64,000 bases of DNA from positions 3,782,001 to 3,846,000 of the forward strand of contig NZ_CP079107.1 of the NCBI RefSeq assembly GCF_019285735.1. Direction: 5' to 3'. Made by a program: the position numbers and the translations under genes. The stretch is from Paeniglutamicibacter sp. Y32M11. Lineage in GTDB: Bacteria > Actinomycetota > Actinomycetes > Actinomycetales > Micrococcaceae. Below, one piece after another: positions 1 to 64,000 of the stretch (the stretch's first letter is position 1; every line of letters begins with the position of its first letter). Below the pieces are notes generated by a model. The model saw nothing but the letters and a program-made list of their open reading frames with translations, was not told the origin of the DNA and did no database searches.

Positions 1-759
1 TGGTGGATCTCGTGGTCCCCGTTTGTTGGCATGTTCATCGCCAAGATTTCCAAGGGCCGCACCCTGCGCGAATTTGTCACGGTCGTGGTCTTTGTCCCCT
101 CGGCGATCTCCATCGGATGGTTCACGGTCTTCGGCGGCAACGCGATCTGGATGAACATGAACGGCAAAGACATGGCCGTGGAGGGTGCCGGCGAGAACGT
201 TATGTTCGACTTGCTGGGCAACCTTCCTTTCGGCAACGTCACGTCGATCATTTGCCTCTTGGCCATCGTCGTCTTCTTTGTCACCGCCGCCGACTCGGCC
301 AGCAATGTCATGGGCTCGATGTCGCAGTCGGGCCGACCCGTGCCCTCGAAGGCGGTGACCATCACCTGGGCAGCGGCGCTCGGATTGATTGCCATGTTCC
401 TGTTGCTGGCCGGCGGCCGAAACGCCCTCTCGGGCTTGCAGTCGATCATGGTGACCTGCGCCTTGCCGTTCGCCATCATCCTGATCGGCGTCATGGTCTC
501 CTGGGCCAGGGACCTGCGCAACGATCCGCTGATGATTCGTCGCAGGTACGCGCAGGAGGCCATCAGGCGCGGCGTACGCATGGGCATCGATGAACACGGT
601 GACGACTTCGTGTTCGGCACCGCCCAGGTTGCGGAACAGGATGGCGCGGGCGCGGACTTCGAGAGCGACGATCCCGCCCTCACCGACTGGTACACGGACA
701 ACGCCACACCTCAGACCGAGGAAGTTCTGCCGGATCCGCCAGCACCAGAAAAGGCCTAG
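1..759 (+). CDS. BCCT family transporter, C-terminal part (5' truncated by window edge)
   Basis: The reading frame is open from base 1 and begins with WWISWSPFVG, the core of the betaine/choline/carnitine transporter signature, so the N-terminal half lies outside the window. About 252 residues are visible: the last transmembrane helices, including hydrophobic stretches near residues 35-50, 80-95, 120-140 and 150-170, then a charged acidic cytoplasmic tail of about 75 residues. BCCT proteins import quaternary ammonium compounds with sodium or protons, usually for osmoprotection or carbon supply. The substrate cannot be told from this fragment. A strong hairpin follows the stop codon directly, so this gene ends its transcription unit. 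Confidence 0.93.
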   Translation, partial: WWISWSPFVGMFIAKISKGRTLREFVTVVVFVPSAISIGWFTVFGGNAIWMNMNGKDMAVEGAGENVMFDLLGNLPFGNVTSIICLLAIVVFFVTAADSASNVMGSMSQSGRPVPSKAVTITWAAALGLIAMFLLLAGGRNALSGLQSIMVTCALPFAIILIGVMVSWARDLRNDPLMIRRRYAQEAIRRGVRMGIDEHGDDFVFGTAQVAEQDGAGADFESDDPALTDWYTDNATPQTEEVLPDPPAPEKA

Positions 760-764
760 CCACG

Positions 765-802
765 GGAACGGGCCGGCAGCGGAGACGCTGCTGGCCCGTT
801 CC
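765..802 (+). terminator. Hairpin terminator after the BCCT gene
   Basis: Arms 765-780 and 787-802 pair over 16 positions with one G-T wobble around a 6-base loop. It starts six bases after the BCCT stop codon. The downstream tract is only weakly T-rich. Confidence 0.7.
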
Positions 803-892
803 GGTTCCGCGGATTGCTTCTGAGGCAGCAGAGGCCTTCAGGGAGCGCCCAGGCGATGTGCACCAGGATTGTTCGCTTGGGTGCCCTGTGTT

Positions 893-1582
893 TCAGCCCC
901 GCAGCGACGCTCCTCCACAGACGGTGAGCACCTGGCCGGTAATCGACTTCCCCTTTTCACCAACGAGGAAACCAACCAGCGCCGCAACATCCTTCGGGTC
1001 CACCAACGCGCCCAACGGCGGTACTTGCGGTGGTACACCGGCCCGACGCGGATCGACCATCATCGGTGTATCGGTGGGGCCGGGAGCCACCACGTTGCAG
1101 GTGATTGAACGCTCCGCCAGCTCAATGGCCCAGCTACGTGATAGCCCACTGAGCGCCGACTTGGTCGCCGAATACTGGCTCTTCCCAGCCACCCCGGACA
1201 TGGTGCGACTGCCGATGAGCACCACGCGGGCGCCCTTCTCCATCTTGGGTGCCAGAACATTCAGCAGCACCGCCGGTGCCTGAACATGCACGGCCAACAT
1301 CCCGGCTAGGTTCCGTGCCTCCAGCTCGCCGAGTGCACCGGTCTGCATAAAGCCTGCCGCGTGGACGAATACCCGTGGAACATCTAATTCCCGGGCCAAT
1401 TCTTCCAAGGTCTCCAAGTCACCGAGATCCGCTTGAACCCACTGGAAAGACGTGGAATGCGCCTCGGGAACCTCCGGTTGACGCCGGCTCAGTCCGGTGA
1501 CGCGATAACCGGCGGCGAGCAATTCCAGAGCGATCGCTGCCCCAATGCCGGAGCTGACACCCGTAACAAGTGCGCTTTTCAT
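893..1582 (-). CDS. SDR family NAD(P)-dependent oxidoreductase
   Basis: This 229-residue protein has the classical short-chain dehydrogenase layout: cofactor motif TGVSSGIG at residues 7-14, catalytic Ser125 and the YSATK motif with Tyr137 and Lys141. It should oxidise or reduce a hydroxyl/keto group with NAD(P). The start ATG immediately follows the stop codon of the sialidase-like gene, so it is the last gene of the leftward nine-gene operon and probably acts on a product of that hydrolase or of the aldolase. It is slightly shorter than typical SDRs (about 250 residues). The substrate is unknown. Confidence 0.88.
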   Translation of the reverse strand: MKSALVTGVSSGIGAAIALELLAAGYRVTGLSRRQPEVPEAHSTSFQWVQADLGDLETLEELARELDVPRVFVHAAGFMQTGALGELEARNLAGMLAVHVQAPAVLLNVLAPKMEKGARVVLIGSRTMSGVAGKSQYSATKSALSGLSRSWAIELAERSITCNVVAPGPTDTPMMVDPRRAGVPPQVPPLGALVDPKDVAALVGFLVGEKGKSITGQVLTVCGGASLRG

Positions 1583-2809
1583 TTACTCGGCGTCCCCTTT
1601 GTAGACCCAGGACGGGTCCACCCGGACGTACTTGATGGCCTGGCGGAAGTAGGTGTAGGCCAGGTGCAGCGCCCCATCCTCACCCTGGTGAATCGACGGG
1701 TAGGAGAACTCGCGATTTAGTCCTTCACGTGAATTGTTGGACAGGCAGTAGCCGTCGCCGACTTCCAGATTGCGCCGCACCGGCCAGCTGTGACCCTCAT
1801 CCTCGGAAATGGCCACGGTGAGTGGCGCCCGCGGGGTACCCCAGAACGCTTTGCGTTCGTTGGGGTCCCGACCGATCAGGGGCTCAAAGGCCACTGGTCC
1901 GTCCACCGCCTCGTCCAGACCTTCATCATCAATCTCGTCATAGAGCGAGAGCCTGCGTTCGGTTTCTGCGGTCGCGCGGGAGTGGTTGTAAATCAGGGCT
2001 AGGCGCCCGTCATCCAACGCGGTGAATTGGATCGAGGAGTTGTTGTTTGGCAGCTCGGTGGGCACCGGCTCGGACCAGGTCACTCCGGCATCCTGCGAGC
2101 GCGACGAATAGATCGAATCCGCCCAGCGACTGCGGTACAGGGCCAACAGCCCGCCATCTTTCAGTGGTGCAAGGTTCATATGAACACACCCGATGGATCC
2201 GGGAACCAGCTGCTCCTCCCACGCCTTGCCTCCATCGACGGAAACCATCAGGGCCGAATCGTCGGCGTCCCCCACCCATTTCTCGCCGGGAACCGTGGCA
2301 CAGCGGAAGACGGGAACCAGGATGCTCTCCCCCACCACTACTGGTGGCTGGCGAACAAACACCCCACCGTGCTCCGTAGCGGCAAAAAGCGTCTCGGCCT
2401 CGGACCAAGAGCGCCCATGATCGCGTGAAATCCGACGGCGCACCTCGGAGGTGTCCTGGTTACCGGCATGTTGGGCCGTGTACAAAAGCCAGAGCTCTTC
2501 CCCATAGGGGAAAAGGATCGGATTTTGTTCGGAACGGGTGGTGTCAAAGGAGAGCTGCAGTGGCTCGGACCAGTGATCTGCCCATTCGCCGTTGGCTTCC
2601 TTCTCAAGGGAGGAGAAGTAGATGCTGATATCAGCTACCCCTTCCTGGGTGCCGCCAAACCACACACAACCCAGCCGCCCATCCCCCAGCGTCATCAGGT
2701 TCGCGGCATGCGACTGCACGGTGGGCGCCGGCAGATAGGCGTAGTTCATTTCTCCGTCCTGCTGAACAAGTCCGTCGGTGGCGATGGTGGAGAATGCTGC
2801 GGAAGTCAT
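1583..2809 (-). CDS. Sialidase-like Asp-box (BNR repeat) protein
   Basis: The 408-residue product carries four Asp-box motifs of the form S-x-D-x-G-x-x-W (SRDHGRSW, SVDGGKAW, SQDAGVTW, SEDEGHSW), the mark of six-bladed sialidase/neuraminidase-like propellers (BNR_2 type). There is no signal peptide or membrane segment, so it is predicted to be cytoplasmic and to act on an imported small substrate rather than on polymer outside the cell. It sits between an aldolase and an SDR in an operon with an oligopeptide-type ABC importer. True sialidase activity is not implied: no N-acetylneuraminate lyase or kinase is nearby. The start ATG is preceded by an AAGGATAAAGG purine stretch. Confidence 0.85.
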   Translation of the reverse strand: MTSAAFSTIATDGLVQQDGEMNYAYLPAPTVQSHAANLMTLGDGRLGCVWFGGTQEGVADISIYFSSLEKEANGEWADHWSEPLQLSFDTTRSEQNPILFPYGEELWLLYTAQHAGNQDTSEVRRRISRDHGRSWSEAETLFAATEHGGVFVRQPPVVVGESILVPVFRCATVPGEKWVGDADDSALMVSVDGGKAWEEQLVPGSIGCVHMNLAPLKDGGLLALYRSRWADSIYSSRSQDAGVTWSEPVPTELPNNNSSIQFTALDDGRLALIYNHSRATAETERRLSLYDEIDDEGLDEAVDGPVAFEPLIGRDPNERKAFWGTPRAPLTVAISEDEGHSWPVRRNLEVGDGYCLSNNSREGLNREFSYPSIHQGEDGALHLAYTYFRQAIKYVRVDPSWVYKGDAE

Positions 2810-2862
2810 GAACCTTTATCCTTCGAAGAATCGGTGAGGCAGGGGAATTGCGAAATTCTGGA

Positions 2863-3648
2863 CTACTTGGCGTCGATCGTGGTGCGCGCCGATCGCAAAT
2901 GCGCGGCCGCGGTAGCTTCCAAGTGCGTGAGATCCGAGGCGACGGTGGCAAAGGTATAACCCTCGTTCAATCGGCCGTGGGCCAGCTCGCCGCTGGCGTT
3001 GTGGATGCCCGCGGCGATTCCCGCAGCCTGTGCTGCGTCGGAGACGCGCACCAAGGCAGCCTCGAATTCGTCCTTGATGGCCGGGTCGCCTGGGAACGCC
3101 GCACCAATGGCCAAGGCCAAATCACTCGGGCCCACGTACAGTCCGTCCAGGCCCGGCACCGCCGCGATCTCTTCGACGTTATCCAATCCGCCCGGTGTCT
3201 CAATCATGGCGAAAACCAGAGTGGTCGCATCGGCTTCGGCCGGCACCGGTCCCACACGCAGGGCCGATCGCATGGGCCCGTAGGAACGGATCCCGTGCGG
3301 TGGGTACTTGGCATAGCGGACGGCATCGGCCGCGTCCTGGGCATTATTGACCAGCGGAACGATGATGGCCACGGCTCCGGCATCCAGGGCCTTGCCAATG
3401 GCCGTGGCATTGTTGGCTTCCACTCGGACCACACCGGCGGCCTGGGCCGAGGCGTCGATGGCCAGCAGTCCATGCAGCATGCCAGAGTACCCGATCAGTC
3501 CGTGCTGCGCATCTAGCGCCACATAGTCGTAACCTAGGCGGGCAATGCGTTCGGTAGAGACCGGTGAGTCAAGGACAACCCAGTAGCCAATGGCGGGTTC
3601 ACGGGCACGGATCTTACGGGCAAATTCGGTGGCAACTGCGGAGGTCAT
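2863..3648 (-). CDS. HpcH/HpaI family aldolase
   Basis: This 261-residue class II (metal-dependent) aldolase has the family metal and active-site segments IETPGG and GLYVGPSDLALA. Relatives cleave 4-hydroxy-2-oxo acids such as 2-keto-3-deoxy sugar acids or 4-hydroxy-2-oxoheptanedioate to pyruvate and an aldehyde. The length matches the family. It lies in the same operon as two oxidoreductases and a sialidase-like hydrolase, so the likely role is to split a keto-deoxy acid derived from the imported substrate. Which acid is cleaved cannot be read from sequence. Confidence 0.9.
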   Translation of the reverse strand: MTSAVATEFARKIRAREPAIGYWVVLDSPVSTERIARLGYDYVALDAQHGLIGYSGMLHGLLAIDASAQAAGVVRVEANNATAIGKALDAGAVAIIVPLVNNAQDAADAVRYAKYPPHGIRSYGPMRSALRVGPVPAEADATTLVFAMIETPGGLDNVEEIAAVPGLDGLYVGPSDLALAIGAAFPGDPAIKDEFEAALVRVSDAAQAAGIAAGIHNASGELAHGRLNEGYTFATVASDLTHLEATAAAHLRSARTTIDAK

Positions 3649-3687
3649 GATGTGTTTCTCTTTCTATCGAAGCTGGTGGAACGACTA

Positions 3688-4647
3688 TTAGCGGTTGTAC
3701 GCCGGCATGGGGCCGTGCAGCGAGGCAGACGCAGCGCTCGCGGCGTCTGCGAGTTCGGGGTCAAGTGGTCCGGCGGCAATCGCAACCAGATTGGCTTGCA
3801 GCTGCTGAACCTTGGATCCGCCGAGCAAGAGCGCGTCCACCTGCCGGTGGTAAGCCAACCAGCGCAGCGAAAGCTCAATCAGGGAAATGTCAGCCTCGGC
3901 GGCAATGGCCGAGAGCTTGTCGATGGCGGCAAAAAGGTCGGCGTCCCAGTAGCGCTGGGTGTACATTTCGGCCAGACGTGAATCCCCGAAGCGCCCACCG
4001 GTGGGCCGCTGCGTGAAGGAGTGCTGACCCGTGAGCAGTCCACCGCCCAGCGGGTTGTAGACCATGGTCTCCACCCCGGTAGCTGCGGCAAAGGGCAGGT
4101 ACTCGGTTTCGATCCGGCGGCCAACCAAGTTGTAAAGCTGCTGGGCGACGATCGGCTGGGGTGCACCCACTGCGTGAGCCACCTGTTGAATTTGGGCGAT
4201 CTGCCACGCGGCAAAGTTTGATACACCCAGGGCCAGGATCTTGCCCTCGGTACGCAGCTTTGCTACCTCGATGAGAGTCTCTTCCAACGGCGTGCTGTAG
4301 TCCGGCTGGTGCAGGTAAAACAGGTCAAGCCTGTCGGTATTCAACCTTTTCAGCGACCCTTCCACACTGCGGCGCAACGCCGCCGGGGACAACAGAGCAT
4401 CATCCCCCGCATCCGTATGCGGCATGCCTGCCTTGGAAGCCAAGAAGACTTCATCACGCTTGCCATCCAGCAGCGTGGCCAACAATTCCTCGGTCACCCC
4501 ACCGACATACGCGTTAGCCGTGTCGATGTGCCGAATCCCGGCATCCAGTGCGGTCCGCAGGATCTGCGCGCTAGTGGCGGCATCGGCGGTATCGCCAAAG
4601 GTCATCGTTCCCAGGACCAGATTGGCCGTTGACGTTGTGGTGCTCAT
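3688..4647 (-). CDS. Aldo/keto reductase
   Basis: The 319-residue protein follows the AKR (beta/alpha)8 pattern: the IDTANAY segment supplies the catalytic Asp and Tyr, SKAG the Lys and LHQPD the His, and the NADPH-binding segment near the C-terminus reads LLLGGSK. It most resembles bacterial sugar-aldehyde or pyridoxal-type AKRs. It sits between the ABC transporter ATPase and the aldolase with short gaps of about 40-50 bases, so it is cotranscribed and probably reduces or oxidises an aldehyde intermediate of this pathway. Confidence 0.9.
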   Translation of the reverse strand: MSTTTSTANLVLGTMTFGDTADAATSAQILRTALDAGIRHIDTANAYVGGVTEELLATLLDGKRDEVFLASKAGMPHTDAGDDALLSPAALRRSVEGSLKRLNTDRLDLFYLHQPDYSTPLEETLIEVAKLRTEGKILALGVSNFAAWQIAQIQQVAHAVGAPQPIVAQQLYNLVGRRIETEYLPFAAATGVETMVYNPLGGGLLTGQHSFTQRPTGGRFGDSRLAEMYTQRYWDADLFAAIDKLSAIAAEADISLIELSLRWLAYHRQVDALLLGGSKVQQLQANLVAIAAGPLDPELADAASAASASLHGPMPAYNR

Positions 4648-4694
4648 GTTCTTCTTTCGTGAGGTGGAGGTGAAATGGGGGGGCTCGAGGGTTT

Positions 4695-5531
4695 TTATCC
4701 GGCGAGCCCGGCGAGCAGGTGGCGCGGCTTGATTCCCTGCATACGGCTGGGATCCAGTGCCGCCCGGCGCAGCGAGCGGGTGTAGTCGGCGGATGGAGAG
4801 GAAAGTACCCGGCGGGTGGGCCCCGACTCAACCAACTCACCGCGGCGCATCACCACAATATGCTCGCTGATCTCTTGGACCACACCCAGATTGTGCGAGA
4901 TGAAGAGATAAGAAATCCCCGTCTCCGCCTGAATCTCGGCCAACAGCTGCAGCACTTGGGCCTGCACCGAAACATCCAGCGCACTGGTGGCTTCGTCGCA
5001 GACCAGCAGCTCCGGCTTGGAAGCCAGTGCTCGGGCAATGCCGATGCGTTGGCGCTGGCCGCCGGAGAACTCGTTGGGCCGACGGTACAGTGCACTGGCG
5101 GGCAGACCCACCCGGTCCAACAGGCGTTTAGCCTCCTGAGTTCGCTCGGCGGCCGAAGCCAGCTTCTGGATCTTTAATGGCTCCGTAATGATCTCTTCGG
5201 CTGTTTGGCGAGGATCAAGGGAACCGTAGGGATCTTGGAAGACCATCTGGAATTTCTTGCGCAGCGGGCGCAGCTCGGATTCGGAGAGTGTCAACAGATC
5301 GGTGCCGTCCAAATGAATGGATCCGCTGGTGGGCTTGAGCAGGCGCATGATCGATTTAGCCACGGTCGATTTGCCGCAGCCCGATTCACCCACGATCGCC
5401 AGTGTTGAGCCGCGAGCCACATCAAATGACACGTCATTCACCGCGCGGTAGGGTCCGGTGCGGGTGGAGTACTCCACCACGAGGTTCTTCACCGAGAGGA
5501 ACGGGGCAGCCGTGCTGGTTGTCTCAGACAT
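4695..5531 (-). CDS. Peptide/oligosaccharide ABC transporter ATP-binding protein (DppF/OppF type)
   Basis: The product is an ABC ATPase of 278 residues with Walker A GESGCGKST at 48-56, signature FSGGQRQRIGIARAL, Walker B LLVCDEATSALD and the H-loop histidine in ISHNLGV. The reading frame is open further upstream, but I chose the ATG at 5531 because it overlaps the stop of the partner ATPase by 8 bases and gives the expected N-terminus. It forms the nucleotide-binding pair with the preceding gene on the inner face of the membrane. This transporter class carries peptides but also many oligosaccharides and glycosides. Confidence 0.92.
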   Translation of the reverse strand: MSETTSTAAPFLSVKNLVVEYSTRTGPYRAVNDVSFDVARGSTLAIVGESGCGKSTVAKSIMRLLKPTSGSIHLDGTDLLTLSESELRPLRKKFQMVFQDPYGSLDPRQTAEEIITEPLKIQKLASAAERTQEAKRLLDRVGLPASALYRRPNEFSGGQRQRIGIARALASKPELLVCDEATSALDVSVQAQVLQLLAEIQAETGISYLFISHNLGVVQEISEHIVVMRRGELVESGPTRRVLSSPSADYTRSLRRAALDPSRMQGIKPRHLLAGLAG

Positions 5532-6384
5532 GGGATTCCTCCACTGGCATCGATTCGTCCCAGTCTCCCAGACGCGGCACTGCCGCCAGGAGCTTGCGGG
5601 TATATTCTTCGGATGGTTCTTCAACCACCTGGCGGGCGTCGCCAGATTCAACAAAACGTCCGCGCTGCATCACATGGATGGTGTCGGAGACCAATCGAGC
5701 CACCCCGATATCGTGGGTGATCATCAAGATTGCGGTGCCCCGAGTTTCTTGGATTTCCAACATCAGATCCAAAATTCCGGCTTGCACCGTGACATCCAGG
5801 GCGCTGGTCGGCTCATCTGCCACCAGCAGCTCGGGTTCACTCGCCAACGCGATGGCGATCAGAACACGTTGCAGCATGCCACCGGAGAGCTGGTGTGGGA
5901 ACTTCTTCAGTTGCTCTTCCACCAACGGGATGCGCACCTGACCAAGCAGTTCAGCGGCCTTGGCATGGATGGCGTCCTTGCCCCTGACCTTGCCGGTGAT
6001 CTTGATGGCTTCGCGTAATTGTGAACCAATCGAGAGCACCGGACTCAAAGCTGTCATCGGATCCTGCGGGATCAGGGCCAGACCACGGCCGCGGAACTTT
6101 TTTATGGTTTGGTGATCGCTCAACACGTCCTTCCCCTTGATCCGGACCGCACCCGAGAGCACCGCCAGATCTCGTGGTAGCAGCTGTAACAGCGCCATGG
6201 CAGTAGTAGACTTGCCCGAGCCGGATTCACCGATAATGGTGACGGTTTCGCCGCGCCCGATGCTGAAACTGACGTTGTCAACCGCCTTGAAGACTCCGTT
6301 GTCGGTCATCAATTCGACGCTGAGGTTCTTGACCTCAAGCACCGCTGTATACGGCGACGCTTCGTTGTGGGTGAGGGTGCTCAT
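5524..6384 (-). CDS. Peptide/oligosaccharide ABC transporter ATP-binding protein (DppD/OppD type)
   Basis: This 286-residue ABC ATPase has Walker A GESGSGKST, signature LSGGMLQRVLIAIAL and Walker B LLVADEPTSALD. It is slightly shorter than typical OppD/DppD because the Cys-rich C-terminal iron-sulphur segment of those proteins is absent. It lies 2 bases after the permease stop and overlaps the next ATPase, so the five transporter genes are translated as one unit. It energises uptake of the ligand bound by the lipoprotein at 8245-9822. Confidence 0.92.
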   Translation of the reverse strand: MSTLTHNEASPYTAVLEVKNLSVELMTDNGVFKAVDNVSFSIGRGETVTIIGESGSGKSTTAMALLQLLPRDLAVLSGAVRIKGKDVLSDHQTIKKFRGRGLALIPQDPMTALSPVLSIGSQLREAIKITGKVRGKDAIHAKAAELLGQVRIPLVEEQLKKFPHQLSGGMLQRVLIAIALASEPELLVADEPTSALDVTVQAGILDLMLEIQETRGTAILMITHDIGVARLVSDTIHVMQRGRFVESGDARQVVEEPSEEYTRKLLAAVPRLGDWDESMPVEESHV

Positions 6385-6386
6385 GT

Positions 6387-7310
6387 TCAGGCTTCCTTCC
6401 GGTTCTTACGGCGGGGACGACCATCACGCAGGGCATCTCCGAGGAGGTTCACGCCGACCACCAGGGCCACGATGACCAAGCCGGGCAGGGTGACCATCCA
6501 CCAGGAGGTGGTGATGTAATCCTGACCGTCGGAGATCAACCGCCCCCAGGTGGCGAAGGGACGCTGCGGTCCGGCACCCAGGAAGGAGAGCGCGCTTTCC
6601 AGCAGCACGGCCTGGGCCAACAGGAGCAGGATCACCAGGCTCGCCTGCTTGAAAACGTTGGGGATCACGTGCTTGATGAGGATGGAGATCTTATGCAGAC
6701 CCAGAGTCTTGGCGGCATCCACATAGGGCTTTTCACGTTCCACCAACACCAGGGAGCGGGTCAGCCGGGCGACTTCTGGCCATTGCGCTATGGCGATGAC
6801 ACCGGTGATCACCGGGATGGAGGGGCCAAAGAGGGCAACGACCAGTAGAAGCATCATCAGCAGTGGCAGCGACATCTGGGCTTCCAAGACGCGAGAGATC
6901 AGCACATCTGCCCAGCGTCCGTAGAAGCCGGCGATCGATCCGAGGATCACACCAATGGCACCGGAGACCACCACGGCCAACACACCGATCATCAGCGAGG
7001 TCTGCCCGCCGAACAAAATTCGCGAGAGTAGATCTCGACCCAGCTGGTCGGTGCCGAAGAGATAACCGTCGCTCAGCGGCGGCAGGCGCCGTGCGCCCAA
7101 GTTCTGAGCGTTTGGATCGGCCAGCGGCAAGAAGTTGGCCAGCACGATCGGGAGGAAAACCAAGAGGGTCAGGATGGCACCTGCCCAGAGCTTGATTTTT
7201 GCGGAGCGTGCGCGCCTAGCCGAAGCCGAAGCCTTGAGCGCCTTCGCGGTAACCGCCGAGGGTGCGTTGGATGTTGCAGGTGCCTGAGTGATGTGCGTCG
7301 CGGTGCTCAT
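6387..7310 (-). CDS. ABC transporter permease (DppC type)
   Basis: The 307-residue protein has a long Ala/Ser/Lys-rich N-terminal tail, one transmembrane helix near residues 42-62, the DppC/OppC hallmark FGTDQLGRDLLSRI, and five further helices with an EAA-type loop (AAKTLGLHKISILIKHVIPN) that docks to the ATPases. Its start overlaps the stop of the DppB-type permease by 4 bases. Together they form the heterodimeric channel of the importer. Confidence 0.92.
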   Translation of the reverse strand: MSTATHITQAPATSNAPSAVTAKALKASASARRARSAKIKLWAGAILTLLVFLPIVLANFLPLADPNAQNLGARRLPPLSDGYLFGTDQLGRDLLSRILFGGQTSLMIGVLAVVVSGAIGVILGSIAGFYGRWADVLISRVLEAQMSLPLLMMLLLVVALFGPSIPVITGVIAIAQWPEVARLTRSLVLVEREKPYVDAAKTLGLHKISILIKHVIPNVFKQASLVILLLLAQAVLLESALSFLGAGPQRPFATWGRLISDGQDYITTSWWMVTLPGLVIVALVVGVNLLGDALRDGRPRRKNRKEA

Positions 7311-8242
7311 ACCGATGCCGCCTTTCCGAGTCGAACGCGGGGATCAAGCAAGGGGTAAGCCAGGTCAATAAGCAGCTGAACCGCGACGGCCAGCAGCGCG
7401 GTAATGAGCACCGTGGCCTGGATCAGCGGGTAGTCCCGGGTTTCCAAGGCTCGGACAATCAACGAACCAACGCCCGGCCAACCGAAGACGACTTCCACCA
7501 CGACCACACCGTTGAGCATCGCGGCAAAGCGTGTACCCAGGGCGGTGAATACCGGGATGCCGGCGTTGCCCAGGGCGTAACGCCAGGTCAGCAAGCGTTC
7601 AGAGACGCCGCGGGAGCGGGCGATGGTGAGATAGGGAGAATTGAAGTTGTTGACCATTTCCCGGCGCACCATGCGAGAGATTAATGCGACCTGCAGAATC
7701 GCCACCGTGATGGTGGGCAGGACCAACCCACCCCAGGTGGTGAAGCCGGAAGCGGGGAAGATCGGCAGGACCACCGAAAAGGCGGTCAGTAGCATGATGC
7801 CGGTCCAGAAGTCGGGCATGGACTGCCCGGCAACTGTCAGTACATTGACTCCGACCTCGCTACCGGTGTCGGCACGGCGGGCCATCCACATGCCCAGCGG
7901 GATCGCGACCAGCGCGGCCAGCAGGATCGAGGAAGTGGCCAGGGTCAGCGTGTACGGCAGGCGTTCCATGACCACGGTCATCGCGGGAGCCTGGAAGGAA
8001 TAAGAGGTGCCGAGATTGCCGGTGAAAAGCTGGCCAATGAAGATCAGGTATTGCTGGAAGATCGGGGCGTCAAGACCAAATTGTTCGCGTACCGCGGCCA
8101 ACTCTTCGCTGGTGGCTAGCGGGCCGGCGAAGGCCGCAGCGGGGTCACCGGGTGCGAGGCGGATGAGCAGGAAGACCACCGAGACCGTCAAGAAGACGGT
8201 CAGCAGTCCCTGGCCCAGTCGTTTGGGGAGATAGGTGAGCAT
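7307..8242 (-). CDS. ABC transporter permease (DppB type)
   Basis: This 311-residue protein starts with the DppB/OppB pattern: a first helix at residues 9-29 followed by RLAPGDPA, a periplasm-facing segment containing EQFGLDAP, and five more helices with the GNAGIPVFTALGTRFA loop. It begins 2 bases after the binding-protein stop. It pairs with the DppC-type permease downstream. Confidence 0.92.
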   Translation of the reverse strand: MLTYLPKRLGQGLLTVFLTVSVVFLLIRLAPGDPAAAFAGPLATSEELAAVREQFGLDAPIFQQYLIFIGQLFTGNLGTSYSFQAPAMTVVMERLPYTLTLATSSILLAALVAIPLGMWMARRADTGSEVGVNVLTVAGQSMPDFWTGIMLLTAFSVVLPIFPASGFTTWGGLVLPTITVAILQVALISRMVRREMVNNFNSPYLTIARSRGVSERLLTWRYALGNAGIPVFTALGTRFAAMLNGVVVVEVVFGWPGVGSLIVRALETRDYPLIQATVLITALLAVAVQLLIDLAYPLLDPRVRLGKAASV

Positions 8243-8244
8243 TC

Positions 8245-9822
8245 TCAGGCTTCCAATCCGATGTGGGACAACGGGTATGAGTTGGCCGCTGACAGGGAGA
8301 GTGTCTGGACCCGGTTGCGGCGGGCCAGGATCGATTTGGGCACAAAGGCCCAGGCGCAGGGCCAGGTGTCCCAGGCGGCCTGTTGGGCTTCCTTGAGGTA
8401 CGCCTCGCGTTTGGCCTCGTCAACTTCCGCTGCGGCAAGGCCGATCTTCGCGGCAACCGCCTGATTGACGTAGCCCTGGTAGGTGTCGCGGGTCTTTTCC
8501 TTTTCCGGGGTTCCGGCATACATGCCCTGCAGCATGGTGATGGCCAATCCGGTGGGGCTGGAGAAGCCGTTTCCGAGCAAGTCCCAGTCGCCCTCTTTGC
8601 CCTGTCGCCATTGCAGGATGTTTCCGCCGGGTTCAAATTGCTGCAACTCGGTGCGCACGCCGATGTCCCCGAACATTTGAACCAACGCCTCCATGATGGC
8701 GGTATCGGAGGGGAACTCCCCGGTTTCCCAAATGATCTTGAGTTTCAGGTCGCTGACACCCAAATCTTTGAGCAGGGACTTGGCCTTGGCCGGGTCATAG
8801 ACAAAGTCACCGGTCTTGGCGTGGCCAAAGAGGCTGGCGGGCGTGACGCCCTGAGCCTGTTCGACAGAATCGATCAGCACGTCATGCACCAGCGCTTGCC
8901 CGTCAATGGCAAAGGACAACGCCTCGCGGACCCGCACGTCGCTGAGCGGGTGAGAGGAAGGCTTGCGGAAATTGTAGAAGATCTGATTCATACGCAGCGA
9001 GGACGCCGTCTCGATGGTGACACCCGGCAGACCGCTGAGTTGTTCCATGGAGTTTGGGGAGATCGAATCGATAACGTCTACCTCACCGCTGCGCAGGGCG
9101 ATCACGCGGGAGGATTCTTCGGGCAGGAAGCGCACATTCACGCGCTGGACGGCCGGGGCCGTTCCCCAATACGTTTCGTTGCGTAGCAACTGGTAGGTGC
9201 CAGCGCCGCGGTTGAAGGATTCAACGGTATAGGGACCTGTGCCGACACCGGTCTGCAGCTCTTCGGGTTTGTTATCCGCCGCCGGAGTGATCAGGATCAG
9301 CGCCATGAGGGCGTCAAGGATGGGGATCGGTGCCTTGGAATCGAGATAGAAGCTGCGTTCGTCCAGGGCCGTGATCCTCGGGAATTCTGGGAAGAAGCCT
9401 GCAACAAAGGAACCCTGGACCTCGCGGTACATTTGCAGGGCGGTGGAAACGTCTTTGATTTCTACCGGGCGCCCGTCGGAGTAGGTGACCCCCTTGCGCA
9501 GTGTGGCCTTCCAGCGCGTGGGGGAAAGCATCACAAAGGATTCGGCCAGCATGGGGATAGGAGTGATCTCCGGCCCGATGGCCGTCAAGCCTTCACGCAC
9601 CGCGCGCTGCACCGTGACTGCCGCATCAAATTGATTCAGCTTGTTATCCAGCGAGACGAGCGAACGGTTCAGTGCCAGGGTCAGGGTGTCTTCACCGGGC
9701 AGGCCGGTGGGACCTGCGCAGGCGCTGGCGCTTAATCCGATCCCCGCGAAAAGTCCTGCCGCTCCGGCAAGTCGCAGCAATTGCCGACGCGACATGTCGT
9801 GGCCAGGGAATGATGCGGTCAT
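8245..9822 (-). CDS. ABC transporter substrate-binding lipoprotein (SBP_bac_5, DppA/OppA type)
   Basis: The product has 525 residues. I chose the ATG at 9822 because GAGAGGT precedes it at proper spacing; the frame is open to 9870. The N-terminus has a twin-arginine-like RRQLLRL motif at residues 12-18, a hydrophobic stretch and a lipobox-like ASAC with Cys35, so it is exported and lipid-anchored outside the membrane. The body is the extracellular solute-binding family 5 fold. It is the first gene of the leftward operon, so expression depends on the divergent promoter region next to the kinase-PdxA gene. The ligand is unknown: peptide-type binding proteins near glycosidases often bind oligosaccharides. 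Confidence 0.92.
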   Translation of the reverse strand: MTASFPGHDMSRRQLLRLAGAAGLFAGIGLSASACAGPTGLPGEDTLTLALNRSLVSLDNKLNQFDAAVTVQRAVREGLTAIGPEITPIPMLAESFVMLSPTRWKATLRKGVTYSDGRPVEIKDVSTALQMYREVQGSFVAGFFPEFPRITALDERSFYLDSKAPIPILDALMALILITPAADNKPEELQTGVGTGPYTVESFNRGAGTYQLLRNETYWGTAPAVQRVNVRFLPEESSRVIALRSGEVDVIDSISPNSMEQLSGLPGVTIETASSLRMNQIFYNFRKPSSHPLSDVRVREALSFAIDGQALVHDVLIDSVEQAQGVTPASLFGHAKTGDFVYDPAKAKSLLKDLGVSDLKLKIIWETGEFPSDTAIMEALVQMFGDIGVRTELQQFEPGGNILQWRQGKEGDWDLLGNGFSSPTGLAITMLQGMYAGTPEKEKTRDTYQGYVNQAVAAKIGLAAAEVDEAKREAYLKEAQQAAWDTWPCAWAFVPKSILARRNRVQTLSLSAANSYPLSHIGLEA

Positions 9823-9920
9823 GATTGACCTCTCGATTCGTCGTATTGGAGCATCGTTGACCCAACCCATTGGGGCACCTTGCTCTCCTGAGCATTTGTA
9901 ACTCAGGTCACTCTGTCACG

Positions 9921-9961
9921 ATTGCGCGTAATGCGCAATACCAATAGCGCGTTTCGCGCAA
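9921..9961. promoter_or_regulatory. Two palindromic operators in the divergent promoter region
   Basis: Two dyads sit 8 bases apart between the importer operon and the kinase-PdxA gene. The first, 9921-9939, has perfect 7-base arms ATTGCGC and GCGCAAT around 5 bases. The second, 9947-9959, has 5-base arms GCGCG and CGCGC around TTT. Both contain the half-site GCGCAA, at 9933-9938 and 9956-9961. The likely binder is the DeoR regulator encoded at 12368, controlling both directions; this is inferred from position. Confidence 0.65.
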
Positions 9962-10036
9962 CTGTGTCATGATGAAGACATCACCAAAGGCCTCAGGCTT
10001 TTTCGACCACCCACCCACAGGAGGTGAATTTCACCC

Positions 10037-12310
10037 ATGCAGCCACCCGCTCGTCGCGCACCAGCGGCAGCAACATCCCCCGAACACCACCACGTTCTGG
10101 TCTTGGCAGATGACTTCACCGGCGCCTGCGAGGTGTCCCTCCCCTGGAAATCGCACGGATATGGCACCGCGATCGCGCTGGATGCCAGCGCAGCCCGCAG
10201 TACGCAAGTTCATATCATTGACACCAATACCCGCGGCGTTCTACCCGCGGAGGCGGCAGCCACCACGGCCGAGACTCTTGCCTCGTTCCCGCCCACGGCG
10301 TTACTGATCAAGAAGATCGATTCACTCTGGCGCGGCAACATTCCCGCCGAGCTGTTAGCCCTGAGCCAGGCGGGCTACCGTCTGGTCATTGCCGGAGCGC
10401 TGCCACACCTTGGGCGTTCGGTCAGGAATGGAGCACCGCTAATTCAGGGCGTGCCACTGGCGGCGACGGATGCGTGGAGCATCGAGATTTCGGCACCACC
10501 GGAGTTGATCGGTGATTTGCTGGTGGGTCTATCCACCCGGCACCTTCCACGGCCGGGCGCTGGCGGCCAGGAATGGGAAACATACTTGGCCGCAAGCCTC
10601 CACGAAACCCAAGCCATCGTCATTGACTGTGAAACCGAGACCGATCTGACCACGATCGCCGACGAGTGTCTCAGGCTCCTTGAATCGACGGCCACGCCGA
10701 TCGCACTGGTGGGGACGGGAGCTCTGAACGCCGCAATCGCCTCCGCGTTTGCCGCCCACTTCGCCCGCGATGCCGCCGCCAGCGCCGAGCTCTCGGCAAC
10801 AACAGCACCGTGGTCCGCAACAAGTGACGGGCCGCATCCACTCTTCGGAGTTGTCGGCTCCGCCTCCGGCCGCAGCGGGCAGCAACTAGCTCACGCTCGC
10901 GACGCCGGCATGGTGGTGACGGAAAATACCGCCGACCTGACCACCGAGCTGCTGGGAGGAAACGTCGGCCTGCTCGCTGCGTCCGCGACGCCCGGTGATC
11001 CCGCGGCGATTCTCACCACGCTGCGTCACAACGCTGCCCTGCTCCTGGAAAACCATCCGTCCGCGGATCTTTTCCTCACCGGCGGTGAAACCGCCAGAGC
11101 GATCCTTGATGACCAGAACATCGACACTCTGTATCCCCTGCTTCAACTCGAACCCGGTGTAGTCATTTGCCGCACCCCGGCGGGCCGACTCGTCGGCACC
11201 AAGCCCGGCACCTTCGGCAGCACCGGCATCCTGACCCAATCCCTCAACACTCTGCGCGAACTGCGCACCATCACACCCCAGGAGCACGATCCCATGACCA
11301 AAACATTGCAGGACACCCGCCCCTACATCGCCGTGACCATGGGCGACGGTGCCGGGGTTGGCCCCGAGGTGACCGTCGGAGCCTTGATCGATGAACGTGC
11401 CTACGCCACCAGCCGTCCGGTGGTCATCGGGGATGCCTATCGGCTGCGTCTGGGCGCCACTGCACTCGGCGCCACGGTGGAGATCGCGGAAATCGAGACC
11501 ATCTCCGAAGCCATCTTCATCCCGGGACGCATCAATGTCATCGACCCGCATCTTTTGTCCCCCGACCTGCCCTGGGGCAAGGAATCGGCGGAGGCGGGAA
11601 ATGCCGCGTACCACTACATCCGCATTGCCTGCGAGCTGGGCATGAGGGGTGAGGTGCAGGGCATCTGTACCGCACCGCTGAACAAGGCCGCCCTGCACAG
11701 CGCCGGGCACATCTACCCCGGCCACACCGAACTGCTGGCCCACTTCATGGGCATCGAGGAGGTCTCCATGATGCTCTCCACCCCCAAGGTGAAGGTCATC
11801 CACGTGACCACCCACATCGGGCTCATTGACGCCATCAACAAGATCGAACCGGGGTTGGTGGAGCGCACGGTGCGCCGTGGGCACGACGCGTTGGTCCGGG
11901 CCGGAAATGCCAACCCCAAGATCGGTGTGTGCGCCATCAATCCGCATGCCGGAGAAAACGGACTCTTTGGCTACGGCGAAGAGGAAACCAAGATCATTCC
12001 CGCGCTGGAAAAATTGCGTGCCGACGGTATAAATGCGGCAGGTCCGCTTCCTGCAGACACCGCGTTCTTCCTCGCTGGGCGCGGGGACTACGATTTGATT
12101 GTGGCGATGTATCACGATCAGGGTCACGGACCCGTGAAGGTTTTGGGCATCGAGGCCGGAGTGAATATCACCGTGGGACTACCGGTGATCCGGACCTCGG
12201 TTGACCATGGCACCGCCTTCGACATCGCCGGCACCGGCGTGGTGGAGGTTGGCAGCATGATCGAAGCGCTGACGCAGGCGGTCAATCTGGCCTCGGTTCC
12301 CGCACTCTGA
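10037..12310 (+). CDS. Fused four-carbon acid sugar kinase (DUF1537) / PdxA2-type dehydrogenase
   Basis: One uninterrupted 757-residue frame joins two enzymes. Residues about 15-415 are a DUF1537 acid sugar kinase: N-terminal LADDFTGACE, KKIDSLWRGN, and a C-terminal nucleotide-binding part with TGGETARAIL. Residues 420-757 are a PdxA-type dehydrogenase: TMGDGAGVGPE, the HPGH-like YPGHTE, metal-binding histidines and YHDQGHGPVKVLG. In the D-threonate/D-erythronate pathway the kinase makes the 4-phosphate and PdxA2 oxidises it; decarboxylation yields dihydroxyacetone phosphate. These are usually separate genes. The ATG at 10037 has a near-perfect GGAGGTGA. An internal AGGAG and in-frame ATG at 11294 could also yield free PdxA2. 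Confidence 0.9.
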   Translation: MQPPARRAPAAATSPEHHHVLVLADDFTGACEVSLPWKSHGYGTAIALDASAARSTQVHIIDTNTRGVLPAEAAATTAETLASFPPTALLIKKIDSLWRGNIPAELLALSQAGYRLVIAGALPHLGRSVRNGAPLIQGVPLAATDAWSIEISAPPELIGDLLVGLSTRHLPRPGAGGQEWETYLAASLHETQAIVIDCETETDLTTIADECLRLLESTATPIALVGTGALNAAIASAFAAHFARDAAASAELSATTAPWSATSDGPHPLFGVVGSASGRSGQQLAHARDAGMVVTENTADLTTELLGGNVGLLAASATPGDPAAILTTLRHNAALLLENHPSADLFLTGGETARAILDDQNIDTLYPLLQLEPGVVICRTPAGRLVGTKPGTFGSTGILTQSLNTLRELRTITPQEHDPMTKTLQDTRPYIAVTMGDGAGVGPEVTVGALIDERAYATSRPVVIGDAYRLRLGATALGATVEIAEIETISEAIFIPGRINVIDPHLLSPDLPWGKESAEAGNAAYHYIRIACELGMRGEVQGICTAPLNKAALHSAGHIYPGHTELLAHFMGIEEVSMMLSTPKVKVIHVTTHIGLIDAINKIEPGLVERTVRRGHDALVRAGNANPKIGVCAINPHAGENGLFGYGEEETKIIPALEKLRADGINAAGPLPADTAFFLAGRGDYDLIVAMYHDQGHGPVKVLGIEAGVNITVGLPVIRTSVDHGTAFDIAGTGVVEVGSMIEALTQAVNLASVPAL
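11280..11296 (+). promoter_or_regulatory. Internal ribosome binding site and in-frame ATG at the kinase/PdxA2 junction
   Basis: AGGAG at 11280-11284 lies 9 bases before ATG 11294-11296, which is codon 420 of the fusion and exactly where a stand-alone PdxA2 would begin. No stop codon separates the two domains. This looks like a former gene boundary that may still allow separate translation. Confidence 0.6.
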
Positions 12311-12367
12311 TTGCTTCACCGATACACTCAGCGAAGAGCAACTCAACAACATTAAAAGGAGGTCAAC

Positions 12368-13135
12368 ATGTCAACAAGTGCCAGGGTGCGCCAGGGACAG
12401 ATCCTTGAGCTCGCGCACACCAGCGGTCTGGCAAGCGTCGAGGAACTCTCCGAACGCTTTGACGTGACAGCCTCAACGATCCGGCGTGACCTCACCCGCT
12501 TGACCTCCGAGGGCAAGATCGCACGCACCTACGGCGGGGCCATGGCCCTGAACGGGCAGGTGGTCGAGTCAACCTTCAGGCAGCGCAATAAGCAAAGCAC
12601 CGCTGCCAAACGTGCCATCGGGCGACGGGCCCGCGCCCTAGTGAAACCGGGGCAATCAATCCTGCTCGATTCCGGTTCCACGGTCGCGGCGCTGGCCCAT
12701 GAGCTGCGTGATGCCAGCGAACTTAAGCTCGCCACCACCTCACTGGTGGTGCTTGATGAACTCGCCGAGGCCGAGGAGATTCACGTTGAATGCATCGGTG
12801 GCACGTTGCGACACAGCAGCGCGGCCTTTGTGGGACCGTTGGCCGAGTACTGCCTGGAACGCATGAGCTTTGATACCGTCTTTTTGGGTGCCGACGGGGT
12901 CACCCCCGAGGCGATTTGCGAGGCGGACATGGTCCAGACGCGTTTGAAGGAAGTGATGTGTTCGCGTGCCAACACCGTGTATGTGTTGGCCGATTCTTCC
13001 AAGCTAAACCACACCCCCTTCCACGCCTGGGCCAGACTGCCCGAGGCGTGGACACTGATCACCGACGCCGCGGCGAGTGATGCTCAGCTGGAGGGTTTCC
13101 GGGCAGCGGGAGTCAAGATCATCATTGCCCGCTAG
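12368..13135 (+). CDS. DeoR/GlpR family transcriptional regulator
   Basis: The 255-residue protein has the DeoR N-terminal helix-turn-helix (residues about 18-55, with VEELSERFDVTASTIRRDL) and the sugar-phosphate-sensing C-terminal domain (LLDSGSTVAALA, GADGVTPE). AAAGGAGGT precedes its ATG. It lies 57 bases after the kinase-PdxA fusion and probably shares its transcript. DeoR proteins normally repress sugar catabolic operons and release DNA on binding a phosphorylated intermediate; here that would be a tetronate phosphate or triose phosphate, and the target the dyads at 9921-9961. That link is inferred. Confidence 0.92.
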   Translation: MSTSARVRQGQILELAHTSGLASVEELSERFDVTASTIRRDLTRLTSEGKIARTYGGAMALNGQVVESTFRQRNKQSTAAKRAIGRRARALVKPGQSILLDSGSTVAALAHELRDASELKLATTSLVVLDELAEAEEIHVECIGGTLRHSSAAFVGPLAEYCLERMSFDTVFLGADGVTPEAICEADMVQTRLKEVMCSRANTVYVLADSSKLNHTPFHAWARLPEAWTLITDAAASDAQLEGFRAAGVKIIIAR

Positions 13136-13153
13136 CCCGGAAAAGTCTGGGGC

Positions 13154-14227
13154 TTAGTTCGCCCAGAACGGGTAGTCGGTGTAACCGACGGCGCCCTCGG
13201 TGTAGAAGGTGGAGGCGTCGGGAACGTTCAGCGGCAACTCTTCCTTCCAGCGGCGCACCAGGTCGGGGTTGGCGATGGCAGGACGGCCCACCACCACGGC
13301 CTCGCCCCAGCCGTTGGAGGCAACGGCAACCGCCTCGTCCAACGTGGTGATGCTCTGGAAACCGGTGTTCAACAGGACCGGACCATTAAACTTCGAGCGC
13401 AGATCCTGGACGAGTTCCCCGGCAGGATCGGCATGCAGGATGCTCAGTGCGGCCAGACCCAGAGGTGCAATCCCATCGATGAGAGCACCGTACGTGGCGG
13501 CAGCATCCGCGGTATCGGTTTCCAGCGCACTCTGGATGTTGTGCTGCGGGGAAATACGCAGGCCAGTTTTTCCTGCGCCGATAGCCTCAGCCACAGCGGT
13601 GACCACCTCGATGACCAGGCGGGCCCGGTTTTCCGGGGATCCGCCATATCCGTCCGTGCGGGTGTTGGAGCTGGGGGACAGGAATTCGTGCAGCAGGTAG
13701 CCGTTGGCGCCGTGCAGTTCAACACCGTCAAACCCTGCGGCGATCGCGTTGCGAGATCCTTGCACAAACTCTTCAATAATGCCCGGCAGTTCCGCCTCGG
13801 TGAGTGCGTGTGGAACCGGGTAGTCGTACTTCCCGGTGTAGGTGCGCGTAACACCGTCCACCGCGATGGCACTGGGCGCCACAACAACGTCTTGTCCGGT
13901 GGTCTCGGGGTGAGTAACCCGGCCGGCGTGCATTACCTGGGCAACAATGAGACCGCCCTCGGCATGGACGGCGTCGGTGACGCGCTTCCATCCGGCGATC
14001 TGTTCCTCGGTGACAAGTCCCGGCTGGCGGACAAAACCCTGACCGACCGCACTGGGGTAAACACCTTCGCTCACAATCAGTCCCATGGAGGCCCGCTGGC
14101 GGTAGTACTCAACCACGTCGTCATTGGGCACACCGTCTATGCGGGAGCGCGAGCGAGTCAGTGGGGCCATGATGACGCGGTTGGAAAGCTGAAGATCGCC
14201 GAGGGTGAGTGGGGAAAACAGGTCCAT
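13154..14227 (-). CDS. Old yellow enzyme family NADH:flavin oxidoreductase (alkene reductase)
   Basis: The 357-residue FMN protein shows the OYE barrel with MAPLTRSR near the N-terminus, the substrate-binding HGANGYLLHEFLSP, the SSNTRTDGYGG signature and the phosphate-binding VVVGRPAIANPDL segment. Such enzymes reduce activated C=C bonds or nitro groups with NAD(P)H. It runs convergent to the DeoR gene with 18 bases between stops. A short homologous tail of another OYE gene survives at 42374-42505. Confidence 0.95.
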   Translation of the reverse strand: MDLFSPLTLGDLQLSNRVIMAPLTRSRSRIDGVPNDDVVEYYRQRASMGLIVSEGVYPSAVGQGFVRQPGLVTEEQIAGWKRVTDAVHAEGGLIVAQVMHAGRVTHPETTGQDVVVAPSAIAVDGVTRTYTGKYDYPVPHALTEAELPGIIEEFVQGSRNAIAAGFDGVELHGANGYLLHEFLSPSSNTRTDGYGGSPENRARLVIEVVTAVAEAIGAGKTGLRISPQHNIQSALETDTADAAATYGALIDGIAPLGLAALSILHADPAGELVQDLRSKFNGPVLLNTGFQSITTLDEAVAVASNGWGEAVVVGRPAIANPDLVRRWKEELPLNVPDASTFYTEGAVGYTDYPFWAN

Positions 14228-14422
14228 GGTGGAACATACTCCTGGGGGTTGGGGAGAGGTGTCTTAGTTGGCCCAACCGCGCCTCCGACTCAGGTATTCC
14301 CCGCGGGGCACCCAAGGTGAGGCGGAACACTGTGCCCCTTGTTCGCTCACTCACAGAGCTCCGTGGCCAGCTAGTATTCGTTCCCAGGGGGTTGAACACC
14401 GACTGGCCACCGAATCTCGGTA

Positions 14423-15370
14423 CTAGCTGACCTGTACCGGCTCCGAGGCGGCATCCAAGATCTCCAGCTGCTCACCGGAGAGTTCAAGGGTGGCCGAGGC
14501 CATGAGCGCCGGCAACTGATCCACAGAACTGGCGCTGGCGATCGGGGCCACGATGCTCTCGCGGCTGCGCAACCAGGCCAGTGCCACGGTGGCGGGTTCC
14601 ACCTTCAGCTCCGCCGCGACCGAAACCAGGGTGTCCACGACACTCAGTCCATGCTCGTTGAGGTAGCGGCCGGCCATGCCAGCGCGCGCCTTGCCCTCAA
14701 AATCGGCTTCAGAACGGTACTTGCCGGTCAAGAATCCACTGGCCAGTGAGAAGTACGGCAGCACCGCCAGCTGATGGCGTGCCGAAACCTCGGCCAACTC
14801 GTTTTCAAATTCCGCACGGGCCACCAGGTTGTACTGCGGCTGTAGTGCCACCGGGGTGACAAAACCTTGCTCGTTGGCAACCGCAAACCATTCATCAATC
14901 TGCTCGGCCGAGAAGTTGGAGAGCCCAATGTGTCGGATCTTTCCCGCGCGCACTAGGGCGTCAAAGGCTGCAGCGCTTTCGGCGATCGGGGTGTTGTCAT
15001 CGGGTTGGTGGGCGTAGTACAGATCAATGTAATCGGTACCCAAGCGCTGCAGTGAGGCATCTGCCGCGGCAGCGATGTTGGTCGCCGAGAGCCCGGGAAA
15101 TTCTGGGTGCTGCGATACCTTGGTGGCCACTATGAGGCGTTCGCGCTGCCCCTTGGCCAGCCAGGATCCAATGATGGCCTCGGATTCGCCACCCGAATTC
15201 CCCGGTGCCCACACCGAATAGACATCGGCGGTATCCACAAAGTTGCCGCCGGCCTGAACAAAGGCATCCAACACTTGGTGAGAGGTGGCTTCGTCGGAGG
15301 TCCACCCGAAGGTATTACCTCCGAGGTTGAGTGGAAAGACATCGAGGTTTGAGGTTCCGAGGATACTCAC
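14423..15370 (-). CDS. Aldo/keto reductase
   Basis: This is a 315-residue AKR with FVDTADVYSVW (Asp and Tyr), VATKVSQ (Lys) and YYAHQPD (His). Two GTG codons lie close together; I chose the one at 15370 because AGGAG sits 5 bases before it, while the GTG at 15376 overlaps that AGGAG. It reduces aldehydes or ketones with NADPH; no specific substrate is suggested. It stands alone, same strand as the old yellow enzyme, with 195 bases between them. Confidence 0.9.
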   Translation of the reverse strand: MSILGTSNLDVFPLNLGGNTFGWTSDEATSHQVLDAFVQAGGNFVDTADVYSVWAPGNSGGESEAIIGSWLAKGQRERLIVATKVSQHPEFPGLSATNIAAAADASLQRLGTDYIDLYYAHQPDDNTPIAESAAAFDALVRAGKIRHIGLSNFSAEQIDEWFAVANEQGFVTPVALQPQYNLVARAEFENELAEVSARHQLAVLPYFSLASGFLTGKYRSEADFEGKARAGMAGRYLNEHGLSVVDTLVSVAAELKVEPATVALAWLRSRESIVAPIASASSVDQLPALMASATLELSGEQLEILDAASEPVQVS

Positions 15371-15509
15371 GCGCACTCCTTGTTGATGATGATCGATTCG
15401 TGCTGCGGCAAGGTGGTGCCGCCACGAGTGCCAACCTCACTGCTTCACGCCCTATTCCATGATGTCGAGAAATGACGTCGCTACTGTCCGGCGAGCGCAG
15501 GCCGTCTTC

Positions 15510-15896
15510 TCAGCGTTGCTGGTCCAACGGCGGGTGTTCGGCGATGCAGAAGAGGTTGCCTTCCGGATCAGCCAAAGTTGTCCACTGAACATGAGCTACC
15601 TCCTCAAGGACATCCCATTTGTGGGTGGCGCCCAGTGAGATCAGGCGTTCAACTTCGGCGGCCCGGGAACCCCAGGGCACGGTGAGGTCCCAGTGGGCCA
15701 CCTGGCGTTTGGCGCGCGGTTCGCTTTCGGGCTGGAAAAACATCCCGAAGCCGTCGGGACCATTCGGCGGAAGGTAGTAGCTATCGCCGCCTGCTGCGGG
15801 TTCCGCGCCGGTGACCTGTGCCCAGAAGGCAACGAGGTCTGCCGGGTTCCGGGCTTCGAGGTTGATGGCACCGAGGGTGATGTGGCTTTGTGTCAT
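15510..15896 (-). CDS. VOC family (glyoxalase/bleomycin-resistance-like) protein
   Basis: The product of 128 residues has two beta-alpha-beta-beta-beta units typical of the vicinal-oxygen-chelate fold, ending in the usual LADPEGNLFCI segment. It resembles the glyoxalase-like domain group common in actinobacteria, whose functions are mostly unknown. I chose ATG 15896 (MTQSH...) over an upstream in-frame start at 15926 because the alignment-like core begins there. Confidence 0.8.
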   Translation of the reverse strand: MTQSHITLGAINLEARNPADLVAFWAQVTGAEPAAGGDSYYLPPNGPDGFGMFFQPESEPRAKRQVAHWDLTVPWGSRAAEVERLISLGATHKWDVLEEVAHVQWTTLADPEGNLFCIAEHPPLDQQR

Positions 15897-15937
15897 GCGT
15901 GCAAGGCTACAGCGCACCGACAGCATCTAAGCTCCGT

Positions 15938-17080
15938 CTAGCGTGCAGTGGTCAGGGTTTGGAGCACGCGTGGGCGCGACAAGGTATCCGAGCAGAGAAC
16001 CAAATCCGCACGGTAGCCCGGAGCCAAGATCCCTCGATCATTGAGTCCCGCGGCGACCGCCGGGTTTTTGGTGATCATGTTGATGGCCTCGGACAGTGTG
16101 GCATAACCCAGCCGTGCGAGCTCAAAAGCCGCGGACAGCAGACTCGAGGGCAGGTAATCAGAGGCCAAGATGTTCAGCACTCCCGCTTGAGCGAGTTCCA
16201 AGGCCGAGACGTTGCCCGAATGTGATCCTCCGAGCAGTACATTGGGCGCCCCTGCCACGGTGGATATTCCTTTCAGGTGGGCCTGCTGGGCCGCCTCCAA
16301 TGTGGTGGGGAATTCGGCGATCACGGCATGGCGGGCGATGAGCTCATCAATCTCTTGTGGTGTCACCGGATCGTGGCCCATGAGGCGGATGGTTCCAGAT
16401 GCTGCCAATTCGGCAAGCCAGCCCAACGTTTTTTGCTTAAAGGTGAGCTGCTGGTCGCGTTCAGCAATCAATCGGTCCACATGTTCGGCGGCTTGTGTGG
16501 GATCCATGTGCTGGGCTTCGCGCAGCCATCGCTCCATCACCGCGCGGTCGCGATATTGTCCCTGGCCGGGGGTGTGGTCCTCATAGGAAACCAGGGGAAC
16601 CTCTGCCCCACCCAGATGATCGCGCAACATGTGAACCCCGTCGGGACAGCGCACATCGAGGCGATGCAACACCCGGTGGTCCATCCGTGGTTCTTCATAA
16701 TGACTGATGGCGTGATGAACATCGGGCGCCTGGGGTGAACCGATGGGGATCCCCACGGCCGACTTGGTCTGGAACGACACCGCATGAAAAGCGGTGGTGA
16801 CCCCCGCCGCCATGAGATTTCCCTCGGCCGCTTGCATGGCTAGGTCCACTGGCATGCAGGCACCGGGACGCGGCCGATATTCACGCGCCAACGCGTCACT
16901 GTGCAGATCAACGATGCCCGGTATACAGAGTTTCCCACCACCGTCGATATCTGCGCCGAGGCCAGCTCGGTGCGGACGGATCTCCTGAATCAGACCATCA
17001 ACAACGCTGATCATCTGCTCTTCAAGCATCCGCTCATCCTTGAGCATCCGAACATGGCCCAGGGTGTAGGTGGCTACCAT
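15938..17080 (-). CDS. phnM: PhnM-like amidohydrolase (alpha-D-ribose 1-methylphosphonate 5-triphosphate diphosphatase family)
   Basis: The 380-residue metal-dependent hydrolase contains the amidohydrolase segment GIVDLHSDA and PhnM-type blocks such as HRLDVRCPDG, LMGHDPVTPQE, GAPNVLLGGSHSGN and ILASDYLPSSLL. PhnM normally removes diphosphate from the triphosphate intermediate made by the C-P lyase pathway. Here none of phnG, H, I, J, K or L is present in the locus, so its substrate may differ. Its start overlaps the GntR regulator stop by 7 bases, so the two are cotranscribed, divergently from phnD. Confidence 0.88.
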   Translation of the reverse strand: MVATYTLGHVRMLKDERMLEEQMISVVDGLIQEIRPHRAGLGADIDGGGKLCIPGIVDLHSDALAREYRPRPGACMPVDLAMQAAEGNLMAAGVTTAFHAVSFQTKSAVGIPIGSPQAPDVHHAISHYEEPRMDHRVLHRLDVRCPDGVHMLRDHLGGAEVPLVSYEDHTPGQGQYRDRAVMERWLREAQHMDPTQAAEHVDRLIAERDQQLTFKQKTLGWLAELAASGTIRLMGHDPVTPQEIDELIARHAVIAEFPTTLEAAQQAHLKGISTVAGAPNVLLGGSHSGNVSALELAQAGVLNILASDYLPSSLLSAAFELARLGYATLSEAINMITKNPAVAAGLNDRGILAPGYRADLVLCSDTLSRPRVLQTLTTAR

Positions 17081-17790
17081 TTTCCGACCTCCGTCACGAC
17101 ATCAAAGACGTCCGGGCGCAGATAACTTTCCACGTATTCGAGTTTCTGCCCGGTCTCGGAGCAGGATACGAGTCCACGCAGCAGAATCTGCGGCGGTCGA
17201 CCGCGCAAGCGCAGCACCTCTGCGATGTGGGCAGGTGGGGATGCCAGCCGACTCTGGCTCCATTGCCGCACCGGGGTATAGCCATAGTGCCGACGCAGCA
17301 CCGCATCCAGAGAGTCATCGGGTGCGATGACTGCGGCCAGGCGAGGCACCCGTGCCGAGGGCAATACCGAGGTTGCGGTGCTCACCGCTGCCCCATCAAT
17401 GAAGCGAACACGTTCCAGCACCGTCACCTGAGCGTTGGCGGGCAGCCCCAGAATTTCTCGCTCGCTGGCATTGGCCGGGCGAGTTACAGGTTTGGCGTTT
17501 TCGGTGCGCGGATCACCACCGGACGCTCGAACCGTCGCGGTGAAGGAGGGGGCAATATCTGGACCAATTCTGTATTCATAGCGACGCGTGCGGAATGTTC
17601 CACTGCCCTTGACGCGCCGAATCAACCACCGGCGTTCCAGCTCTTCTAAAGCAGCCCTAATGGTTTGGCGATTGACCCCAAAGAGGGCGCCAAGTTCATG
17701 TTCCGACGGTAGCGGGCGCTGCAGCGGGAGATCCGCATACTGCTCCAAAATCTGTTGGGACAGCTTAAGGTAGGTGGCTTCTGCTTGCAT
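17074..17790 (-). CDS. phnF: GntR family regulator with UTRA domain (PhnF-like)
   Basis: The 238-residue protein has a winged-helix N-terminus (residues about 8-72: RPLPSEHELGALFGVNRQTIRAALEELE) and a C-terminal UTRA ligand-binding domain of the HutC/PhnF group. PhnF-type proteins repress phosphonate or phosphate transport genes in actinobacteria. It heads the leftward phnF-phnM pair and faces phnD across a 195-base divergent region that contains a TGTCTAGACA dyad, a typical HutC-subfamily operator shape. Confidence 0.85.
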   Translation of the reverse strand: MQAEATYLKLSQQILEQYADLPLQRPLPSEHELGALFGVNRQTIRAALEELERRWLIRRVKGSGTFRTRRYEYRIGPDIAPSFTATVRASGGDPRTENAKPVTRPANASEREILGLPANAQVTVLERVRFIDGAAVSTATSVLPSARVPRLAAVIAPDDSLDAVLRRHYGYTPVRQWSQSRLASPPAHIAEVLRLRGRPPQILLRGLVSCSETGQKLEYVESYLRPDVFDVVTEVGKW

Positions 17791-17876
17791 CTTCCGATCC
17801 TAACTCAGTTTCCCAAAAATTCCTTATGAATACTGGGAACAAACCTTAGATGAACAATCAACAAACGACCATAATC

Positions 17877-17886
17877 TGTCTAGACA
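17877..17886. promoter_or_regulatory. Candidate PhnF/HutC-type operator
   Basis: TGTCTAGACA is a perfect 10-base palindrome in the phnF-phnD divergent region. HutC-subfamily GntR operators commonly centre on GTxTAxAC, and the M. smegmatis PhnF site has a similar core. Assignment to the neighbouring regulator is inference. Confidence 0.55.
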
Positions 17887-17985
17887 AATTCGCTTCATGC
17901 CGGTCATGCTGAATAGGAACGAGCGTCCCGAAGCCCGACTTCGAAGCGCCACCAAACCACTCGCAACGCAGACAGGCACTCCCCC

Positions 17986-18939
17986 ATGAAACGTAAAACA
18001 CTCGCCTTCACCGCTGCCATCGCAGCAGCAGCCGTCCTCACTGCCTGTGCCCCGGCCGAAGCCGAAACCACTGCTGCGGGTTTCCCCGCCGAAATTGTCA
18101 TTGGTGCCATTCCCAACGAAAACTCCTCGGACCTCACCGGCACCTACGAACCGCTAATCAAGATGCTCGAAGCCGAAACCGGTTCCAAGGTCAAGCTGCA
18201 GCAAGCCAGCGACTATGCGGGCATTGTGGAAGGCATGATCGCCGACCGTGTTGATATCGCCTTCCTCGGCCCCTTCTCCTACGTCATCGCCACCACCAAT
18301 CAGGCAGACATCAAGCCACTCGGCGCCCTAGCAGGAGAAAAGGGCGAGCCCTCCGGCTACCACGCACTGGGAATCACCCAGGGTAAGAACACCGCGGTGA
18401 ACAGCATCAAGGACTTCGCCGGCAAGGACACCTGCTTTGTTGACCCGGGTTCCACCTCCGGCTTCCTCTACCCCTCGGCGGGCCTGATCGAGGCCGGCGT
18501 GGTCACCAGCGGCAAGGAATCTGATATCAGCGCTGGCCTAAAGCCGATCTACGCCGGTGGACATGACGCGTCGGCTCTCTCGGTCAAGAACGGTGACTGT
18601 GAGGTTGGTTTCGCGATGCAGTCCATGGTGGAGCAGACGCTGCCGGCCAAGGGTGAAGTGGCAGAGGGTGAGCTGAAATCGGTATGGACCTCGGAACTGA
18701 TTCCGGGCTCGGTCTTCGCGGTACGTAACTCACTCGGTGAAGACGCCACCAACAAGCTCACCACCCTGTTCAGTGAACAGGCCAACGCCGACTACTTCGA
18801 ATCCCAGGGCTACTGCTCGGGTGAAGATTGCTTGATCACCGGCGAACACGCGTGGGGCGTGGTGCCAGCGACGGATGCCGACTACGACGGTATCCGTAGC
18901 GTCTGCGCCTCCACCAAGTCCGAGAAGTGTGAATTATGA
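17986..18939 (+). CDS. phnD: Phosphonate ABC transporter substrate-binding lipoprotein
   Basis: The 317-residue protein starts with a lipoprotein signal peptide and lipobox LTAC (Cys21), then a PhnD-type periplasmic binding fold: IVIGAIPNENSSDL near the start, the phosphonate-binding loop region FLGPFSYV and VDPGSTSGFLYP. It captures phosphonates outside the membrane for the PhnC/PhnE importer. It is the first gene of a rightward operon and its stop overlaps phnC by 4 bases. Confidence 0.93.
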   Translation: MKRKTLAFTAAIAAAAVLTACAPAEAETTAAGFPAEIVIGAIPNENSSDLTGTYEPLIKMLEAETGSKVKLQQASDYAGIVEGMIADRVDIAFLGPFSYVIATTNQADIKPLGALAGEKGEPSGYHALGITQGKNTAVNSIKDFAGKDTCFVDPGSTSGFLYPSAGLIEAGVVTSGKESDISAGLKPIYAGGHDASALSVKNGDCEVGFAMQSMVEQTLPAKGEVAEGELKSVWTSELIPGSVFAVRNSLGEDATNKLTTLFSEQANADYFESQGYCSGEDCLITGEHAWGVVPATDADYDGIRSVCASTKSEKCEL

Positions 18940-19778
18940 GCCTGATCCAAATCACCAATACTGAAACTGACGCTGACATCGACTCTCACCACAGCATGAA
19001 TCTCCAAGCTGACATCGCCATCGAGGCTAAGTCGCTGCGCAAAAGCTTCGGTTCCACCCACGCGCTGAAGGGCGTTGACCTGAAGGTGATCCAGGGCGAA
19101 ATGACCGTCCTGCTGGGACTCTCCGGTTCTGGCAAGTCCACCCTGCTGCGTTGCCTCAATGGCTTGCACCCGCTCACCAGCGGTGAAGTTACGGTCCTGG
19201 GCGAAGGCGTGCATCGGGCCAAGCCCCGGAAGCTGCGCGCCTTGCGCTCACGCGTGGGCTTCATCTTCCAACACTTTAATCTGGTGAACCGGCTGACCTG
19301 CCTAGAAAACGTGTTGATTGGTGCCGCGGGCAGGATCCGCGGACCCCGCTACGGACTCCTCAGCTATACCGAGGCCCAGCGCCGTGAAGCTCTGGGACAT
19401 CTAGAACGCGTGGGACTCGGAGATTTGGCCTTCCAGCGGGCAGATTCACTCTCCGGCGGACAGCAGCAACGCGTGGCCATCGCCCGCGCCCTCATGCAGA
19501 AGCCCGAGCTGATTCTCGCCGATGAGCCGGTCGCTTCCCTCGACCCGCAGAACGCAGCCAACGTCATGGATCTGCTCTTCCAAGTCTGTCGGGAAGACGG
19601 AATCACCGTGGTGTGCACGTTGCATCAGGTGGATCTTGCCCTGCAATGGGCGAACCGCATTGTCGGCCTGCGCAACGGTGAAAAGGTCTTGGATGAGGCC
19701 ACCACTAACCTGAGCAAGGAACGGGTGCTTGAGGTCTATCGGCAGCTGGACCCCGATGCCGAAATCACCACCTCATGA
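18936..19778 (+). CDS. phnC: Phosphonate ABC transporter ATP-binding protein
   Basis: The 280-residue ABC ATPase has Walker A GLSGSGKST, signature LSGGQQQRVAIARAL and Walker B LILADEPVASLD, with the PhnC-typical FIFQHFNLVNRLTCLENVL. An extra 25 or so residues precede the core. It overlaps phnD by ATGA and its own stop overlaps the first phnE frame in the same way. Confidence 0.94.
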   Translation: MSLIQITNTETDADIDSHHSMNLQADIAIEAKSLRKSFGSTHALKGVDLKVIQGEMTVLLGLSGSGKSTLLRCLNGLHPLTSGEVTVLGEGVHRAKPRKLRALRSRVGFIFQHFNLVNRLTCLENVLIGAAGRIRGPRYGLLSYTEAQRREALGHLERVGLGDLAFQRADSLSGGQQQRVAIARALMQKPELILADEPVASLDPQNAANVMDLLFQVCREDGITVVCTLHQVDLALQWANRIVGLRNGEKVLDEATTNLSKERVLEVYRQLDPDAEITTS

Positions 19779-21438
19779 TGCTCACCAAGGACCGCCAGGC
19801 ACCCACCACAAGCGTCTGCTCACCGCGCACCCCGGTTTCCCTCATCCCACGGCCCACCCGCGAAAAGGTGACGCTCTGGATCATCCTTGCCGCACTGATT
19901 CCGCTGACCCTGGCCAGCGCCGAACACATCGAATTTGATCTGCGAGCGCTTGGCGGCGGGTTCGGGGACGTGGCCAACCTTGTGGCGCGCATGCTCCCAC
20001 CGGAAGTCAACGACCCACCCGAGTCTTTGAACTACTGCTTGAAACACTCATGATGGCACTGCTGGGAACCGTTCTTGCCACCATCATCTCGGTTCCGTTG
20101 GCCTTTCTGGCCGCGGCAAATACCACCCCACATCCGCTGGTACACCGCGGCGCCCGCATGCTCATCACCATGTGCCGCGCTGTTCCCGACCTGGTCTTCG
20201 CGGTGCTCTTCGTCCGTGCCTTGGGCATTGGAGTCCTGCCCGGCATTCTGGCTCTTGGCCTACACTCGGTGGGCATGATGGCCAAGCTTTTTGCCGACGC
20301 CATCGAGCAAAGCGAGGCAGGTCCGCGCGAAGCAGTCCGTGCCACCGGTGCCGGTCGCATGGGCGAACTGATCATGGGAGTACTTCCCCAGGTCATCCCC
20401 GCCTGGCTGGGAACCTTCATTTATCGCATCGACATCAACCTGCGGACCTCGGTGGTGCTCGGCTTCGTGGGAGCCGGGGGCATTGGTTTTGCCCTGCAGG
20501 ATTCCCTACGCGGGCTGATGTATGAAAGCGCCATGGGGATCGTGCTGATCATCCTGGTGGCCATCGCCGCCATGGAGGTTGCTTCCATTGGATTGCGTCG
20601 CACCCTGCTCAATCCCAGCAGCTCTGGCCCGACACCCGGAATCCCGGATGTTTCCTCCGCCCTGCTGCCACCATGGAGCGGGGACAGACGAACACGCGCC
20701 ATCGCCGGTTTCCTACTCCTCGGCGCCGTCATCTATTCCCTGATTCATCTACGGATCAACCCGTTGGTGCCGATCACCAGCTTTGGTGAGTTGGCAGGCG
20801 TCTTTGGTCGACTCTTCCCGCCCTCCATAACCGGTGCCGAGGAACTCTTACTTCCGGCGGTGGTGGAGACCCTGGCCATTGGCTTGGTAGCCACCGTTAT
20901 CGGAGCACTGCTTGCCATCCCCGTGGGCATCCTGGCGGCATCCAACATCTCGCCGGCACGGCCCGTTTTTGCCGCGGCACGGATGCTGATTCTGGTGGTT
21001 CGAGCCATCCCCGAGCTCATCCTTGCCGTGGTCTTTGTTGCAGCGATCGGGCTGGGCCCCATGGCCGGTGCCATGGCTCTGGCCGTGGGAACCATTGGCT
21101 TTTTGGGCAAGCTGGTGGCCGATTCCATCGAGGAAATCCCCGTGGGCCCGCTCGAAGCGGTGCGGGCAGTGGGCGGCAGCTGGTGGGACCAATTGTGTAA
21201 TGCGGTCATCCCGCAGGCACTGCCGCAATTGATTGGTCACTGGATGTACATGCTGGACGTGAACATCCGTACCTCCACGGTGCTGGGTGTGGTGGGCGCC
21301 GGCGGCATCGGATTCCTGCTGATGGAATCCATACGAACGCTGAACTTTAATCTGGCGGGAACCATCATCCTGCTCATCTTTGCCATCGTCTTTATGATCG
21401 AAAGGATCTCCGCATGGATACGCAAACACGTCGCCTGA
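19775..21438 (+). pseudogene. phnE: Fused tandem phosphonate permease PhnE1-PhnE2, frameshifted near residue 83
   Basis: The 5' frame (19775-20053) encodes the N-terminal tail and first helix of PhnE up to LPPEVNDPPE. The remaining protein continues in another frame, where LLLETLMMALLGT follows naturally and runs 462 residues to 21438. One base is missing around 20021-20026. The long frame contains two complete PhnE permease halves, each with a DINLRTSVVLGFVGAGGIGF or DVNIRTSTVLGVVGAGGIGF motif, so two permeases are fused. The second frame begins with an ATGA overlap, so a shortened permease could still be made, but it would lack the first helix. Assembly error or real inactivation are both possible. 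Confidence 0.85.
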
Positions 21439-22487
21439 GTCTGAGCGCCGAGTTGTGGAACGGCGGATCTGACTTCGACACGCGCACCCTTCGACTACCC
21501 GAACCGGGTGCCGGGGAGGCCATCGCCGCCATCGATTTGGCGACGGTGTGCGGATCCGATATCCACACCGTGTCCGGACGTAGGTCCGGCCCCTTCCCCT
21601 CTATCCTGGGGCATGAGGCCGTGGGACGTCTTCAGGACATCGGTCCCGGAACCCTGACGGATTTCACCGGAACGGCACTGAACACCGGCGACCGTGTCAT
21701 TTGGAGCGTGACGGTGGTCTGCGGAAGGTGCGATCGCTGTCTCGCCGGCCGTAGCGCCAAATGTCGGTCCCTGCTCAAGACCGGACACGAACCACTGAAT
21801 GGGCCCTGGGGCATCTCCGGCGGGTATGCCTCACATATCCATCTGCCCCGGGGCATCACTCTGGTCTCGGTTCCCGATTCCATCTCCGATGCAGTGGCCG
21901 CCCCCGCTGCCTGTGCCACTGCCACGGTCATGGCCGTATTTGAAGCCGCCGGCGACGTTGCGGGAAAACGCGTGTTGGTCAGCGGCGCTGGGATGCTGGG
22001 CATCGTTGCCTGCGCCGTGGCCGCCTATCGCGGAGCCGCGGCGGTAGAGGTCAGAGATTTGAACCCGGAACGTTTGGCGCTGGCCCGCGAGTTCGGGGCC
22101 ACGGCCGCCACGGTGGCCGGCGGCCAGAACGCGGCCGAGAGCTTCGATATTGCCGTGGAGCTCTCCGGTGCACAGCCAGCCGTGGTTGCTGCCTTTGAGT
22201 CTCTGGACATCGGCGGGTCACTGATCCTTGCCGGATCGGTATCACCGGGACCCGCCATGGCTCTGGATCCCGAACGTATGGTCCGCTCGTTGCTGAGTAT
22301 CACCGGTGTGCACAACTATGAGCCCAGGCATCTGCAAGCAGCCGTGGACTTCCTCGCCGCCACGAACCTCACCCACGACTGGGCATCCTTGGTGGCGGCA
22401 CCGAAGCCGGCGGCCGAGCTCGGCACGCTGATGCTTCCACCGACCGGGCGCATCCTGCGAAACTCCGTCACCTTTAACCAGTCGTAA
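21414..22487 (+). CDS. Zinc-dependent alcohol dehydrogenase, phosphonate-catabolism-associated (HpnZ-like)
   Basis: The 357-residue medium-chain dehydrogenase has the catalytic-zinc region CGSDIHT...GHE, the structural-zinc loop CGRCDRCLAGRSAKC and a Rossmann segment VLVSGAGMLGIVA. It overlaps the end of phnE by 25 bases; AAAGGA precedes its ATG. A family of zinc alcohol dehydrogenases repeatedly found beside phosphonate genes (annotated HpnZ) fits this protein and context. It would oxidise a hydroxyl-bearing phosphonate to the aldehyde used by the next gene; that step is inferred. Confidence 0.88.
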   Translation: MDTQTRRLSLSAELWNGGSDFDTRTLRLPEPGAGEAIAAIDLATVCGSDIHTVSGRRSGPFPSILGHEAVGRLQDIGPGTLTDFTGTALNTGDRVIWSVTVVCGRCDRCLAGRSAKCRSLLKTGHEPLNGPWGISGGYASHIHLPRGITLVSVPDSISDAVAAPAACATATVMAVFEAAGDVAGKRVLVSGAGMLGIVACAVAAYRGAAAVEVRDLNPERLALAREFGATAATVAGGQNAAESFDIAVELSGAQPAVVAAFESLDIGGSLILAGSVSPGPAMALDPERMVRSLLSITGVHNYEPRHLQAAVDFLAATNLTHDWASLVAAPKPAAELGTLMLPPTGRILRNSVTFNQS

Positions 22488-22524
22488 CGACGTAACTCAC
22501 CTTTTTATCGATTAGGAAAATCAC

Positions 22525-23193
22525 ATGATCAAGTTAGTTGTATTGGATATGGCAGGCACCACCGTGGATGAACACGGGGATGTGTACAAGGCGCTGGAAG
22601 GTTCGGTCACGGCCACCGGTGCCACGGTGAAGGCCGAGGACCTGCAGCGCTGGATGGGCGCGGATAAGACCGAAGCCATCGCGGCGCTACTGGAACTTGG
22701 CGGGATCACCCCCACCCCGGAATTGGTGGCACAACAGTTCGTGCTCTTTCGCGAGCTTTTAGCCGAGTTTTACGCGAAAACGCCTCCCGAGGCGCTGCCT
22801 GGTGTTGAAGAGGCTCTGAGGACGCTGAAGTCTCGCGGCATCAAGATCGGGTTAACCACCGGGTTCTCCCGGGATGTTGCTGCGCCAATCCTTGGGACCC
22901 TCGGCTGGGGCATCGGCGAGGGCCAGCTGCTTGATGCCGTGGTTACCAGCGACGAGGTCGCAGCCGGACGTCCTGCGCCCTACATGATTCACCGCGTCAT
23001 GGAAGCCACCGGGGTCCATGACGTTCGCGCCGTGGTGGCCGGCGGAGACACCGTTGTCGATTTGCTCGCCGGTCACCATGCCGGTGTGCACCCTTTGGGT
23101 GTGCTCACCGGTGCCCTGAACCGAGAACAGCTTGAAGAGCACCCACACGATTGGGTCTTGGCCAGCGTGGCGGAGCTACCGAACGTTATCTAG
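22525..23193 (+). CDS. Phosphonatase-like HAD hydrolase (PhnX-related)
   Basis: The 222-residue protein carries DMAGTTVDE with the nucleophile Asp8, the DxAGT variant that separates phosphonoacetaldehyde hydrolases from ordinary HAD enzymes, and an acidic C-terminal motif in VVAGGDTVVD. Lys48 in MGADK stands at the place of the cap lysine that forms the Schiff base in PhnX, but its equivalence needs alignment. PhnX cleaves the C-P bond of phosphonoacetaldehyde. Position after an alcohol dehydrogenase in a phn transport operon supports C-P cleavage of an aldehyde phosphonate. Confidence 0.88.
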   Translation: MIKLVVLDMAGTTVDEHGDVYKALEGSVTATGATVKAEDLQRWMGADKTEAIAALLELGGITPTPELVAQQFVLFRELLAEFYAKTPPEALPGVEEALRTLKSRGIKIGLTTGFSRDVAAPILGTLGWGIGEGQLLDAVVTSDEVAAGRPAPYMIHRVMEATGVHDVRAVVAGGDTVVDLLAGHHAGVHPLGVLTGALNREQLEEHPHDWVLASVAELPNVI

Positions 23194-23247
23194 TCGAATG
23201 CGACGTGTTGACTGCTCATATCTACAGCTTTTGAAAAGGGAACTACG

Positions 23248-23487
23248 GTGAGGTTTTCACGCCGTCCGCGCCTCTGCAAAAGCGCGTTGGCCTGAGCCGC
23301 ATTCAACGATGATTCAGTCCGGGTAGCTCCACAGAAAAGCACCTTTGGTGCTACAAATAGTAATACAAATCATGGCCAGATCAAGCCGGTTCGCACCAAG
23401 ACCCCGGTGCCGATGCACCACGCTGTACCCCCGGTTGAGCTCGAAGAAACCGAGACTGAGACGCACAAGGAATTGGTCGGAGTCTAG
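23248..23487 (+). pseudogene. Possible remnant of a small membrane or exported protein
   Basis: AAGGGA precedes a GTG at 23248 that opens a basic N-terminus (MRFSRRPRLCK...). TGA at 23293 interrupts it, but the same frame continues without stops for 63 codons to TAG at 23485, ending in a Pro/Glu-rich hydrophilic tail (VPPVELEETETETHKELVGV). The codon pattern of the tail looks protein-coding. This could be an N-terminus joined to a C-terminal tail by internal deletion. I do not recognise the family. Otherwise the 23194-23518 stretch holds nothing I can support. Confidence 0.35.
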
Positions 23488-23518
23488 TCCGACCAGGCAT
23501 TAGCTGTAATAAAAAATG

Positions 23519-23566
23519 ACGGCGGTGGCCGGCAACGAATGAAAATTCGTTGCCGGCCACCGCCGT
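23519..23566 (-). terminator. Exceptionally strong hairpin terminator with perfect 22-base arms
   Basis: Arms 23519-23540 and 23545-23566 are perfectly complementary over 22 bases around a GAAA tetraloop. On the minus strand the stem is followed by a TTTTTT tract (plus-strand A run 23511-23516), so it should end transcription of the leftward monooxygenase operon and shield the phosphonate operon. Confidence 0.88.
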
Positions 23567-23721
23567 TGCTTATTCGCCAGCAAGACATCCGTTATGTGGG
23601 ATCGCGGCTATGAATCGCAACCGTCATTGGCGCCGTTTTGTCAGCGCAAGTTGGCGTGCTTGAGCAGATGGGTCGTGATGCTGTTGCCGTACGGTATGTG
23701 TCCTTGCGTGCAAGCAGGGGT

Positions 23722-24285
23722 TCACACGACTTCGTCAGGACGGAGTGCTCGGTATTTCCCTTCAAAGTACATGAGTGGGGCGGGATGGTGCCCGTCTGTT
23801 GTACCCAATTCCATGACTCGCCCGATGACGATGACGTGGTCTCCTGCGTCGTATTCGGCCCAGATCTGGCAGTCGAGCCACGCAAGGGTTCCCTCCAGCA
23901 GCGGGTTCCCCTGGTCCGTTGACCTCACCGGGAGCCGCGCCCATTTGTCGGTGCCGCTGCGCGCAAATTGATCGGACACTGCTTCCTGTCCATGGGACAA
24001 GATGTTGACCGCGAAAGTCCCGGTGTCGCGGATCCGCGGATAGGTGCTTGAGGTTTTCATGACGCTGAAGGAAACCAGCGGCGGGTCGACCGAGACGCTG
24101 TAGAAGGACTGGCAGGTGAACCCGAGAGGCCCTTGGTCATCGTGTCCGGAGATGATTGTGATCCCGGAGGCGTAGCGGCCGACGGTCCTGCGAAAGCAAG
24201 CCGGGTCGATGGTATTGCTGGTGGTAGTTCTCATTCCTTGTCCTGTACGTCGCACTGCGGGTGGATTGGGAAGCTGCGATGTCAT
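23722..24285 (-). CDS. Flavin reductase family protein (monooxygenase partner)
   Basis: The 187-residue protein has the flavin-reductase-like split-barrel: RRTVGRYASGITIISG, GFTCQSFYSVSVDPPLVSFSV and the C-terminal YFEGKYRAL. It supplies reduced FMN to a partner monooxygenase. ATG 24285 overlaps the stop of the upstream monooxygenase by 4 bases, indicating coupled translation of a two-component system. An internal ATG at 24234 is possible but has its purine stretch too close. Confidence 0.92.
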   Translation of the reverse strand: MTSQLPNPPAVRRTGQGMRTTTSNTIDPACFRRTVGRYASGITIISGHDDQGPLGFTCQSFYSVSVDPPLVSFSVMKTSSTYPRIRDTGTFAVNILSHGQEAVSDQFARSGTDKWARLPVRSTDQGNPLLEGTLAWLDCQIWAEYDAGDHVIVIGRVMELGTTDGHHPAPLMYFEGKYRALRPDEVV

Positions 24286-25616
24286 TCGGCGGGGCTGGTG
24301 AGCCGGGCGTCTAGTCCGTACTGTGCGGGGGCGCCAAGATGGTCGCGTAGGGTCATGCCTTCGTAGTCGTGGTGGTACAGACCTCGTTGCTGCAGAAGGG
24401 GGATGACTTCATCAACGAAGGTGTCGATTCCGTCTTCATTGATATCCGGGGAAACCCAAAAGCCGTCGCAGGCGCCTGCTTCGAACCACTCCTGCAGGTG
24501 GTCAGCGGTCACCGAAGCCGTACCGACCGGGGTGGGGTGGTAGTCAATGACTCCGTGGGCGAGGATGTCGCGAATGGTCCACCCTTCACGGGCTATTTCC
24601 AGGGCGCGCTCGGATCGAGGGTCAAACGGGCTGGCCTGGGCCGCGGCCAGTTGTCCGGGGCGCAGCGGCTCGTCGATCTGACTCACGTCCAGGTTCAGTC
24701 CCAGCATGGAGCCCAGGTAGGGAACACGGGCCGGTGCGGTGAGCTCGCCGAGGGCCACGCGACGATCCAGCGCGGCCCGCTTGGTAGCGGCAACGGCGGG
24801 CATCACGCCGGCAAAGAATTTCAGCTCATCCGAGTTCCGTCCGGCCCGCCGGGCAGCCTCGCGGTAGGCCTCGCGCTGCTGGCGGGCGTCCTCGATGCTG
24901 AATGTCGCTCCGATGACGGCGTTAGCGTATCGCCCGGCGAGTTCCAGCCCGTTTTCTCCGCCGCCGGCGGAGAAGATGACCGGTTGGCCCTGTTCGGAGG
25001 GTGGGATGGGCAGCGGCCCGCGTGAGGCGACGTGTTCGCCCTGCATGTGAATCGGTTGGATCTTTGACGCATCTGCGAAGCGTCCGCTTGTGGTGTCCTT
25101 GATCCAGGCGTCGCGCTGCCAGCTGCCCCACAACCCTTGAGCAATCTGGATAGTTTCGTGGGCCCGTTGGTAGCGCGCCGGACGCTCGGCAATCTGCTGG
25201 CCGAAGTTGGCGGCGGAAACCGAGTCGCTGGTGGTTACCGCGTTCCAACCGGCTCGCCCATGACTCATCACGTCAAGGGTCTTGAACTGACGAGCAAGAT
25301 TGTAGGGCTCGTTAAACGTCGTGGAACCGGTGGCAACAAGCCCGATACGTTCGGTCTGGCGGGCGATCGCCGCCAGCGTCATCATGGGCTCCAAAGTGAT
25401 AGCGGGTGACTCACGTTCCACGTCCGCCTGCAATCCCAGGAAATCAGGGAGGAAGATGAAAGCGAACTTCCCGCGCTCGGCGGCCTGGGCGTAGCGCACT
25501 TGGGCATCGAAGTTGGTGTAGTTGGCGGGATCAACGCCCGGGGCACGCCAGGCGGAGCCCTGGGATCCGTACCCGTTGCCGAGGTGCATGCCAAGGATCA
25601 TCTGTGAATTAGTCAT
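24282..25616 (-). CDS. FMN-dependent monooxygenase, NtaA/SnaA/DszA family
   Basis: The 444-residue flavin monooxygenase of the bacterial luciferase superfamily has the NtaA-type start (LGMHLGNGYGSQGSAWR), FAFIFLPDFLG, RIGLVATGSTTFNEPYNLARQF and the C-terminal SPDINEDGIDTFVDEVIPLLQQRG. Characterised members oxidise nitrilotriacetate, EDTA, dibenzothiophene sulfone or pristinamycin precursors using FMNH2 from a separate reductase, encoded immediately downstream. No transporter or sulfur-assimilation gene accompanies it, so the substrate cannot be named. Confidence 0.92.
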   Translation of the reverse strand: MTNSQMILGMHLGNGYGSQGSAWRAPGVDPANYTNFDAQVRYAQAAERGKFAFIFLPDFLGLQADVERESPAITLEPMMTLAAIARQTERIGLVATGSTTFNEPYNLARQFKTLDVMSHGRAGWNAVTTSDSVSAANFGQQIAERPARYQRAHETIQIAQGLWGSWQRDAWIKDTTSGRFADASKIQPIHMQGEHVASRGPLPIPPSEQGQPVIFSAGGGENGLELAGRYANAVIGATFSIEDARQQREAYREAARRAGRNSDELKFFAGVMPAVAATKRAALDRRVALGELTAPARVPYLGSMLGLNLDVSQIDEPLRPGQLAAAQASPFDPRSERALEIAREGWTIRDILAHGVIDYHPTPVGTASVTADHLQEWFEAGACDGFWVSPDINEDGIDTFVDEVIPLLQQRGLYHHDYEGMTLRDHLGAPAQYGLDARLTSPAE

Positions 25617-25731
25617 CTTGGTTCCTAGTCCGGCCCCCTATCGGGCCTTACGGTTGAGGTCTTGTGCTCGGCTTTCACCTGCACTGATGGTGAGGCGCGG
25701 CGCGAACAACGAAGCGCGCCGTGGTGGGTGC

Positions 25732-26931
25732 TTAGTACTGCCGGCCGGCCGGGAAGGCGTGGCGGCGTCCTGTAACCACGACGAGGAGAGCGGGCAGAAG
25801 CAGCACCAGGGTGGCCCAGGGCAGTGCCTTCGAACCGAGGCCGGCGAGGGTGAGACCGCCGAGGATGCCTCCGGCGGCGATGCCGAGGTTCCATCCGGTG
25901 ACGAGGACCGATTGTGCGGTGTCGACGGCGAATCCGGCAGCATTGGTCAGGGCGGTCTGCTGGAGGCTCCCGGATGCTCCAAAGGCGATGCCCCATGCAA
26001 CGACCGAAGCGAACACGAGTAGTGGTGTTTCGGAGAGCAGACCGAGGGTGAGCATGCTGGCCGCGAACAGGACCACGCTGCTGAGCATGAGGCGTCGAAG
26101 GTGACGGTCGATCAGGATTCCGGTGCCCCAGAGCCCGAGCAGGGCGGAGGTGCCGAAGACCAACAGGACCCCGCCGACGCTTCCTGCCATCCCCAGCGGA
26201 GACAGGAACGCAGCGATGTAGGTGTACAGCAGGATATGGGCCGTCACATACAGGACCGAGGTGATGATGATCGGGGCAATGCCCGGCAGGGCAAGTGTTT
26301 TGAGCACAGAGCTGCGTGCGTGCTTTTCCTGGCCCGGGAAGTCCGGGACTATTGCCAGAACCCAGAGGAGGACCGCGGCGCTGAGTACAGCCATCACCAC
26401 GAAGGTCAGACGCCAACCGATCAGGTTCGAAAGCAGGGCTCCCGCCGGGGTTCCCACGGCTAGGGCTATGGGCGTCCCCGCTAGCGCGATCGTCACTCCC
26501 CTGCCCCGTTGTTCCGGGCTCACCAGGCGGCTGGCGTAGCCGGCGAGGATTCCCCACAGAACTCCGGCGAAGATGCCGGTGACGAAGCGAATTCCCAGGG
26601 TGAGCGCGTAGTGCGGCGAGACTGCCACGAGTAGGCTGCTGATGAGATATCCGGTGAGGGCCAGCACGAGTAGGCGCCGACGGGGCCACCCCATCGTGGC
26701 ACTGATGATTGGGATGGCTCCGGCGATCGAACCGATGGCGTAGAGCGTTATCGTCTGCCCCGCGGCAGCTTCAGATACGCCCAGGTCCGCGCCGAGGGCG
26801 GGCAGGATGCCGGCGGGAAGTGTTTCCAGCATTGCGGTGAGGAATCCGGCGGCGGCCAGAGCCAGCAAACTACCGATTGGAAGCTTGGTTGAAGACCGTG
26901 CAGACGCGGTCTCGATTTTCGATGAGGTCAT
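25732..26931 (-). CDS. MFS transporter, DHA1/AraJ-like efflux type
   Basis: About 399 residues form 12 predicted helices, with the MFS loop-2/3 motif replaced by GWPRRRLLVLA and motif C-like GTPIALAVGTPAGALL, as in AraJ and chloramphenicol/arabinose efflux relatives. I chose the ATG at 26931; an in-frame TTG at 26946 lacks a ribosome binding site. It lies just downstream of the MerR gene, behind its own MerR-type dyad at 26945-26970. Export of a drug or sugar is likely but not specific. Confidence 0.9.
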   Translation of the reverse strand: MTSSKIETASARSSTKLPIGSLLALAAAGFLTAMLETLPAGILPALGADLGVSEAAAGQTITLYAIGSIAGAIPIISATMGWPRRRLLVLALTGYLISSLLVAVSPHYALTLGIRFVTGIFAGVLWGILAGYASRLVSPEQRGRGVTIALAGTPIALAVGTPAGALLSNLIGWRLTFVVMAVLSAAVLLWVLAIVPDFPGQEKHARSSVLKTLALPGIAPIIITSVLYVTAHILLYTYIAAFLSPLGMAGSVGGVLLVFGTSALLGLWGTGILIDRHLRRLMLSSVVLFAASMLTLGLLSETPLLVFASVVAWGIAFGASGSLQQTALTNAAGFAVDTAQSVLVTGWNLGIAAGGILGGLTLAGLGSKALPWATLVLLLPALLVVVTGRRHAFPAGRQY

Positions 26932-26944
26932 GGAACCATCGTGC

Positions 26945-26970
26945 AACCCTCACACCAATGGAAAGGTCAA
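26945..26970 (-). promoter_or_regulatory. MerR-type promoter/operator of the MFS gene
   Basis: Read on the minus strand, TTGACC (26970-26965) is followed by a dyad ACCTTTCC...GAGGGT in a long 19-20 base spacer. The layout matches the second copy at 27410-27441. The -10 part is poor, so activity would depend on an activator. Confidence 0.6.
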
Positions 26971-26995
26971 GTCCGTTCGCGCGAATGTGATGCGG

Positions 26996-27385
26996 TCAAC
27001 TTGCGACTTTCTCGCCGGGGGCCTCCATGGCCGAGTCCATGGCCTGGATATAGCGGCTGATGGAATCACGGTTTTGGACAAGAAGATCGATCTTCTGCGT
27101 CATTCGGTCACGCTCCTGAAGCAGGATCACCCGCAGTTCCGGATCCGGGTCGGTCACCACGATGGTTTGCGGCCGGTCCAAACACGGGAGGATGCTTCCG
27201 ATGATCCGCGTGGGTATGCCCGCCTCGATCAGGCCGCGGATCTTGCCCACGCGGTCAACCAGATACTCGTCGTATGACCGGTAGCCATTCTCCAGCCGAC
27301 GCGGCGTCACCAGGCCCTGCTCCTCGTAGTACCGCAACATCCGAGCCGGAACTCCGGATCGTTCGGACAGTTCACCAATGCGCAT
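26996..27385 (-). CDS. MerR family transcriptional regulator
   Basis: This 129-residue regulator starts with MRIGELSERSGVPARMLRYYEEQGLV, the MerR winged helix, followed by a long dimerisation helix (residues about 80-115). GGAGG lies at correct spacing before ATG 27385; the upstream in-frame start at 27403 lacks this. No conserved metal-binding cysteine pair is seen, which points to organic or redox ligands rather than metals. MerR proteins activate promoters with over-long spacers, and two such promoters flank this gene. Confidence 0.92.
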   Translation of the reverse strand: MRIGELSERSGVPARMLRYYEEQGLVTPRRLENGYRSYDEYLVDRVGKIRGLIEAGIPTRIIGSILPCLDRPQTIVVTDPDPELRVILLQERDRMTQKIDLLVQNRDSISRYIQAMDSAMEAPGEKVAS

Positions 27386-27409
27386 AAGGCCCTCCTTCAT
27401 CACGACGAT

Positions 27410-27441
27410 TTGACCTTAACACTAATGGAAGGGTTCATAAT
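27410..27441 (+). promoter_or_regulatory. MerR-type promoter/operator of the F420-reductase-like gene
   Basis: TTGACC at 27410-27415 and CATAAT at 27436-27441 are 20 bases apart, the over-long spacing typical of MerR-activated promoters. The spacer carries the dyad ACCTT...AAGGGT shared with the site at 26945-26970. Confidence 0.7.
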
Positions 27442-27474
27442 GAAGCCAACCACAAACCCCATGAAAGGAACCAC

Positions 27475-28218
27475 ATGAAAATCGGAATCATCGGTGCGGG
27501 ATCCATCGGCGCGACCCTGACCCGCAAGCTCAGCAGCGCAGGACACGAGGTCAAGGTCGCCAATTCCCGCGGCCCGGAGACCATCAGCCCAGAACTTCTG
27601 GTTGTGGGAGCCACGGCGGTAACGGCCAGCGAGGTCGTCACCGACATCGATGCGCTCATCATCTCCGTTCCGCTCAGCAGCATCCCCGCGCTCAAACCTC
27701 TGGTCGCGAATCTTCCCACGGATGCAACCATCCTTGATACCTCGAACTACTACCCCATGCGCGATGGACAGGTGCCGGCCCTCGACCAGGGGCAGGTCGA
27801 AAGCGTCTGGGTCACCGAACAGCTCGGACGTCCCGTAGCCAAGGCCTGGAACGCCATCCTTGCGGGGTCTTTCGAGACCAAGGGCCAGGCCGCCGGAGAT
27901 CCCGGTCGTCTCGCAATTCCCGTCGCCGCGGACCGCGAGACAGACAAGACCGTGGCCATGAGCTTGGTTGAAGACACCGGCTTCGATGCCGTCGATTCCG
28001 GCTCCTTGGCCGATTCATGGCGTCAGCAGCCCGGTGCCCCGACGTACTGCACCGATCTCACGCGCCAGGAAATTCCCGAGGCCCTTGCAAGTGCCAAGAA
28101 GGAACGGATCCCGCAGCGCAGGGATCTGGCAATGACCATGGTGATGGAGAAGATCGAGGGCGGCGTAGCACTCGTAAACGACGACATGGTCGAACTCAAC
28201 CGATCCACCTACAACTAA
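27475..28218 (+). CDS. NADPH-dependent F420 reductase-like / NAD(P)-binding oxidoreductase
   Basis: The 247-residue protein begins with the Rossmann motif GIIGAGSIGATL and NADP-discriminating ANSRGPET, as in F420H2:NADP+ oxidoreductase-like proteins and YqkB/FNO relatives, and contains DTSNYYPMRDGQ. Many such actinobacterial proteins are poorly characterised reductases induced by reactive compounds. Its promoter is of the MerR type, and AAAGGA precedes the ATG, so it belongs to a small regulon with the MFS exporter. Confidence 0.85.
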   Translation: MKIGIIGAGSIGATLTRKLSSAGHEVKVANSRGPETISPELLVVGATAVTASEVVTDIDALIISVPLSSIPALKPLVANLPTDATILDTSNYYPMRDGQVPALDQGQVESVWVTEQLGRPVAKAWNAILAGSFETKGQAAGDPGRLAIPVAADRETDKTVAMSLVEDTGFDAVDSGSLADSWRQQPGAPTYCTDLTRQEIPEALASAKKERIPQRRDLAMTMVMEKIEGGVALVNDDMVELNRSTYN

Positions 28219-28509
28219 CGAAAATCACGGTCTTCCGCGGTAAAGCCGCGGAATGCACTAGATGAGGGATCGGCCCGGGACGCGCTGGGACCGATCCTAT
28301 TGGCGTCATACTTGGCCGACAACGCGACACCGGCAGCGAATCTAGCTGCATCCGTCCTGGAAGAGAATTGGTTCCCAGATTCTGAACCGCGGCTTCTTCG
28401 GTGGGACAGCAAAGGCCCCAGAGTTGGCCATGGTCGGTTCGGATTCTTGGTCTCGGCGACGTCCGGGCGGAGCCGCGTGTGCCCCTTCAAGCCGAACGTC
28501 CATACCGAC
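28219..28509. other. Intergenic stretch with a small hairpin; no gene recognised
   Basis: Perfect 8-base arms at 28233-28240 and 28246-28253 (TTCCGCGG/CCGCGGAA) follow the reductase stop and may act as a weak terminator without a T tract. The rest has an open stretch on the plus strand (from about 28255) with Ala/Leu-rich translation but no ribosome binding site; it may be gene debris. Confidence 0.4.
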
Positions 28510-29436
28510 TTAGACGAGCATCTCGCTGAGCTCATGCAGGGTGGGCGGGTTAGCCCCATGACGACGCACCGTGGTGGCTGCGGCCGCAGACGCCGCGCGA
28601 CCCAGGGTTGCCAGTGCCTCGTTGGTAAGTTCTCTCGTCCCGCGGTCAAGCAGCCCATGAATCAGCGCGGCCATGTAGGAATCCCCCGCACCGATGGTGT
28701 CGGCAACCACTGAGCTAACCGCTGGAACATGTAGTTCGGTGGCGGTGGTGGCCAGAAGTGACCCCTGCGCGCCCATAGTCACCACCACCAGCTCGGCTCC
28801 GAGTCGCAGAATTCGTCCGGCAACACCCTGCGCATCCAACGTTGGGTACAACCACGCGGCGTCCTCATCACTGAGCTTGACCACGTCCGTCAGCGGCACG
28901 AGGTCCTCGAAGATGGAGCGAGCCTCGGCCTGCGAACCCAAAAGTGCCGGCCTGATATTCGGATCGTACGTCACGACACATTGGCCATTCGCCTGCTGCA
29001 AAAGGGTTCGTACCGTTGTGGCTCCGGGAGCCAAGAAGGTAGCTATCGATCCGGTATGGATCAGCTTTGGCAGAGTTTGGAGCGCCGTTGGCTCCAATGT
29101 CCAGTGGACGTCAAACTCATAACTCGCCGACCCGTCGGCTGCCAGCGATGCCACGGCCGAGGACGTCTTTCCCGGCGTCTTGGAACCACTGAGGAGCCCG
29201 ACGCCGACGCCGCCCAGGTGGTTTTCGATGGCCAGGCCGCGCTCATCGTCCCCAATGCTGGTCAACAACGCCGTATTAACACCGAGCCTGCCCAGCCCAT
29301 AGGCAACATTCATCGGTGATCCGCCCGGATGCCCCACCGTTCCCGTGGGCGAAGCAACAATATCGGTCAGTGCTTCGCCGATCACGATCACCTCTGGAAT
29401 CGAGGCGGAAGGATCAATGGATGGAAGCTTGGACAT
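28510..29436 (-). CDS. PfkB family carbohydrate kinase, probable fructokinase
   Basis: The 308-residue ribokinase-family protein has PGGSPMNVAYGLGRLG near the N-terminus and the signature DTIGAGDSYMAALIHGLL with the catalytic Asp in GAGD. It is the last gene of the ABC sugar-importer operon, 88 bases after the ATPase, and the operon shares operators with a levanase, so fructose to fructose 6-phosphate is the most likely reaction. It is the usual size for fructokinases. Confidence 0.9.
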   Translation of the reverse strand: MSKLPSIDPSASIPEVIVIGEALTDIVASPTGTVGHPGGSPMNVAYGLGRLGVNTALLTSIGDDERGLAIENHLGGVGVGLLSGSKTPGKTSSAVASLAADGSASYEFDVHWTLEPTALQTLPKLIHTGSIATFLAPGATTVRTLLQQANGQCVVTYDPNIRPALLGSQAEARSIFEDLVPLTDVVKLSDEDAAWLYPTLDAQGVAGRILRLGAELVVVTMGAQGSLLATTATELHVPAVSSVVADTIGAGDSYMAALIHGLLDRGTRELTNEALATLGRAASAAAATTVRRHGANPPTLHELSEMLV

Positions 29437-29524
29437 GAGGAGGGGCCTTTCACGGGTCCGTCCGCGGGCCTACTACTGGCCCGCGGACGGTATCTGTCGG
29501 ATGTTGGTGCTGCCGATGCCGCGT

Positions 29525-30319
29525 TTAGGCGGTGGCAGCACCGGTCATGATTGCCACGGCGTCGGTCATGCTGTGTGACTGCGGCGTGATGGTGGCGGCG
29601 CACTTGCCGAGGCGCTGAATATGGATCCTGTCGGCGACATCAAACACGTGGGGCATGTTGTGGCTGATCAGGATCACGGGCAGGCCGCGATCACGTAGAT
29701 CCCTGACAAGTTGCAGCACCTGATTGGATTCCCGCACGCCCAGCGCCGCCGTCGGTTCATCCAGAACCACGACCTTGGAGCCAAAGGCTGCCGCGCGGGC
29801 CACGGCAACGGCCTGGCGCTGTCCGCCCGAAAGATTCTCTACCGGGACCGTGACATCCTGCAGCGTGGAGATGCCCAGCGTGGTTAGTTCCTGCTTGGCC
29901 TTGCGTCGCATTCCCTTGGTGTCCAGCACGCGGAAGTACTTTCCCAGCGGACCGGCAAGCCGTTCTTCTCGTCCCAAAAATAGGTTGGAGGCCACGTCGA
30001 GTGCCGGTGAGACGGCCAAGTTTTGGTACACGGTTTCGATCCCGTGGGCACGGGCATCTTGCGGGCGTTTGAAGCTGACGAGTTGTCCCGAGACTTTCAG
30101 TTCTCCCGAGTCGGGAATCTCGGCGCCGGTCAGGCATTTGATCAGCGTGGATTTTCCCGCGCCGTTATCACCAATGATGGCCAAGACTTCGCCGGGGTAC
30201 AGATCAAGGCTCACGCCATCCAGGCCCACGACGCGACCAAAGGTCTTGACGAGGTTTCGGGCTTGCATGATGGGTTGGCGGGTTTCGGTGTGAGCGCTCT
30301 GGTATTGGGTCTCGGTCAT
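29525..30319 (-). CDS. Sugar ABC transporter ATP-binding protein (FrcA type)
   Basis: A single-domain ABC ATPase of 264 residues: Walker A GDNGAGKST, signature LSGGQRQAVAVARA, Walker B VVVLDEPTAALG. One-domain ATPases of this kind occur in fructose importers (FrcA), unlike the double-domain RbsA/MglA. I chose ATG 30319 because it overlaps the permease stop by 4 bases; the frame is open slightly further. It powers the FrcBC-like importer. Confidence 0.92.
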   Translation of the reverse strand: MTETQYQSAHTETRQPIMQARNLVKTFGRVVGLDGVSLDLYPGEVLAIIGDNGAGKSTLIKCLTGAEIPDSGELKVSGQLVSFKRPQDARAHGIETVYQNLAVSPALDVASNLFLGREERLAGPLGKYFRVLDTKGMRRKAKQELTTLGISTLQDVTVPVENLSGGQRQAVAVARAAAFGSKVVVLDEPTAALGVRESNQVLQLVRDLRDRGLPVILISHNMPHVFDVADRIHIQRLGKCAATITPQSHSMTDAVAIMTGAATA

Positions 30320-31362
30320 GATTTGGCCTTTCGAATCCACTGGTCGATGGACACAGCGAGGATGATAAGAACGCCTACCGCAAGGGTCTGGTAAAGCACG
30401 TCCAGACCGGCCAGCGACAGGCCGTTGCGGAATACGCCAACGATCAGCGCACCCAGCAGGGTGCCCCAGACGGATCCGCGGCCACCAAAGAGGCTGGTTC
30501 CGCCGATCACCACGGCGGTGATCGAGTCCAGGTTCAGGTCAACACCGCCGTTGGGGCTGGCCGCATTGGTTCGACCGATCTGAATCCAGGCTCCGACCGC
30601 CAGTACGGCGCCGGCTGCCAGGTAGACGCTCATGAGCACCTTGCTAACGGCGATGCCGGCCAGCCGTGCCGCTTCCTTATCGTCACCCACGGCATAAACG
30701 TGGCGACCCCAGGCGGTCTTGCCAAGAATGAAGGCGATCAAAACGTAGAGCAGAATCATCACGACCACGCCGACGGAAATTCGTACCGGACCCACGGGGA
30801 AGGTCGTGCCAGCCCAGGTCAGCAGGCCCGGCATTGAGGTACCGCGCACCGTTGCTCCGTTGGAGTAGAGCAACGTGAGTGCAATGAAGATGTTCAGCGT
30901 GCCCAGGGTGACGATGAAGGGGGGAAGCTTCAGTCGGGTCACCAACAGCCCGTTCAGGGCTCCAGTCGCGAGTCCAACCAGCAGCCCCACCAGCAACGCA
31001 ACAGCCGCGGGAAGCCCGTTGTTGACCGCGAGTTGGGCCATCACCATCGAGGAGAGGATCATGATCGCGCCCACGGACAGGTCGATGCCCGCGGTGAGAA
31101 TAATGAGCGTCTGCGCAATGGCCAGGGTGCCAACCACCGAGACTTGCTGGGTAATCAGCGAGAGGTTTTCCACTCGGAGGAACCTGTCATTAAGGAGACC
31201 AAAAACGATCACCGCAATGAGCAGTACCAGGGCGGGGCTGACGGCTGGATAACGGTGCAATACATTGCGTACCCGGTTAAGTGGGGTCTGGCGGTCAAGG
31301 AATTCCTCTGCCAGATCGGCTTGCCCTGTGGTGGGCGGGCCGGCGGTCTGTTGCTGAGTCAC
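30316..31362 (-). CDS. Sugar ABC transporter permease (FrcC/RbsC type)
   Basis: The 348-residue membrane protein belongs to the branched permease family of ribose/fructose importers: LTAGIDLSVGAIMILSSM, GLLVTRLKLPPFIVTLGT and a C-terminal GGTSLFGGRGSVWGTLLGAL. About ten helices are predicted. It sits between the binding protein and the ATPase in a leftward operon. Confidence 0.93.
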   Translation of the reverse strand: MTQQQTAGPPTTGQADLAEEFLDRQTPLNRVRNVLHRYPAVSPALVLLIAVIVFGLLNDRFLRVENLSLITQQVSVVGTLAIAQTLIILTAGIDLSVGAIMILSSMVMAQLAVNNGLPAAVALLVGLLVGLATGALNGLLVTRLKLPPFIVTLGTLNIFIALTLLYSNGATVRGTSMPGLLTWAGTTFPVGPVRISVGVVVMILLYVLIAFILGKTAWGRHVYAVGDDKEAARLAGIAVSKVLMSVYLAAGAVLAVGAWIQIGRTNAASPNGGVDLNLDSITAVVIGGTSLFGGRGSVWGTLLGALIVGVFRNGLSLAGLDVLYQTLAVGVLIILAVSIDQWIRKAKS

Positions 31363-31427
31363 GATGGATCCTGATCTTCGAAGATGGTTGCTAGCGCGCA
31401 GCTAGCATGGGAAGCGGAGCGGGAGAG

Positions 31428-32546
31428 TTATTTTCCCCAGCAGATATCTGCGGCCGCGGTGGTAGTGATGCTCTTGATGCCGTCGGCCGGCTTGTCGGTG
31501 ACAAGTTCAACACCGGTGTTGTAGAAGTCCAGGCCCTCGGAATTGGCAGGCTTTTTGCCCGTGGTCGCCAATTCAACAATTGCCTCAACACCGAGTTCGG
31601 CCATCTTCACCGGGTACTGCTGGGCGGTGGCGCCAATGACGCCGTCCTTGACGTTGTTGACGCCGGTGCAGCCGCCGTCAACCGATACGACCAGAACGTC
31701 CTTGTCTTTTCCTGCCGACTTCAGGGCCTCGAAGGCTCCAGCCGCAGCAGGTTCATTGATGGTGTACACCACGTTGATGTCCGGGTTGATGGACAACAGG
31801 GTTTCCATGGCCGTTCGGCCGCCGTCTTCGGCACCCTGAGATGCCTGGTTGCCGACGATTTCGTAGTCTCCGCCCTGACCACCGCTGTATTTACCGGTCT
31901 TGGCCTCATCGCCATTCTTTTTGGCGTCGGCGGTGTCGACTCCAAGTCCCGTAAGGAATCCTTGGTCGCGGTTGTAGTCCACGGAGACGATCTTGTCATC
32001 GAAGAGGTCAACCATGGCGATCGTTGCCTTTTGGCCCTTCAGCTGCGCCGCAGTCCACTTGCCGATGAGCTCGCCGGCGGCGAAGTTGTCGGTGGCAAAG
32101 GTGATGTCGGCGGCGTCCGCCGGATCCGGAGGAGTGTCCAGTGCGATCACAAAGAGTCCGGCGTCCTTGGCCTTCTTCAACGCATCAACAACCGATGGGC
32201 CGTTGGGGGTGATCAGGATTCCCTTGTCACCCTTGGAGATGGCGTTCTCGATGGCTTGAATTTGGGTTTCTTCGTCCCCATCGGCCTTTCCTGCGGCAAG
32301 CGTCAGATCTACGTTGCCGGTATCCGCAGCCTTCTTGGCTCCGTCCTGCATGGAAACGAAGAAGGGGTTGGTGGTGGTCTTGACGATCAACGAAACCCCC
32401 ACTTTTTCTCCCGAAGCGCCGTCGCTGGCACCCGCGGCGTCGGACGTTGAGCCACAGGCCGAGAGGCTCAACGCTGCGAAGGTCATAGCTGCGCCTGCGG
32501 CTAGAACTCGTGTGGACTTTGAAAAAGGGGCTTTGGAACTCAACAT
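31428..32546 (-). CDS. Sugar ABC transporter substrate-binding lipoprotein (FrcB type)
   Basis: The 372-residue protein starts at ATG 32546, preceded by AGGAG with 6 bases spacing; the longer frame has no ribosome binding site. It has a signal peptide with lipobox LSAC and then the periplasmic binding-protein-1 fold of ribose/fructose binding proteins (VGVSLIVKTTTNPFFVSM, IALDTPPDP, INEPAAAGAFEAL). It delivers a monosaccharide, most likely fructose released by the levanase, to the permease. Confidence 0.93.
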   Translation of the reverse strand: MLSSKAPFSKSTRVLAAGAAMTFAALSLSACGSTSDAAGASDGASGEKVGVSLIVKTTTNPFFVSMQDGAKKAADTGNVDLTLAAGKADGDEETQIQAIENAISKGDKGILITPNGPSVVDALKKAKDAGLFVIALDTPPDPADAADITFATDNFAAGELIGKWTAAQLKGQKATIAMVDLFDDKIVSVDYNRDQGFLTGLGVDTADAKKNGDEAKTGKYSGGQGGDYEIVGNQASQGAEDGGRTAMETLLSINPDINVVYTINEPAAAGAFEALKSAGKDKDVLVVSVDGGCTGVNNVKDGVIGATAQQYPVKMAELGVEAIVELATTGKKPANSEGLDFYNTGVELVTDKPADGIKSITTTAAADICWGK

Positions 32547-32580
32547 TCGATCTCCTGATGTTTGCGGCCGGACTGGCCTC

Positions 32581-32592
32581 GACAACGATGTC
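32581..32592. promoter_or_regulatory. LacI operator O1, between importer operon and lacI-type gene
   Basis: GACAACGATGTC has GACA/TGTC arms; the same 12-mer occurs at 32660 and a perfectly palindromic version at 34247. The site lies 35 bases upstream of the binding-protein start, in position to control the leftward operon. Confidence 0.75.
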
Positions 32593-32657
32593 AGGTACGA
32601 TGTAAGCAGGATCACATCCACAATGTCAATAGGGTTCAAACTGAAGGAGCGATTTCT

Positions 32658-33710
32658 TTGACAACGATGTCTAATCGTTACCAGCCACCGCTATCCCCGA
32701 ATCGGCCGACCATGCGTCACGTGGCAACGCTTGCCGGCGTCGGGATCAAAACGGTGTCACGGGTGATGAATGAGGAGGCGGGCGTATCGGAGGCAACCCG
32801 CACCAAAGTATTAGAAGCCTCCCGCCAACTGAACTACCAGTTGGATGTCACGGCCGGGTCCCTGCGTCGCGCCGGACGACGAACTCTCTCCGTCGGATTG
32901 CTCCTTCCGAGCGTTTCCAACCCGTTCAGCGGTGAGATCAACAGGGCGCTCGAAGATGCACTCAGCGCTCGGGGTATCGCCGTTTTTGCTGCCAGCCTGG
33001 ATGATGACCCCCAGCGCGAGCAGTCCATCATTGCGGCATTTCTCGGCCGTCGCGTCGACGGGTTGGTGCTGACGCCCATAGCCAAAAACCAGTCGTACAC
33101 AATCCCCGAGCACTCCCGAGATCTGCCCATGGTCTTCATTGACCGCGAGCCAGTAGGTGTGGATGCCGATGCGGTGGTCACCGACAACGCCATTGGCGCC
33201 GCAAAGGCCGCCGCCCACCTGTTAGCCCACGGTCACACCAAAATCGCATATCTTGGCGACCGGACCGATATCCAAACGGCCCGGGAACGTAAACGAGGGT
33301 TCCTCGAAGAAATCGGCCGAGCTGGAATTCCTTCCTCCTCGGTGCCCATCCGTGAAAACCTGCACGACGAGGAAACGGCCAGGCAGGCAGCAATTGAGCT
33401 CCTGACCTCAGAAAACCCTCCCACCGCGATCTTCTCCAGTCAGAACCTCGTGACGTTCGGAACGATGCGCGCACTGAAGGAACTGGGCAAAAACCGGGAG
33501 GTAGCACTGGTCGGATTCGATGATTTCACCCTCGCCGACATGATGGATCCCGGCGTGACGGTCATTGCCCAACACCCCGATCGCATCGGCATCCGCACGG
33601 CCGAACGACTGCTGGCACGGATAGATGGTGATCAGGAACCACCGCGCACTTATGTCATCCCCTCCGAGCTAATTCAACGCGGATCCGGCGAAATCCGCCC
33701 TCCGGCCTAG
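32658..33710 (+). CDS. LacI family transcriptional regulator of the fructan/fructose regulon
   Basis: The protein of about 350 residues has the LacI helix-turn-helix (MRHVATLAGVGIKTVSRVMN) after a short tail, then a sugar-binding core (VGLLLPSVSNPFSGEI, VGFDDFTLADMMDPGVTVI). I prefer TTG 32658, with GAAGGAG 8 bases upstream, over ATG 32667. The operator copy at 32660-32671 covers the start codons, which implies autorepression. It is divergent from the importer and upstream of the levanase; release by fructose or its phosphate is expected. Confidence 0.92.
   Translation: MTTMSNRYQPPLSPNRPTMRHVATLAGVGIKTVSRVMNEEAGVSEATRTKVLEASRQLNYQLDVTAGSLRRAGRRTLSVGLLLPSVSNPFSGEINRALEDALSARGIAVFAASLDDDPQREQSIIAAFLGRRVDGLVLTPIAKNQSYTIPEHSRDLPMVFIDREPVGVDADAVVTDNAIGAAKAAAHLLAHGHTKIAYLGDRTDIQTARERKRGFLEEIGRAGIPSSSVPIRENLHDEETARQAAIELLTSENPPTAIFSSQNLVTFGTMRALKELGKNREVALVGFDDFTLADMMDPGVTVIAQHPDRIGIRTAERLLARIDGDQEPPRTYVIPSELIQRGSGEIRPPA
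32660..32671. promoter_or_regulatory. LacI operator O2, overlapping the regulator's start codons
   Basis: GACAACGATGTC, identical to O1, spans the ATG at 32667 and follows the TTG start at 32658. Binding here would block transcription or initiation of the regulator itself. Confidence 0.7.
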
Positions 33711-33758
33711 CCCAAAAACCCTCCATTAATCTCACCTTCGTACCTCGAAAGGACCACC

Positions 33759-34052
33759 ATGACCAAGACGTTATTTGCCGAGTTCACCGTCAAGGAAGGC
33801 AGCGAAACCCGCGTTGCCGAGATGATGCTCGAATTAACCCAACTCGTGCGGCAAGAACCCGGGAACGAGCTGTTCCTGCCGTATCTGCGTGAGGAACAAC
33901 CCCGCAAATACTTCGTCTTCGAGGTCTATCGGGATGACGCCGCCTTCCAAGAACACATCACAGCCGCATATGGCGCGCGATTTAACAAAGAACTGGCCCT
34001 GCATATCGAAGAGTCAGCCTCACAACTCACCTGGCTGACGCCGCTGCAGTAA
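33759..34052 (+). CDS. Antibiotic biosynthesis monooxygenase (ABM) domain protein
   Basis: This 97-residue protein has the compact ABM ferredoxin-like fold signature: FTVKEGSETRVAEMM, EPGNELFLPYL, FVFEVYRDDAAFQEHITA. Relatives are quinol monooxygenases (YgiN), LsrG-like isomerases and haem oxygenases. GAAAGGA lies before the ATG. It follows the LacI gene by 48 bases and ends at a strong hairpin. Its role in fructan use is unknown; LsrG-type sugar-phosphate handling is one option. Confidence 0.88.
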   Translation: MTKTLFAEFTVKEGSETRVAEMMLELTQLVRQEPGNELFLPYLREEQPRKYFVFEVYRDDAAFQEHITAAYGARFNKELALHIEESASQLTWLTPLQ

Positions 34053-34109
34053 TTGCTCCCCACGCTCGCGCCGAGACGTCTGAGTCTTCTCCAACATTGA
34101 ATTTTATGA

Positions 34110-34146
34110 CTCCTGACCCCGCCCCAAACTGGTGCGGGGTCAGGAG
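34110..34146 (+). terminator. Hairpin after the ABM gene
   Basis: Perfect 13-base arms at 34110-34122 and 34134-34146 (CTCCTGACCCCGC and its complement) enclose an 11-base loop. No T tract follows on the plus strand; an AT-rich tract flanks the other side. Confidence 0.7.
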
Positions 34147-34202
34147 AATGCGCCGCTGGCGAAGTGGAAATATCCCCGGCACAATTCGTCCCTTTAAAGC
34201 CA

Positions 34203-34258
34203 TTGACTTGTCCGACGGACATCTCCTAGAGTCCTACGCACTGACTGACAACGTTGTC
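34203..34258 (+). promoter_or_regulatory. Levanase promoter with LacI operator O3
   Basis: TTGACT at 34203-34208 and TAGAGT at 34227-34232 (18-base spacing) form a plausible promoter. The perfectly palindromic GACAACGTTGTC at 34247-34258 lies just downstream, where repressor binding would block elongation. It matches O1 and O2 except for one central base. Confidence 0.72.
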
Positions 34259-34297
34259 TATTTATCTGACACACGCGATGAAGGGTGAGAGCGAAAA

Positions 34298-36916
34298 TTG
34301 AAAAAATCCACGATGTATCGGACACGAGGCGCCGCCGTTTTGACACTGGCCAGCCTGTCTCTGGCAGCAGCATTCGCAGGTTCCGTGCCCGCCTCGGCCG
34401 CCACGCTGGGGGACGAACAACACCGACCGGCTTATCACTACACGCCGGAAAAGAACTGGATGAACGACCCCAACGGGATGGTCTTCTATAAGGGTGTTTA
34501 CCATCTGTACTACCAGCACAACCCCTCCGGGAACACCTGGGGCAACATGTCTTGGGGACACGCAACTTCCAAGGATCTTCTGCACTGGGAAGAACAGCCA
34601 CTGGCCATCTCCACCGACGATGAGGAAGACGTGTTCTCCGGCAGTGTTGTCGTGGATTCAACCAATAGCTCAGGACTTGGTACGGCCAAGAACCCACCCT
34701 TAATCGCCATTTACACCAGCGCGTACAAGGAAGCCTCCGAGCATCGCGGCCTGCAGGCGCAGTCATTGGCCTACAGCCTGGACGACGGACAAACCTGGAC
34801 AAAGTACTCCGGCAACCCGGTGCTGAACCGCAACTCTGCCAACTTCCGTGATCCCAAGGTGTTCCGGTATGACAACCCCGCCGGTGCCGACTACTGGGTA
34901 ATGACCGCGGTGGAAGCACTCGAGCACAAGGTGGTCCTGTACAAGTCAACTGACCTCAAGGACTGGACCGCCCTGAGCGAATTCGGGCCAGCCAACGCGA
35001 CCGGCGGGATATGGGAATGCCCCGACCTGTTCCCCTTGGCCGTGGACGGAGACAAGACCAACGTCAAGTGGGTCATGGTCGTGAACATCAACCCGGGCGG
35101 CGTGGCGGGCGGCTCGGCCGGACAATACTTCGTCGGCGACTTCGATGGCAAGACCTTCACCTCAGATACCACCGAACCCGTCCCCGAGCTTCCTGCCGGA
35201 ACCGTCATTCAAGGATTTAACAACGGCAACTACGCCGACTGGACCGTGAAGAATGAAACGGGCAACGAAGCGAACGGACCGTTTGGCACCGCTCCGGCAT
35301 CCGGAGCTCTTCCCGGACAGCAGGGCGTCACCGGCTTCACCGGCGAGGGGCTCATCAACTCGTTTAGCGGCGGCGACTGGCCAACGGGCACCATGAAGTC
35401 CCCTGCCTTCACGATTTCGCAGGACTACATCAACTTCCTCGTCGGAGGCGGCAAACACCCGCGGACCTCGGACAAATTGGATAACACCCCGGCAGCAGGA
35501 GAGCTGCTGTTCGACGGGTTCGAAGTCCCTGCCGGTTCAACCCTGGCCGACCAGGGCTGGACGGGAACGGAAGACCTGGCTCCGAAGTACCAGCCCTTTG
35601 GCGGAGGCGGCAACCAAGCCATCGGCAACCATCTGATCAACACCTTTGAAACCAACGGTGGAGGAGACGAACGCCAGGGCACACTCACCTCGCCAACCTT
35701 CACCATCACCAAAAACAATCTCAGCATGCTTGTTGGCGGAGGAAACCGCACCAACGACCCCACGCAGAAACTAGAAGCACAGCTGCTTATTGACGACGAC
35801 GTTGTGCGTTCCGTGGCCGGTGACGAGGAGGGAGCACTGAATTGGAAGTCCTGGGATGTGGCGGAATTCCAGGGCCAGCCGGCCCAGGTACGAATCGTCG
35901 ACCAGGCAACCGGCGGCTGGGGACACCTCACCCTTGACCACCTGATCCAGACCGATACCCCGGCAATTCTCCGTTCTGATGAAACAACGGTCAATCTAGA
36001 AGTTGCCGGAAAGGTCGTCCGCACGACCACCGGCGCCAATAGCGAAGCGCTCGATTTGGCCTCTTGGAACGTTAAGGAATTTGCCGGACAGCAGGCACAA
36101 ATCACCATTGTGGATAACAACAGGGACGGCTGGGGACATATCCTCGCCGATGAATTCATGCTGTCCGACCAGCCCGTGGTCTCGGCACTGGATACCTACG
36201 ATTGGTTGGATTATGGCCGGGACTACTACGCCTCCGTCTCCTTCGCCAATATGCCCGATGACAAACGCGTCATGCTCGGCTGGATGAACAACTGGGACTA
36301 CGCCAATGACATCCCCACGGACCCGTGGCGCAGCGCCATGGCACTGCCGCGCGAAGTGAAGCTCACGCAGACTCCCGACGGGCCGCGTCTAGCGCAAAGC
36401 GTCGTGAAGCAAATCAACAAGCTGGCACAGAAGCCGAGCTACTCGAGCAAAAAAGCCAGCCTCATCCGAGAGGGAAGCACTCCCCTGCCGGCCTCCACCA
36501 ATGGCCAGGTCCAACAGGTCGACATCACCTTCAACCCCGGGACCGCCACAAAGTCCGGCATCACGGTGCTGGGTGATGAAAAATCCTCCACGGTCATTGG
36601 CTACGACTCCACCACGAAGAAGATGTTTGTTGACCGCACCAACTCGGGCAACACGGCATTCCATAAGGCATTCGCCTCCATCGAAGATGCCCCGCTCACC
36701 CTGGACAAGGACGGCAACGTCACCATGCGGATCTATCTTGATCACTCATCGGTGGAGGTCTTCGCCCAAAATGGTTTGCGGACCATCACCGACCAGGTCT
36801 TCCCCAATGCCGGTGCAGACAAGATGGAATTGTTTGCCGAAGGCGGGAGTGCACAGCTGAAGAAACTGACCGTGACGCCATTGGACAAGTCCATGTTTGT
36901 CGCAGGGAACAAGTAA
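34298..36916 (+). CDS. Secreted GH32 levanase / fructan beta-fructosidase with inserted modules
   Basis: The 872-residue enzyme has a signal peptide ending near ASAA and the GH32 catalytic set: WMNDPNG with nucleophile Asp57, FRDPKV with Asp185 and ECPDLFPL with acid/base Glu240. Unusually, the propeller is interrupted by about 320 residues (roughly 310-625) of repeated modules, then resumes at YDWLDYGRDYYASV (634) and ends in the GH32 beta-sandwich (SSVEVFAQNGLRTI). It hydrolyses levan or inulin outside the cell; released fructose would enter through the adjacent importer. Start TTG 34298 follows GAGAG; ATG 34313 is an alternative. No sortase motif is present. Confidence 0.94.
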   Translation: MKKSTMYRTRGAAVLTLASLSLAAAFAGSVPASAATLGDEQHRPAYHYTPEKNWMNDPNGMVFYKGVYHLYYQHNPSGNTWGNMSWGHATSKDLLHWEEQPLAISTDDEEDVFSGSVVVDSTNSSGLGTAKNPPLIAIYTSAYKEASEHRGLQAQSLAYSLDDGQTWTKYSGNPVLNRNSANFRDPKVFRYDNPAGADYWVMTAVEALEHKVVLYKSTDLKDWTALSEFGPANATGGIWECPDLFPLAVDGDKTNVKWVMVVNINPGGVAGGSAGQYFVGDFDGKTFTSDTTEPVPELPAGTVIQGFNNGNYADWTVKNETGNEANGPFGTAPASGALPGQQGVTGFTGEGLINSFSGGDWPTGTMKSPAFTISQDYINFLVGGGKHPRTSDKLDNTPAAGELLFDGFEVPAGSTLADQGWTGTEDLAPKYQPFGGGGNQAIGNHLINTFETNGGGDERQGTLTSPTFTITKNNLSMLVGGGNRTNDPTQKLEAQLLIDDDVVRSVAGDEEGALNWKSWDVAEFQGQPAQVRIVDQATGGWGHLTLDHLIQTDTPAILRSDETTVNLEVAGKVVRTTTGANSEALDLASWNVKEFAGQQAQITIVDNNRDGWGHILADEFMLSDQPVVSALDTYDWLDYGRDYYASVSFANMPDDKRVMLGWMNNWDYANDIPTDPWRSAMALPREVKLTQTPDGPRLAQSVVKQINKLAQKPSYSSKKASLIREGSTPLPASTNGQVQQVDITFNPGTATKSGITVLGDEKSSTVIGYDSTTKKMFVDRTNSGNTAFHKAFASIEDAPLTLDKDGNVTMRIYLDHSSVEVFAQNGLRTITDQVFPNAGADKMELFAEGGSAQLKKLTVTPLDKSMFVAGNK

Positions 36917-37027
36917 TCCTCCCGCTCTCTCCGGATTTCACGAACCACTGATTTTCGGAGAGCCACGGCACCAGGTCGTACCGCACTCGGTTTCGCTCGC
37001 GGTCATGACGGCACGACGCGCCAAATA

Positions 37028-37064
37028 AACAACGCAGTCCCCACATTTCGGGGGCTGCGTTGTT
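37028..37064 (+). terminator. Hairpin terminator after the levanase
   Basis: Ten-base arms AACAACGCAG (37028-37037) and CTGCGTTGTT (37055-37064) pair perfectly, with an inner CCCC/GGGG extension around a short loop, ending in TT-rich sequence. Confidence 0.8.
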
Positions 37065-37688
37065 CATTCCAGCCGGAAGGCCAACGGCAGCAAACTTTGC
37101 CCTTGCCCACTCAGTTTCCATCGCGGGGACCCGAACCCGCGTTAACCTTCGAGTCCTAGAATCGGGGTGGACGCAGTCGAGGATCGCCGCCTTTCGAACG
37201 CGCCGAGGTACTGCCGCTTGTTGTTCCAGTAATGCGGGGAAAGGATCCATGCGATGGCCGAGGGATCACGGGGGCGTACAGCGTCCCGGCATGCTTCCCA
37301 GCTGCAGTCGACGGGGAAAGACGGATCCGTTCTTACTCTGGCCACCGACTATCTGGACCGGCACATCACCGAACTGCACACCCAGGGACCGCAGGCTTGC
37401 GAGGCAAACCCGGAGGCCAGAAATAGAGGGGCACCCCGGGCATTTCCCTCCTCCAGCAACCAACCCCAACGTTGCTTTCCGGATTGGGAGTTCATAGACG
37501 CAATGATCCAGAACTTGACCAGCGGCGCGATTACGAAGGTGGTGATCGGAGCTGCCGCGTCCTCGGCGTCCCGCGTGAGAGATACCGAGGTCGCCACACG
37601 GATAGCTAGCTTGGCTAGGTATTGTGTAGGGTGGGAATCGCAGGCCACAAGCCTTGCCAAGTGGGCCATTCCTGGACGAGGTGTATGC
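37065..37688. other. Decayed intergenic region upstream of the glycosyltransferase
   Basis: Besides the MFS remnant at 37400-37561, a 67-codon minus-strand frame (37142-37345) ends in ILSPHYWNNKRQYLGAFERR; I do not recognise it and see no neighbouring gene that it belongs to. No intact gene, promoter or transposase could be supported here. Confidence 0.5.
37400..37561 (-). pseudogene. Remnant of an MFS transporter C-terminal region
   Basis: The minus strand encodes DAAAPITTFVIAPLVKFW and SGKQRWGWLLEEGNARG, clearly homologous to SAAAPITAFMIAPLAEFW and SGKQDWGWLLGEGDARG of the intact MFS protein at 42507-43904. The nucleotide similarity extends over about 160-190 bases and then ends. The rest of the gene is gone. 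The remnant and the intact gene have the same orientation and flank the glycosyltransferase island. Confidence 0.8.
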
Positions 37689-39898
37689 ATGCGGATCCAA
37701 AGTTGTCTTTATGCCATAAAGAAGGCCGACCGGTTGGTCGATGCGTTGCGGCTGGCCGACGAGCTGGCCGTGGAAGCTGGCAGGGACGGCGGAGTGCGAA
37801 ACCTGCGCCTGCTGCGCAGCACCATTTCCGGAGCCGACCAAGTCACGGCGATCGCAGCCATCCACGCCCTCGCCCAGGTCAGCGACGAGGAAGCCGACCA
37901 GCACCTAGCCGACCTGCTCTCCAGCGGCCAAGGGTTCATCCGCGAACATGCCGCCTGGGCCCACGGTTCCCGGACCCCGCGTAGTAAATCCGTGGGCCGG
38001 CTCATCGGTCTGGTGCAGACCGGCGGGTTCGCCGGGATGCTCGCGCAGCGAACCCTCGAAGACTGGGCGGCCACCGTGCCGGAAATGATCACCGTGGGGC
38101 TCGAGGGCGCGTTGCTGGGCGTTACGGACGAGGCGGGACGCTATCGACTGGCCGAAACGCTGGGCTTGGTGGGGCACGAGACAGCCATCCTTCTGCTTGA
38201 ACGCATCGCGCGGGACAGCCACGAGGCGGAAGCTATCCGGGTGGCCGCGGTCATTGCCCTGGGCCAGCACCCGTGCTCCGAGGACACCAAGACGTACCTC
38301 GAAACGATCGCGGAGGAAAACTGCTTGCTAGCCCAGGCTGCCCGGCTCACCCTGGCGGACCTCGCCGCAGGCGCCACCCCACGGCCCGCACCCGGGACTC
38401 CCGGGCAAGGGCTCACGATCGCCCAGCTATTCCTGCATGCGGACATCGACGCGCACCTGAGCCACGCTGGAAGCGGGGACACCGGCGGGATCGCGACCCT
38501 ATTGGTGCGCCTGGGCGATGCGCTGGTCCACGGCCATGGGGACAACCCGGCGGCCGGCACCGCGGGACCCAAGACGGACCGCAGTTCCACGGTCAACCGC
38601 GTGGTGACGCTTTCCCGCGGAGGCCTAGACGAAGCGGTGCGGAGCCTGGACACCCTGCGGAAGACCGCCACCGGCCATGTATACGGCCGCGTTCCCCTGC
38701 TGCAGGGCCCCCTGCCGTCCGCGACGGCGTGGCCGTTGCGGGTCGCGGCACGCCGCGGCATCCACCGCATCCTCACGTCCATGGGACGGGTCGACGTACT
38801 GCACCTGCGCATGGCCGACGTAGGGAGCCTGGCCGCGTTCGACGTCGCCCGCAAGCTCGAGATCCCCGTCGTATTCACCGTGGCACCGGACCCGCACGCG
38901 GTGATCAACTCCATGGATCTTTCCGGGCAATTGACGCGGGAGAACTTCGGGACCATCGACGAGGTCGAGCATTTCTGGTTCCGTGCGCGCCTGGTCCAGC
39001 GCATGGCCGCCACGGCGGCACACACCGTGTTCTTCCCGCGCCCGGAACTTGCCCGGGACATGAAGGAACTGGTGGGCCTGGACATGGCCCTGGAGCCCGA
39101 GCGTCACACCATCGTCCCGAGGGCATCGATCTAAAGGTCATCGACCGGGCCGTGGCCGAAGCTCAGGAGCATGCCGCCGGGCGCCCGGCCACTGAACCGC
39201 TGGTGCAGCTGCGCGAGCTGTTGGCGCGGCTTCCCGCAGAACGCCACGGGAAGCCGCTGCTCATCAGCGTGGGCCGGTTCCACCGCGTCAAGGGCATGGC
39301 CACCATCGTGGAGGCCTGGGCCGGTTCGGAGCTGCAGCAGCGGGCCAACCTGCTGCTGGTCGGCGGGAACCTGCGCCATCCCTCCCCCGACGAACGCGAA
39401 CAGCTCGAGAGGATCAACGCGCTGATCGATCCCGGATCCCGCGAACCGAACGGACTGATCCTCTCCGGGCACCAGCCCAACGACACCGTGGCCCGCTGGG
39501 TCGCCGCGGCACGCACCGGGGTTCCCGGCCTTGCCGCGGGTTCCGGCGTTTATGTCTGTGGCAGCCTCAAGGAAGAATTTGGGATTGCCCTGCTCGAGGC
39601 CATGGCCTCGGGCCTGCTGGTGGTGGCCCCGGATTCCGGGGGGCCGGCGACCTACCTCGAGCAAGGTCACACCGGGTTCCTCACCGCTACCTGGGACACC
39701 GCTCGGCTACGCGCCGCCATCCTCGAGGCGCTGGAGTCCGCAGCGGTCGAAACCAGCCAAGAGCGTGCCATGTATTCACGTTCCGTCGTTGAGGCCGACT
39801 ACACGGTCCAAGCCATGGCTCGCGCCCTGGCCAAGGTATATTCCGATGTGCACCACGCAGACGTGGAGCTTCAACGAGAGCTGGTTTCCGCCCCATGA
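37689..39898 (+). pseudogene. HEAT-repeat/GT4-type glycosyltransferase, frameshifted near residue 477
   Basis: ATG 37689 with GAGG 7 bases upstream opens a protein with an all-helical HEAT-like N-terminal part (residues about 1-220) followed by a glycosyltransferase: LTIAQLFLHADIDAHL, GDTGGIATLLVRLGDAL, VVFTVAPDPHAVI. At 39114-39121 the frame breaks after HTIV: the C-terminal GT-B half (PEGIDLKVIDRAV, LLISVGRFHRVKG, the EEFGIALLEAMASG donor-site motif) continues in another frame to 39898. One base is missing in the CCC run at 39116-39118. Restored, the protein would have about 736 residues. Its stop overlaps the next glycosyltransferase by 4 bases. Confidence 0.85.
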
Positions 39899-41214
39899 CG
39901 TTGCTGATCATCAGTCCCGACTATGCCTCCCACCTTTACCCGCTGGCCGCGCTGGGCACCAACTGGCTTGAAGCGGGCGAAAGAGTGGTGGTTGCCACCG
40001 GCGAAACGACCGCGTCAATCGTCGACTCCTTTGGCTTCGAGCATGTCCACCTGCAACTGAGCCGGGGGTCGAACCCCGGGGTGATCCGTGCGGAGGAACA
40101 GCCCGAGGGTGAGGACGACGCCCTGCGTGGATTCTTTGCCGCCACCCGCCTGGGCATGGTTCAGACGTTGGCTTTCCAGGCCGAGGAACGCATGAATGAC
40201 CTCATGTGGGAACCGGTGAAGACCGCCAGGGCCGTGCAGCAAATCATCGACGAGATCGCACCGGACACGATCATCGTGGACCATCTGGCCTTCAGCGCCC
40301 GCCTGGGCATGGTGGCCGCCGGGATCGAGCACATCGACGTGGTGTTGGGCCACCCCACTGCCCTCCCACTTCCGGCAGCAGCCGAAGTCTACGGCCTTCC
40401 CCCGGCGTGGCCGGCGGCTTTCTCCCCGGAGGATCAAGAAATGGAGGAGCTGCGGAATCTGTGTACCCGGGTGTCCGAATCCTTTACCTCCGAGTGGAAT
40501 ACGGTCCTGGCTCAGTTGGCACCCGAGCTTGAACCCTCCCCCGATGCTTTTGCTGAACACGGGGACGTGCTGGTTTTCAACTACCCCGGTGAACTCATGA
40601 GCGAAGAACGTGCCGGGCATCTTCCGCCGCATGTCTTCATTGGGTCATCGGTTCGTGCCGAAGCGGCAGAGGACCACGTCCACGCGTGGATCTCCGAGAG
40701 CGACGAACCATTTGTTTATGTCAGCTTCGGCAGCTTCCTCTCGGTGCGCGGAGATGTGCTGAACAAGGTTGTCACGGCCCTGAAGGAATCGAATATCCGT
40801 GCCGCCGTGGCCTATGGATCCGCCGGCGCCGAGTCCTTGGGCGACGTCCCAGAAAATTGGCTTGTTGGTGAATTCCTGCCACAGGTCACGCTGCTGGGTT
40901 CCGCCGCGGCCGCGGTGACCCACGGAGGAAACAACTCGGTCACCGAATCCCTGACCTTCGGGGTTCCTACCGTCGTGCTGCCGTTTTCCACGGACCAGTT
41001 CGCCGGCGCCGCTGCCCTGGAGGACATCGGCTTTGGTGCCGCACTGGCACCCAACACCGCCACGGTCCAAGAGCTCCGGCTTGCTCTGGGTGCCATGCTG
41101 TCACTTCCGCAGGACACCCGCGACGAGCTGCATTCGCTGGGCCAAACCCTGCGCGAGGGTGCTGGTCGAAGTCAACTGCGTGCAGCTCTGGCCAAGGCAA
41201 CCACCGGAAAATAG
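39895..41214 (+). CDS. GT1/UGT-type glycosyltransferase (MGT family)
   Basis: The 439-residue protein has the GT-B fold of macrolide/UDP-glycosyltransferases: an N-terminal acceptor domain (SPDYASHLYPLAALGTNW) and a C-terminal donor domain with VYVSFGSFLS, the loop PENWLVGEFLPQVTLL, and the donor-binding THGGNNSVTESLTFGVPTVVLPF. It transfers a sugar from a nucleotide donor to a small lipophilic or phenolic acceptor. Its ATGA overlap couples it to the frameshifted glycosyltransferase upstream. Confidence 0.92.
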   Translation: MTLLIISPDYASHLYPLAALGTNWLEAGERVVVATGETTASIVDSFGFEHVHLQLSRGSNPGVIRAEEQPEGEDDALRGFFAATRLGMVQTLAFQAEERMNDLMWEPVKTARAVQQIIDEIAPDTIIVDHLAFSARLGMVAAGIEHIDVVLGHPTALPLPAAAEVYGLPPAWPAAFSPEDQEMEELRNLCTRVSESFTSEWNTVLAQLAPELEPSPDAFAEHGDVLVFNYPGELMSEERAGHLPPHVFIGSSVRAEAAEDHVHAWISESDEPFVYVSFGSFLSVRGDVLNKVVTALKESNIRAAVAYGSAGAESLGDVPENWLVGEFLPQVTLLGSAAAAVTHGGNNSVTESLTFGVPTVVLPFSTDQFAGAAALEDIGFGAALAPNTATVQELRLALGAMLSLPQDTRDELHSLGQTLREGAGRSQLRAALAKATTGK

Positions 41215-41355
41215 ACGCTACTGTGCAATTAATGGCTCAGTGCCTGATGGTCGTTTGATGGTGCCCGAGCGGCGGTGCGCCAGGCGACCTGTCGGCTCCA
41301 TGCGCGGAGCGCACGGACGAAAAAACCAGTATGGATCCCGATTTCTGAACGGAAG

Positions 41356-42354
41356 ATGACCACTGTGGAACCGAATTCAGATCAAGAACCAGCCGTGGGT
41401 CGCAGCCGGGCAACGAACCAAGCCGATGTGATTCTATTCTGGGCAGTACGCCTGATCTCGACCCTCGGTGTGGTTGCCGTGATCTGGGCGGCAATCGCCA
41501 CCGGTGACATGCTCGTGCACGGGCACCCGGCGTACACGATCCTTCTTGGACTGCTTTTCATCGTCTGCACGGCGGTCGCCATCCGCTCCTGGCGCCGACA
41601 CACGCCCGGGCACCGCAGATTCAAGGTGCTGCGCGCCCTCGGTCTGCTGGTCTCCTGCGGGGTTCTGGCCCTGGCCGGCTGGCTCGTACCGTACAGCGCT
41701 GGGCCCGCGGCCCGCTCGGCAATGATCTCCGACAGCGCTCTCACCGTCACGGAGTCCCCCACGCAAATCTTGATGGCACCCACCGGCACGCCCAGCGACG
41801 TCGGGGTGTTTTTTCAGCCCGGAGCCTTGGTCGACGCCCGGGCCTATGCCGCGATCTTGCGGCCGCTGGTCGAGAGCGGCCACACCGTCGTCATCCCGAA
41901 ACAGCCCCTTGGCATTGCCTTCTTATCCACGAACGCCTTCAACACCGCACGCACCGAGCACCACCCGGTCGACCGGTGGGTGCTCGGCGGGCATTCACTC
42001 GGCGGGGTCGTGGCAGCGATGAACGCGCAGTCCGCCGCCAAGGACCTCGGCAAACCCGTGGCCGGGGTACTGTTCTTTGCCTCTTATCCAGCCTCGGACA
42101 TCAGCACCCTGCCGGTGCCCATGCTTTCGATCTCAGCGTCGAATGACGCGTTGACCACCCCGGAAAAGGTCAAGGCCTCGCGTTCTATGCTCCCGAAGGA
42201 CACCATCTTCACGGAAATAGAAGGCGGTGTGCATGCACACTTTGGTGACTACGGGACGCAATCCGGGGACGGCGAGCCAACGCTTTCCCGCGACGAGGCG
42301 CGCACCGAAATTTCGGCGGCGAGCCTCGGCTTTGTGCAATCGCTGGGCAGGTAG
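41356..42354 (+). CDS. Membrane-anchored alpha/beta hydrolase
   Basis: The product has 332 residues. Three hydrophobic helices (about residues 25-46, 55-72 and 92-110) precede an alpha/beta hydrolase domain with nucleophile elbow GGHSLGG (Ser214), an acidic residue in SASNDALTT and catalytic His in GGVHAHFGDYG. It belongs to the abhydrolase group annotated as dienelactone-hydrolase-like or BAAT-like. The start is uncertain: GGAAG lies directly before ATG 41356 and 9 bases before GTG 41365. It follows the glycosyltransferases on the same strand, 141 bases away. Confidence 0.82.
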   Translation: MTTVEPNSDQEPAVGRSRATNQADVILFWAVRLISTLGVVAVIWAAIATGDMLVHGHPAYTILLGLLFIVCTAVAIRSWRRHTPGHRRFKVLRALGLLVSCGVLALAGWLVPYSAGPAARSAMISDSALTVTESPTQILMAPTGTPSDVGVFFQPGALVDARAYAAILRPLVESGHTVVIPKQPLGIAFLSTNAFNTARTEHHPVDRWVLGGHSLGGVVAAMNAQSAAKDLGKPVAGVLFFASYPASDISTLPVPMLSISASNDALTTPEKVKASRSMLPKDTIFTEIEGGVHAHFGDYGTQSGDGEPTLSRDEARTEISAASLGFVQSLGR

Positions 42355-42373
42355 CGCCCCGGCAGAGTCCCGT

Positions 42374-42505
42374 CTAGTTCTGGATCAACGGGTAGTCAGT
42401 GGACTCGGGAGCCTCCTCGGTGTCGAAGGTGGAGACATCGATTTCGTTAAGCGGCGGGCCCTTTTGCCAGCGATGCGCCAAATCCGGGTTAGCGATCGCC
42501 GCGCG
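42374..42505 (-). pseudogene. C-terminal remnant of an old yellow enzyme gene
   Basis: The minus strand reads RAAIANPDLAHRWQKGPPLN then STF, ending with a TDYP motif and a stop codon at 42374. This aligns with the last 44 residues of the intact old yellow enzyme at 13154-14227 (RPAIANPDLVRRWKEELPLN ... TDYPFWAN). Everything upstream has been replaced by the MFS gene, whose stop lies 2 bases away, so a deletion fused the two ends. Confidence 0.85.
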
Positions 42506-42506
42506 C

Positions 42507-43904
42507 TCACGGCTCCGGTGCGCTCTCCGGAGCGGTGGCGTAGGCGATCGAGAGTCGCTGGTAGGAACGGGTCGTCAGCGCGACAAGGCCCAGGAAAATC
42601 GAGGCGACCCCGGAGACCAGGAATACTAGCGCGATCCCGCGGGCATCTCCCTCCCCCAACAACCAACCCCAGTCTTGTTTACCCGATTCCGAGGCCATGT
42701 AGGGAATGATCCAGAATTCGGCCAGCGGCGCGATCATGAATGCGGTGATCGGTGCCGCGGCCGACTCGAAGGTCATGGCAAAGCCGAACACCCGCCCCTG
42801 CACCTTGTAGGGAACGACCTTTTGGATCACCGTCTGCTCCGCGGCCTCCACCGCGGGAATCAGCATCATGTAGATCCAGATGCCCACCGCATAAAGCCAC
42901 CACCACTCGCGGATGGTAAAGGTTGCGCCCAGCACGCCCGTGCACGCGACCAGAATCAGCATGGTGCGAATCGGATTCTTTCCCAGCCCAAATTTGGCTA
43001 CCAGTCCCCCGCCAATCAGGAATCCGGTGGCCGTCACCCCGAGCACCACACCCCAGGCCTGAACCGGGAAGATCGTCAGGCCGTAGGGATCCATCAGCGC
43101 CATAAACACCCCGCCGGTGAGGTTGTTAAAGGTGGTGAACAGGATCAGCGCAAATAACCCCTGCGTCGCGCGGACCGCCGCAATCCCGGCACGGAGTTCG
43201 GCAAAATTCTCACGTCCTTCGGCCCGAAGAATCTTGGGTTCGGGAATCCGCAGGACCAAAAGGTGCGCCAACACCACCACACAGGCCACCAGCGCAATGA
43301 TGAGCGTTCCTCCCATGCCCAAAAAGCCGATGGACAGGCCACTAAAAACGGAGGTGATCATAAATGCTAGGCCCTGCACGGTGCCCACCAGTCCGTTGGC
43401 GTTGACCCTGCGATCCGCTGGAACCAGCAGCGTGACGGAGGTGGACAAGGCAATGTTGCGCAGCTGCTCGATCACCGATCCGATGAGAATTACCAGGGCA
43501 AAAAGCCAGAACCACACGCCGGTCAGGCTCATCAATTCGGCCTCGGGAACCATTAAGAACATTGCCGCTGCCACCAAGAAGCAAGCCACGGTGAACAGCG
43601 TGGAACCCACCATCACCGCGTGCTTGCGGTACCTGTCCACCAAGACCCCGAAGAAGAGGCCGAAGAAGGCGACCAGCAACATGTAGGTCCCGCCAATGAG
43701 TCCGGTGGCCAGCACCGAACGGGTCTCCAGATACACCCAGAAGGTCAGGGCAAACCAGAGGAAACTAGTGGTGATATTGGCCAGGGCCGTATTAACCAGC
43801 ACATGCAAAAACGTGCGATGCCCCGCGCGTGGTGGCGTCGTATGGGTGGCGGCTTGCCTGTCGGTCGTTTCGATGTCCGCGGAGGACGGGTCTTCCTGCG
43901 ACAT
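42507..43904 (-). CDS. MFS transporter (MFS_3, exporter type)
   Basis: The 465-residue membrane protein has 12 predicted helices and the loop GVLVDRYRKHAVMVGS typical of the transmembrane-secretion-effector/macrolide-exporter MFS group. A hydrophilic N-terminal tail and a Pro/Glu C-terminus flank the core. It is convergent with the glycosyltransferase/hydrolase genes. A decayed copy of its 3' part lies at 37400-37561, evidence of a past duplication. Its substrate is unknown; export of the glycosylated product is a possibility. Confidence 0.92.
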   Translation of the reverse strand: MSQEDPSSADIETTDRQAATHTTPPRAGHRTFLHVLVNTALANITTSFLWFALTFWVYLETRSVLATGLIGGTYMLLVAFFGLFFGVLVDRYRKHAVMVGSTLFTVACFLVAAAMFLMVPEAELMSLTGVWFWLFALVILIGSVIEQLRNIALSTSVTLLVPADRRVNANGLVGTVQGLAFMITSVFSGLSIGFLGMGGTLIIALVACVVVLAHLLVLRIPEPKILRAEGRENFAELRAGIAAVRATQGLFALILFTTFNNLTGGVFMALMDPYGLTIFPVQAWGVVLGVTATGFLIGGGLVAKFGLGKNPIRTMLILVACTGVLGATFTIREWWWLYAVGIWIYMMLIPAVEAAEQTVIQKVVPYKVQGRVFGFAMTFESAAAPITAFMIAPLAEFWIIPYMASESGKQDWGWLLGEGDARGIALVFLVSGVASIFLGLVALTTRSYQRLSIAYATAPESAPEP

Positions 43905-44010
43905 GCTCCAAGCCTAGAACCGGGTCGGGCACCGCGGTAGGTCAAAGCCTAAATCCGAACAACTCCCCGATGGTGGCGTACCGCCTATGATCTACCGATC
44001 GCGACGACAG

Positions 44011-46893
44011 TTAGGGCCGGGTGGTGCGCTCCAGGAGTTCGAGCACATGCTCGTAGGGCTGCTCGGTCGCCCGACTCATGCCCAGTTCACACGTCCTGTT
44101 ACAGGAGGCATGAGTACTCGCACCGAACTCGCGCACCTCGGCGGCCTGTGCTTCGGTGGCGGAGGCGGTGAGTTCGGGATGCAGCATGCCGCGGTCTCCC
44201 GCAAAGGCACAGCAGCCCCAGCTTTCTGGAACCCGAACCGTGTCGGCCACTGCCTCGGCAACTTGATGCAGCGCGGAGTTCAGGCCCATCCGGGTGGAGG
44301 AACAGGTGGGGTGCAGCGCGAGGCTGGCCACCTTGTGCCCGGCGGGAAGCAACGGCAGGATGTGCTCTGCGGTGTATTGCACCACGTCAATGATCCGCAA
44401 CGGTTTGGCTCCGGCGGGAACCACTTCGTTTTCAATGCTGTGGAGCAGCCCTTCGGTGCACGATGAAGCGTCACAGAGAATCGGCAACTCACCATTATTG
44501 CTGGCTTCTCGCAGGGCAGCGACGGTACGCTCCCCCATGGACTCGCGCCCCTTGGCCATGCCCTTGGAAGACCACGGGGTGCCGCAGCACAAGGCATCGA
44601 TGCCCTCTGGCACCAGCAGCTGGACACCTACGCGTTGGGCCAGGGCGCTAAAGCTCTCTTGGATTCCCGCTTGGTGCGGGTCTGCCGGGCCGAACATGGT
44701 GTTCACGCAGGCAGGGAAATACACCGCGACAGGTGTTTTAGCCGGCGCAGGACGGGCACGCTTGCGCCCGCCGGCGGGCAATTCCGCCGAATAGAGCGGT
44801 AGCGTATCCGCGCCCAAGACTGCGCGCCCGGCCTGGTTGGCGCCGAGGACCAACGGAAGCGGGATCTTCTCGGCCACGCTCAGGAGCTTGCCCGCACCCT
44901 GGGTCACCGCCGACCAGTGCTGTGCGGCGGCATCCCACACCGCTCCTTCAACCTTGTTCACGTTTTTGGCCCGCAGTTTTTTCACCAGGGTGCCGGTGTT
45001 GATGTCTACCGGGCAAGCGGTCTGGCACATGCCGTCCACCGCGCAGGTATCGACCGACTCGTAGGAATAGTCCTTTTCGAGTTCGGCCACCAGCTTGGTA
45101 TCCCCGGCCAGCCGAGCCGTTTCGATGGCGCGCAGCGTGACGATGCGTTGACGTGGAGTCAGTGTCAGGTTCCGCGAGGGGCAGACTGGCTCGCAGTAGC
45201 CGCAGGCGACACAACGGTCCACTTCCGGATCCACGGCCGGGGTGACCTTGATGTTGTTCAGGTGGGCCGTGGGGTCTTCATCCAGGATGACTCCGGGGTT
45301 CAGCAGCCCGGCGGGGTCCAACAACACCTTGAGTTCGCGCATCACCGCGTAGAGTTCATCACCATATTGGCGGCGCACATAGGGGGCCATGACCCGGCCG
45401 GTGCCGTGCTCCGCCTTCAGTGATCCACCCTCGCCGAGCACCAGATCCACCATGTCTTCGGTGAAGGCCGAGTAGCGCCGCAGCTGGTCCTCGGTGTTAA
45501 AGCCGTCGGTGAGCATGAAGTGTACGTTTCCGTCCTTGGCGTGGCCGAAGATGACGGAGTTTTCGTATTCGTACCTCTCAAAGAGCACCGAAAGCTCTGC
45601 GCACGTCCTGGCCAGGGCAGGCACCGGAACCACGATGTCTTCGAGCAATGCCGTGGTTCCCTGTGCACGGGCTCCGGCAACGGAGGCGTAGAGGCCCTTA
45701 CGCAGTTTCCACAATTGGGCTCGGGTTTTGGCATCCGGGCTGAAGTGCGCTGGGGCGCTGAGCTTCAGCGTCTCGGTCAGCGCCAGCCCCAGATCCTGCC
45801 GGTCGGCCAGTTCGGCGGCGCTTGAGGCGGTGTATTCGACCAAGAAGGCGGCATGGTCTTGCACGTTGAGGTCGGTGATGAGCTGCGGAGTTCCCTGCAG
45901 GGTTTGGCCCACCTTCAACGAGAGTGAATCCATCAGTTCAACGGTTGCCGCCCCGGATCCCACCAAAGCCTCGAGCGACTCGTTGGCCGTAAACAGGTCA
46001 TCAAAGACCAACAAGGATGTGGTGACATGCTTGTAGACCGGCACGGTTCTAAACGTTGCCTCGGCCACGAATCCGAGGGTGCCCTCGGAACCTATAATGA
46101 GGTGTGCCAGAACCTGTGCTGGATCTTGGTAATCCACAAAGGAGTTCAGTCCGTAGCCCATGGTGTTTTTCATGGAGAACTGGTGCTTGATGATGGCCAC
46201 CGATGCGGGGTTTGATTGCACGCGTTTGGTCAGTGTTTGAAGGCCAGCAAAAATCGCTGGCTCGAGTGCTCGAAGTTTCGCATTGGCGTCCGGCGCACCG
46301 GTATCAATCACAGTGCCACTGGTGAGCACGATGACCACGGATTCCAGAGTCCGGTACACGTTGTCCACGGTGCCGCAATGCATGCCAGAGGAATTGTTGG
46401 CCACCACGCCGCCAATGGTGCAGGCAGCCTCGGAGGCCGGGTCGGGCCCGAACTTGCGCCCGTAGAGTGCCAACCGTGCGTTCAGCGCTCGCACGGTGAC
46501 GCCGGGTTGAACCCGCACGCGTGCGCCGTTGTCCAAGACCTCGATGTCCTTGAAATTCTTGCGCACATCAACCAGCAATGAGTCGGTGACGCCCTGGCCC
46601 GAGAGCGAGGTCCCACCGGAGCGGAAGGTCAGCGGCATATTGAGCTCCGCGCTGGCCTTGAGCAGGGCGCCAACTTCGGCAGCGTTGTTGGGGATCGCTA
46701 CGGCCTGCGGTGTCAGCAGAAAGTGGGATGCGTCGTTGGCATAAGCATGGAGGTCGATGGCACGCTCAGTGATTTGGCCATCATTGCTCATCGCGCTGCG
46801 CAGTGTAGAAATCAAGGTCATTTCATCCGTTTCATCAAGCATCAAGATGTCGGCAAACTTTCTCAGGTCTTGAGATCCACAACCTACCAACAC
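44011..46893 (-). CDS. FAD-linked oxidase / Fe-S protein, D-lactate dehydrogenase type
   Basis: This 960-residue protein fuses a GlcD-like FAD oxidase with a GlpC-like iron-sulphur part. In order: FAD_binding_4 domain (about 60-200, FRSGGTSLSGQG, GGVVANNSSGMHCG), FAD-oxidase C domain (about 230-500, EHGTGRV), two 4Fe-4S clusters (CVACGYCEPVCP and CAVDGMCQTACP), and cysteine-rich CCG domains (CVNTMF, CCGTPW, HPTCSSTRMG, WGCCAFAGDRG). Actinobacterial proteins of this form oxidise D-lactate (sometimes glycolate or D-2-hydroxyglutarate) and pass electrons to the respiratory chain. The start is uncertain: GTG 46893 gives 960 residues; ATG 46821 is also plausible. Confidence 0.9.
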   Translation of the reverse strand: MLVGCGSQDLRKFADILMLDETDEMTLISTLRSAMSNDGQITERAIDLHAYANDASHFLLTPQAVAIPNNAAEVGALLKASAELNMPLTFRSGGTSLSGQGVTDSLLVDVRKNFKDIEVLDNGARVRVQPGVTVRALNARLALYGRKFGPDPASEAACTIGGVVANNSSGMHCGTVDNVYRTLESVVIVLTSGTVIDTGAPDANAKLRALEPAIFAGLQTLTKRVQSNPASVAIIKHQFSMKNTMGYGLNSFVDYQDPAQVLAHLIIGSEGTLGFVAEATFRTVPVYKHVTTSLLVFDDLFTANESLEALVGSGAATVELMDSLSLKVGQTLQGTPQLITDLNVQDHAAFLVEYTASSAAELADRQDLGLALTETLKLSAPAHFSPDAKTRAQLWKLRKGLYASVAGARAQGTTALLEDIVVPVPALARTCAELSVLFERYEYENSVIFGHAKDGNVHFMLTDGFNTEDQLRRYSAFTEDMVDLVLGEGGSLKAEHGTGRVMAPYVRRQYGDELYAVMRELKVLLDPAGLLNPGVILDEDPTAHLNNIKVTPAVDPEVDRCVACGYCEPVCPSRNLTLTPRQRIVTLRAIETARLAGDTKLVAELEKDYSYESVDTCAVDGMCQTACPVDINTGTLVKKLRAKNVNKVEGAVWDAAAQHWSAVTQGAGKLLSVAEKIPLPLVLGANQAGRAVLGADTLPLYSAELPAGGRKRARPAPAKTPVAVYFPACVNTMFGPADPHQAGIQESFSALAQRVGVQLLVPEGIDALCCGTPWSSKGMAKGRESMGERTVAALREASNNGELPILCDASSCTEGLLHSIENEVVPAGAKPLRIIDVVQYTAEHILPLLPAGHKVASLALHPTCSSTRMGLNSALHQVAEAVADTVRVPESWGCCAFAGDRGMLHPELTASATEAQAAEVREFGASTHASCNRTCELGMSRATEQPYEHVLELLERTTRP

Positions 46894-46898
46894 TAAGA

Positions 46899-46921
46899 TT
46901 GTCTAACAAGTACACATGTGT
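46899..46921. promoter_or_regulatory. GntR/FadR-type operator between oxidase and gntR
   Basis: TTGTCTAACAA at 46899-46909 fits the FadR-subfamily consensus TNGTNNNACNA exactly. A perfect palindrome ACACATGTGT follows at 46912-46921. Both lie in the 99-base divergent region, so the GntR protein probably controls both genes. Confidence 0.7.
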
Positions 46922-46992
46922 TTCAAGATAGCCTGAAAAAAATCTGACAAGATTGATTTCCGCATGCCCGCCAGCCAGAGGACCCCGTCGCC

Positions 46993-47658
46993 ATGAGCCA
47001 ACGTGTCACCGCGCTTTCCATCATCGACGCGATCGTCCAGGATTTACGCCGACGCATCTACGAGGGTGACATCGCTCAGGGAACGGCGCTCACCGAAGCA
47101 GAGATCGCTGGCGCTTATGACGTTGCCCGCCCAACGGCCAAGGCCGCCATCGAACGCTTGGTTGCCGATGCGTTGCTCGAACGCGGTGCGCACAAAACGG
47201 CGCGCGTGAAGACACTGGGTGCCGATTCGGTCAGAGACATTTATTTGGCCCGGGCCTACCTCGAATCCGAAGTGGTGCGTCGGCTCGCCGCGACCGCGAC
47301 CGTCCCACCGGAAGCGGTGCGCGCAAACGCCGAAATTACCGCTCGGATATCGCAGCCGGCCACGACGATCATCGACCCCGACATGGATTTCCACACGGCT
47401 CTTGTTGACGCGATGGACAACATCCGGACCAGCACCATGTACCGCTCCCTGTTGGGAGAGGTCCGCCTCTGCATGACGCGGGTGCAGTCATTGGAGCTGC
47501 TGGATTCCGCAAAAATCGCCAGCGAACACGCCAGCATCTTGGAGCGAATCGCTTCCGGAGATGCAGAAGGCGCAGCCCTTGCCCTCGATGAGCACTTGGC
47601 GCAGGCCAGGGAACTGCTGGCGGCTGAAATTGAACAAGCCTCGGACCTCAATAGTTGA
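46993..47658 (+). CDS. GntR family regulator (FadR/LldR type, FCD domain)
   Basis: The 221-residue protein has a winged helix (residues about 10-75, LTEAEIAGAYDVARPTAKAAIERL) and an all-helical FCD ligand domain with the metal/ligand residues in DMDFHTALVDAMDN and the late His of ASEHASILERI. Such regulators respond to lactate or other hydroxy acids. It is divergent from the D-lactate-dehydrogenase-like gene, with a matching operator between. AGAGGA precedes the ATG. Confidence 0.9.
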   Translation: MSQRVTALSIIDAIVQDLRRRIYEGDIAQGTALTEAEIAGAYDVARPTAKAAIERLVADALLERGAHKTARVKTLGADSVRDIYLARAYLESEVVRRLAATATVPPEAVRANAEITARISQPATTIIDPDMDFHTALVDAMDNIRTSTMYRSLLGEVRLCMTRVQSLELLDSAKIASEHASILERIASGDAEGAALALDEHLAQARELLAAEIEQASDLNS

Positions 47659-48229
47659 GCCCCCGCCTGGGCCACACCGAGGTGTAGACCAAATAGATCC
47701 TTCCTTCGCTCGCAGATAAAGCTCCGGTCGAGTCGAGGCAGCGGAAGACCAAGGGAAACACCATCACCCTAGGATTGCTTCAGCGATCAGCACCGAATTT
47801 CGCTGCTCCAAAAAATCAAGAGCTCAACCAGATTTACCGTGGCCGAAAGAACCCAAACCTGCCCCACTGACCAATACCTTATGTTCGCTGTGCCTGAAAC
47901 CTGGCTTTAAGTAGGTGGTGACTGCGACAGCCCTGGGCAGTGAGGACGCCAAAATTTTGCCCGCCGCGGCCGAGGTAACTCTCGACCATCTGTGCCACAG
48001 GACGACGGGCACCTCAGGGCTTCACCCCGACAGTGACCAGTGCCGAAGGCAAACGACCCAATCCCGACCGCTAGCTTCCGGATATGGACAGCAGCTGCGC
48101 GCTTCCGCGGGTTACAGCACCCCTCGGAAATGGCCCACCCTTATGCGAACTTCTATCTCACTTGAACTAACGCGCCACGCCAAGACGTCTCTAGTCTTAT
48201 TCACTGCTAGTACGCGGCTGCACTTATCG
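47659..48229. other. Long stretch without a recognisable gene
   Basis: No frame here has a ribosome binding site with a protein-like translation I can name. A 62-codon minus-strand frame (47824-48012) contains a Trp/Ser-rich and basic stretch ending GAGLGSFGHGKSG and may be debris of a lost gene. The region precedes a preserved promoter that drives a dead LacI gene, so the whole 47.7-48.6 kb interval appears to be a deletion scar. Confidence 0.45.
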
Positions 48230-48265
48230 TTGCCTAACACCAACACGGGGTCTGTAATGGTGATC
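48230..48265 (+). promoter_or_regulatory. Promoter and operator of the lacI remnant, duplicate of the one at 51149
   Basis: TTGCCT (48230-48235) and TGTAAT (48253-48258) are 17 bases apart, followed by GGTGATCACAC. The arrangement and most bases match the promoter of the intact LacI gene at 51149-51187. Confidence 0.75.
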
Positions 48266-48314
48266 ACACACCCGGCATTTGGTGGTGAAACGAAGAGCGA
48301 CGGAGGGTACTACG

Positions 48315-48590
48315 ATGGCGTACGCCGCCAAGCCTTCGAGCAGGGAAATCTCCGGGGCACGAACGATCAGTTCACCCCCCACCTCCGATAGCGGACAGGT
48401 AGTCGTGAAAGAACTCCAGCATTCGTCCGACCATCCGCGGGCCATTGCCATCGGTTCCCACGAGTTGGGCATCGGCACCTTGAATAGCGCGCTGACCAAG
48501 GTACTTCACGACCCCGATTGAGTAGCCGTGCTCGGCAACGCCGCAGTCACTCCCCACTGACTCGACGCAACCACAACTACCTAACCCTTC
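48315..48590 (+). pseudogene. Truncated LacI family regulator
   Basis: GGAGGG lies 7 bases before ATG 48315. After about 14 residues the translation becomes the C-terminal part of a LacI core: ISSPPTSDSGQVV then HPRAIAIGSHELGIGTLNSAL, aligning with ISTRLNSDGGRVA and PPRAIVCGSDEIAIGVMEHAL of the intact regulator at 51235. The DNA-binding domain is missing. A stop at 48519 interrupts the fragment, but VAVLGN and a Thr-rich stretch matching the GLTTIVQP region continue to about 48590. It is a paralogue reduced by an internal deletion, with its promoter retained. Confidence 0.82.
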
Positions 48591-48680
48591 GATAAGAGGT
48601 CGAACAGCCCTGTCTGGCGTGTTCTTGGCCCCGCCCGCACACCCCACGCCTTGCCCCACACCCCTAAGGATGCGCCAACT

Positions 48681-49571
48681 ATGCTCGGTTCCCCGCACAT
48701 TGACGTGCTGCTCGACATCAAGACCACCTTGGGCGAGGGCCCAGTCTGGGACGCGGAGTCCCAACGATTACATTGGATCGACAGTGCGGATGGCCGGATT
48801 TTCCGTTCTACCCACGACGGACGCGAACTGCGGGCGTGGGATATGCGAGAGCCCATCGGTTCGATGGCCGTTGGCAAAGATGGCGCCTCATTCCTCGCCG
48901 CGTTGAAAAGCGGCCTGCACCGCATTGATACCTCTAGTGGAGAGCGTGAACTGCTCATCGACCCGGAACCAGATTTGCCGAACAACCGCCTCAACGACGG
49001 AAAAGTGGACCGTCAAGGGCGATTCGTCTTCGGTTCGATGGACACGCTTGAGGAGCAGCCCAGTGGCAGCCTTTTCAGCTACTCCCCACAAGGCCAGCTC
49101 AGCATCCTCGATAAAGACATCGTGGTTTCCAACGGACCGTGTTTCAGTCCCGACGGAAAGACGCTATATTTCGCCGACACGTGGACAGGTGAAATCTGGG
49201 CTTACGACTACGAAACAGCCACCGGGAAAGCCAGCAATCGACGCACATTCGCAACTGTGGATACCAGCAGCGGAGGTGCAGCAGATGGGGCAACCGTCGA
49301 CGCCGAGGGATACCTCTGGCAGGCACTGGTCTATGGAGGCAAGATCATCCGCTATGCGCCCGACGGAACAGTTGACCGCGTCATCGAAACGCCCGTCCTC
49401 AAGGTGACAAGCCTTGCGTTTGGCGGACCAAAAATGGATACGCTCTACGCCACGTCCATGGCAAAGCCACCCCTTCCGCGTTTTCCCGAAGACGGCCAGC
49501 AACGCGGAGCACTCTTCGCCATCACAGGTCTTGGCGTTATCGGAATTCCCGAACCACGCTTCGGCGCCTAA
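48681..49571 (+). CDS. SMP-30/gluconolactonase family protein
   Basis: The 296-residue six-bladed propeller protein has GEGPVWD at residues about 18-24 (metal-binding Glu), NRLNDGKVDRQGRFVFG with the catalytic-site Asn/Asp, SNGPCFSPDGKTLYFADT and DGATVDAEGYLWQAL. Such proteins hydrolyse sugar-acid lactones using a divalent metal. I chose ATG 48681, with AAGGA 10 bases before it, over the upstream in-frame ATG at 48651. It heads a run of sugar-acid genes; a deoxyribonolactone or other aldonolactone is a fitting substrate by context. Confidence 0.88.
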   Translation: MLGSPHIDVLLDIKTTLGEGPVWDAESQRLHWIDSADGRIFRSTHDGRELRAWDMREPIGSMAVGKDGASFLAALKSGLHRIDTSSGERELLIDPEPDLPNNRLNDGKVDRQGRFVFGSMDTLEEQPSGSLFSYSPQGQLSILDKDIVVSNGPCFSPDGKTLYFADTWTGEIWAYDYETATGKASNRRTFATVDTSSGGAADGATVDAEGYLWQALVYGGKIIRYAPDGTVDRVIETPVLKVTSLAFGGPKMDTLYATSMAKPPLPRFPEDGQQRGALFAITGLGVIGIPEPRFGA

Positions 49572-49585
49572 GAAGAAAGCATCCC

Positions 49586-50917
49586 ATGTCCACCAAAAAA
49601 TCCTCACTCTCACTGAAATCCATCCACAAATACTCTTGGGTTTCACTGCTTGTCTGCTGGCTCATTTGGATTCTGAACGCCTATGATCGAGAAATCATCC
49701 TGCGTCTGGGCCCCACCATCTCAGAGACCTTCAACCTCTCCCCCGAAGCATGGGGCGCAATTGCATCGCTGATCATGTTGGTTCTGGCCGTGATGGCCAT
49801 ACCCGGTTCTGCCATGAGCGACAAGTACGGCGGCGGCTGGAAACGCGCCCGATTCCAGCTCCCGCTGGTTATCGGTTATACGGCGCTTTCCTTCCTCTCT
49901 GGCTTCAAATTCATCAGCCACAACATCGTTGCGTTTGTCGCGCTTCGCATTGGCGTCAATCTGGGCGCCGGCTGGGGCGAACCCGTCGGCGTCAGCAACA
50001 CCTCCGAGTGGTGGCCAAAGGAACGACGCGGCTTCGCACTCGGCGTCCACCACACCGGTTACCCCATCGGTTCACTACTCTCGGGTCTCATGGCCGCTGC
50101 GATCATTAGCCTCTTCGGTCCCGAAAATTGGTCCTACGCGTTCTTCTTTGCCTTGATCATCGCGGTGCCGCTGATGATCTTCTGGGGCAAGTACTCAACC
50201 CCGGACAAAATCGAGACGCTCTACGCTGACATCCGCGCGCAAGGCCTCAGCGCACCGGATGTCATCGACAACGAACTCCGTCCCAAGGGCCTGCTGAAGA
50301 AGACACTTCGGGAACGCAACATCACGCTCACAGCAGGAACAACCATGCTGACCCAAGTCGTCTACATGGGCATCAATGTCGTACTTCCTGCTTACCTGTT
50401 TAATGTCCTCGGCTTGTCTCTGGCAGCGTCGGCAGGGCTCAGCGTTGTCTTTGCCGTCACGGGCATCCTCGGTCAGATTATCTGGCCAACCCTCTCAGAC
50501 ATCATCGGACGAAAAATTACCATCATCATCTGTGGCGTTTGGATGACCATCTCTGTCGCAGCCTTCTACCTGGCGACAAGTTCCATGCTGGTGGTCATCA
50601 TCCAGTTGGCCTTTGGTCTGGTGGCAAACGCTGTCTGGCCCATCTACTACGCAGCAGCATCCGACGCTGCCCCCGAAGGCGCAACATCAACTGCAAATGG
50701 TGTGATCACCACCGCCATGTTTATCGGCGGTGGAATCGCGCCGGTGTTCATGGGGGCACTAATCAGCGCGGGTGGCGGCTGGGAGCAGCGCACCGGCTAC
50801 ATAATTTGCTTCTTGGCCATGGCAGCGTGTGCGCTATTGGGAGTTGTGTTGCAGCTCTTTGCCAAGCGCGATACAAACACTCCAATTAGCAAAACAGTTG
50901 CGGCCGCCGTCCACTAA
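49586..50917 (+). CDS. MFS transporter, sugar-acid/organic-acid type
   Basis: This 443-residue protein with 12 predicted helices has NAYDREIILRLGPTI in the first helix region, where related organic-acid transporters carry the YxDRxxI motif, and SDKYGGGWKRAR in the loop 2-3 position. It starts 14 bases after the lactonase stop, so the two are cotranscribed. Uptake of an aldonate or aldonolactone is likely. Confidence 0.88.
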   Translation: MSTKKSSLSLKSIHKYSWVSLLVCWLIWILNAYDREIILRLGPTISETFNLSPEAWGAIASLIMLVLAVMAIPGSAMSDKYGGGWKRARFQLPLVIGYTALSFLSGFKFISHNIVAFVALRIGVNLGAGWGEPVGVSNTSEWWPKERRGFALGVHHTGYPIGSLLSGLMAAAIISLFGPENWSYAFFFALIIAVPLMIFWGKYSTPDKIETLYADIRAQGLSAPDVIDNELRPKGLLKKTLRERNITLTAGTTMLTQVVYMGINVVLPAYLFNVLGLSLAASAGLSVVFAVTGILGQIIWPTLSDIIGRKITIIICGVWMTISVAAFYLATSSMLVVIIQLAFGLVANAVWPIYYAAASDAAPEGATSTANGVITTAMFIGGGIAPVFMGALISAGGGWEQRTGYIICFLAMAACALLGVVLQLFAKRDTNTPISKTVAAAVH

Positions 50918-50999
50918 GGTTCTCTGCCCCGCTGAATCGGGTGCCGAGCCGTCAGATCACGCGGTTTACCCGATGGGGCCGCCGCGAGGTGTTCGACCC

Positions 51000-51022
51000 C
51001 ATCGCCCTTCTGCAGGGCGATG
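51000..51022 (+). terminator. Candidate hairpin after the lactonase/MFS pair
   Basis: Perfect 8-base arms CATCGCCC and GGGCGATG enclose a 7-base loop. There is no T tract, so the terminator role is uncertain. The rest of 50918-51148 holds no gene I recognise. Confidence 0.4.
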
Positions 51023-51148
51023 GCTTGGACAGATTTCCACGCTGGCTTTGTGCCGTCTCCGCACTACAGGGAGGAACCCTGGCTCGTTATCCGCAGCCAT
51101 CGCTCTCCACCCTCATGCTTAACCAGCCATGAGTTCGATAGCTTAACG

Positions 51149-51187
51149 TTGCTTAACGACCCCGCATGGACTGTAATGGTGATCACA
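51149..51187 (+). promoter_or_regulatory. Promoter and operator of the lacI-MFS-SDR-BKACE-kinase operon
   Basis: TTGCTT (51149-51154) and TGTAAT (51172-51177) are 17 bases apart. GTGATCAC, a perfect 8-base palindrome, overlaps the downstream edge of the -10 element, and a GCTTAAC direct repeat (51141 and 51151) overlaps the -35. The same layout occurs at 48230. Confidence 0.75.
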
Positions 51188-51234
51188 CGCCAACGATCTG
51201 CCAGTCATGGACCAACAACGCGAAGGAGGCAAAG

Positions 51235-52290
51235 ATGCCGAGCACCCTGAACACCCCGACGGACCGACCCACCCGGGTTTCCGCCGCGGCGGTCGCGCGA
51301 GCATCGGGTGTCTCCGCCGCAACGGTCAGCTACATCATGAATGGTCGACCCGGGGCGTCCACCGAAACTCGTCGGCACGTCGTGAAGATTGCCAACGAGA
51401 TGGGTTTCCGTCCCTCGGGTAACTCCGCGGGACGCGACCCGCTGCTGACCCGCGTGGTGGGCCTCATCCTTCCGAACATCGTTAATCAGATGTACACCGG
51501 TTGGGCGCAACACATTATTAACGCAACTGCGGCGGAGGGCTTCGAAGTCTTTGTCGCAACAACCCAGGACGATCCGGAATCTCTAGCCCAGGTCGCCAGC
51601 ACTCTGGCGGCTCGCAATGTCGACGGCGTCATTATTGCCGCCGCGCTACGCGAAGATTCGCGGGCACTACGGACCCTGCGCCAAAAACGTATCCCGTATG
51701 TCTACCTTTCTAGGCGCTCGGACCACTTGCCCGGGGACTTCGTGGGAATCGATGACGATGCAGCGGCGGCCGAACTCATGGGCCACATCCTTGAGCACGG
51801 CTACCGGGAAATTGCGACGGTCATTGGGCCACGCTTCTCCACCGCTTCGATGGCACGCGAGCAGGCATTTGTCCGCACCGCAAGCGCCGCGGGTGTGGTG
51901 ATCACCGGGGAGCGGAAAATCAGCACCCGGCTGAACTCCGATGGCGGACGGGTGGCCGCGGAAAAACTCCTCGGTTCCGCCCATCCCCCGCGGGCCATCG
52001 TATGCGGATCCGATGAGATAGCCATCGGCGTCATGGAACACGCCCTGTCCCTAGGACTACGAATTCCCGAGGATGTGGCGGTCGTCGGCAGCGACGGTCT
52101 GCCGCGAAGCCGTTCATTGCTGATCGGTTTGACCACGATCGTCCAGCCGGTCAAGGAGATGGCCGAGCGCTCCTTCGAACTTCTTCTGGACCAAATTACC
52201 CATCCGCGAACTACCTACGCGCATTCGGTGTGTACGCATCGGATTCATATTGGACGGACCTGCGGGTGCGTTCCGGGCTCCGCCCACTAG
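51235..52290 (+). CDS. LacI family transcriptional regulator
   Basis: The 351-residue protein has a LacI helix-turn-helix (VSAAAVARASGVSAATVSYIMNG) and an effector core (VVGLILPNIVNQMYTGWA, VYLSRRSD, VVGSDGLPRSRSLLIGLTTI). GGAGG lies 6 bases before ATG 51235; the longer frame is not supported. It is the first gene of the operon carrying the SDR, BKACE and glycerate kinase and likely represses its own promoter. A truncated paralogue lies at 48315. Confidence 0.92.
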   Translation: MPSTLNTPTDRPTRVSAAAVARASGVSAATVSYIMNGRPGASTETRRHVVKIANEMGFRPSGNSAGRDPLLTRVVGLILPNIVNQMYTGWAQHIINATAAEGFEVFVATTQDDPESLAQVASTLAARNVDGVIIAAALREDSRALRTLRQKRIPYVYLSRRSDHLPGDFVGIDDDAAAAELMGHILEHGYREIATVIGPRFSTASMAREQAFVRTASAAGVVITGERKISTRLNSDGGRVAAEKLLGSAHPPRAIVCGSDEIAIGVMEHALSLGLRIPEDVAVVGSDGLPRSRSLLIGLTTIVQPVKEMAERSFELLLDQITHPRTTYAHSVCTHRIHIGRTCGCVPGSAH

Positions 52291-52366
52291 CCACCACCTC
52301 CATCATTTCAGCAGCCAGGGGCCGACGCGCCTTCCCGTTGCTACGCCCCCAAATAAAGGCAAAGAC

Positions 52367-53688
52367 ATGTCAGCCACTTCGCACCAAACGACGATGAGGT
52401 CACCCGAAGTCGTCAACAAGCTCATCTTCCGCCGCGTCATGCCGCTGCTAATTGCCGCATACGTCATGGCCTTCATCGATCGCACCAACATCGGCATGGC
52501 CAAAGACCGGATGGAGATCGATCTCGGAATCTCCGCCACCGCCTACGGAATTGGCGCCGGGCTGTTCTTCCTCACCTATGCCTTCTCCGAGATCCCCTCG
52601 AACCTGATCATGCACAAGGTCGGTGCCCGCTTCTGGATCATGAGGATCATGATCACCTGGGGCATCCTCTCCGCGTGCATGGCTCTGGTGCAGGGCGAAT
52701 GGTCCTTCTATATCTTGCGGATGTTGCTCGGCATCGCCGAGGCCGGGCTGTTCCCCGGAGTCATCTACTTCATCACCCAATGGTTTGTTGTTAAGCATCG
52801 GGCCAAGGCCAACGGCATGTTCCTGCTCGGAGTGTCCATCGCCAACATCGTCGGAGCTCCGCTCGGTGGCGTGCTGCTGACCCTCGACGGTCTCGGCGGC
52901 CTGCACGGCTGGCAGTGGATGTTCATCATCGAAGGCATCCCGCGTGCTTCCTGGCCTTCTTCATCTGGAAGTACCTGCCCAACAAGCCCACCGATTCCAC
53001 GTTCCTCACTAAAGCGGAGGCCGAAGATCTCGAGGCTCGCATCCTCGCCGAAGAAACGGCCGGGGCTAAAGCCTCGGGCAACTCGAAGTTGCGCCATGTA
53101 CTGAAGGACAAGCAGATCCTGCTGGTGGTGGCCATCTACTTCACCCACCAGATCGCGGTCTACGCGCTGAGCTTCTTCCTTCCCTCGATCATCGGCAGCT
53201 ATGGAACCCTGAACACCATCCAGATCGGTCTACTAACCTCCATCCCGTGGATCTTCTCTGCGGCAGGTGCCCTACTGCTGCCGCGCCTAGCCACCAACGC
53301 ATCGCGCTCGCGGCTGATCGCCACCTCGACGATGGTCGGCATCGTCGCCGGCTTCACGCTTGGCGCGGTTGGCGGTCCGCTGCTGGGCATGATCGGGTTC
53401 TGCTTGGCGGCCTTCAACTTCTTCGCCCTGCAGCCGATCCTCTTCACCTACCCGGCCACCCGACTCTCCGGTGCTGCGCTGGCCGGCGGTATCGCCTTCG
53501 TGAACACCGTTGGCCTCTTCGGAGGATTCCTCGGCCCGTACGTCATGGGCTTCATGGAGGAAACCACCGGCAGCAAGCTCTCGGGCCTCTGGTTCATCGT
53601 GGCGATGTGCGCCATCGGCGCAATGCTGACTCGAAAGCTTAAGCGCGGCACCGAGGACCCCTCCAAATCCTCCGTCGCCGCCCACTAA
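52367..53688 (+). pseudogene. ACS-family MFS transporter, frameshifted near residue 192
   Basis: ATG 52367 (AAAGG upstream) opens a typical anion:cation symporter with FIDRTNIGMAKDRM in helix 1, FSEIPSNLIMHKVGARFW and the central GWQWMFIIEGIP. At 52937-52944 the frame breaks: FLAFFIWKYLPNKPTDS and the six C-terminal helices continue in another frame to 53688. One base is missing in the CCC run at 52939-52941. Restored length is about 440 residues, normal for the family, which carries galactonate, tartrate and other sugar acids. It is the transporter of the SDR-BKACE-glycerate kinase operon. Confidence 0.87.
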
Positions 53689-53717
53689 ACCCGTCTACGA
53701 TCGGAAAGATTCTCACA

Positions 53718-54497
53718 ATGGGAACCCCAAAACTCGACTTTACCGACCACTCCGTTTTGGTCACCGCGGGAGCAGCCGGCATCGGCCTGGCTATCGCCAC
53801 TGCCTTCAAAGACCTTGGGGCCCGGGTTTTTGTTACCGACATCAACCCCGACGCCGTTGCTGCAGCTAGCGAAGCCGGTTTCACCGCGCTGGTGAATGAC
53901 GTATCGGATGAGGCTCAGGTCATCGAACTTGCCGCTGCCATTCGCAGCGAATTTGGATCGCTGGATGTCTTGGTCAACAACGCAGGCATCGCGGGTCCCA
54001 CCGGGCCCATCGACACCCTAGACGCCGCAGCCTGGCGCACCACCTTCGATGTGAATGTCCACGGTCAATTCCACTGCATCAAGCATCTGTTGCCGCTGCT
54101 GCGCGAGGCCAGTGACGCCTCGATCATCAATCTGTCCTCGGCCGCGGGTCGACTGGGCATGGCCGGCCGCAGCGCCTACTCGGCGTCCAAGTGGGCAGTG
54201 ATCGGACTGACCAAGACCCTGGCCATCGAGCTGGGTGACGAGCGCATCCGCGTTAATGCCATCTGCCCGGGTGCGGTAAATGGCCCCCGCATCGAGGCAG
54301 TTATTGAAGCCAAGGCCGCGATGCTCGGCCGCCCGCTGGCGGAGGTCTCGGATCTCTACCACCGGCAGTCGTCGCTGAATCGACTCGTCGAAGCCGGGGA
54401 CATTGCCGACATGGCCATCTTCCTGGCCAGCTCCATGGCACGCAGCATCAACGGTCAAGCAATGGCCGTCGACGGCAATACCGAAAAGCTCTACTAA
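53718..54497 (+). CDS. SDR family oxidoreductase, probable deoxyribonate 3-dehydrogenase
   Basis: The 259-residue protein has the NAD-binding GAAGIGLAIA, an Asp after beta-2 (VTDINPD) suggesting NAD preference, NNAG, catalytic Ser in INLSSAAGR and YSASKWAVIG. It lies between an ACS-type transporter and a BKACE gene. In the established deoxyribonate route an SDR oxidises C3 of 2-deoxy-D-ribonate to the 3-keto acid used by BKACE, and this gene fits that role by context. The general SDR call is firm; the specific substrate is inferred. Confidence 0.9.
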   Translation: MGTPKLDFTDHSVLVTAGAAGIGLAIATAFKDLGARVFVTDINPDAVAAASEAGFTALVNDVSDEAQVIELAAAIRSEFGSLDVLVNNAGIAGPTGPIDTLDAAAWRTTFDVNVHGQFHCIKHLLPLLREASDASIINLSSAAGRLGMAGRSAYSASKWAVIGLTKTLAIELGDERIRVNAICPGAVNGPRIEAVIEAKAAMLGRPLAEVSDLYHRQSSLNRLVEAGDIADMAIFLASSMARSINGQAMAVDGNTEKLY

Positions 54498-54513
54498 GGA
54501 ACCCGAGACCATC

Positions 54514-55446
54514 ATGGCAAATACACGCAAGGTCATCATCACCTCCGCCGTCACCGGCGCGATCCACACCCCCACCATGTCTCCGCATCTTCCGGTCACC
54601 GCCGACGAGATCGCCGAGGCAGCCATTGGCGCGGCCGAGGCCGGCGCCTCGATCGTGCACATGCACGCCCGGGATCCCAAGGACGGGCGCCCTTCTCAGG
54701 ACCCCGCCCACTTCGAACCCATTCTGCAAAAGCTCAAGGCCAACACCGACGCGATCATCAATATCACCACCGGCGGTTCACCGCACATGAGCGTGGAAGA
54801 ACGCATGCGTCCGGTAATCGAGTTCGCCCCCGAGCTCGCCTCATTGAACATGGGGTCGATGAACTTCGGCCTTTATCCCATGCTGGATCGCTTCAAGGAC
54901 TTCGAGCACGAATGGGAGCGCGAGGGACTGGAAAAATCCCGGGATTTGGTCTTCAAGAACACCTTCGCCGATATCCAGAAGATCTTGGAAATCGGTAACA
55001 AGAACGACACCCGCTTCGAATTCGAGTGCTACGACATCTCGCATTTAAACAACCTGGCGCATTTCCAGGCACGTGGGCTGGCCCGCGGCCCGCTCTTTGT
55101 CCAGTCCGTCTTCGGCCTACTCGGCGGAATCGGCGCTCATCCGGAGGATCTGATGCACATGCGTCGCACTGCTGACCGACTCTTCGGTGATAACTACGAA
55201 TGGTCGATCCTAGGTGCCGGTAAGAATCAGATGCCGCTGGCCACGATCGGTGCGGCCATGGGTTCGCACGTTCGGGTCGGCCTCGAAGACTCGTTGTGGA
55301 TCGGCCCCGGCCAGCTGGCGGTGTCCAACGCCGAGCAGGTCACCCGAGCTCGCACCATCCTCGAGGCCCTGAACTTCGAGGTCGCCACCCCCGATGAGGC
55401 CCGCGAAATGCTGGAGCTCAAGGGCCGCGAAAACGTTAATTTCTAG
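54514..55446 (+). CDS. Beta-keto acid cleavage enzyme (BKACE, DUF849 / 3-keto-5-aminohexanoate cleavage family)
   Basis: The 310-residue TIM-barrel protein has IITSAVTGAIHTP at the start, the zinc-binding HMHARDPKDGRPS (His-x-His), NITTGG, and a late GGIGAHPEDL. BKACE enzymes condense a beta-keto acid with acetyl-CoA to give acetoacetate and a new acyl-CoA. ATG 54514 is the natural start; the frame is open farther upstream inside the SDR gene. With the SDR before it and glycerate kinase after it, cleavage of 3-keto-2-deoxyribonate to glyceryl-CoA and acetoacetate is the best-fitting reaction. Confidence 0.92.
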   Translation: MANTRKVIITSAVTGAIHTPTMSPHLPVTADEIAEAAIGAAEAGASIVHMHARDPKDGRPSQDPAHFEPILQKLKANTDAIINITTGGSPHMSVEERMRPVIEFAPELASLNMGSMNFGLYPMLDRFKDFEHEWEREGLEKSRDLVFKNTFADIQKILEIGNKNDTRFEFECYDISHLNNLAHFQARGLARGPLFVQSVFGLLGGIGAHPEDLMHMRRTADRLFGDNYEWSILGAGKNQMPLATIGAAMGSHVRVGLEDSLWIGPGQLAVSNAEQVTRARTILEALNFEVATPDEAREMLELKGRENVNF

Positions 55447-55455
55447 AAAGGCACC

Positions 55456-56457
55456 ATGAAGATCCTGGTAGTCCCCGACAGCTTCAAGGGCACCTTCACC
55501 GCAGCCGAAGTTGCCGCCGCCATCGCCGGCGGCATCCGCTCCACCGGTGCGAGTGCCGAGGAAATGCCCGTGGCAGACGGAGGGGAAGGCACTGAGGAAA
55601 TTCTCGGTGCCGCGTTGGGGGCCCAGCGGATCTTTGTATCTACGGTTGGCCCATGGCGCGATCCGGTCTCCGCCTCCTATTCGCTGACAAGTGGTGGTAC
55701 CGCCTACATCAACCTTGCCGCAGCCAGCGGCATCACGCTGTCTGCTCCGGGTGGACGCAATCCCATCACCGCCGACACCTATGGCACCGGGCTGCTTATG
55801 GTGGACGCAATCTCCCGCGGCGCCAAGCAAGTGGTGGTTGCCGCGGGCGGATCGGCGACCACCGATGGAGGGGCAGGCGCCTGTGCGGCGATTGCCGATC
55901 ACGGCGGGCTGCGCGACGCACAGATAACCGTCCTCAGCGATGTCACCACGCCTTTCGAAGATGCAGCGGTCGTCTTCGGCCCACAAAAGGGTGCCACTCA
56001 ACACGAGATCACGCTACTGACCGAACGTCTGCATACGATCGCTGCGACCCTGCCGAAGGACCCTCGCGGCGTTCCCGCCACGGGTGCAGCCGGCGGTTTC
56101 AGCGGCGGACTCTGGGCGCAATACGATGCGCAGTTGCGCTCCGGCGCAGACTACGTCCTTGATACGATCGACTTCGAGGCTGCCATTTCGGATGCGGATG
56201 CGGTGGTCGTCGGCGAGGGTCGCCTGGATTCCCAAACTCTGCAGGGCAAGATCATCTCGGTGATCATGGCCCGCGGCGGATCCGTGCCTATTTATGCGGT
56301 GGTCGGATCGCTCACCGAGGATGCACCGCTAGATGCCTTCGCTCAGGTCCTTATCGCCACGGATGAGACTCGCATGCGAGCTGCCGGTGCGCAGATTGCC
56401 AGGGCGCATGCTCAGGCGACGGCACTTCCGAGCGACGCGAAAGCTTCAAACCGATAG
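55456..56457 (+). CDS. glxK: Glycerate kinase
   Basis: The 333-residue protein has the GlxK/GarK family blocks VVPDSFKGTFTAAEVAAAI, MPVADGGEGT, GGSATTDGGAGA and VVGEGRLDSQTLQGK. It phosphorylates D-glycerate, normally to 2-phosphoglycerate in this family, feeding glycolysis. It starts 9 bases after the BKACE stop with AAAGG before the ATG. In this operon it would consume glycerate arising from glyceryl-CoA. The length is slightly short of the usual 370-380 residues. Confidence 0.92.
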   Translation: MKILVVPDSFKGTFTAAEVAAAIAGGIRSTGASAEEMPVADGGEGTEEILGAALGAQRIFVSTVGPWRDPVSASYSLTSGGTAYINLAAASGITLSAPGGRNPITADTYGTGLLMVDAISRGAKQVVVAAGGSATTDGGAGACAAIADHGGLRDAQITVLSDVTTPFEDAAVVFGPQKGATQHEITLLTERLHTIAATLPKDPRGVPATGAAGGFSGGLWAQYDAQLRSGADYVLDTIDFEAAISDADAVVVGEGRLDSQTLQGKIISVIMARGGSVPIYAVVGSLTEDAPLDAFAQVLIATDETRMRAAGAQIARAHAQATALPSDAKASNR

Positions 56458-56468
56458 TGGGGGACGGC

Positions 56469-56711
56469 TCAGCTGCATGATTTCCGCTCGAAGCCACCTG
56501 CAAAAACAAGGTCTTCTTGATTGATTCCGGTGCCATCCGTGACCAGCAGTTCTTCTTCAGACGTGTTGTCACGACTTCCGGAGGTGGGCGTTTCATACTT
56601 TTCGCGTAGTTGAATAGCTCGTCCGAGCGCAAAGGCCACGATGGCGCCCAGAATCAGCCATCCTGCGATGACTATGGCAACGATTGCGACGACGTTCAAA
56701 GTGACACCCAC
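56469..56711 (-). CDS. Small single-pass membrane protein of unknown function
   Basis: The 80-residue product has one hydrophobic helix (residues about 5-29, VVAIVAIVIAGWLILGAIVA) followed by GRAIQLREK and a hydrophilic acidic tail. The helix-GRAI-LR pattern is frequent in short actinobacterial membrane proteins of unknown role. It starts with GTG and has no clear ribosome binding site, so the exact start is uncertain. It is convergent with glycerate kinase. Confidence 0.55.
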   Translation of the reverse strand: MGVTLNVVAIVAIVIAGWLILGAIVAFALGRAIQLREKYETPTSGSRDNTSEEELLVTDGTGINQEDLVFAGGFERKSCS

Positions 56712-57309
56712 GAGGTGATGCTCGATTGGGATAGCGTCAGGGTGTCACCTAGGAAAATTCCCTGTTCCATGGAATTCACGCTAGTCCTCTCGTCGTTGTT
56801 TGTTGTCGTCGATTGGCGTTTACCGCCACGTCGTACTGAGCAGTCTCCACGTGAAAACTGAGTGTTTCTTGAACAAAACCCTTGAATTTCCGCTTCCGCG
56901 GCACATGGAGAGACTCTCGAATTTATGGTTCATGACGCGGAAAACTGGGAAATTCCATTTTCGATATGAACAGCTATCCCGCAACGTCGAGAAGATCGTT
57001 CCAGAGAACAATGCTGAAACTGATGCAGTCCAAATATCCTCAGTGCCGCCGGAACGTACCTTATCGGATGGGATATTCGATCATCTTCACCAAAGTTCTC
57101 CAGCGCCCTGGACGTTTCGTTCACAGCCGTGGAGCCTCAAAGCCTCGAATGCGGCGGCCAGCGCCTATCGGGGGCTCAGCGCCCACCGAAGAATTTCCGT
57201 CGAGAGACTTTCATCCATCCATTTTTGAGGGCGTCAGTGATTCTTTTCATGGTGGCTGTGTCGGGTGGGATCGCCCACTTAATCTGCCGCAGATTATTTC
57301 ATCCCCGAA
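56712..57309. other. AT-richer stretch without a recognisable gene
   Basis: This interval is visibly richer in A and T than its neighbours. A 142-codon plus-strand frame (56800-57228) starts without a ribosome binding site and its translation resembles no family I know. It may be foreign or decayed DNA between the glycerate kinase operon and the iclR gene. Confidence 0.45.
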
Positions 57310-58104
57310 TTAGCGAAGCGGAAGTGCCGTCTCACCGCGCAATTTCTTGGACAGCTCATGGGCATGATGCAACAGTAATTCACCCATTTCCTTGCGCCGC
57401 TCGGGGGCGAATCTGGATTCAATTCCGGTCAGGCTCAAGGCCCAGGCTGGTTGCCCGGCCTTATCGAACACTGCCGAACCCATCCCCCAACTTCCTTGGA
57501 CGATCAGTCCCGGATTCACTGCCCAGCCACGTTCCCGAGTCTGGGTAATACGCTCGCGCAGGGCCGCTACGCTGTGTTCGATTCCGTGCCCAGGCACCAA
57601 ATCGTTCTGAGCCAAATATCGTTCCATCGCCGCCTCGGGAAGAAACGAAAGCATGACAAGGCCCGCCGAGGCGACCCCGAGCGGGAATCTTTTACCCTCG
57701 TAAAGCACAAAGGAACGGATGGGGAAGGCGCCGTCGGCTCGCAACAGACATACACTTTCGTCTCCTCGTCGTACCGAAAGGAAGGCGCTTTCGCCGGTGG
57801 CCTCGGCCAAAGCGGCCACGTGGTCGCGCGCAATCTCGGTGATGTCGTAGCGTTCGGCGGCTACGGTTCCCATCAGATACATTTCCGGCCCCAGGAGCCA
57901 CAGTCCCTCACGGTTGTCATGGTCGCAAAAGCCCTCCGCCGTGAGTGCCGCGAGCAGCCGGTGCACGGTGGGCCGGGCCAGCTGGGTGGTGCGGGCGACG
58001 TCGGCGGTCGAGGCGCCGCGGGGCATCGCGCTGCTCACCGCGCGCAACACGGCAGCCATTCGGCCCACGACCTGGGCTCCGGGAAACGAAGAAGTCATGA
58101 CCAC
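57310..58104 (-). CDS. IclR family transcriptional regulator
   Basis: The 264-residue regulator has the IclR winged helix (residues about 12-70, STADVARTTQLARPTVHRLLAAL) and the effector domain (FLSVRRGDESVCL, GVASAGLVMLSFLPEA, GWAVNPGLIVQGSWGMGSAVFD). It is divergent from scoA, scoB and the thiolase; regulators of this family control acetate, acetoacetate and beta-ketoadipate genes. A candidate operator lies at 58163-58183. Confidence 0.92.
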   Translation of the reverse strand: MVMTSSFPGAQVVGRMAAVLRAVSSAMPRGASTADVARTTQLARPTVHRLLAALTAEGFCDHDNREGLWLLGPEMYLMGTVAAERYDITEIARDHVAALAEATGESAFLSVRRGDESVCLLRADGAFPIRSFVLYEGKRFPLGVASAGLVMLSFLPEAAMERYLAQNDLVPGHGIEHSVAALRERITQTRERGWAVNPGLIVQGSWGMGSAVFDKAGQPAWALSLTGIESRFAPERRKEMGELLLHHAHELSKKLRGETALPLR

Positions 58105-58162
58105 ATTATGGACGATTGGCTGTCATTCGGTCACCTCTTGGCCATTATCCGGAATCTTTTCC

Positions 58163-58183
58163 GTATTCATTGACCGGGAATAC
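58163..58183. promoter_or_regulatory. Candidate IclR operator
   Basis: Six-base arms GTATTC (58163-58168) and GAATAC (58178-58183) are perfect inverted repeats with 9 bases between, in the 145-base divergent region between iclR and scoA. Confidence 0.5.
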
Positions 58184-58249
58184 GCCAACTAGCTACCGTC
58201 AAAGTAGAAGAAAGACGTTATCCACATCGTGGACGCACAAAGGAGCATC

Positions 58250-58954
58250 ATGGCAACGAAAGTTATAGCCGACGCCGCCGCGGCGTTGGCCGAAAGCGTG
58301 CGCGATGGCATGATCATCGCCGTGGGCGGCTTCGGCCTCAGTGGCATTCCCAATCGCCTGATCACGGCCCTGCGCGATTCCGGTGCGACCGGTTTAACCA
58401 TCGTTTCCAACAACATGGGCGTCGACGGCAAGGGGCTCGGAGTCCTGCTGGAAAACAAACAGGTAGCAAAGGTCTTGGCATCCTATGTGGGTGAGAACAA
58501 GCTCTTCGCCCAGCAGTTCCTCAACAAGGAGCTCGAAGTGGAGTTCGTCCCGCAGGGCACGTTGGCCGAACGGCTGCGAGCAGGAGGCGCGGGCATTCCC
58601 GCATTCTTCACCCCCACCGGTGTGGGAACTCCGGTGGCCGAGGGGAAAGAAGTCATGGAGTTCAACGGACGCCCCGCCATCTTAGAACGCGGCATCGTCG
58701 CCGACATTTCTCTGGTGCGGGCCTTTGAAGCCGACCCGGAGGGAAACTTGCGGTACCGGATGACAGCGCGGAACTTCAACCCGCTGGTCGCCACCGCGGG
58801 CCGCCTCACCTTCGCCGAGGCCGAGGTGATCCACGAGAATTACCTAGATCCCGCGCTTGTTGACACACCAGGCATCTTTGTACACCGGGTTGTAGCAACG
58901 GATGGCGTTAAAGACATCGAACAGCGGACCGTACGCGTCCGAGCGGAGGCATAA
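58250..58954 (+). CDS. scoA: 3-oxoacid CoA-transferase subunit A
   Basis: The 234-residue alpha subunit has GMIIAVGGFGLSGIPNRLI, the CoA-transferase family I glycine-rich block, and GVGTPVAEGKEVMEFNGRPAILE. I chose ATG 58250, with AAAGGAG 5 bases before it, over GTG 58229. With subunit B it moves CoA from succinyl-CoA to acetoacetate or, in the catechol branch, 3-oxoadipate. The adjacent thiolase and the acetoacetate-producing pathway upstream favour acetoacetate. Confidence 0.92.
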   Translation: MATKVIADAAAALAESVRDGMIIAVGGFGLSGIPNRLITALRDSGATGLTIVSNNMGVDGKGLGVLLENKQVAKVLASYVGENKLFAQQFLNKELEVEFVPQGTLAERLRAGGAGIPAFFTPTGVGTPVAEGKEVMEFNGRPAILERGIVADISLVRAFEADPEGNLRYRMTARNFNPLVATAGRLTFAEAEVIHENYLDPALVDTPGIFVHRVVATDGVKDIEQRTVRVRAEA

Positions 58955-58957
58955 ATC

Positions 58958-59607
58958 ATGTGGACACGCGATGAAATGGCAGCCATTGCCGCTTCCGAAC
59001 TCACCGACGGCCAATACGTGAACCTCGGCATTGGCATCCCCACTCTCGTGGCGAACAATTTGCCGCAGGGTGTGAACGTCACCCTGCAGAGCGAAAACGG
59101 CTTGCTGGGCATGGGGCCCTTCCCCTTCGAGGGGAAGAAGACGCCGATTTGATTAACGCCGGCAAACAAACGGTGACGTTGTTGCCCGGTGGCAGCTACT
59201 TCGATTCCGCCACCTCCTTCGGGATGATCCGCGGTGGACACGTGGCCACCGCGATTCTCGGCGCCTTGCAGGTGGCGGCCAATGGCGACCTTGCCAACTG
59301 GACCATCCCCGGCAAGTTGGTTAAGGGCATGGGCGGGGCCATGGACCTGGTGGCCGGAACGCCGCGCGTCATTGTCATCACCGACCACGTGGCCAAGGAC
59401 GGCACGCCCAAGATCGTAGAAACTTGCGACCTGCCGCTGACCGGAGTCGGCGTGGTGGATAGGATCATCACCGACCGCGCGGTCTTTGACGTCATCAACA
59501 AGGCCTTGGTGCTGCGCTCCGTGGCACCGGGTGTCACCATGGAAGACCTGCGCGAGGCCACTGGCGCGCCATTCACGATTGAGATTGAGGAAGTAAACGC
59601 AGCATGA
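58958..59607 (+). pseudogene. scoB: 3-oxoacid CoA-transferase subunit B, frameshifted near residue 59
   Basis: The first frame (58958-59152) carries [12 protein letters not shown] and the catalytic glutamate Glu46 in [12 protein letters not shown], then loses frame after FEG. The rest ([36 protein letters not shown]) continues in another frame to 59607. One G is missing from the run 59131-59134, since GAG GGG GAA GAA GAC would restore E-G-E-E-D. The corrected protein has about 216 residues, normal for ScoB. The stop overlaps the thiolase start by 4 bases. As read, no functional transferase would form. Confidence 0.9.
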
Positions 59608-60773
59608 GCGCACTAATCGTCGGGTACGCCCGCACCCCCTTCGCCCGCTTCAACGGCGCCTTCGCCACGGTTCCGGGTACTGCCCTTGGTGCTCACGCGG
59701 CAGCGGCAGCCATGGAACGCGCCGGCCTTGACGCCTCCGAGGTTCAGCGGGTCTTCGCTGGTCAGGTTCTCCAAGGCGGAGCCGGCCAGAACCCCGCACG
59801 CCAGTCGGCGATCGGCGCCGGAATCGGCTATGACGTCCCGGCCATGACGCTGAATGCCGTCTGCCTCTCGGGCACCGAGGCTGTGGTTGCCGGAGAACGC
59901 ATGATTTCCGCCGGTGAGGTGGACGTGGTGGTGGCCATCGGGCAGGAATCCATGTCGCTGGCACCGCACGTGCAGCGCGCCCGGGCTGGGACCAAGTACG
60001 GTGCCATTGAGTTGATTGACACCCTGGAATACGACGGATTGACCGACGCCTTTGAAAAGCGCTCGATGGGTTCTTCTACCGAGGATGGCAATGCCACCCA
60101 CGGCATCACCCGTGCGGCACAGGATGAATTCTCTGCCCGTTCGCACCGTTTGGCTGCCGCCGCGGCAGACTTCCACGCCGCGGAAATCGCACCCTTCACC
60201 ATTTCTTCGCGTCGCGGCGATGTTGTTGTCTCCGCCGATGACGGCATCCGGGCCGACACCACGGCCGAGTCGCTGTCCAAGCTCCGTCCTTCCTTCAGTA
60301 AGGACGGCACCATCACCGCGGGCAACGCCTCACAGATCACCGACGGCGCCGCGGCGATTGTCTTGGTCAGTAAGGCTGCCGCCGAGCGTCTGGGCTTGAC
60401 CCCGATCGCCGAAATTGTCTCCCACGCGCTGGTTGCCGGCCCGGATGTCTCGCTGCACGAGCAACCCGCCAATGCCATCCTTGCCGCCTTGGAGGGCACC
60501 GGGGTTTCCGCTGCTGACCTGAAGGCCGTGGAAATCAACGAGGCATTCGCCGCCGTTGGTGTTCAGTCGGTGGCCAAGCTGGGCATCGATCCGGAGATCG
60601 TCAATCCCAAGGGCGGCGCCATTGCGCTGGGGCACCCGATCGGCGCCTCGGGTGCCCGCATCATTGGTACTCTCGCTCGCCAGTTGGCCGAGCTGGGTTC
60701 CGGCTCCGTTGGTGCCACGGGCATCTGCGGCGGCGGCGGCCAGGGTAGCGCCGTGGTGCTGCGTGCCATCTAG
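59604..60773 (+). CDS. Acetyl-CoA C-acyltransferase (thiolase)
   Basis: The 389-residue thiolase has the acylation-site Cys87 in NAVCLSG, the EINEAFA block, GHPIGASGARI with the catalytic His, and CGGGGQGSA with the second Cys. It is the size of biosynthetic/degradative acetyl-CoA acetyltransferases. It overlaps scoB and would split acetoacetyl-CoA into two acetyl-CoA; a beta-ketoadipyl-CoA thiolase role (pcaF) cannot be excluded. Confidence 0.93.
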   Translation: MSALIVGYARTPFARFNGAFATVPGTALGAHAAAAAMERAGLDASEVQRVFAGQVLQGGAGQNPARQSAIGAGIGYDVPAMTLNAVCLSGTEAVVAGERMISAGEVDVVVAIGQESMSLAPHVQRARAGTKYGAIELIDTLEYDGLTDAFEKRSMGSSTEDGNATHGITRAAQDEFSARSHRLAAAAADFHAAEIAPFTISSRRGDVVVSADDGIRADTTAESLSKLRPSFSKDGTITAGNASQITDGAAAIVLVSKAAAERLGLTPIAEIVSHALVAGPDVSLHEQPANAILAALEGTGVSAADLKAVEINEAFAAVGVQSVAKLGIDPEIVNPKGGAIALGHPIGASGARIIGTLARQLAELGSGSVGATGICGGGGQGSAVVLRAI

Positions 60774-60779
60774 TTCCCG

Positions 60780-60800
60780 ATAGGCGGCGTGGCCGCCTAT
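60780..60800 (+). terminator. Hairpin after the thiolase gene
   Basis: Perfect 9-base arms ATAGGCGGC (60780-60788) and GCCGCCTAT (60792-60800) enclose a 3-base loop GTG, starting seven bases after the stop codon. Confidence 0.7.
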
Positions 60801-60905
60801 TCACTGCTCCGAGGGCGTGTCGTCGATGTCTAGAACATGGCGATGCGCCCTCTGGTCGCAACTGCCTCTTGGGAAGAGGTCAGCTCCCCGAGGGGCCGGA
60901 ACGAC

Positions 60906-61337
60906 CTATTTGGAGTCGGCGTCGTTGTAGCGGATCAAGGCTTCGGCAAATGAGGCGATCTCCTGATCGCTCCAGCCAGCAAGCCGGTCGGTAACAACTT
61001 CGCGGTGCACCTGCGCCGACGTCGCCAGCTGCTGGTGTCCGTGGTCGGTCAGGACCAGCACGCGACCGCGTCCCGCATCGGTCTCGTCGTAGTTGGCCAA
61101 CCCCAGTTCGATCAGCGTAGCCACCTGCCGCGACACCGTTGATCGGTTTAGCGAGAACGCTTCGGCGATGTCGATGGCGCGTACCCCCGGGGTATCTGCG
61201 ATGAAACGCAGCAACGAATGCTCCACGAAGGTCAGCGGCTCGGCGAGGTGACGCGATCGCGCATTCGCACGTCGCGTGATCACCTGCATGTGGTTGTAGA
61301 CCGCTTGAATGTCCGCGTCACGTTGGTCTGTTCCCAT
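60906..61337 (-). CDS. MarR family transcriptional regulator
   Basis: The protein of 143 residues has the MarR winged helix (TFVEHSLLRFIADTPGVRAIDIAEAFSLNRSTVSRQ), a wing DAGRGRVLVLTDHG and terminal dimerisation helices. I prefer ATG 61337; ATG 61370 is in frame but also lacks a clear ribosome binding site and would overlap the operators. It is divergent from a membrane protein and separated from it by two TGTTGCAT-type operators, so it probably represses both genes. Confidence 0.9.
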   Translation of the reverse strand: MGTDQRDADIQAVYNHMQVITRRANARSRHLAEPLTFVEHSLLRFIADTPGVRAIDIAEAFSLNRSTVSRQVATLIELGLANYDETDAGRGRVLVLTDHGHQQLATSAQVHREVVTDRLAGWSDQEIASFAEALIRYNDADSK

Positions 61338-61356
61338 GGCGTCGATTGTAGTCCGT

Positions 61357-61394
61357 GTTGCATAAAACAACTTTTAATGTTGCATAATGCAACA
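61357..61394. promoter_or_regulatory. Two MarR operators 21 bases apart
   Basis: Site 61378-61394 is TGTTGCAT-A-ATGCAACA, perfect 8-base arms. Site 61357-61373 has the same left arm TGTTGCAT and a degenerate right arm AAACAACT. The 21-base offset puts both on the same face of the helix. Confidence 0.75.
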
Positions 61395-61415
61395 CTAAGC
61401 GTACGATGGAAGTTA

Positions 61416-62516
61416 ATGACTTCCACCAACACCAAACCCAGTATCGCCCCACCAGCTTCGGGCCCCTCCAAATCCGCGCACAAGAAATCCTCGCTCCAAC
61501 AGAAGCCTCGCCTCGGCTGGGGCAAGTTGTGCCTCACCATGCTGATTCCGTTTTTTCTGGTGACGGTCATGGGCCTGGCCTACTTGGGGGCCTTCCATCA
61601 GCCGGCACCGCACAATCTGGAGGTCGCCATCGTTGGAGATACGGCCGCGACAAAGGTGTTCGCACAATCCCTCAAGGATGAGGCTGGTGATTCCCTGTCC
61701 GTGCGCACGATTGCCACGCCGGACGCCGCTCGCGCATTGGTAGCCGACCGTGAGGTGGCCGCCGCCTTCAGCATGGAGAAATCCTCGGCGACACTGTTTA
61801 TCTCAAGTGCCGCGTCGGAGACAAACGCGGGCATCACGCAAAAGATCTTCATGCCCATCGCCTATGCCCAACACCTGCCTTTCCAGGTCGAAGACGTTGT
61901 TCCCACCGGTGAACACGACAACACCGGGCAGGGCATCTTCTTCCTTCTGGTGGCCTTGAGCATTGGTGGCTACGCGGGATCCGTTCCGCTTTCCGGATTC
62001 ATGGGCAAGGTCAAACTGCCCACGCGCTTTGTCATGGCTGCCGCATCCGGCGCGGTCGTTTCAACCATCGCACTGGTGATTAGCGGCCCCATCTACGGGG
62101 TCCTCACCCACAGCCTTGCTGACATCTGGCTCATCTCCTGGCTATATACCACCGCCATCACAACGATCGGCATGGGATTGCACCCCATCTTGCGCCATTG
62201 GACAACGGCCACCTTGACGCTCTGCTTTGTTGCACTGAACTTCACCAGCTCGGGCGGCATCTTCATGCCAGAAGTGCAGCCGGGCCTGTTTGCGGCGCTC
62301 AACGCCTTCTGGAACGGCGCAGCGTGGCTTCACGCAGTCCAAACACTGACCTATTTCCCGAGTGAGGGAATCGGCCTCGATATCCTGAAATTGGCACTAT
62401 GGCTCATCGCCGGTATCGCACTGATGATCCTCACTCACGCGTGGAGTGATCGCAAGACCCGCCTGGCCGACGAGGATGCCAAGATTTCCGAGGTAGAGCA
62501 GACCATCGCCGCCTAA
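61416..62516 (+). CDS. ABC-2/YhgE-Pip-like membrane protein, probable efflux permease
   Basis: The 366-residue protein has a cytoplasmic N-terminus, one helix at about 40-60, a large extracytoplasmic domain (65-165) and about five C-terminal helices (FFLLVALSIGGYAGSVPL, IALVISGPIYGVL, ISWLYTTAITTIGMGL). This one-helix, loop, five-helix plan is that of ABC-2 and YhgE/Pip/SNG1-type permeases. No ATPase gene is adjacent. GGAAG lies before ATG 61416. It is governed by the divergent MarR protein, so export of a toxic compound is likely. Confidence 0.8.
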   Translation: MTSTNTKPSIAPPASGPSKSAHKKSSLQQKPRLGWGKLCLTMLIPFFLVTVMGLAYLGAFHQPAPHNLEVAIVGDTAATKVFAQSLKDEAGDSLSVRTIATPDAARALVADREVAAAFSMEKSSATLFISSAASETNAGITQKIFMPIAYAQHLPFQVEDVVPTGEHDNTGQGIFFLLVALSIGGYAGSVPLSGFMGKVKLPTRFVMAAASGAVVSTIALVISGPIYGVLTHSLADIWLISWLYTTAITTIGMGLHPILRHWTTATLTLCFVALNFTSSGGIFMPEVQPGLFAALNAFWNGAAWLHAVQTLTYFPSEGIGLDILKLALWLIAGIALMILTHAWSDRKTRLADEDAKISEVEQTIAA

Positions 62517-62538
62517 TCGCGATGGCCGCATAATTTCC

Positions 62539-62604
62539 AATCAAACGATTGACAGTGACCGGCGTCACGGTGTTTGCTGGAGTATCCGAATCAATCGATT
62601 GATT
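62539..62604 (+). promoter_or_regulatory. TetR-autoregulated promoter with two CGATTGA operators
   Basis: AATCAATCGATTGATT (62589-62604) is a perfect 16-base palindrome. AATCAAACGATTGACA (62539-62554) is a related site whose right half contains the -35 element TTGACA (62549-62554). A third copy precedes the carboxylase gene at 63277. Confidence 0.72.
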
Positions 62605-62639
62605 GGCTCGGATACCTTCAGTAGACATTGGAGTCCCGG

Positions 62640-63278
62640 GTGAACATCGTCAAGGTCCAGCAGGCCGCCGTGCTGCTCTTTGCCCGCCAGGGGTTTGCCG
62701 CAACCGGCATCCGGGAGCTGGGGGCAGCGGCCGGCATCAACTCCGCCACGATCTATCACTACACCGGCAGCAAGGAACAGCTGTTGGTGGCGATCATGCG
62801 CGGTTGCCTAGAATCAATGATCACTTCGGGCTCGGCCGCGCTGCGCAGCAGCTCCGAACCGACCATCCAATTGGCGGCGTTGGTCTCATCCCATGTTGGT
62901 TTTACTGCCTCCAACCCACTGACCGCCCGCGTTGCCGAATACGAAATGCGCGCACTGGCACTCGAAAATCAATCGGCAATGCAACAGCTTCGCGATGACT
63001 ACGAAGCCCTCTTCGCCCAGGTTGTTGAACGCGGAATCCGCGTCGGCGATTTTTCCTCCATTGACTCCACCATGGCCCGTCTTGCGCTGATGGAAATGGG
63101 GACCGGCGTTGCCCATTGGTATAGGCCCGATGGCCGACTCACGCTCTCCGAGGTCCAGCACAACTTTGTGGACATGGCCTGCAAGATCCTCTCCGCCGAC
63201 CCATCCACCCTGATGGGAGTGGACTTCATAGATCCACCGGTGCTGCTGGGCAGCGAGCCGCCGGGAGTTAGTACCTAA
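62640..63278 (+). CDS. TetR family transcriptional regulator
   Basis: The 212-residue protein has a TetR helix-turn-helix ([40 protein letters not shown] split over residues about 8-45) and a helical ligand domain. I chose GTG 62640, with GGAG 6 bases upstream, over TTG 62628. It precedes the carboxylase gene by 52 bases, and its operators occur both upstream of itself and upstream of that gene. It is probably the repressor of a leucine/isovalerate degradation operon, sensing an acyl-CoA; the ligand is inferred. Confidence 0.9.
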
Positions 63279-63315
63279 TCCACCGATTGACAGGACATTC
63301 CCTCCCCCGTTTTGC
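63277..63315 (+). promoter_or_regulatory. Promoter and TetR operator of the carboxylase operon
   Basis: AATCCACCGATTGACA (63277-63292) shares the CGATTGACA half with 62539-62554, and again TTGACA (63287-63292) serves as -35, with TTTTGC 17 bases downstream as a weak -10. Confidence 0.65.
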
Positions 63316-63330
63316 TTCGAAAGAGGATCC

Positions 63331-64000
63331 ATGGAAGCGCTAGACAGCACGCTCGACATCACCAGCCCCGGTTACTTGAAAAATGCAGCCGAGCAAAACC
63401 TGCTGGTCGCCGAGCTCAAGAACCGTCTGGCCACCGCAGCCCGCGGCGGATCGGAGAAAACCCGACAACGGCACGTGGATCGAGGAAAGCTTCTGCCGCG
63501 TGATCGCGTCGAAGCACTCCTGGACGAGGGTTCACCGTTTCTAGAAATCGCGCCACTGGCGGCGGAGGGTATGTATGACGGGGAATGCCCGGGCGCCGGG
63601 CTCATCACCGGTATCGGTCTGGTCCACGATCGTTTTGTGATGGTCGTCTGCAATGATGCAACGGTCAAGGGCGGGACCTACTTCCCGATGACCGTAAAAA
63701 AGCACCTGCGAGCCCAGGAAATTGCGCTCGAGAACGGCCTGCCCTGCGTATACCTCGTTGACTCGGGCGGCGCTTTTTTGCCCATGCAGGACGAGGTCTT
63801 CCCGGACCGCGATCACTTCGGGAGGATCTTCTACAACCAGGCCAACCTGTCAGCCGCCAAGATTCCGCAACTTGCCGCGGTCCTGGGCTCCTGCACCGCA
63901 GGAGGTGCCTACGTTCCGGCGATGAGCGATGAGACGGTGATCGTCCGCAACCAGGGCACCATCTTTTTGGGCGGACCCCCACTGGTGAAGGCGGCCATCG
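63331..64000 (+). CDS. Methylcrotonyl-CoA carboxylase beta subunit (carboxyltransferase), 3' truncated by window edge
   Basis: The open frame runs from ATG 63331 (AAGAGGATCC upstream) to the end of the window, 223 residues. It shows the biotin-dependent carboxyltransferase N-domain with [50 protein letters not shown] and [15 protein letters not shown], which match methylcrotonyl-CoA carboxylase beta subunits more closely than propionyl-CoA ones. It acts in leucine degradation, carboxylating 3-methylcrotonyl-CoA, a route that ends in acetoacetate and acetyl-CoA. More genes of the operon should follow outside the window. Confidence 0.92.

Follow-up and report, generated by a model that had tools for sequence, protein, structure and literature searches.

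Deoxyribonate is an oxidised DNA sugar. An oxidative pathway for its catabolism has been shown in four proteobacteria, in three of them via a BKACE route (PMC6365646). In Pseudomonas simiae WCS417, it corresponds to the cluster PS417_07240-07265 (Price et al. 2019, PMC6365646). Mutants of this type of cluster fail on deoxyribonate, other bacteria have yielded mutant phenotypes for the SDR, BKACE, transporters, glycerate kinase, and thiolase, and the SDR has been assayed (PMC6365646). One enzyme, the glyceryl-CoA hydrolase, is listed as unknown in the published pathway (PMC9007349), and a redundant activity is suspected for this step (PMC6365646). Genes for acetoacetate activation are important in P. 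bryophila, and no CoA-transferase has a phenotype in P. simiae (PMC6365646).

Two other systems are relevant. In Klebsiella michiganensis M5al, a lactonase, two MFS transporters, a CoA-transferase, a thiolase, and a glycerate kinase are clustered, as in the locus described here, but without BKACE or SDR, and deoxyribonate is proposed to become a CoA ester first (PMC6365646). The designed CORE cycle uses a BKACE, a CoA-transferase moving CoA from the new acyl-CoA to acetoacetate, and a thiolase yielding two acetyl-CoA, the same relay as that considered below, but it is man-made, with malonate semialdehyde as substrate and formate as product (PMC11961710).

An actinobacterial locus resembling the P. 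simiae cluster

We analyzed a 64,000-nucleotide stretch of the soil-type actinobacterium Paeniglutamicibacter sp. Y32M11 (the window). Profile matches recovered in place every gene named in a first-pass annotation (Table 1). The operon that it had described, encoding LacI, a transporter, SDR, BKACE, and glycerate kinase, is real. This gene order is kept in 5/5 genus genomes with a BKACE of at least 95% identity (the window's own genome included), which argues that the grouping goes beyond chance. The lactonase and second transporter were likewise found upstream. The CoA-transferase pair and thiolase do lie next to the operon on the downstream side, but they are not part of it since an IclR gene on the opposite strand intervenes.

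Table 1. Features of the putative deoxyribonate locus, in window coordinates
Feature	Position	Strand	Match or sequence
Promoter/operator copy 1, before lactonase unit	48223-48267	+	CTTATCGTTGCCTAAC, TTGCCT-17-TGTAAT, GTGATCAC
Remnant of second lacI gene	48348-48539	+	
SGL/SMP-30 lactonase, probable deoxyribonolactonase	48681-49571	+	PF08450, 266 bits
MFS transporter A	49586-50917	+	PF07690
Promoter/operator copy 2, before lacI	51142-51186	+	
LacI-family regulator	51235-52290	+	PF00356/PF13377
MFS transporter B, frameshifted as assembled	52370-53688	+	
SDR, probable deoxyribonate 3-dehydrogenase	53718-54497	+	
BKACE, probable 3-keto-deoxyribonate cleavage enzyme	54517-55446	+	PF05853, 365 bits
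Glycerate kinase, short form	55456-56457	+	PF02595
IclR-family regulator of neighbouring CoA-transferase/thiolase block	57310-58104	-	
3-oxoacid CoA-transferase subunit A	58229-58954	+	TIGR02429, 224 bits (cut-off 128.5)
3-oxoacid CoA-transferase subunit B, frameshifted	about 58955-59607	+	TIGR02428, 219 bits, in-frame part
Thiolase, acetyl-CoA C-acetyltransferase	59604-60773	+	TIGR01930, 369 bits

We compared the window with the P. simiae cluster through three Pseudomonas loci of equal layout used as stand-ins (L101, L105, and L118), which show the published order GntR-SDR-BKACE-lactonase-MFS-MFS. Identities to the Pseudomonas-cluster proteins are 69-70% for the lactonase, 65-67% for MFS A (to the first MFS), 56-67% for the N-terminal part of MFS B (to the second), 70% for the BKACE, and 46-48% for the SDR. 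The window thus has what characterizes the P. simiae-type pathway: a related SDR with a BKACE beside it, a lactonase and two MFS transporters, and, as in the P. simiae pathway, a glycerate kinase and a thiolase, the acetoacetate outlet being a core-genome neighbor. These counterparts support the deoxyribonate reading of the first-pass annotation. Its proposal that the lactonase and upstream transporter suit deoxyribonolactone is strengthened by G425, G547, and G705 (three genomes of two other genera), where counterparts 82-85% identical to the lactonase and MFS A lie inside the operon. There are also differences from P. simiae, in another phylum: 1) the regulator is LacI instead of GntR, 2) the glycerate kinase is inside the operon, 3) the lactonase and first transporter form a separate, promoter-matched unit, and 4) the CoA-transferase/thiolase genes are next door, or in the operon in relatives. 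Judged on homology and gene order, this is very likely a deoxyribonate/deoxyribonolactone catabolic locus, and its gene set for deoxyribonate catabolism is very probably full.

Homology and gene order suggest every step of the following pathway. The MFS proteins would import deoxyribonate or its lactone, which the lactonase would open, and the SDR would oxidize C3 of deoxyribonate. Using acetyl-CoA, the BKACE would cleave 3-keto-2-deoxyribonate to acetoacetate and glyceryl-CoA. In a candidate step, the family-I CoA-transferase, whether adjacent (window) or in-operon (relatives), would move CoA from glyceryl-CoA to acetoacetate. The thiolase and glycerate kinase would complete the two halves, the thiolase returning two acetyl-CoA, one of which would re-prime the BKACE. 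BKACE, CoA-transferase, and thiolase would then form a relay in which acetyl-CoA acts catalytically and a free 3-keto acid is split without ATP.

BKACE and SDR relationships

The BKACE is the sole one in the genome, and a BKACE lies beside an SDR in 28 of the 30 family loci retrieved. In an SDR tree built by a quick method, the window and Pseudomonas-cluster SDRs share one clade of 81 of the 108 SDR rows (SH-aLRT 100), drawn from BKACE neighbourhoods and including members not beside a BKACE, such as L089 and L091. In the BKACE tree (96 rows), the window BKACE does not group with the Pseudomonas-cluster BKACEs, the two falling in different supported clades. A deoxyribonate-specific subgroup as envisaged by the first-pass annotation was thus not recovered: the substrate cannot be read from the BKACE sequence, and there may be no single deoxyribonate-specific clade. 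Counterparts of the BKACE15 residues E171 and R254 (PMC11961710), E170/R253 when numbered without Met, are invariant in 23 aligned proteins. The window BKACE belongs to PF05853/NF053538, whose label does not separate deoxyribonate-cluster enzymes. It scores 544 bits (cut-off 430) against NF053538, which NCBIfam names after 3,5-dioxohexanoate, but four Pseudomonas BKACEs pass as well (534-540 bits), so we rejected this label as not discriminating.

Promoters, regulator, and origin of the locus

The two promoter/operator copies are equal at 36 of 47 bases (26/47 for the next best in the window), and GTAATGGTGATCACAC has exactly two occurrences in the genome, both at this locus. Both promoters have a -35 fitting the consensus at 3/6 positions, and a promoter scan of the window lists neither. 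The sequence of copy 2 and its distance to lacI are kept in 4/4 genus relatives (palindrome altered in one), and, of 18 loci from outside the genus in which lacI could be located, 13 have a related element at equal distance. LacI, present in 27/30 family loci, probably represses both transcription units via these matching sites. An FCD-GntR gene at 46993 was rejected as the main regulator: it is found in 11/15 genus genomes, operon-less ones too, is not adjacent to the operon in G402 and G400, and was not found in G396, whereas LacI stays with the operon.

The motif GTGATCAC, with 6 occurrences in the window versus 1.45 expected, is at both window promoters identical to a palindrome of P. simiae located 47 bases before the GntR start (PMC6365646), and it starts at this same distance in L101 and L105. 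We rejected a common operator since the same-distance element reads like TGTAACTGAGGTCACAG in the majority of loci from outside the genus, and the identity is therefore treated as probably coincidental.

Between copy 1 and the lactonase lies a lacI remnant of 64 residues with an internal stop, which matches the window LacI at 44% with E 2e-13. Its DNA match reaches 47.3 bits, whereas 200 shuffles gave no more than 26.5. The lactonase, found in 1/15 genus genomes, and MFS A look like the head of a second operon, with a matching promoter and a lacI gene that has decayed. In this genus, the CoA-transferase/thiolase block belongs to the core genome: CoA-transferase A occurs at 84% identity or more in 13/15 genus genomes, and the IclR gene belongs to an uninterrupted block in G407/G408. 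Gene order indicates that the catabolic operon is inserted beside this block. The acetoacetate outlet announced by the first-pass annotation is thus real, though it is a core locus next to which the operon landed. The self-contained actinobacterial version that it foresaw exists in relatives rather than in the window. G547 has a single operon, LacI-lactonase-MFS-MFS-SDR-BKACE-CoA-transferase A-CoA-transferase B-thiolase-glycerate kinase, and Arthrobacter pascens (outside the 30 family loci) nearly so, with the same operon minus lactonase and first MFS. A glycerate kinase follows BKACE or thiolase in 15/30 family loci; 15/30 show none beside BKACE, three of these being cut by contig ends.

A candidate CoA-transferase step

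By profile, the window CoA-transferase pair is family I, acetoacetate type. Subunit B scores under the TIGR02428 cut-off (243.55) because its in-frame part is short, and it has the SENG motif of the catalytic Glu. The adjoining thiolase is nearest acetyl-CoA C-acetyltransferase, the best equivalog at 368 bits (short of the cut-off, 526), versus 249 bits for pcaF. A distinct, 3-oxoadipate-type pair lies 17 kb away with a thiolase-like gene that is matched best, though below cut-off, by models for 3-oxoadipyl-CoA thiolases, so we rejected the window block as pca genes.

The first-pass annotation had found no glyceryl-CoA hydrolase, which the published pathway lacks as well (PMC9007349), and had raised a CoA-transferase-based step, which gains support from the operon structure of relatives. 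The CoA-transferase genes directly follow BKACE in 5/30 family loci, with an SDR in front in four. In G547 and A. pascens, only this pair and the thiolase stand between BKACE and glycerate kinase, which makes CoA transfer an attractive closure. In G705, the pair follows BKACE with no adjoining thiolase or glycerate kinase, and in G615 the two are neighbors but an SDR is absent; the pairing is hence not specific to deoxyribonate. A core-type CoA-transferase is absent in 4/5 genomes with an in-operon one and present in 23/23 other genomes with visible downstream (counts uncorrected for kinship). Partial CoA-transferase matches of similar kind occur elsewhere in G547, G705, G729, and G476; G453 has no such match at all. 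The core CoA-transferase also occurs in genus genomes without BKACE, which places its usual job elsewhere. No thioesterase was seen in Micrococcaceae-type operons (10/28 unlabelled members scanned, others by inspection), nor among the 25 Pfam families listed, out of 64, for proteobacterial operons (36 representatives of 159 clusters scanned); operon calls were heuristic and short in several loci. The literature searched held no test of a CoA-transferase on glyceryl-CoA, nor a precedent in the form of a carnitine thioesterase. We tentatively propose, at a little under even chances, that glyceryl-CoA + acetoacetate -> glycerate + acetoacetyl-CoA closes the pathway, with no hydrolase in these operons.

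Alternative readings

With the same locus and substrate, a general thioesterase encoded elsewhere might hydrolyze glyceryl-CoA, the CoA-transferase merely activating acetoacetate with succinyl-CoA or acetyl-CoA. We consider this nearly an even bet: it agrees with the suspected redundancy (PMC6365646), the hydrolase listed as unknown (PMC9007349), and the core CoA-transferase of BKACE-less genomes, but the scanned Micrococcaceae-type operons show no hydrolase gene and the CoA-transferase pair sits directly behind BKACE in the five family loci and A. pascens. It is rather unlikely, but far from negligible, that the locus is decaying, with transporter B and CoA-transferase B as pseudogenes and the pathway off in this strain, as its two frameshifts and decayed lacI copy could suggest. 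Transporter B lacks 1 nt near 52941 when compared with the nearest relative (a single open frame in 4/4 close relatives), and CoA-transferase B lacks one near 59129 (intact in relatives). In about 49 kb aligned to the nearest relative, some stretches being counted twice, the window has five frame-changing 1-nt losses and the relative four. All five window losses are at or beside short homopolymer runs, the pattern expected of assembly errors, and the remaining locus genes are open; assembly error is hence at least as likely as decay.

The same machinery might instead handle another 3-hydroxy acid giving glyceryl- or a similar acyl-CoA, such as 2-deoxy-threo-pentonate or another 2-deoxyaldonate. 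BKACEs are promiscuous (PMC4922564), the window BKACE is in a different clade from the Pseudomonas-cluster type, and SDR identity is below 50%. We find this improbable given the glycerate kinase behind BKACE and the presence here of close relatives of the lactonase and two transporters that the clusters of P. simiae and K. michiganensis have in common (PMC6365646). A BKACE locus of dehydrocarnitine or aromatic type that has an unrelated kinase close by is hardly credible: BKACE15 (8RIO), the second-best solved relative, is placed in aromatic degradation on the basis of its context (PMC11961710), but deoxyribonate-type lactonase and MFS genes lie in and beside the operon, and the 3-oxoadipate-type pair is elsewhere.

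Implications

The deoxyribonate reading would extend an already known oxidative pathway to actinobacteria, where both regulator and layout differ. The locus also suggests how it was assembled: a catabolic operon landed beside the acetoacetate outlet of the core genome, and the head of a second operon contributed lactonase and transporter under a matching promoter. Since a CoA-transferase stands between the predicted glyceryl-CoA-making enzyme and the glycerate-using kinase in two sister operons, a named gap of the pathway, glyceryl-CoA to glycerate, comes down to a single enzyme assay. If CoA transfer is indeed the missing step, the relay drawn by engineers for the CORE cycle would be a natural operon in G547 and A. 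pascens.

Gene content of the locus

Profile searches bore out the genes that the first-pass annotation had named, namely lactonase, the transporters MFS A and MFS B, LacI, SDR (a probable deoxyribonate 3-dehydrogenase), BKACE (beta-keto acid cleavage enzyme family, PF05853), and glycerate kinase, together with the acetoacetate genes CoA-transferase A and B and thiolase, and placed an IclR gene between glycerate kinase and the CoA-transferase genes. The genome, a single contig of 4.17 Mb, contains this one BKACE, one DeoC-family match, and four genes for glycerate kinase, of which two were matched as two pieces. Relative to the nearest relative, G409, MFS B and CoA-transferase B have each lost one base. 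Over a ~49-kb alignment (some stretches counted twice), there are five frame-changing 1-nt losses in the window, all at or beside short homopolymer runs, and four in G409. MFS B is one open frame in all four close relatives. On this sequence evidence, assembly error is the more likely cause of the two frameshifts, ahead of decay.

Features of the locus and its surroundings (window positions unless stated)
Feature	Position	Strand	Remark
GlcD-like FAD-linked oxidase	44011-46893	-	960 aa; core block; divergent from GntR gene
FCD-GntR regulator	46993-47658	+	core block
Promoter/operator copy, lactonase unit	48223..48267		
Lactonase unit (lactonase, MFS A)	48681-50917		
Promoter/operator copy, lacI	51142..51186		
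Catabolic operon (LacI, MFS B, SDR, BKACE, glycerate kinase)	51235-56457		
Lost base in MFS B	near 52941		
IclR, CoA-transferase A and B, thiolase	57310-60773		core block
Lost base in CoA-transferase B	near 59129		
Second CoA-transferase pair with 3-oxoadipyl-CoA-thiolase-like gene	contig 3856567-3859195		L162; ~17 kb from first pair

Relation to the P. simiae deoxyribonate cluster

Mutant fitness data, as excerpted from Price et al. 2019 (PMC6365646), show that deoxyribonate use by P. simiae requires SDR, BKACE, two MFS transporters, glycerate kinase, and thiolase, while lactonase is important chiefly for deoxyribose and mildly for deoxyribonate. There, purified SDR converts deoxyribonate to a ketodeoxyribonate, and the BKACE step is presented without direct proof. 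A scan of named genomes gave at least 595 BKACE relatives; among the best 80, the order GntR-SDR-BKACE-lactonase-MFS-MFS is seen in three loci of Pseudomonas (L101, L105, and L118). In L101 and L105, GTGATCAC begins 47 bases upstream of the GntR start, the position it occupies in P. simiae (PMC6365646), and we took all three loci, from their sequences, as P. simiae type and as stand-ins for its cluster. Identity to these loci is 69-70% for the window lactonase, 65-67% for MFS A, 56-67% for the N-terminal part of MFS B, 70% for BKACE, and 46-48% for SDR. Since P. simiae and K. michiganensis share 70% identity in lactonase and >50% in the transporters (PMC6365646), the window genes are about as close to the Pseudomonas type as these two experimentally tested clusters are to each other. 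A quick-method tree of 108 SDRs groups 81, including those of the window and the Pseudomonas clusters, in one fully supported clade, with 27 outside; a few of the 81 are encoded on the opposite strand, 7-8 kb away from BKACE.

BKACE sequence does not define a deoxyribonate group

The first-pass annotation had proposed that BKACE residues would reveal the substrate. This check cannot decide, because a 96-row BKACE tree places the Pseudomonas-cluster enzymes in a different supported clade from the window's, and BKACE sequence thus defines no deoxyribonate group. The window enzyme keeps the residues equivalent to E171 and R254 in BKACE15, a homolog of solved structure (residues from excerpts of PMC11961710). 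NCBIfam names its group 3,5-dioxohexanoate enzymes; since the Pseudomonas deoxyribonate-cluster BKACEs also pass the NF053538 cut-off (3,5-dioxohexanoate:acetyl-CoA acetone transferase equivalog), these are probably given a wrong name by automatic annotation. In 20 of the best 80 loci (e.g., L091, L104, L108, and L113), BKACE has a 3-hydroxyacyl-CoA-dehydrogenase-type enzyme nearby, mostly directly before it and with or without SDR, which suggests that other beta-hydroxy acids are handled or that there is a second route of oxidation. In L096 (Paraburkholderia xenovorans LB400 chromosome 2), a stop codon interrupts the BKACE match, and matches to BKACE come from two reading frames that overlap.

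Distribution and make-up of the operon in the family

BKACE matches at E 1e-130 or better occur in 36 of 395 same-family genomes (9 of 32 genera), and a phylum-wide draw gave matches at E 1e-60 in 16 of 396. Four named Arthrobacter loci have the whole operon or parts of it, with BKACE 86-88% identical, and point to Micrococcaceae as the probable family. In 30 family loci outside the genus, three of which (L193, L205, and L207) have contig ends <3 kb from BKACE, SDR adjoins BKACE in 28, and MFS B is found in 23, glycerate kinase in 15, and lactonase together with MFS A in 4 (between LacI and MFS B in three, behind BKACE in one). In five of the loci, the genes immediately after BKACE are CoA-transferase A and B: a window-like thiolase adjoins the pair in G547 and G729, another thiolase follows it in G615 (which has neither SDR nor LacI), none follows in G705, and the contig ends after it in G476. 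In G547, the full set of ten genes lies on one strand in the order LacI, lactonase, MFS A, MFS B, SDR, BKACE, CoA-transferase A, B, thiolase, and glycerate kinase. Arthrobacter pascens DSM 20545 (L048, not among the 30) has this order minus lactonase and MFS A. G615 (L211) also encodes a 69% relative of the GlcD-like oxidase, 5.6 kb beyond its BKACE and CoA-transferase pair.

Assembly and regulation of the window locus

Of 15 genus genomes, 13 carry core-type CoA-transferase A (≥84%). In G407 and G408, FAD oxidase, GntR, IclR, CoA-transferase, and thiolase form an unbroken series; the window and G409 have the operon from LacI to glycerate kinase between GntR and IclR. It also adjoins IclR in G396 and G402, and lies ~15 kb from it in G400. 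G407 (L036), whose core block is without the operon, has elsewhere a more distant MFS-SDR-BKACE set (BKACE 71%, SDR 47%), apparently of other origin.

Lactonase occurs in 1 of 15 genus genomes, and its unit is missing from G409, which has ~150 bases in place of 3.3 kb. Ahead of the unit lie a promoter that agrees with that of lacI at 36 of 47 bases, against 26 for the next best site, and a remnant of lacI, 64 residues long and containing a stop, in the order of G547-type operons (promoter, lacI, lactonase, and MFS A). The unit therefore has the look of a second operon head of this type, in which lacI would have decayed but the promoter, lactonase, and transporter persisted.

The genome has two copies of GTAATGGTGATCACAC and no others, one at the lactonase-unit promoter and one at the lacI promoter. 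lacI could be placed in 22 of 41 loci tried. Outside the genus, the operator element is matched at ≥12/17 in 13 of 18 loci (two pairs being from the same genomes), 94-107 bases upstream of the same lacI motif, compared with 16 of 1,100 shuffled sequences; five loci have no such match. Because LacI accompanies the operon in 27 of the 30 loci from the family, it is likely the shared repressor of both promoters.

The glyceryl-CoA step

Excerpts of PMC9007349 list the oxidative deoxyribonate pathway with an unknown glyceryl-CoA hydrolase. Those of PMC6365646 report that none was found in P. simiae, where redundancy was suspected, propose that a CoA-transferase acts in the variant of K. michiganensis, and describe acetoacetate activation genes as important in P. 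bryophila. No thioesterase was seen in Micrococcaceae-type operons, where 10 of 28 unlabeled members were scanned. The core-type CoA-transferase is missing in four of five genomes with an in-operon pair and present in all 23 with a visible downstream region and no such pair (Fisher 0.00024, uncorrected for kinship; G425 and G453, whose contigs end at BKACE, set aside). Some caution is due: partial CoA-transferase matches of similar kind occur elsewhere in genomes with an in-operon pair, and in G453 there is none anywhere.

A CoA-transferase would convert glyceryl-CoA and acetoacetate to glycerate and acetoacetyl-CoA, which thiolase would then handle. The same BKACE/CoA-transferase/thiolase relay was drawn by the CORE-cycle authors, but for formyl-CoA instead of glyceryl-CoA (PMC11961710, in part), and a butyryl-CoA:acetoacetate CoA-transferase is known from lysine fermenters (from a title cited in PMC4697335). 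Within the open-licence PMC literature, excerpts of PMC6365646, PMC9007349, and PMC11961710 contain no proposal of such closure for the BKACE route. We regard closure of the glyceryl-CoA step by the CoA-transferase as a serious but tentative possibility. The locus as a whole is very probably a deoxyribonate catabolic locus, and while the pathway is known, its actinobacterial variant is new.
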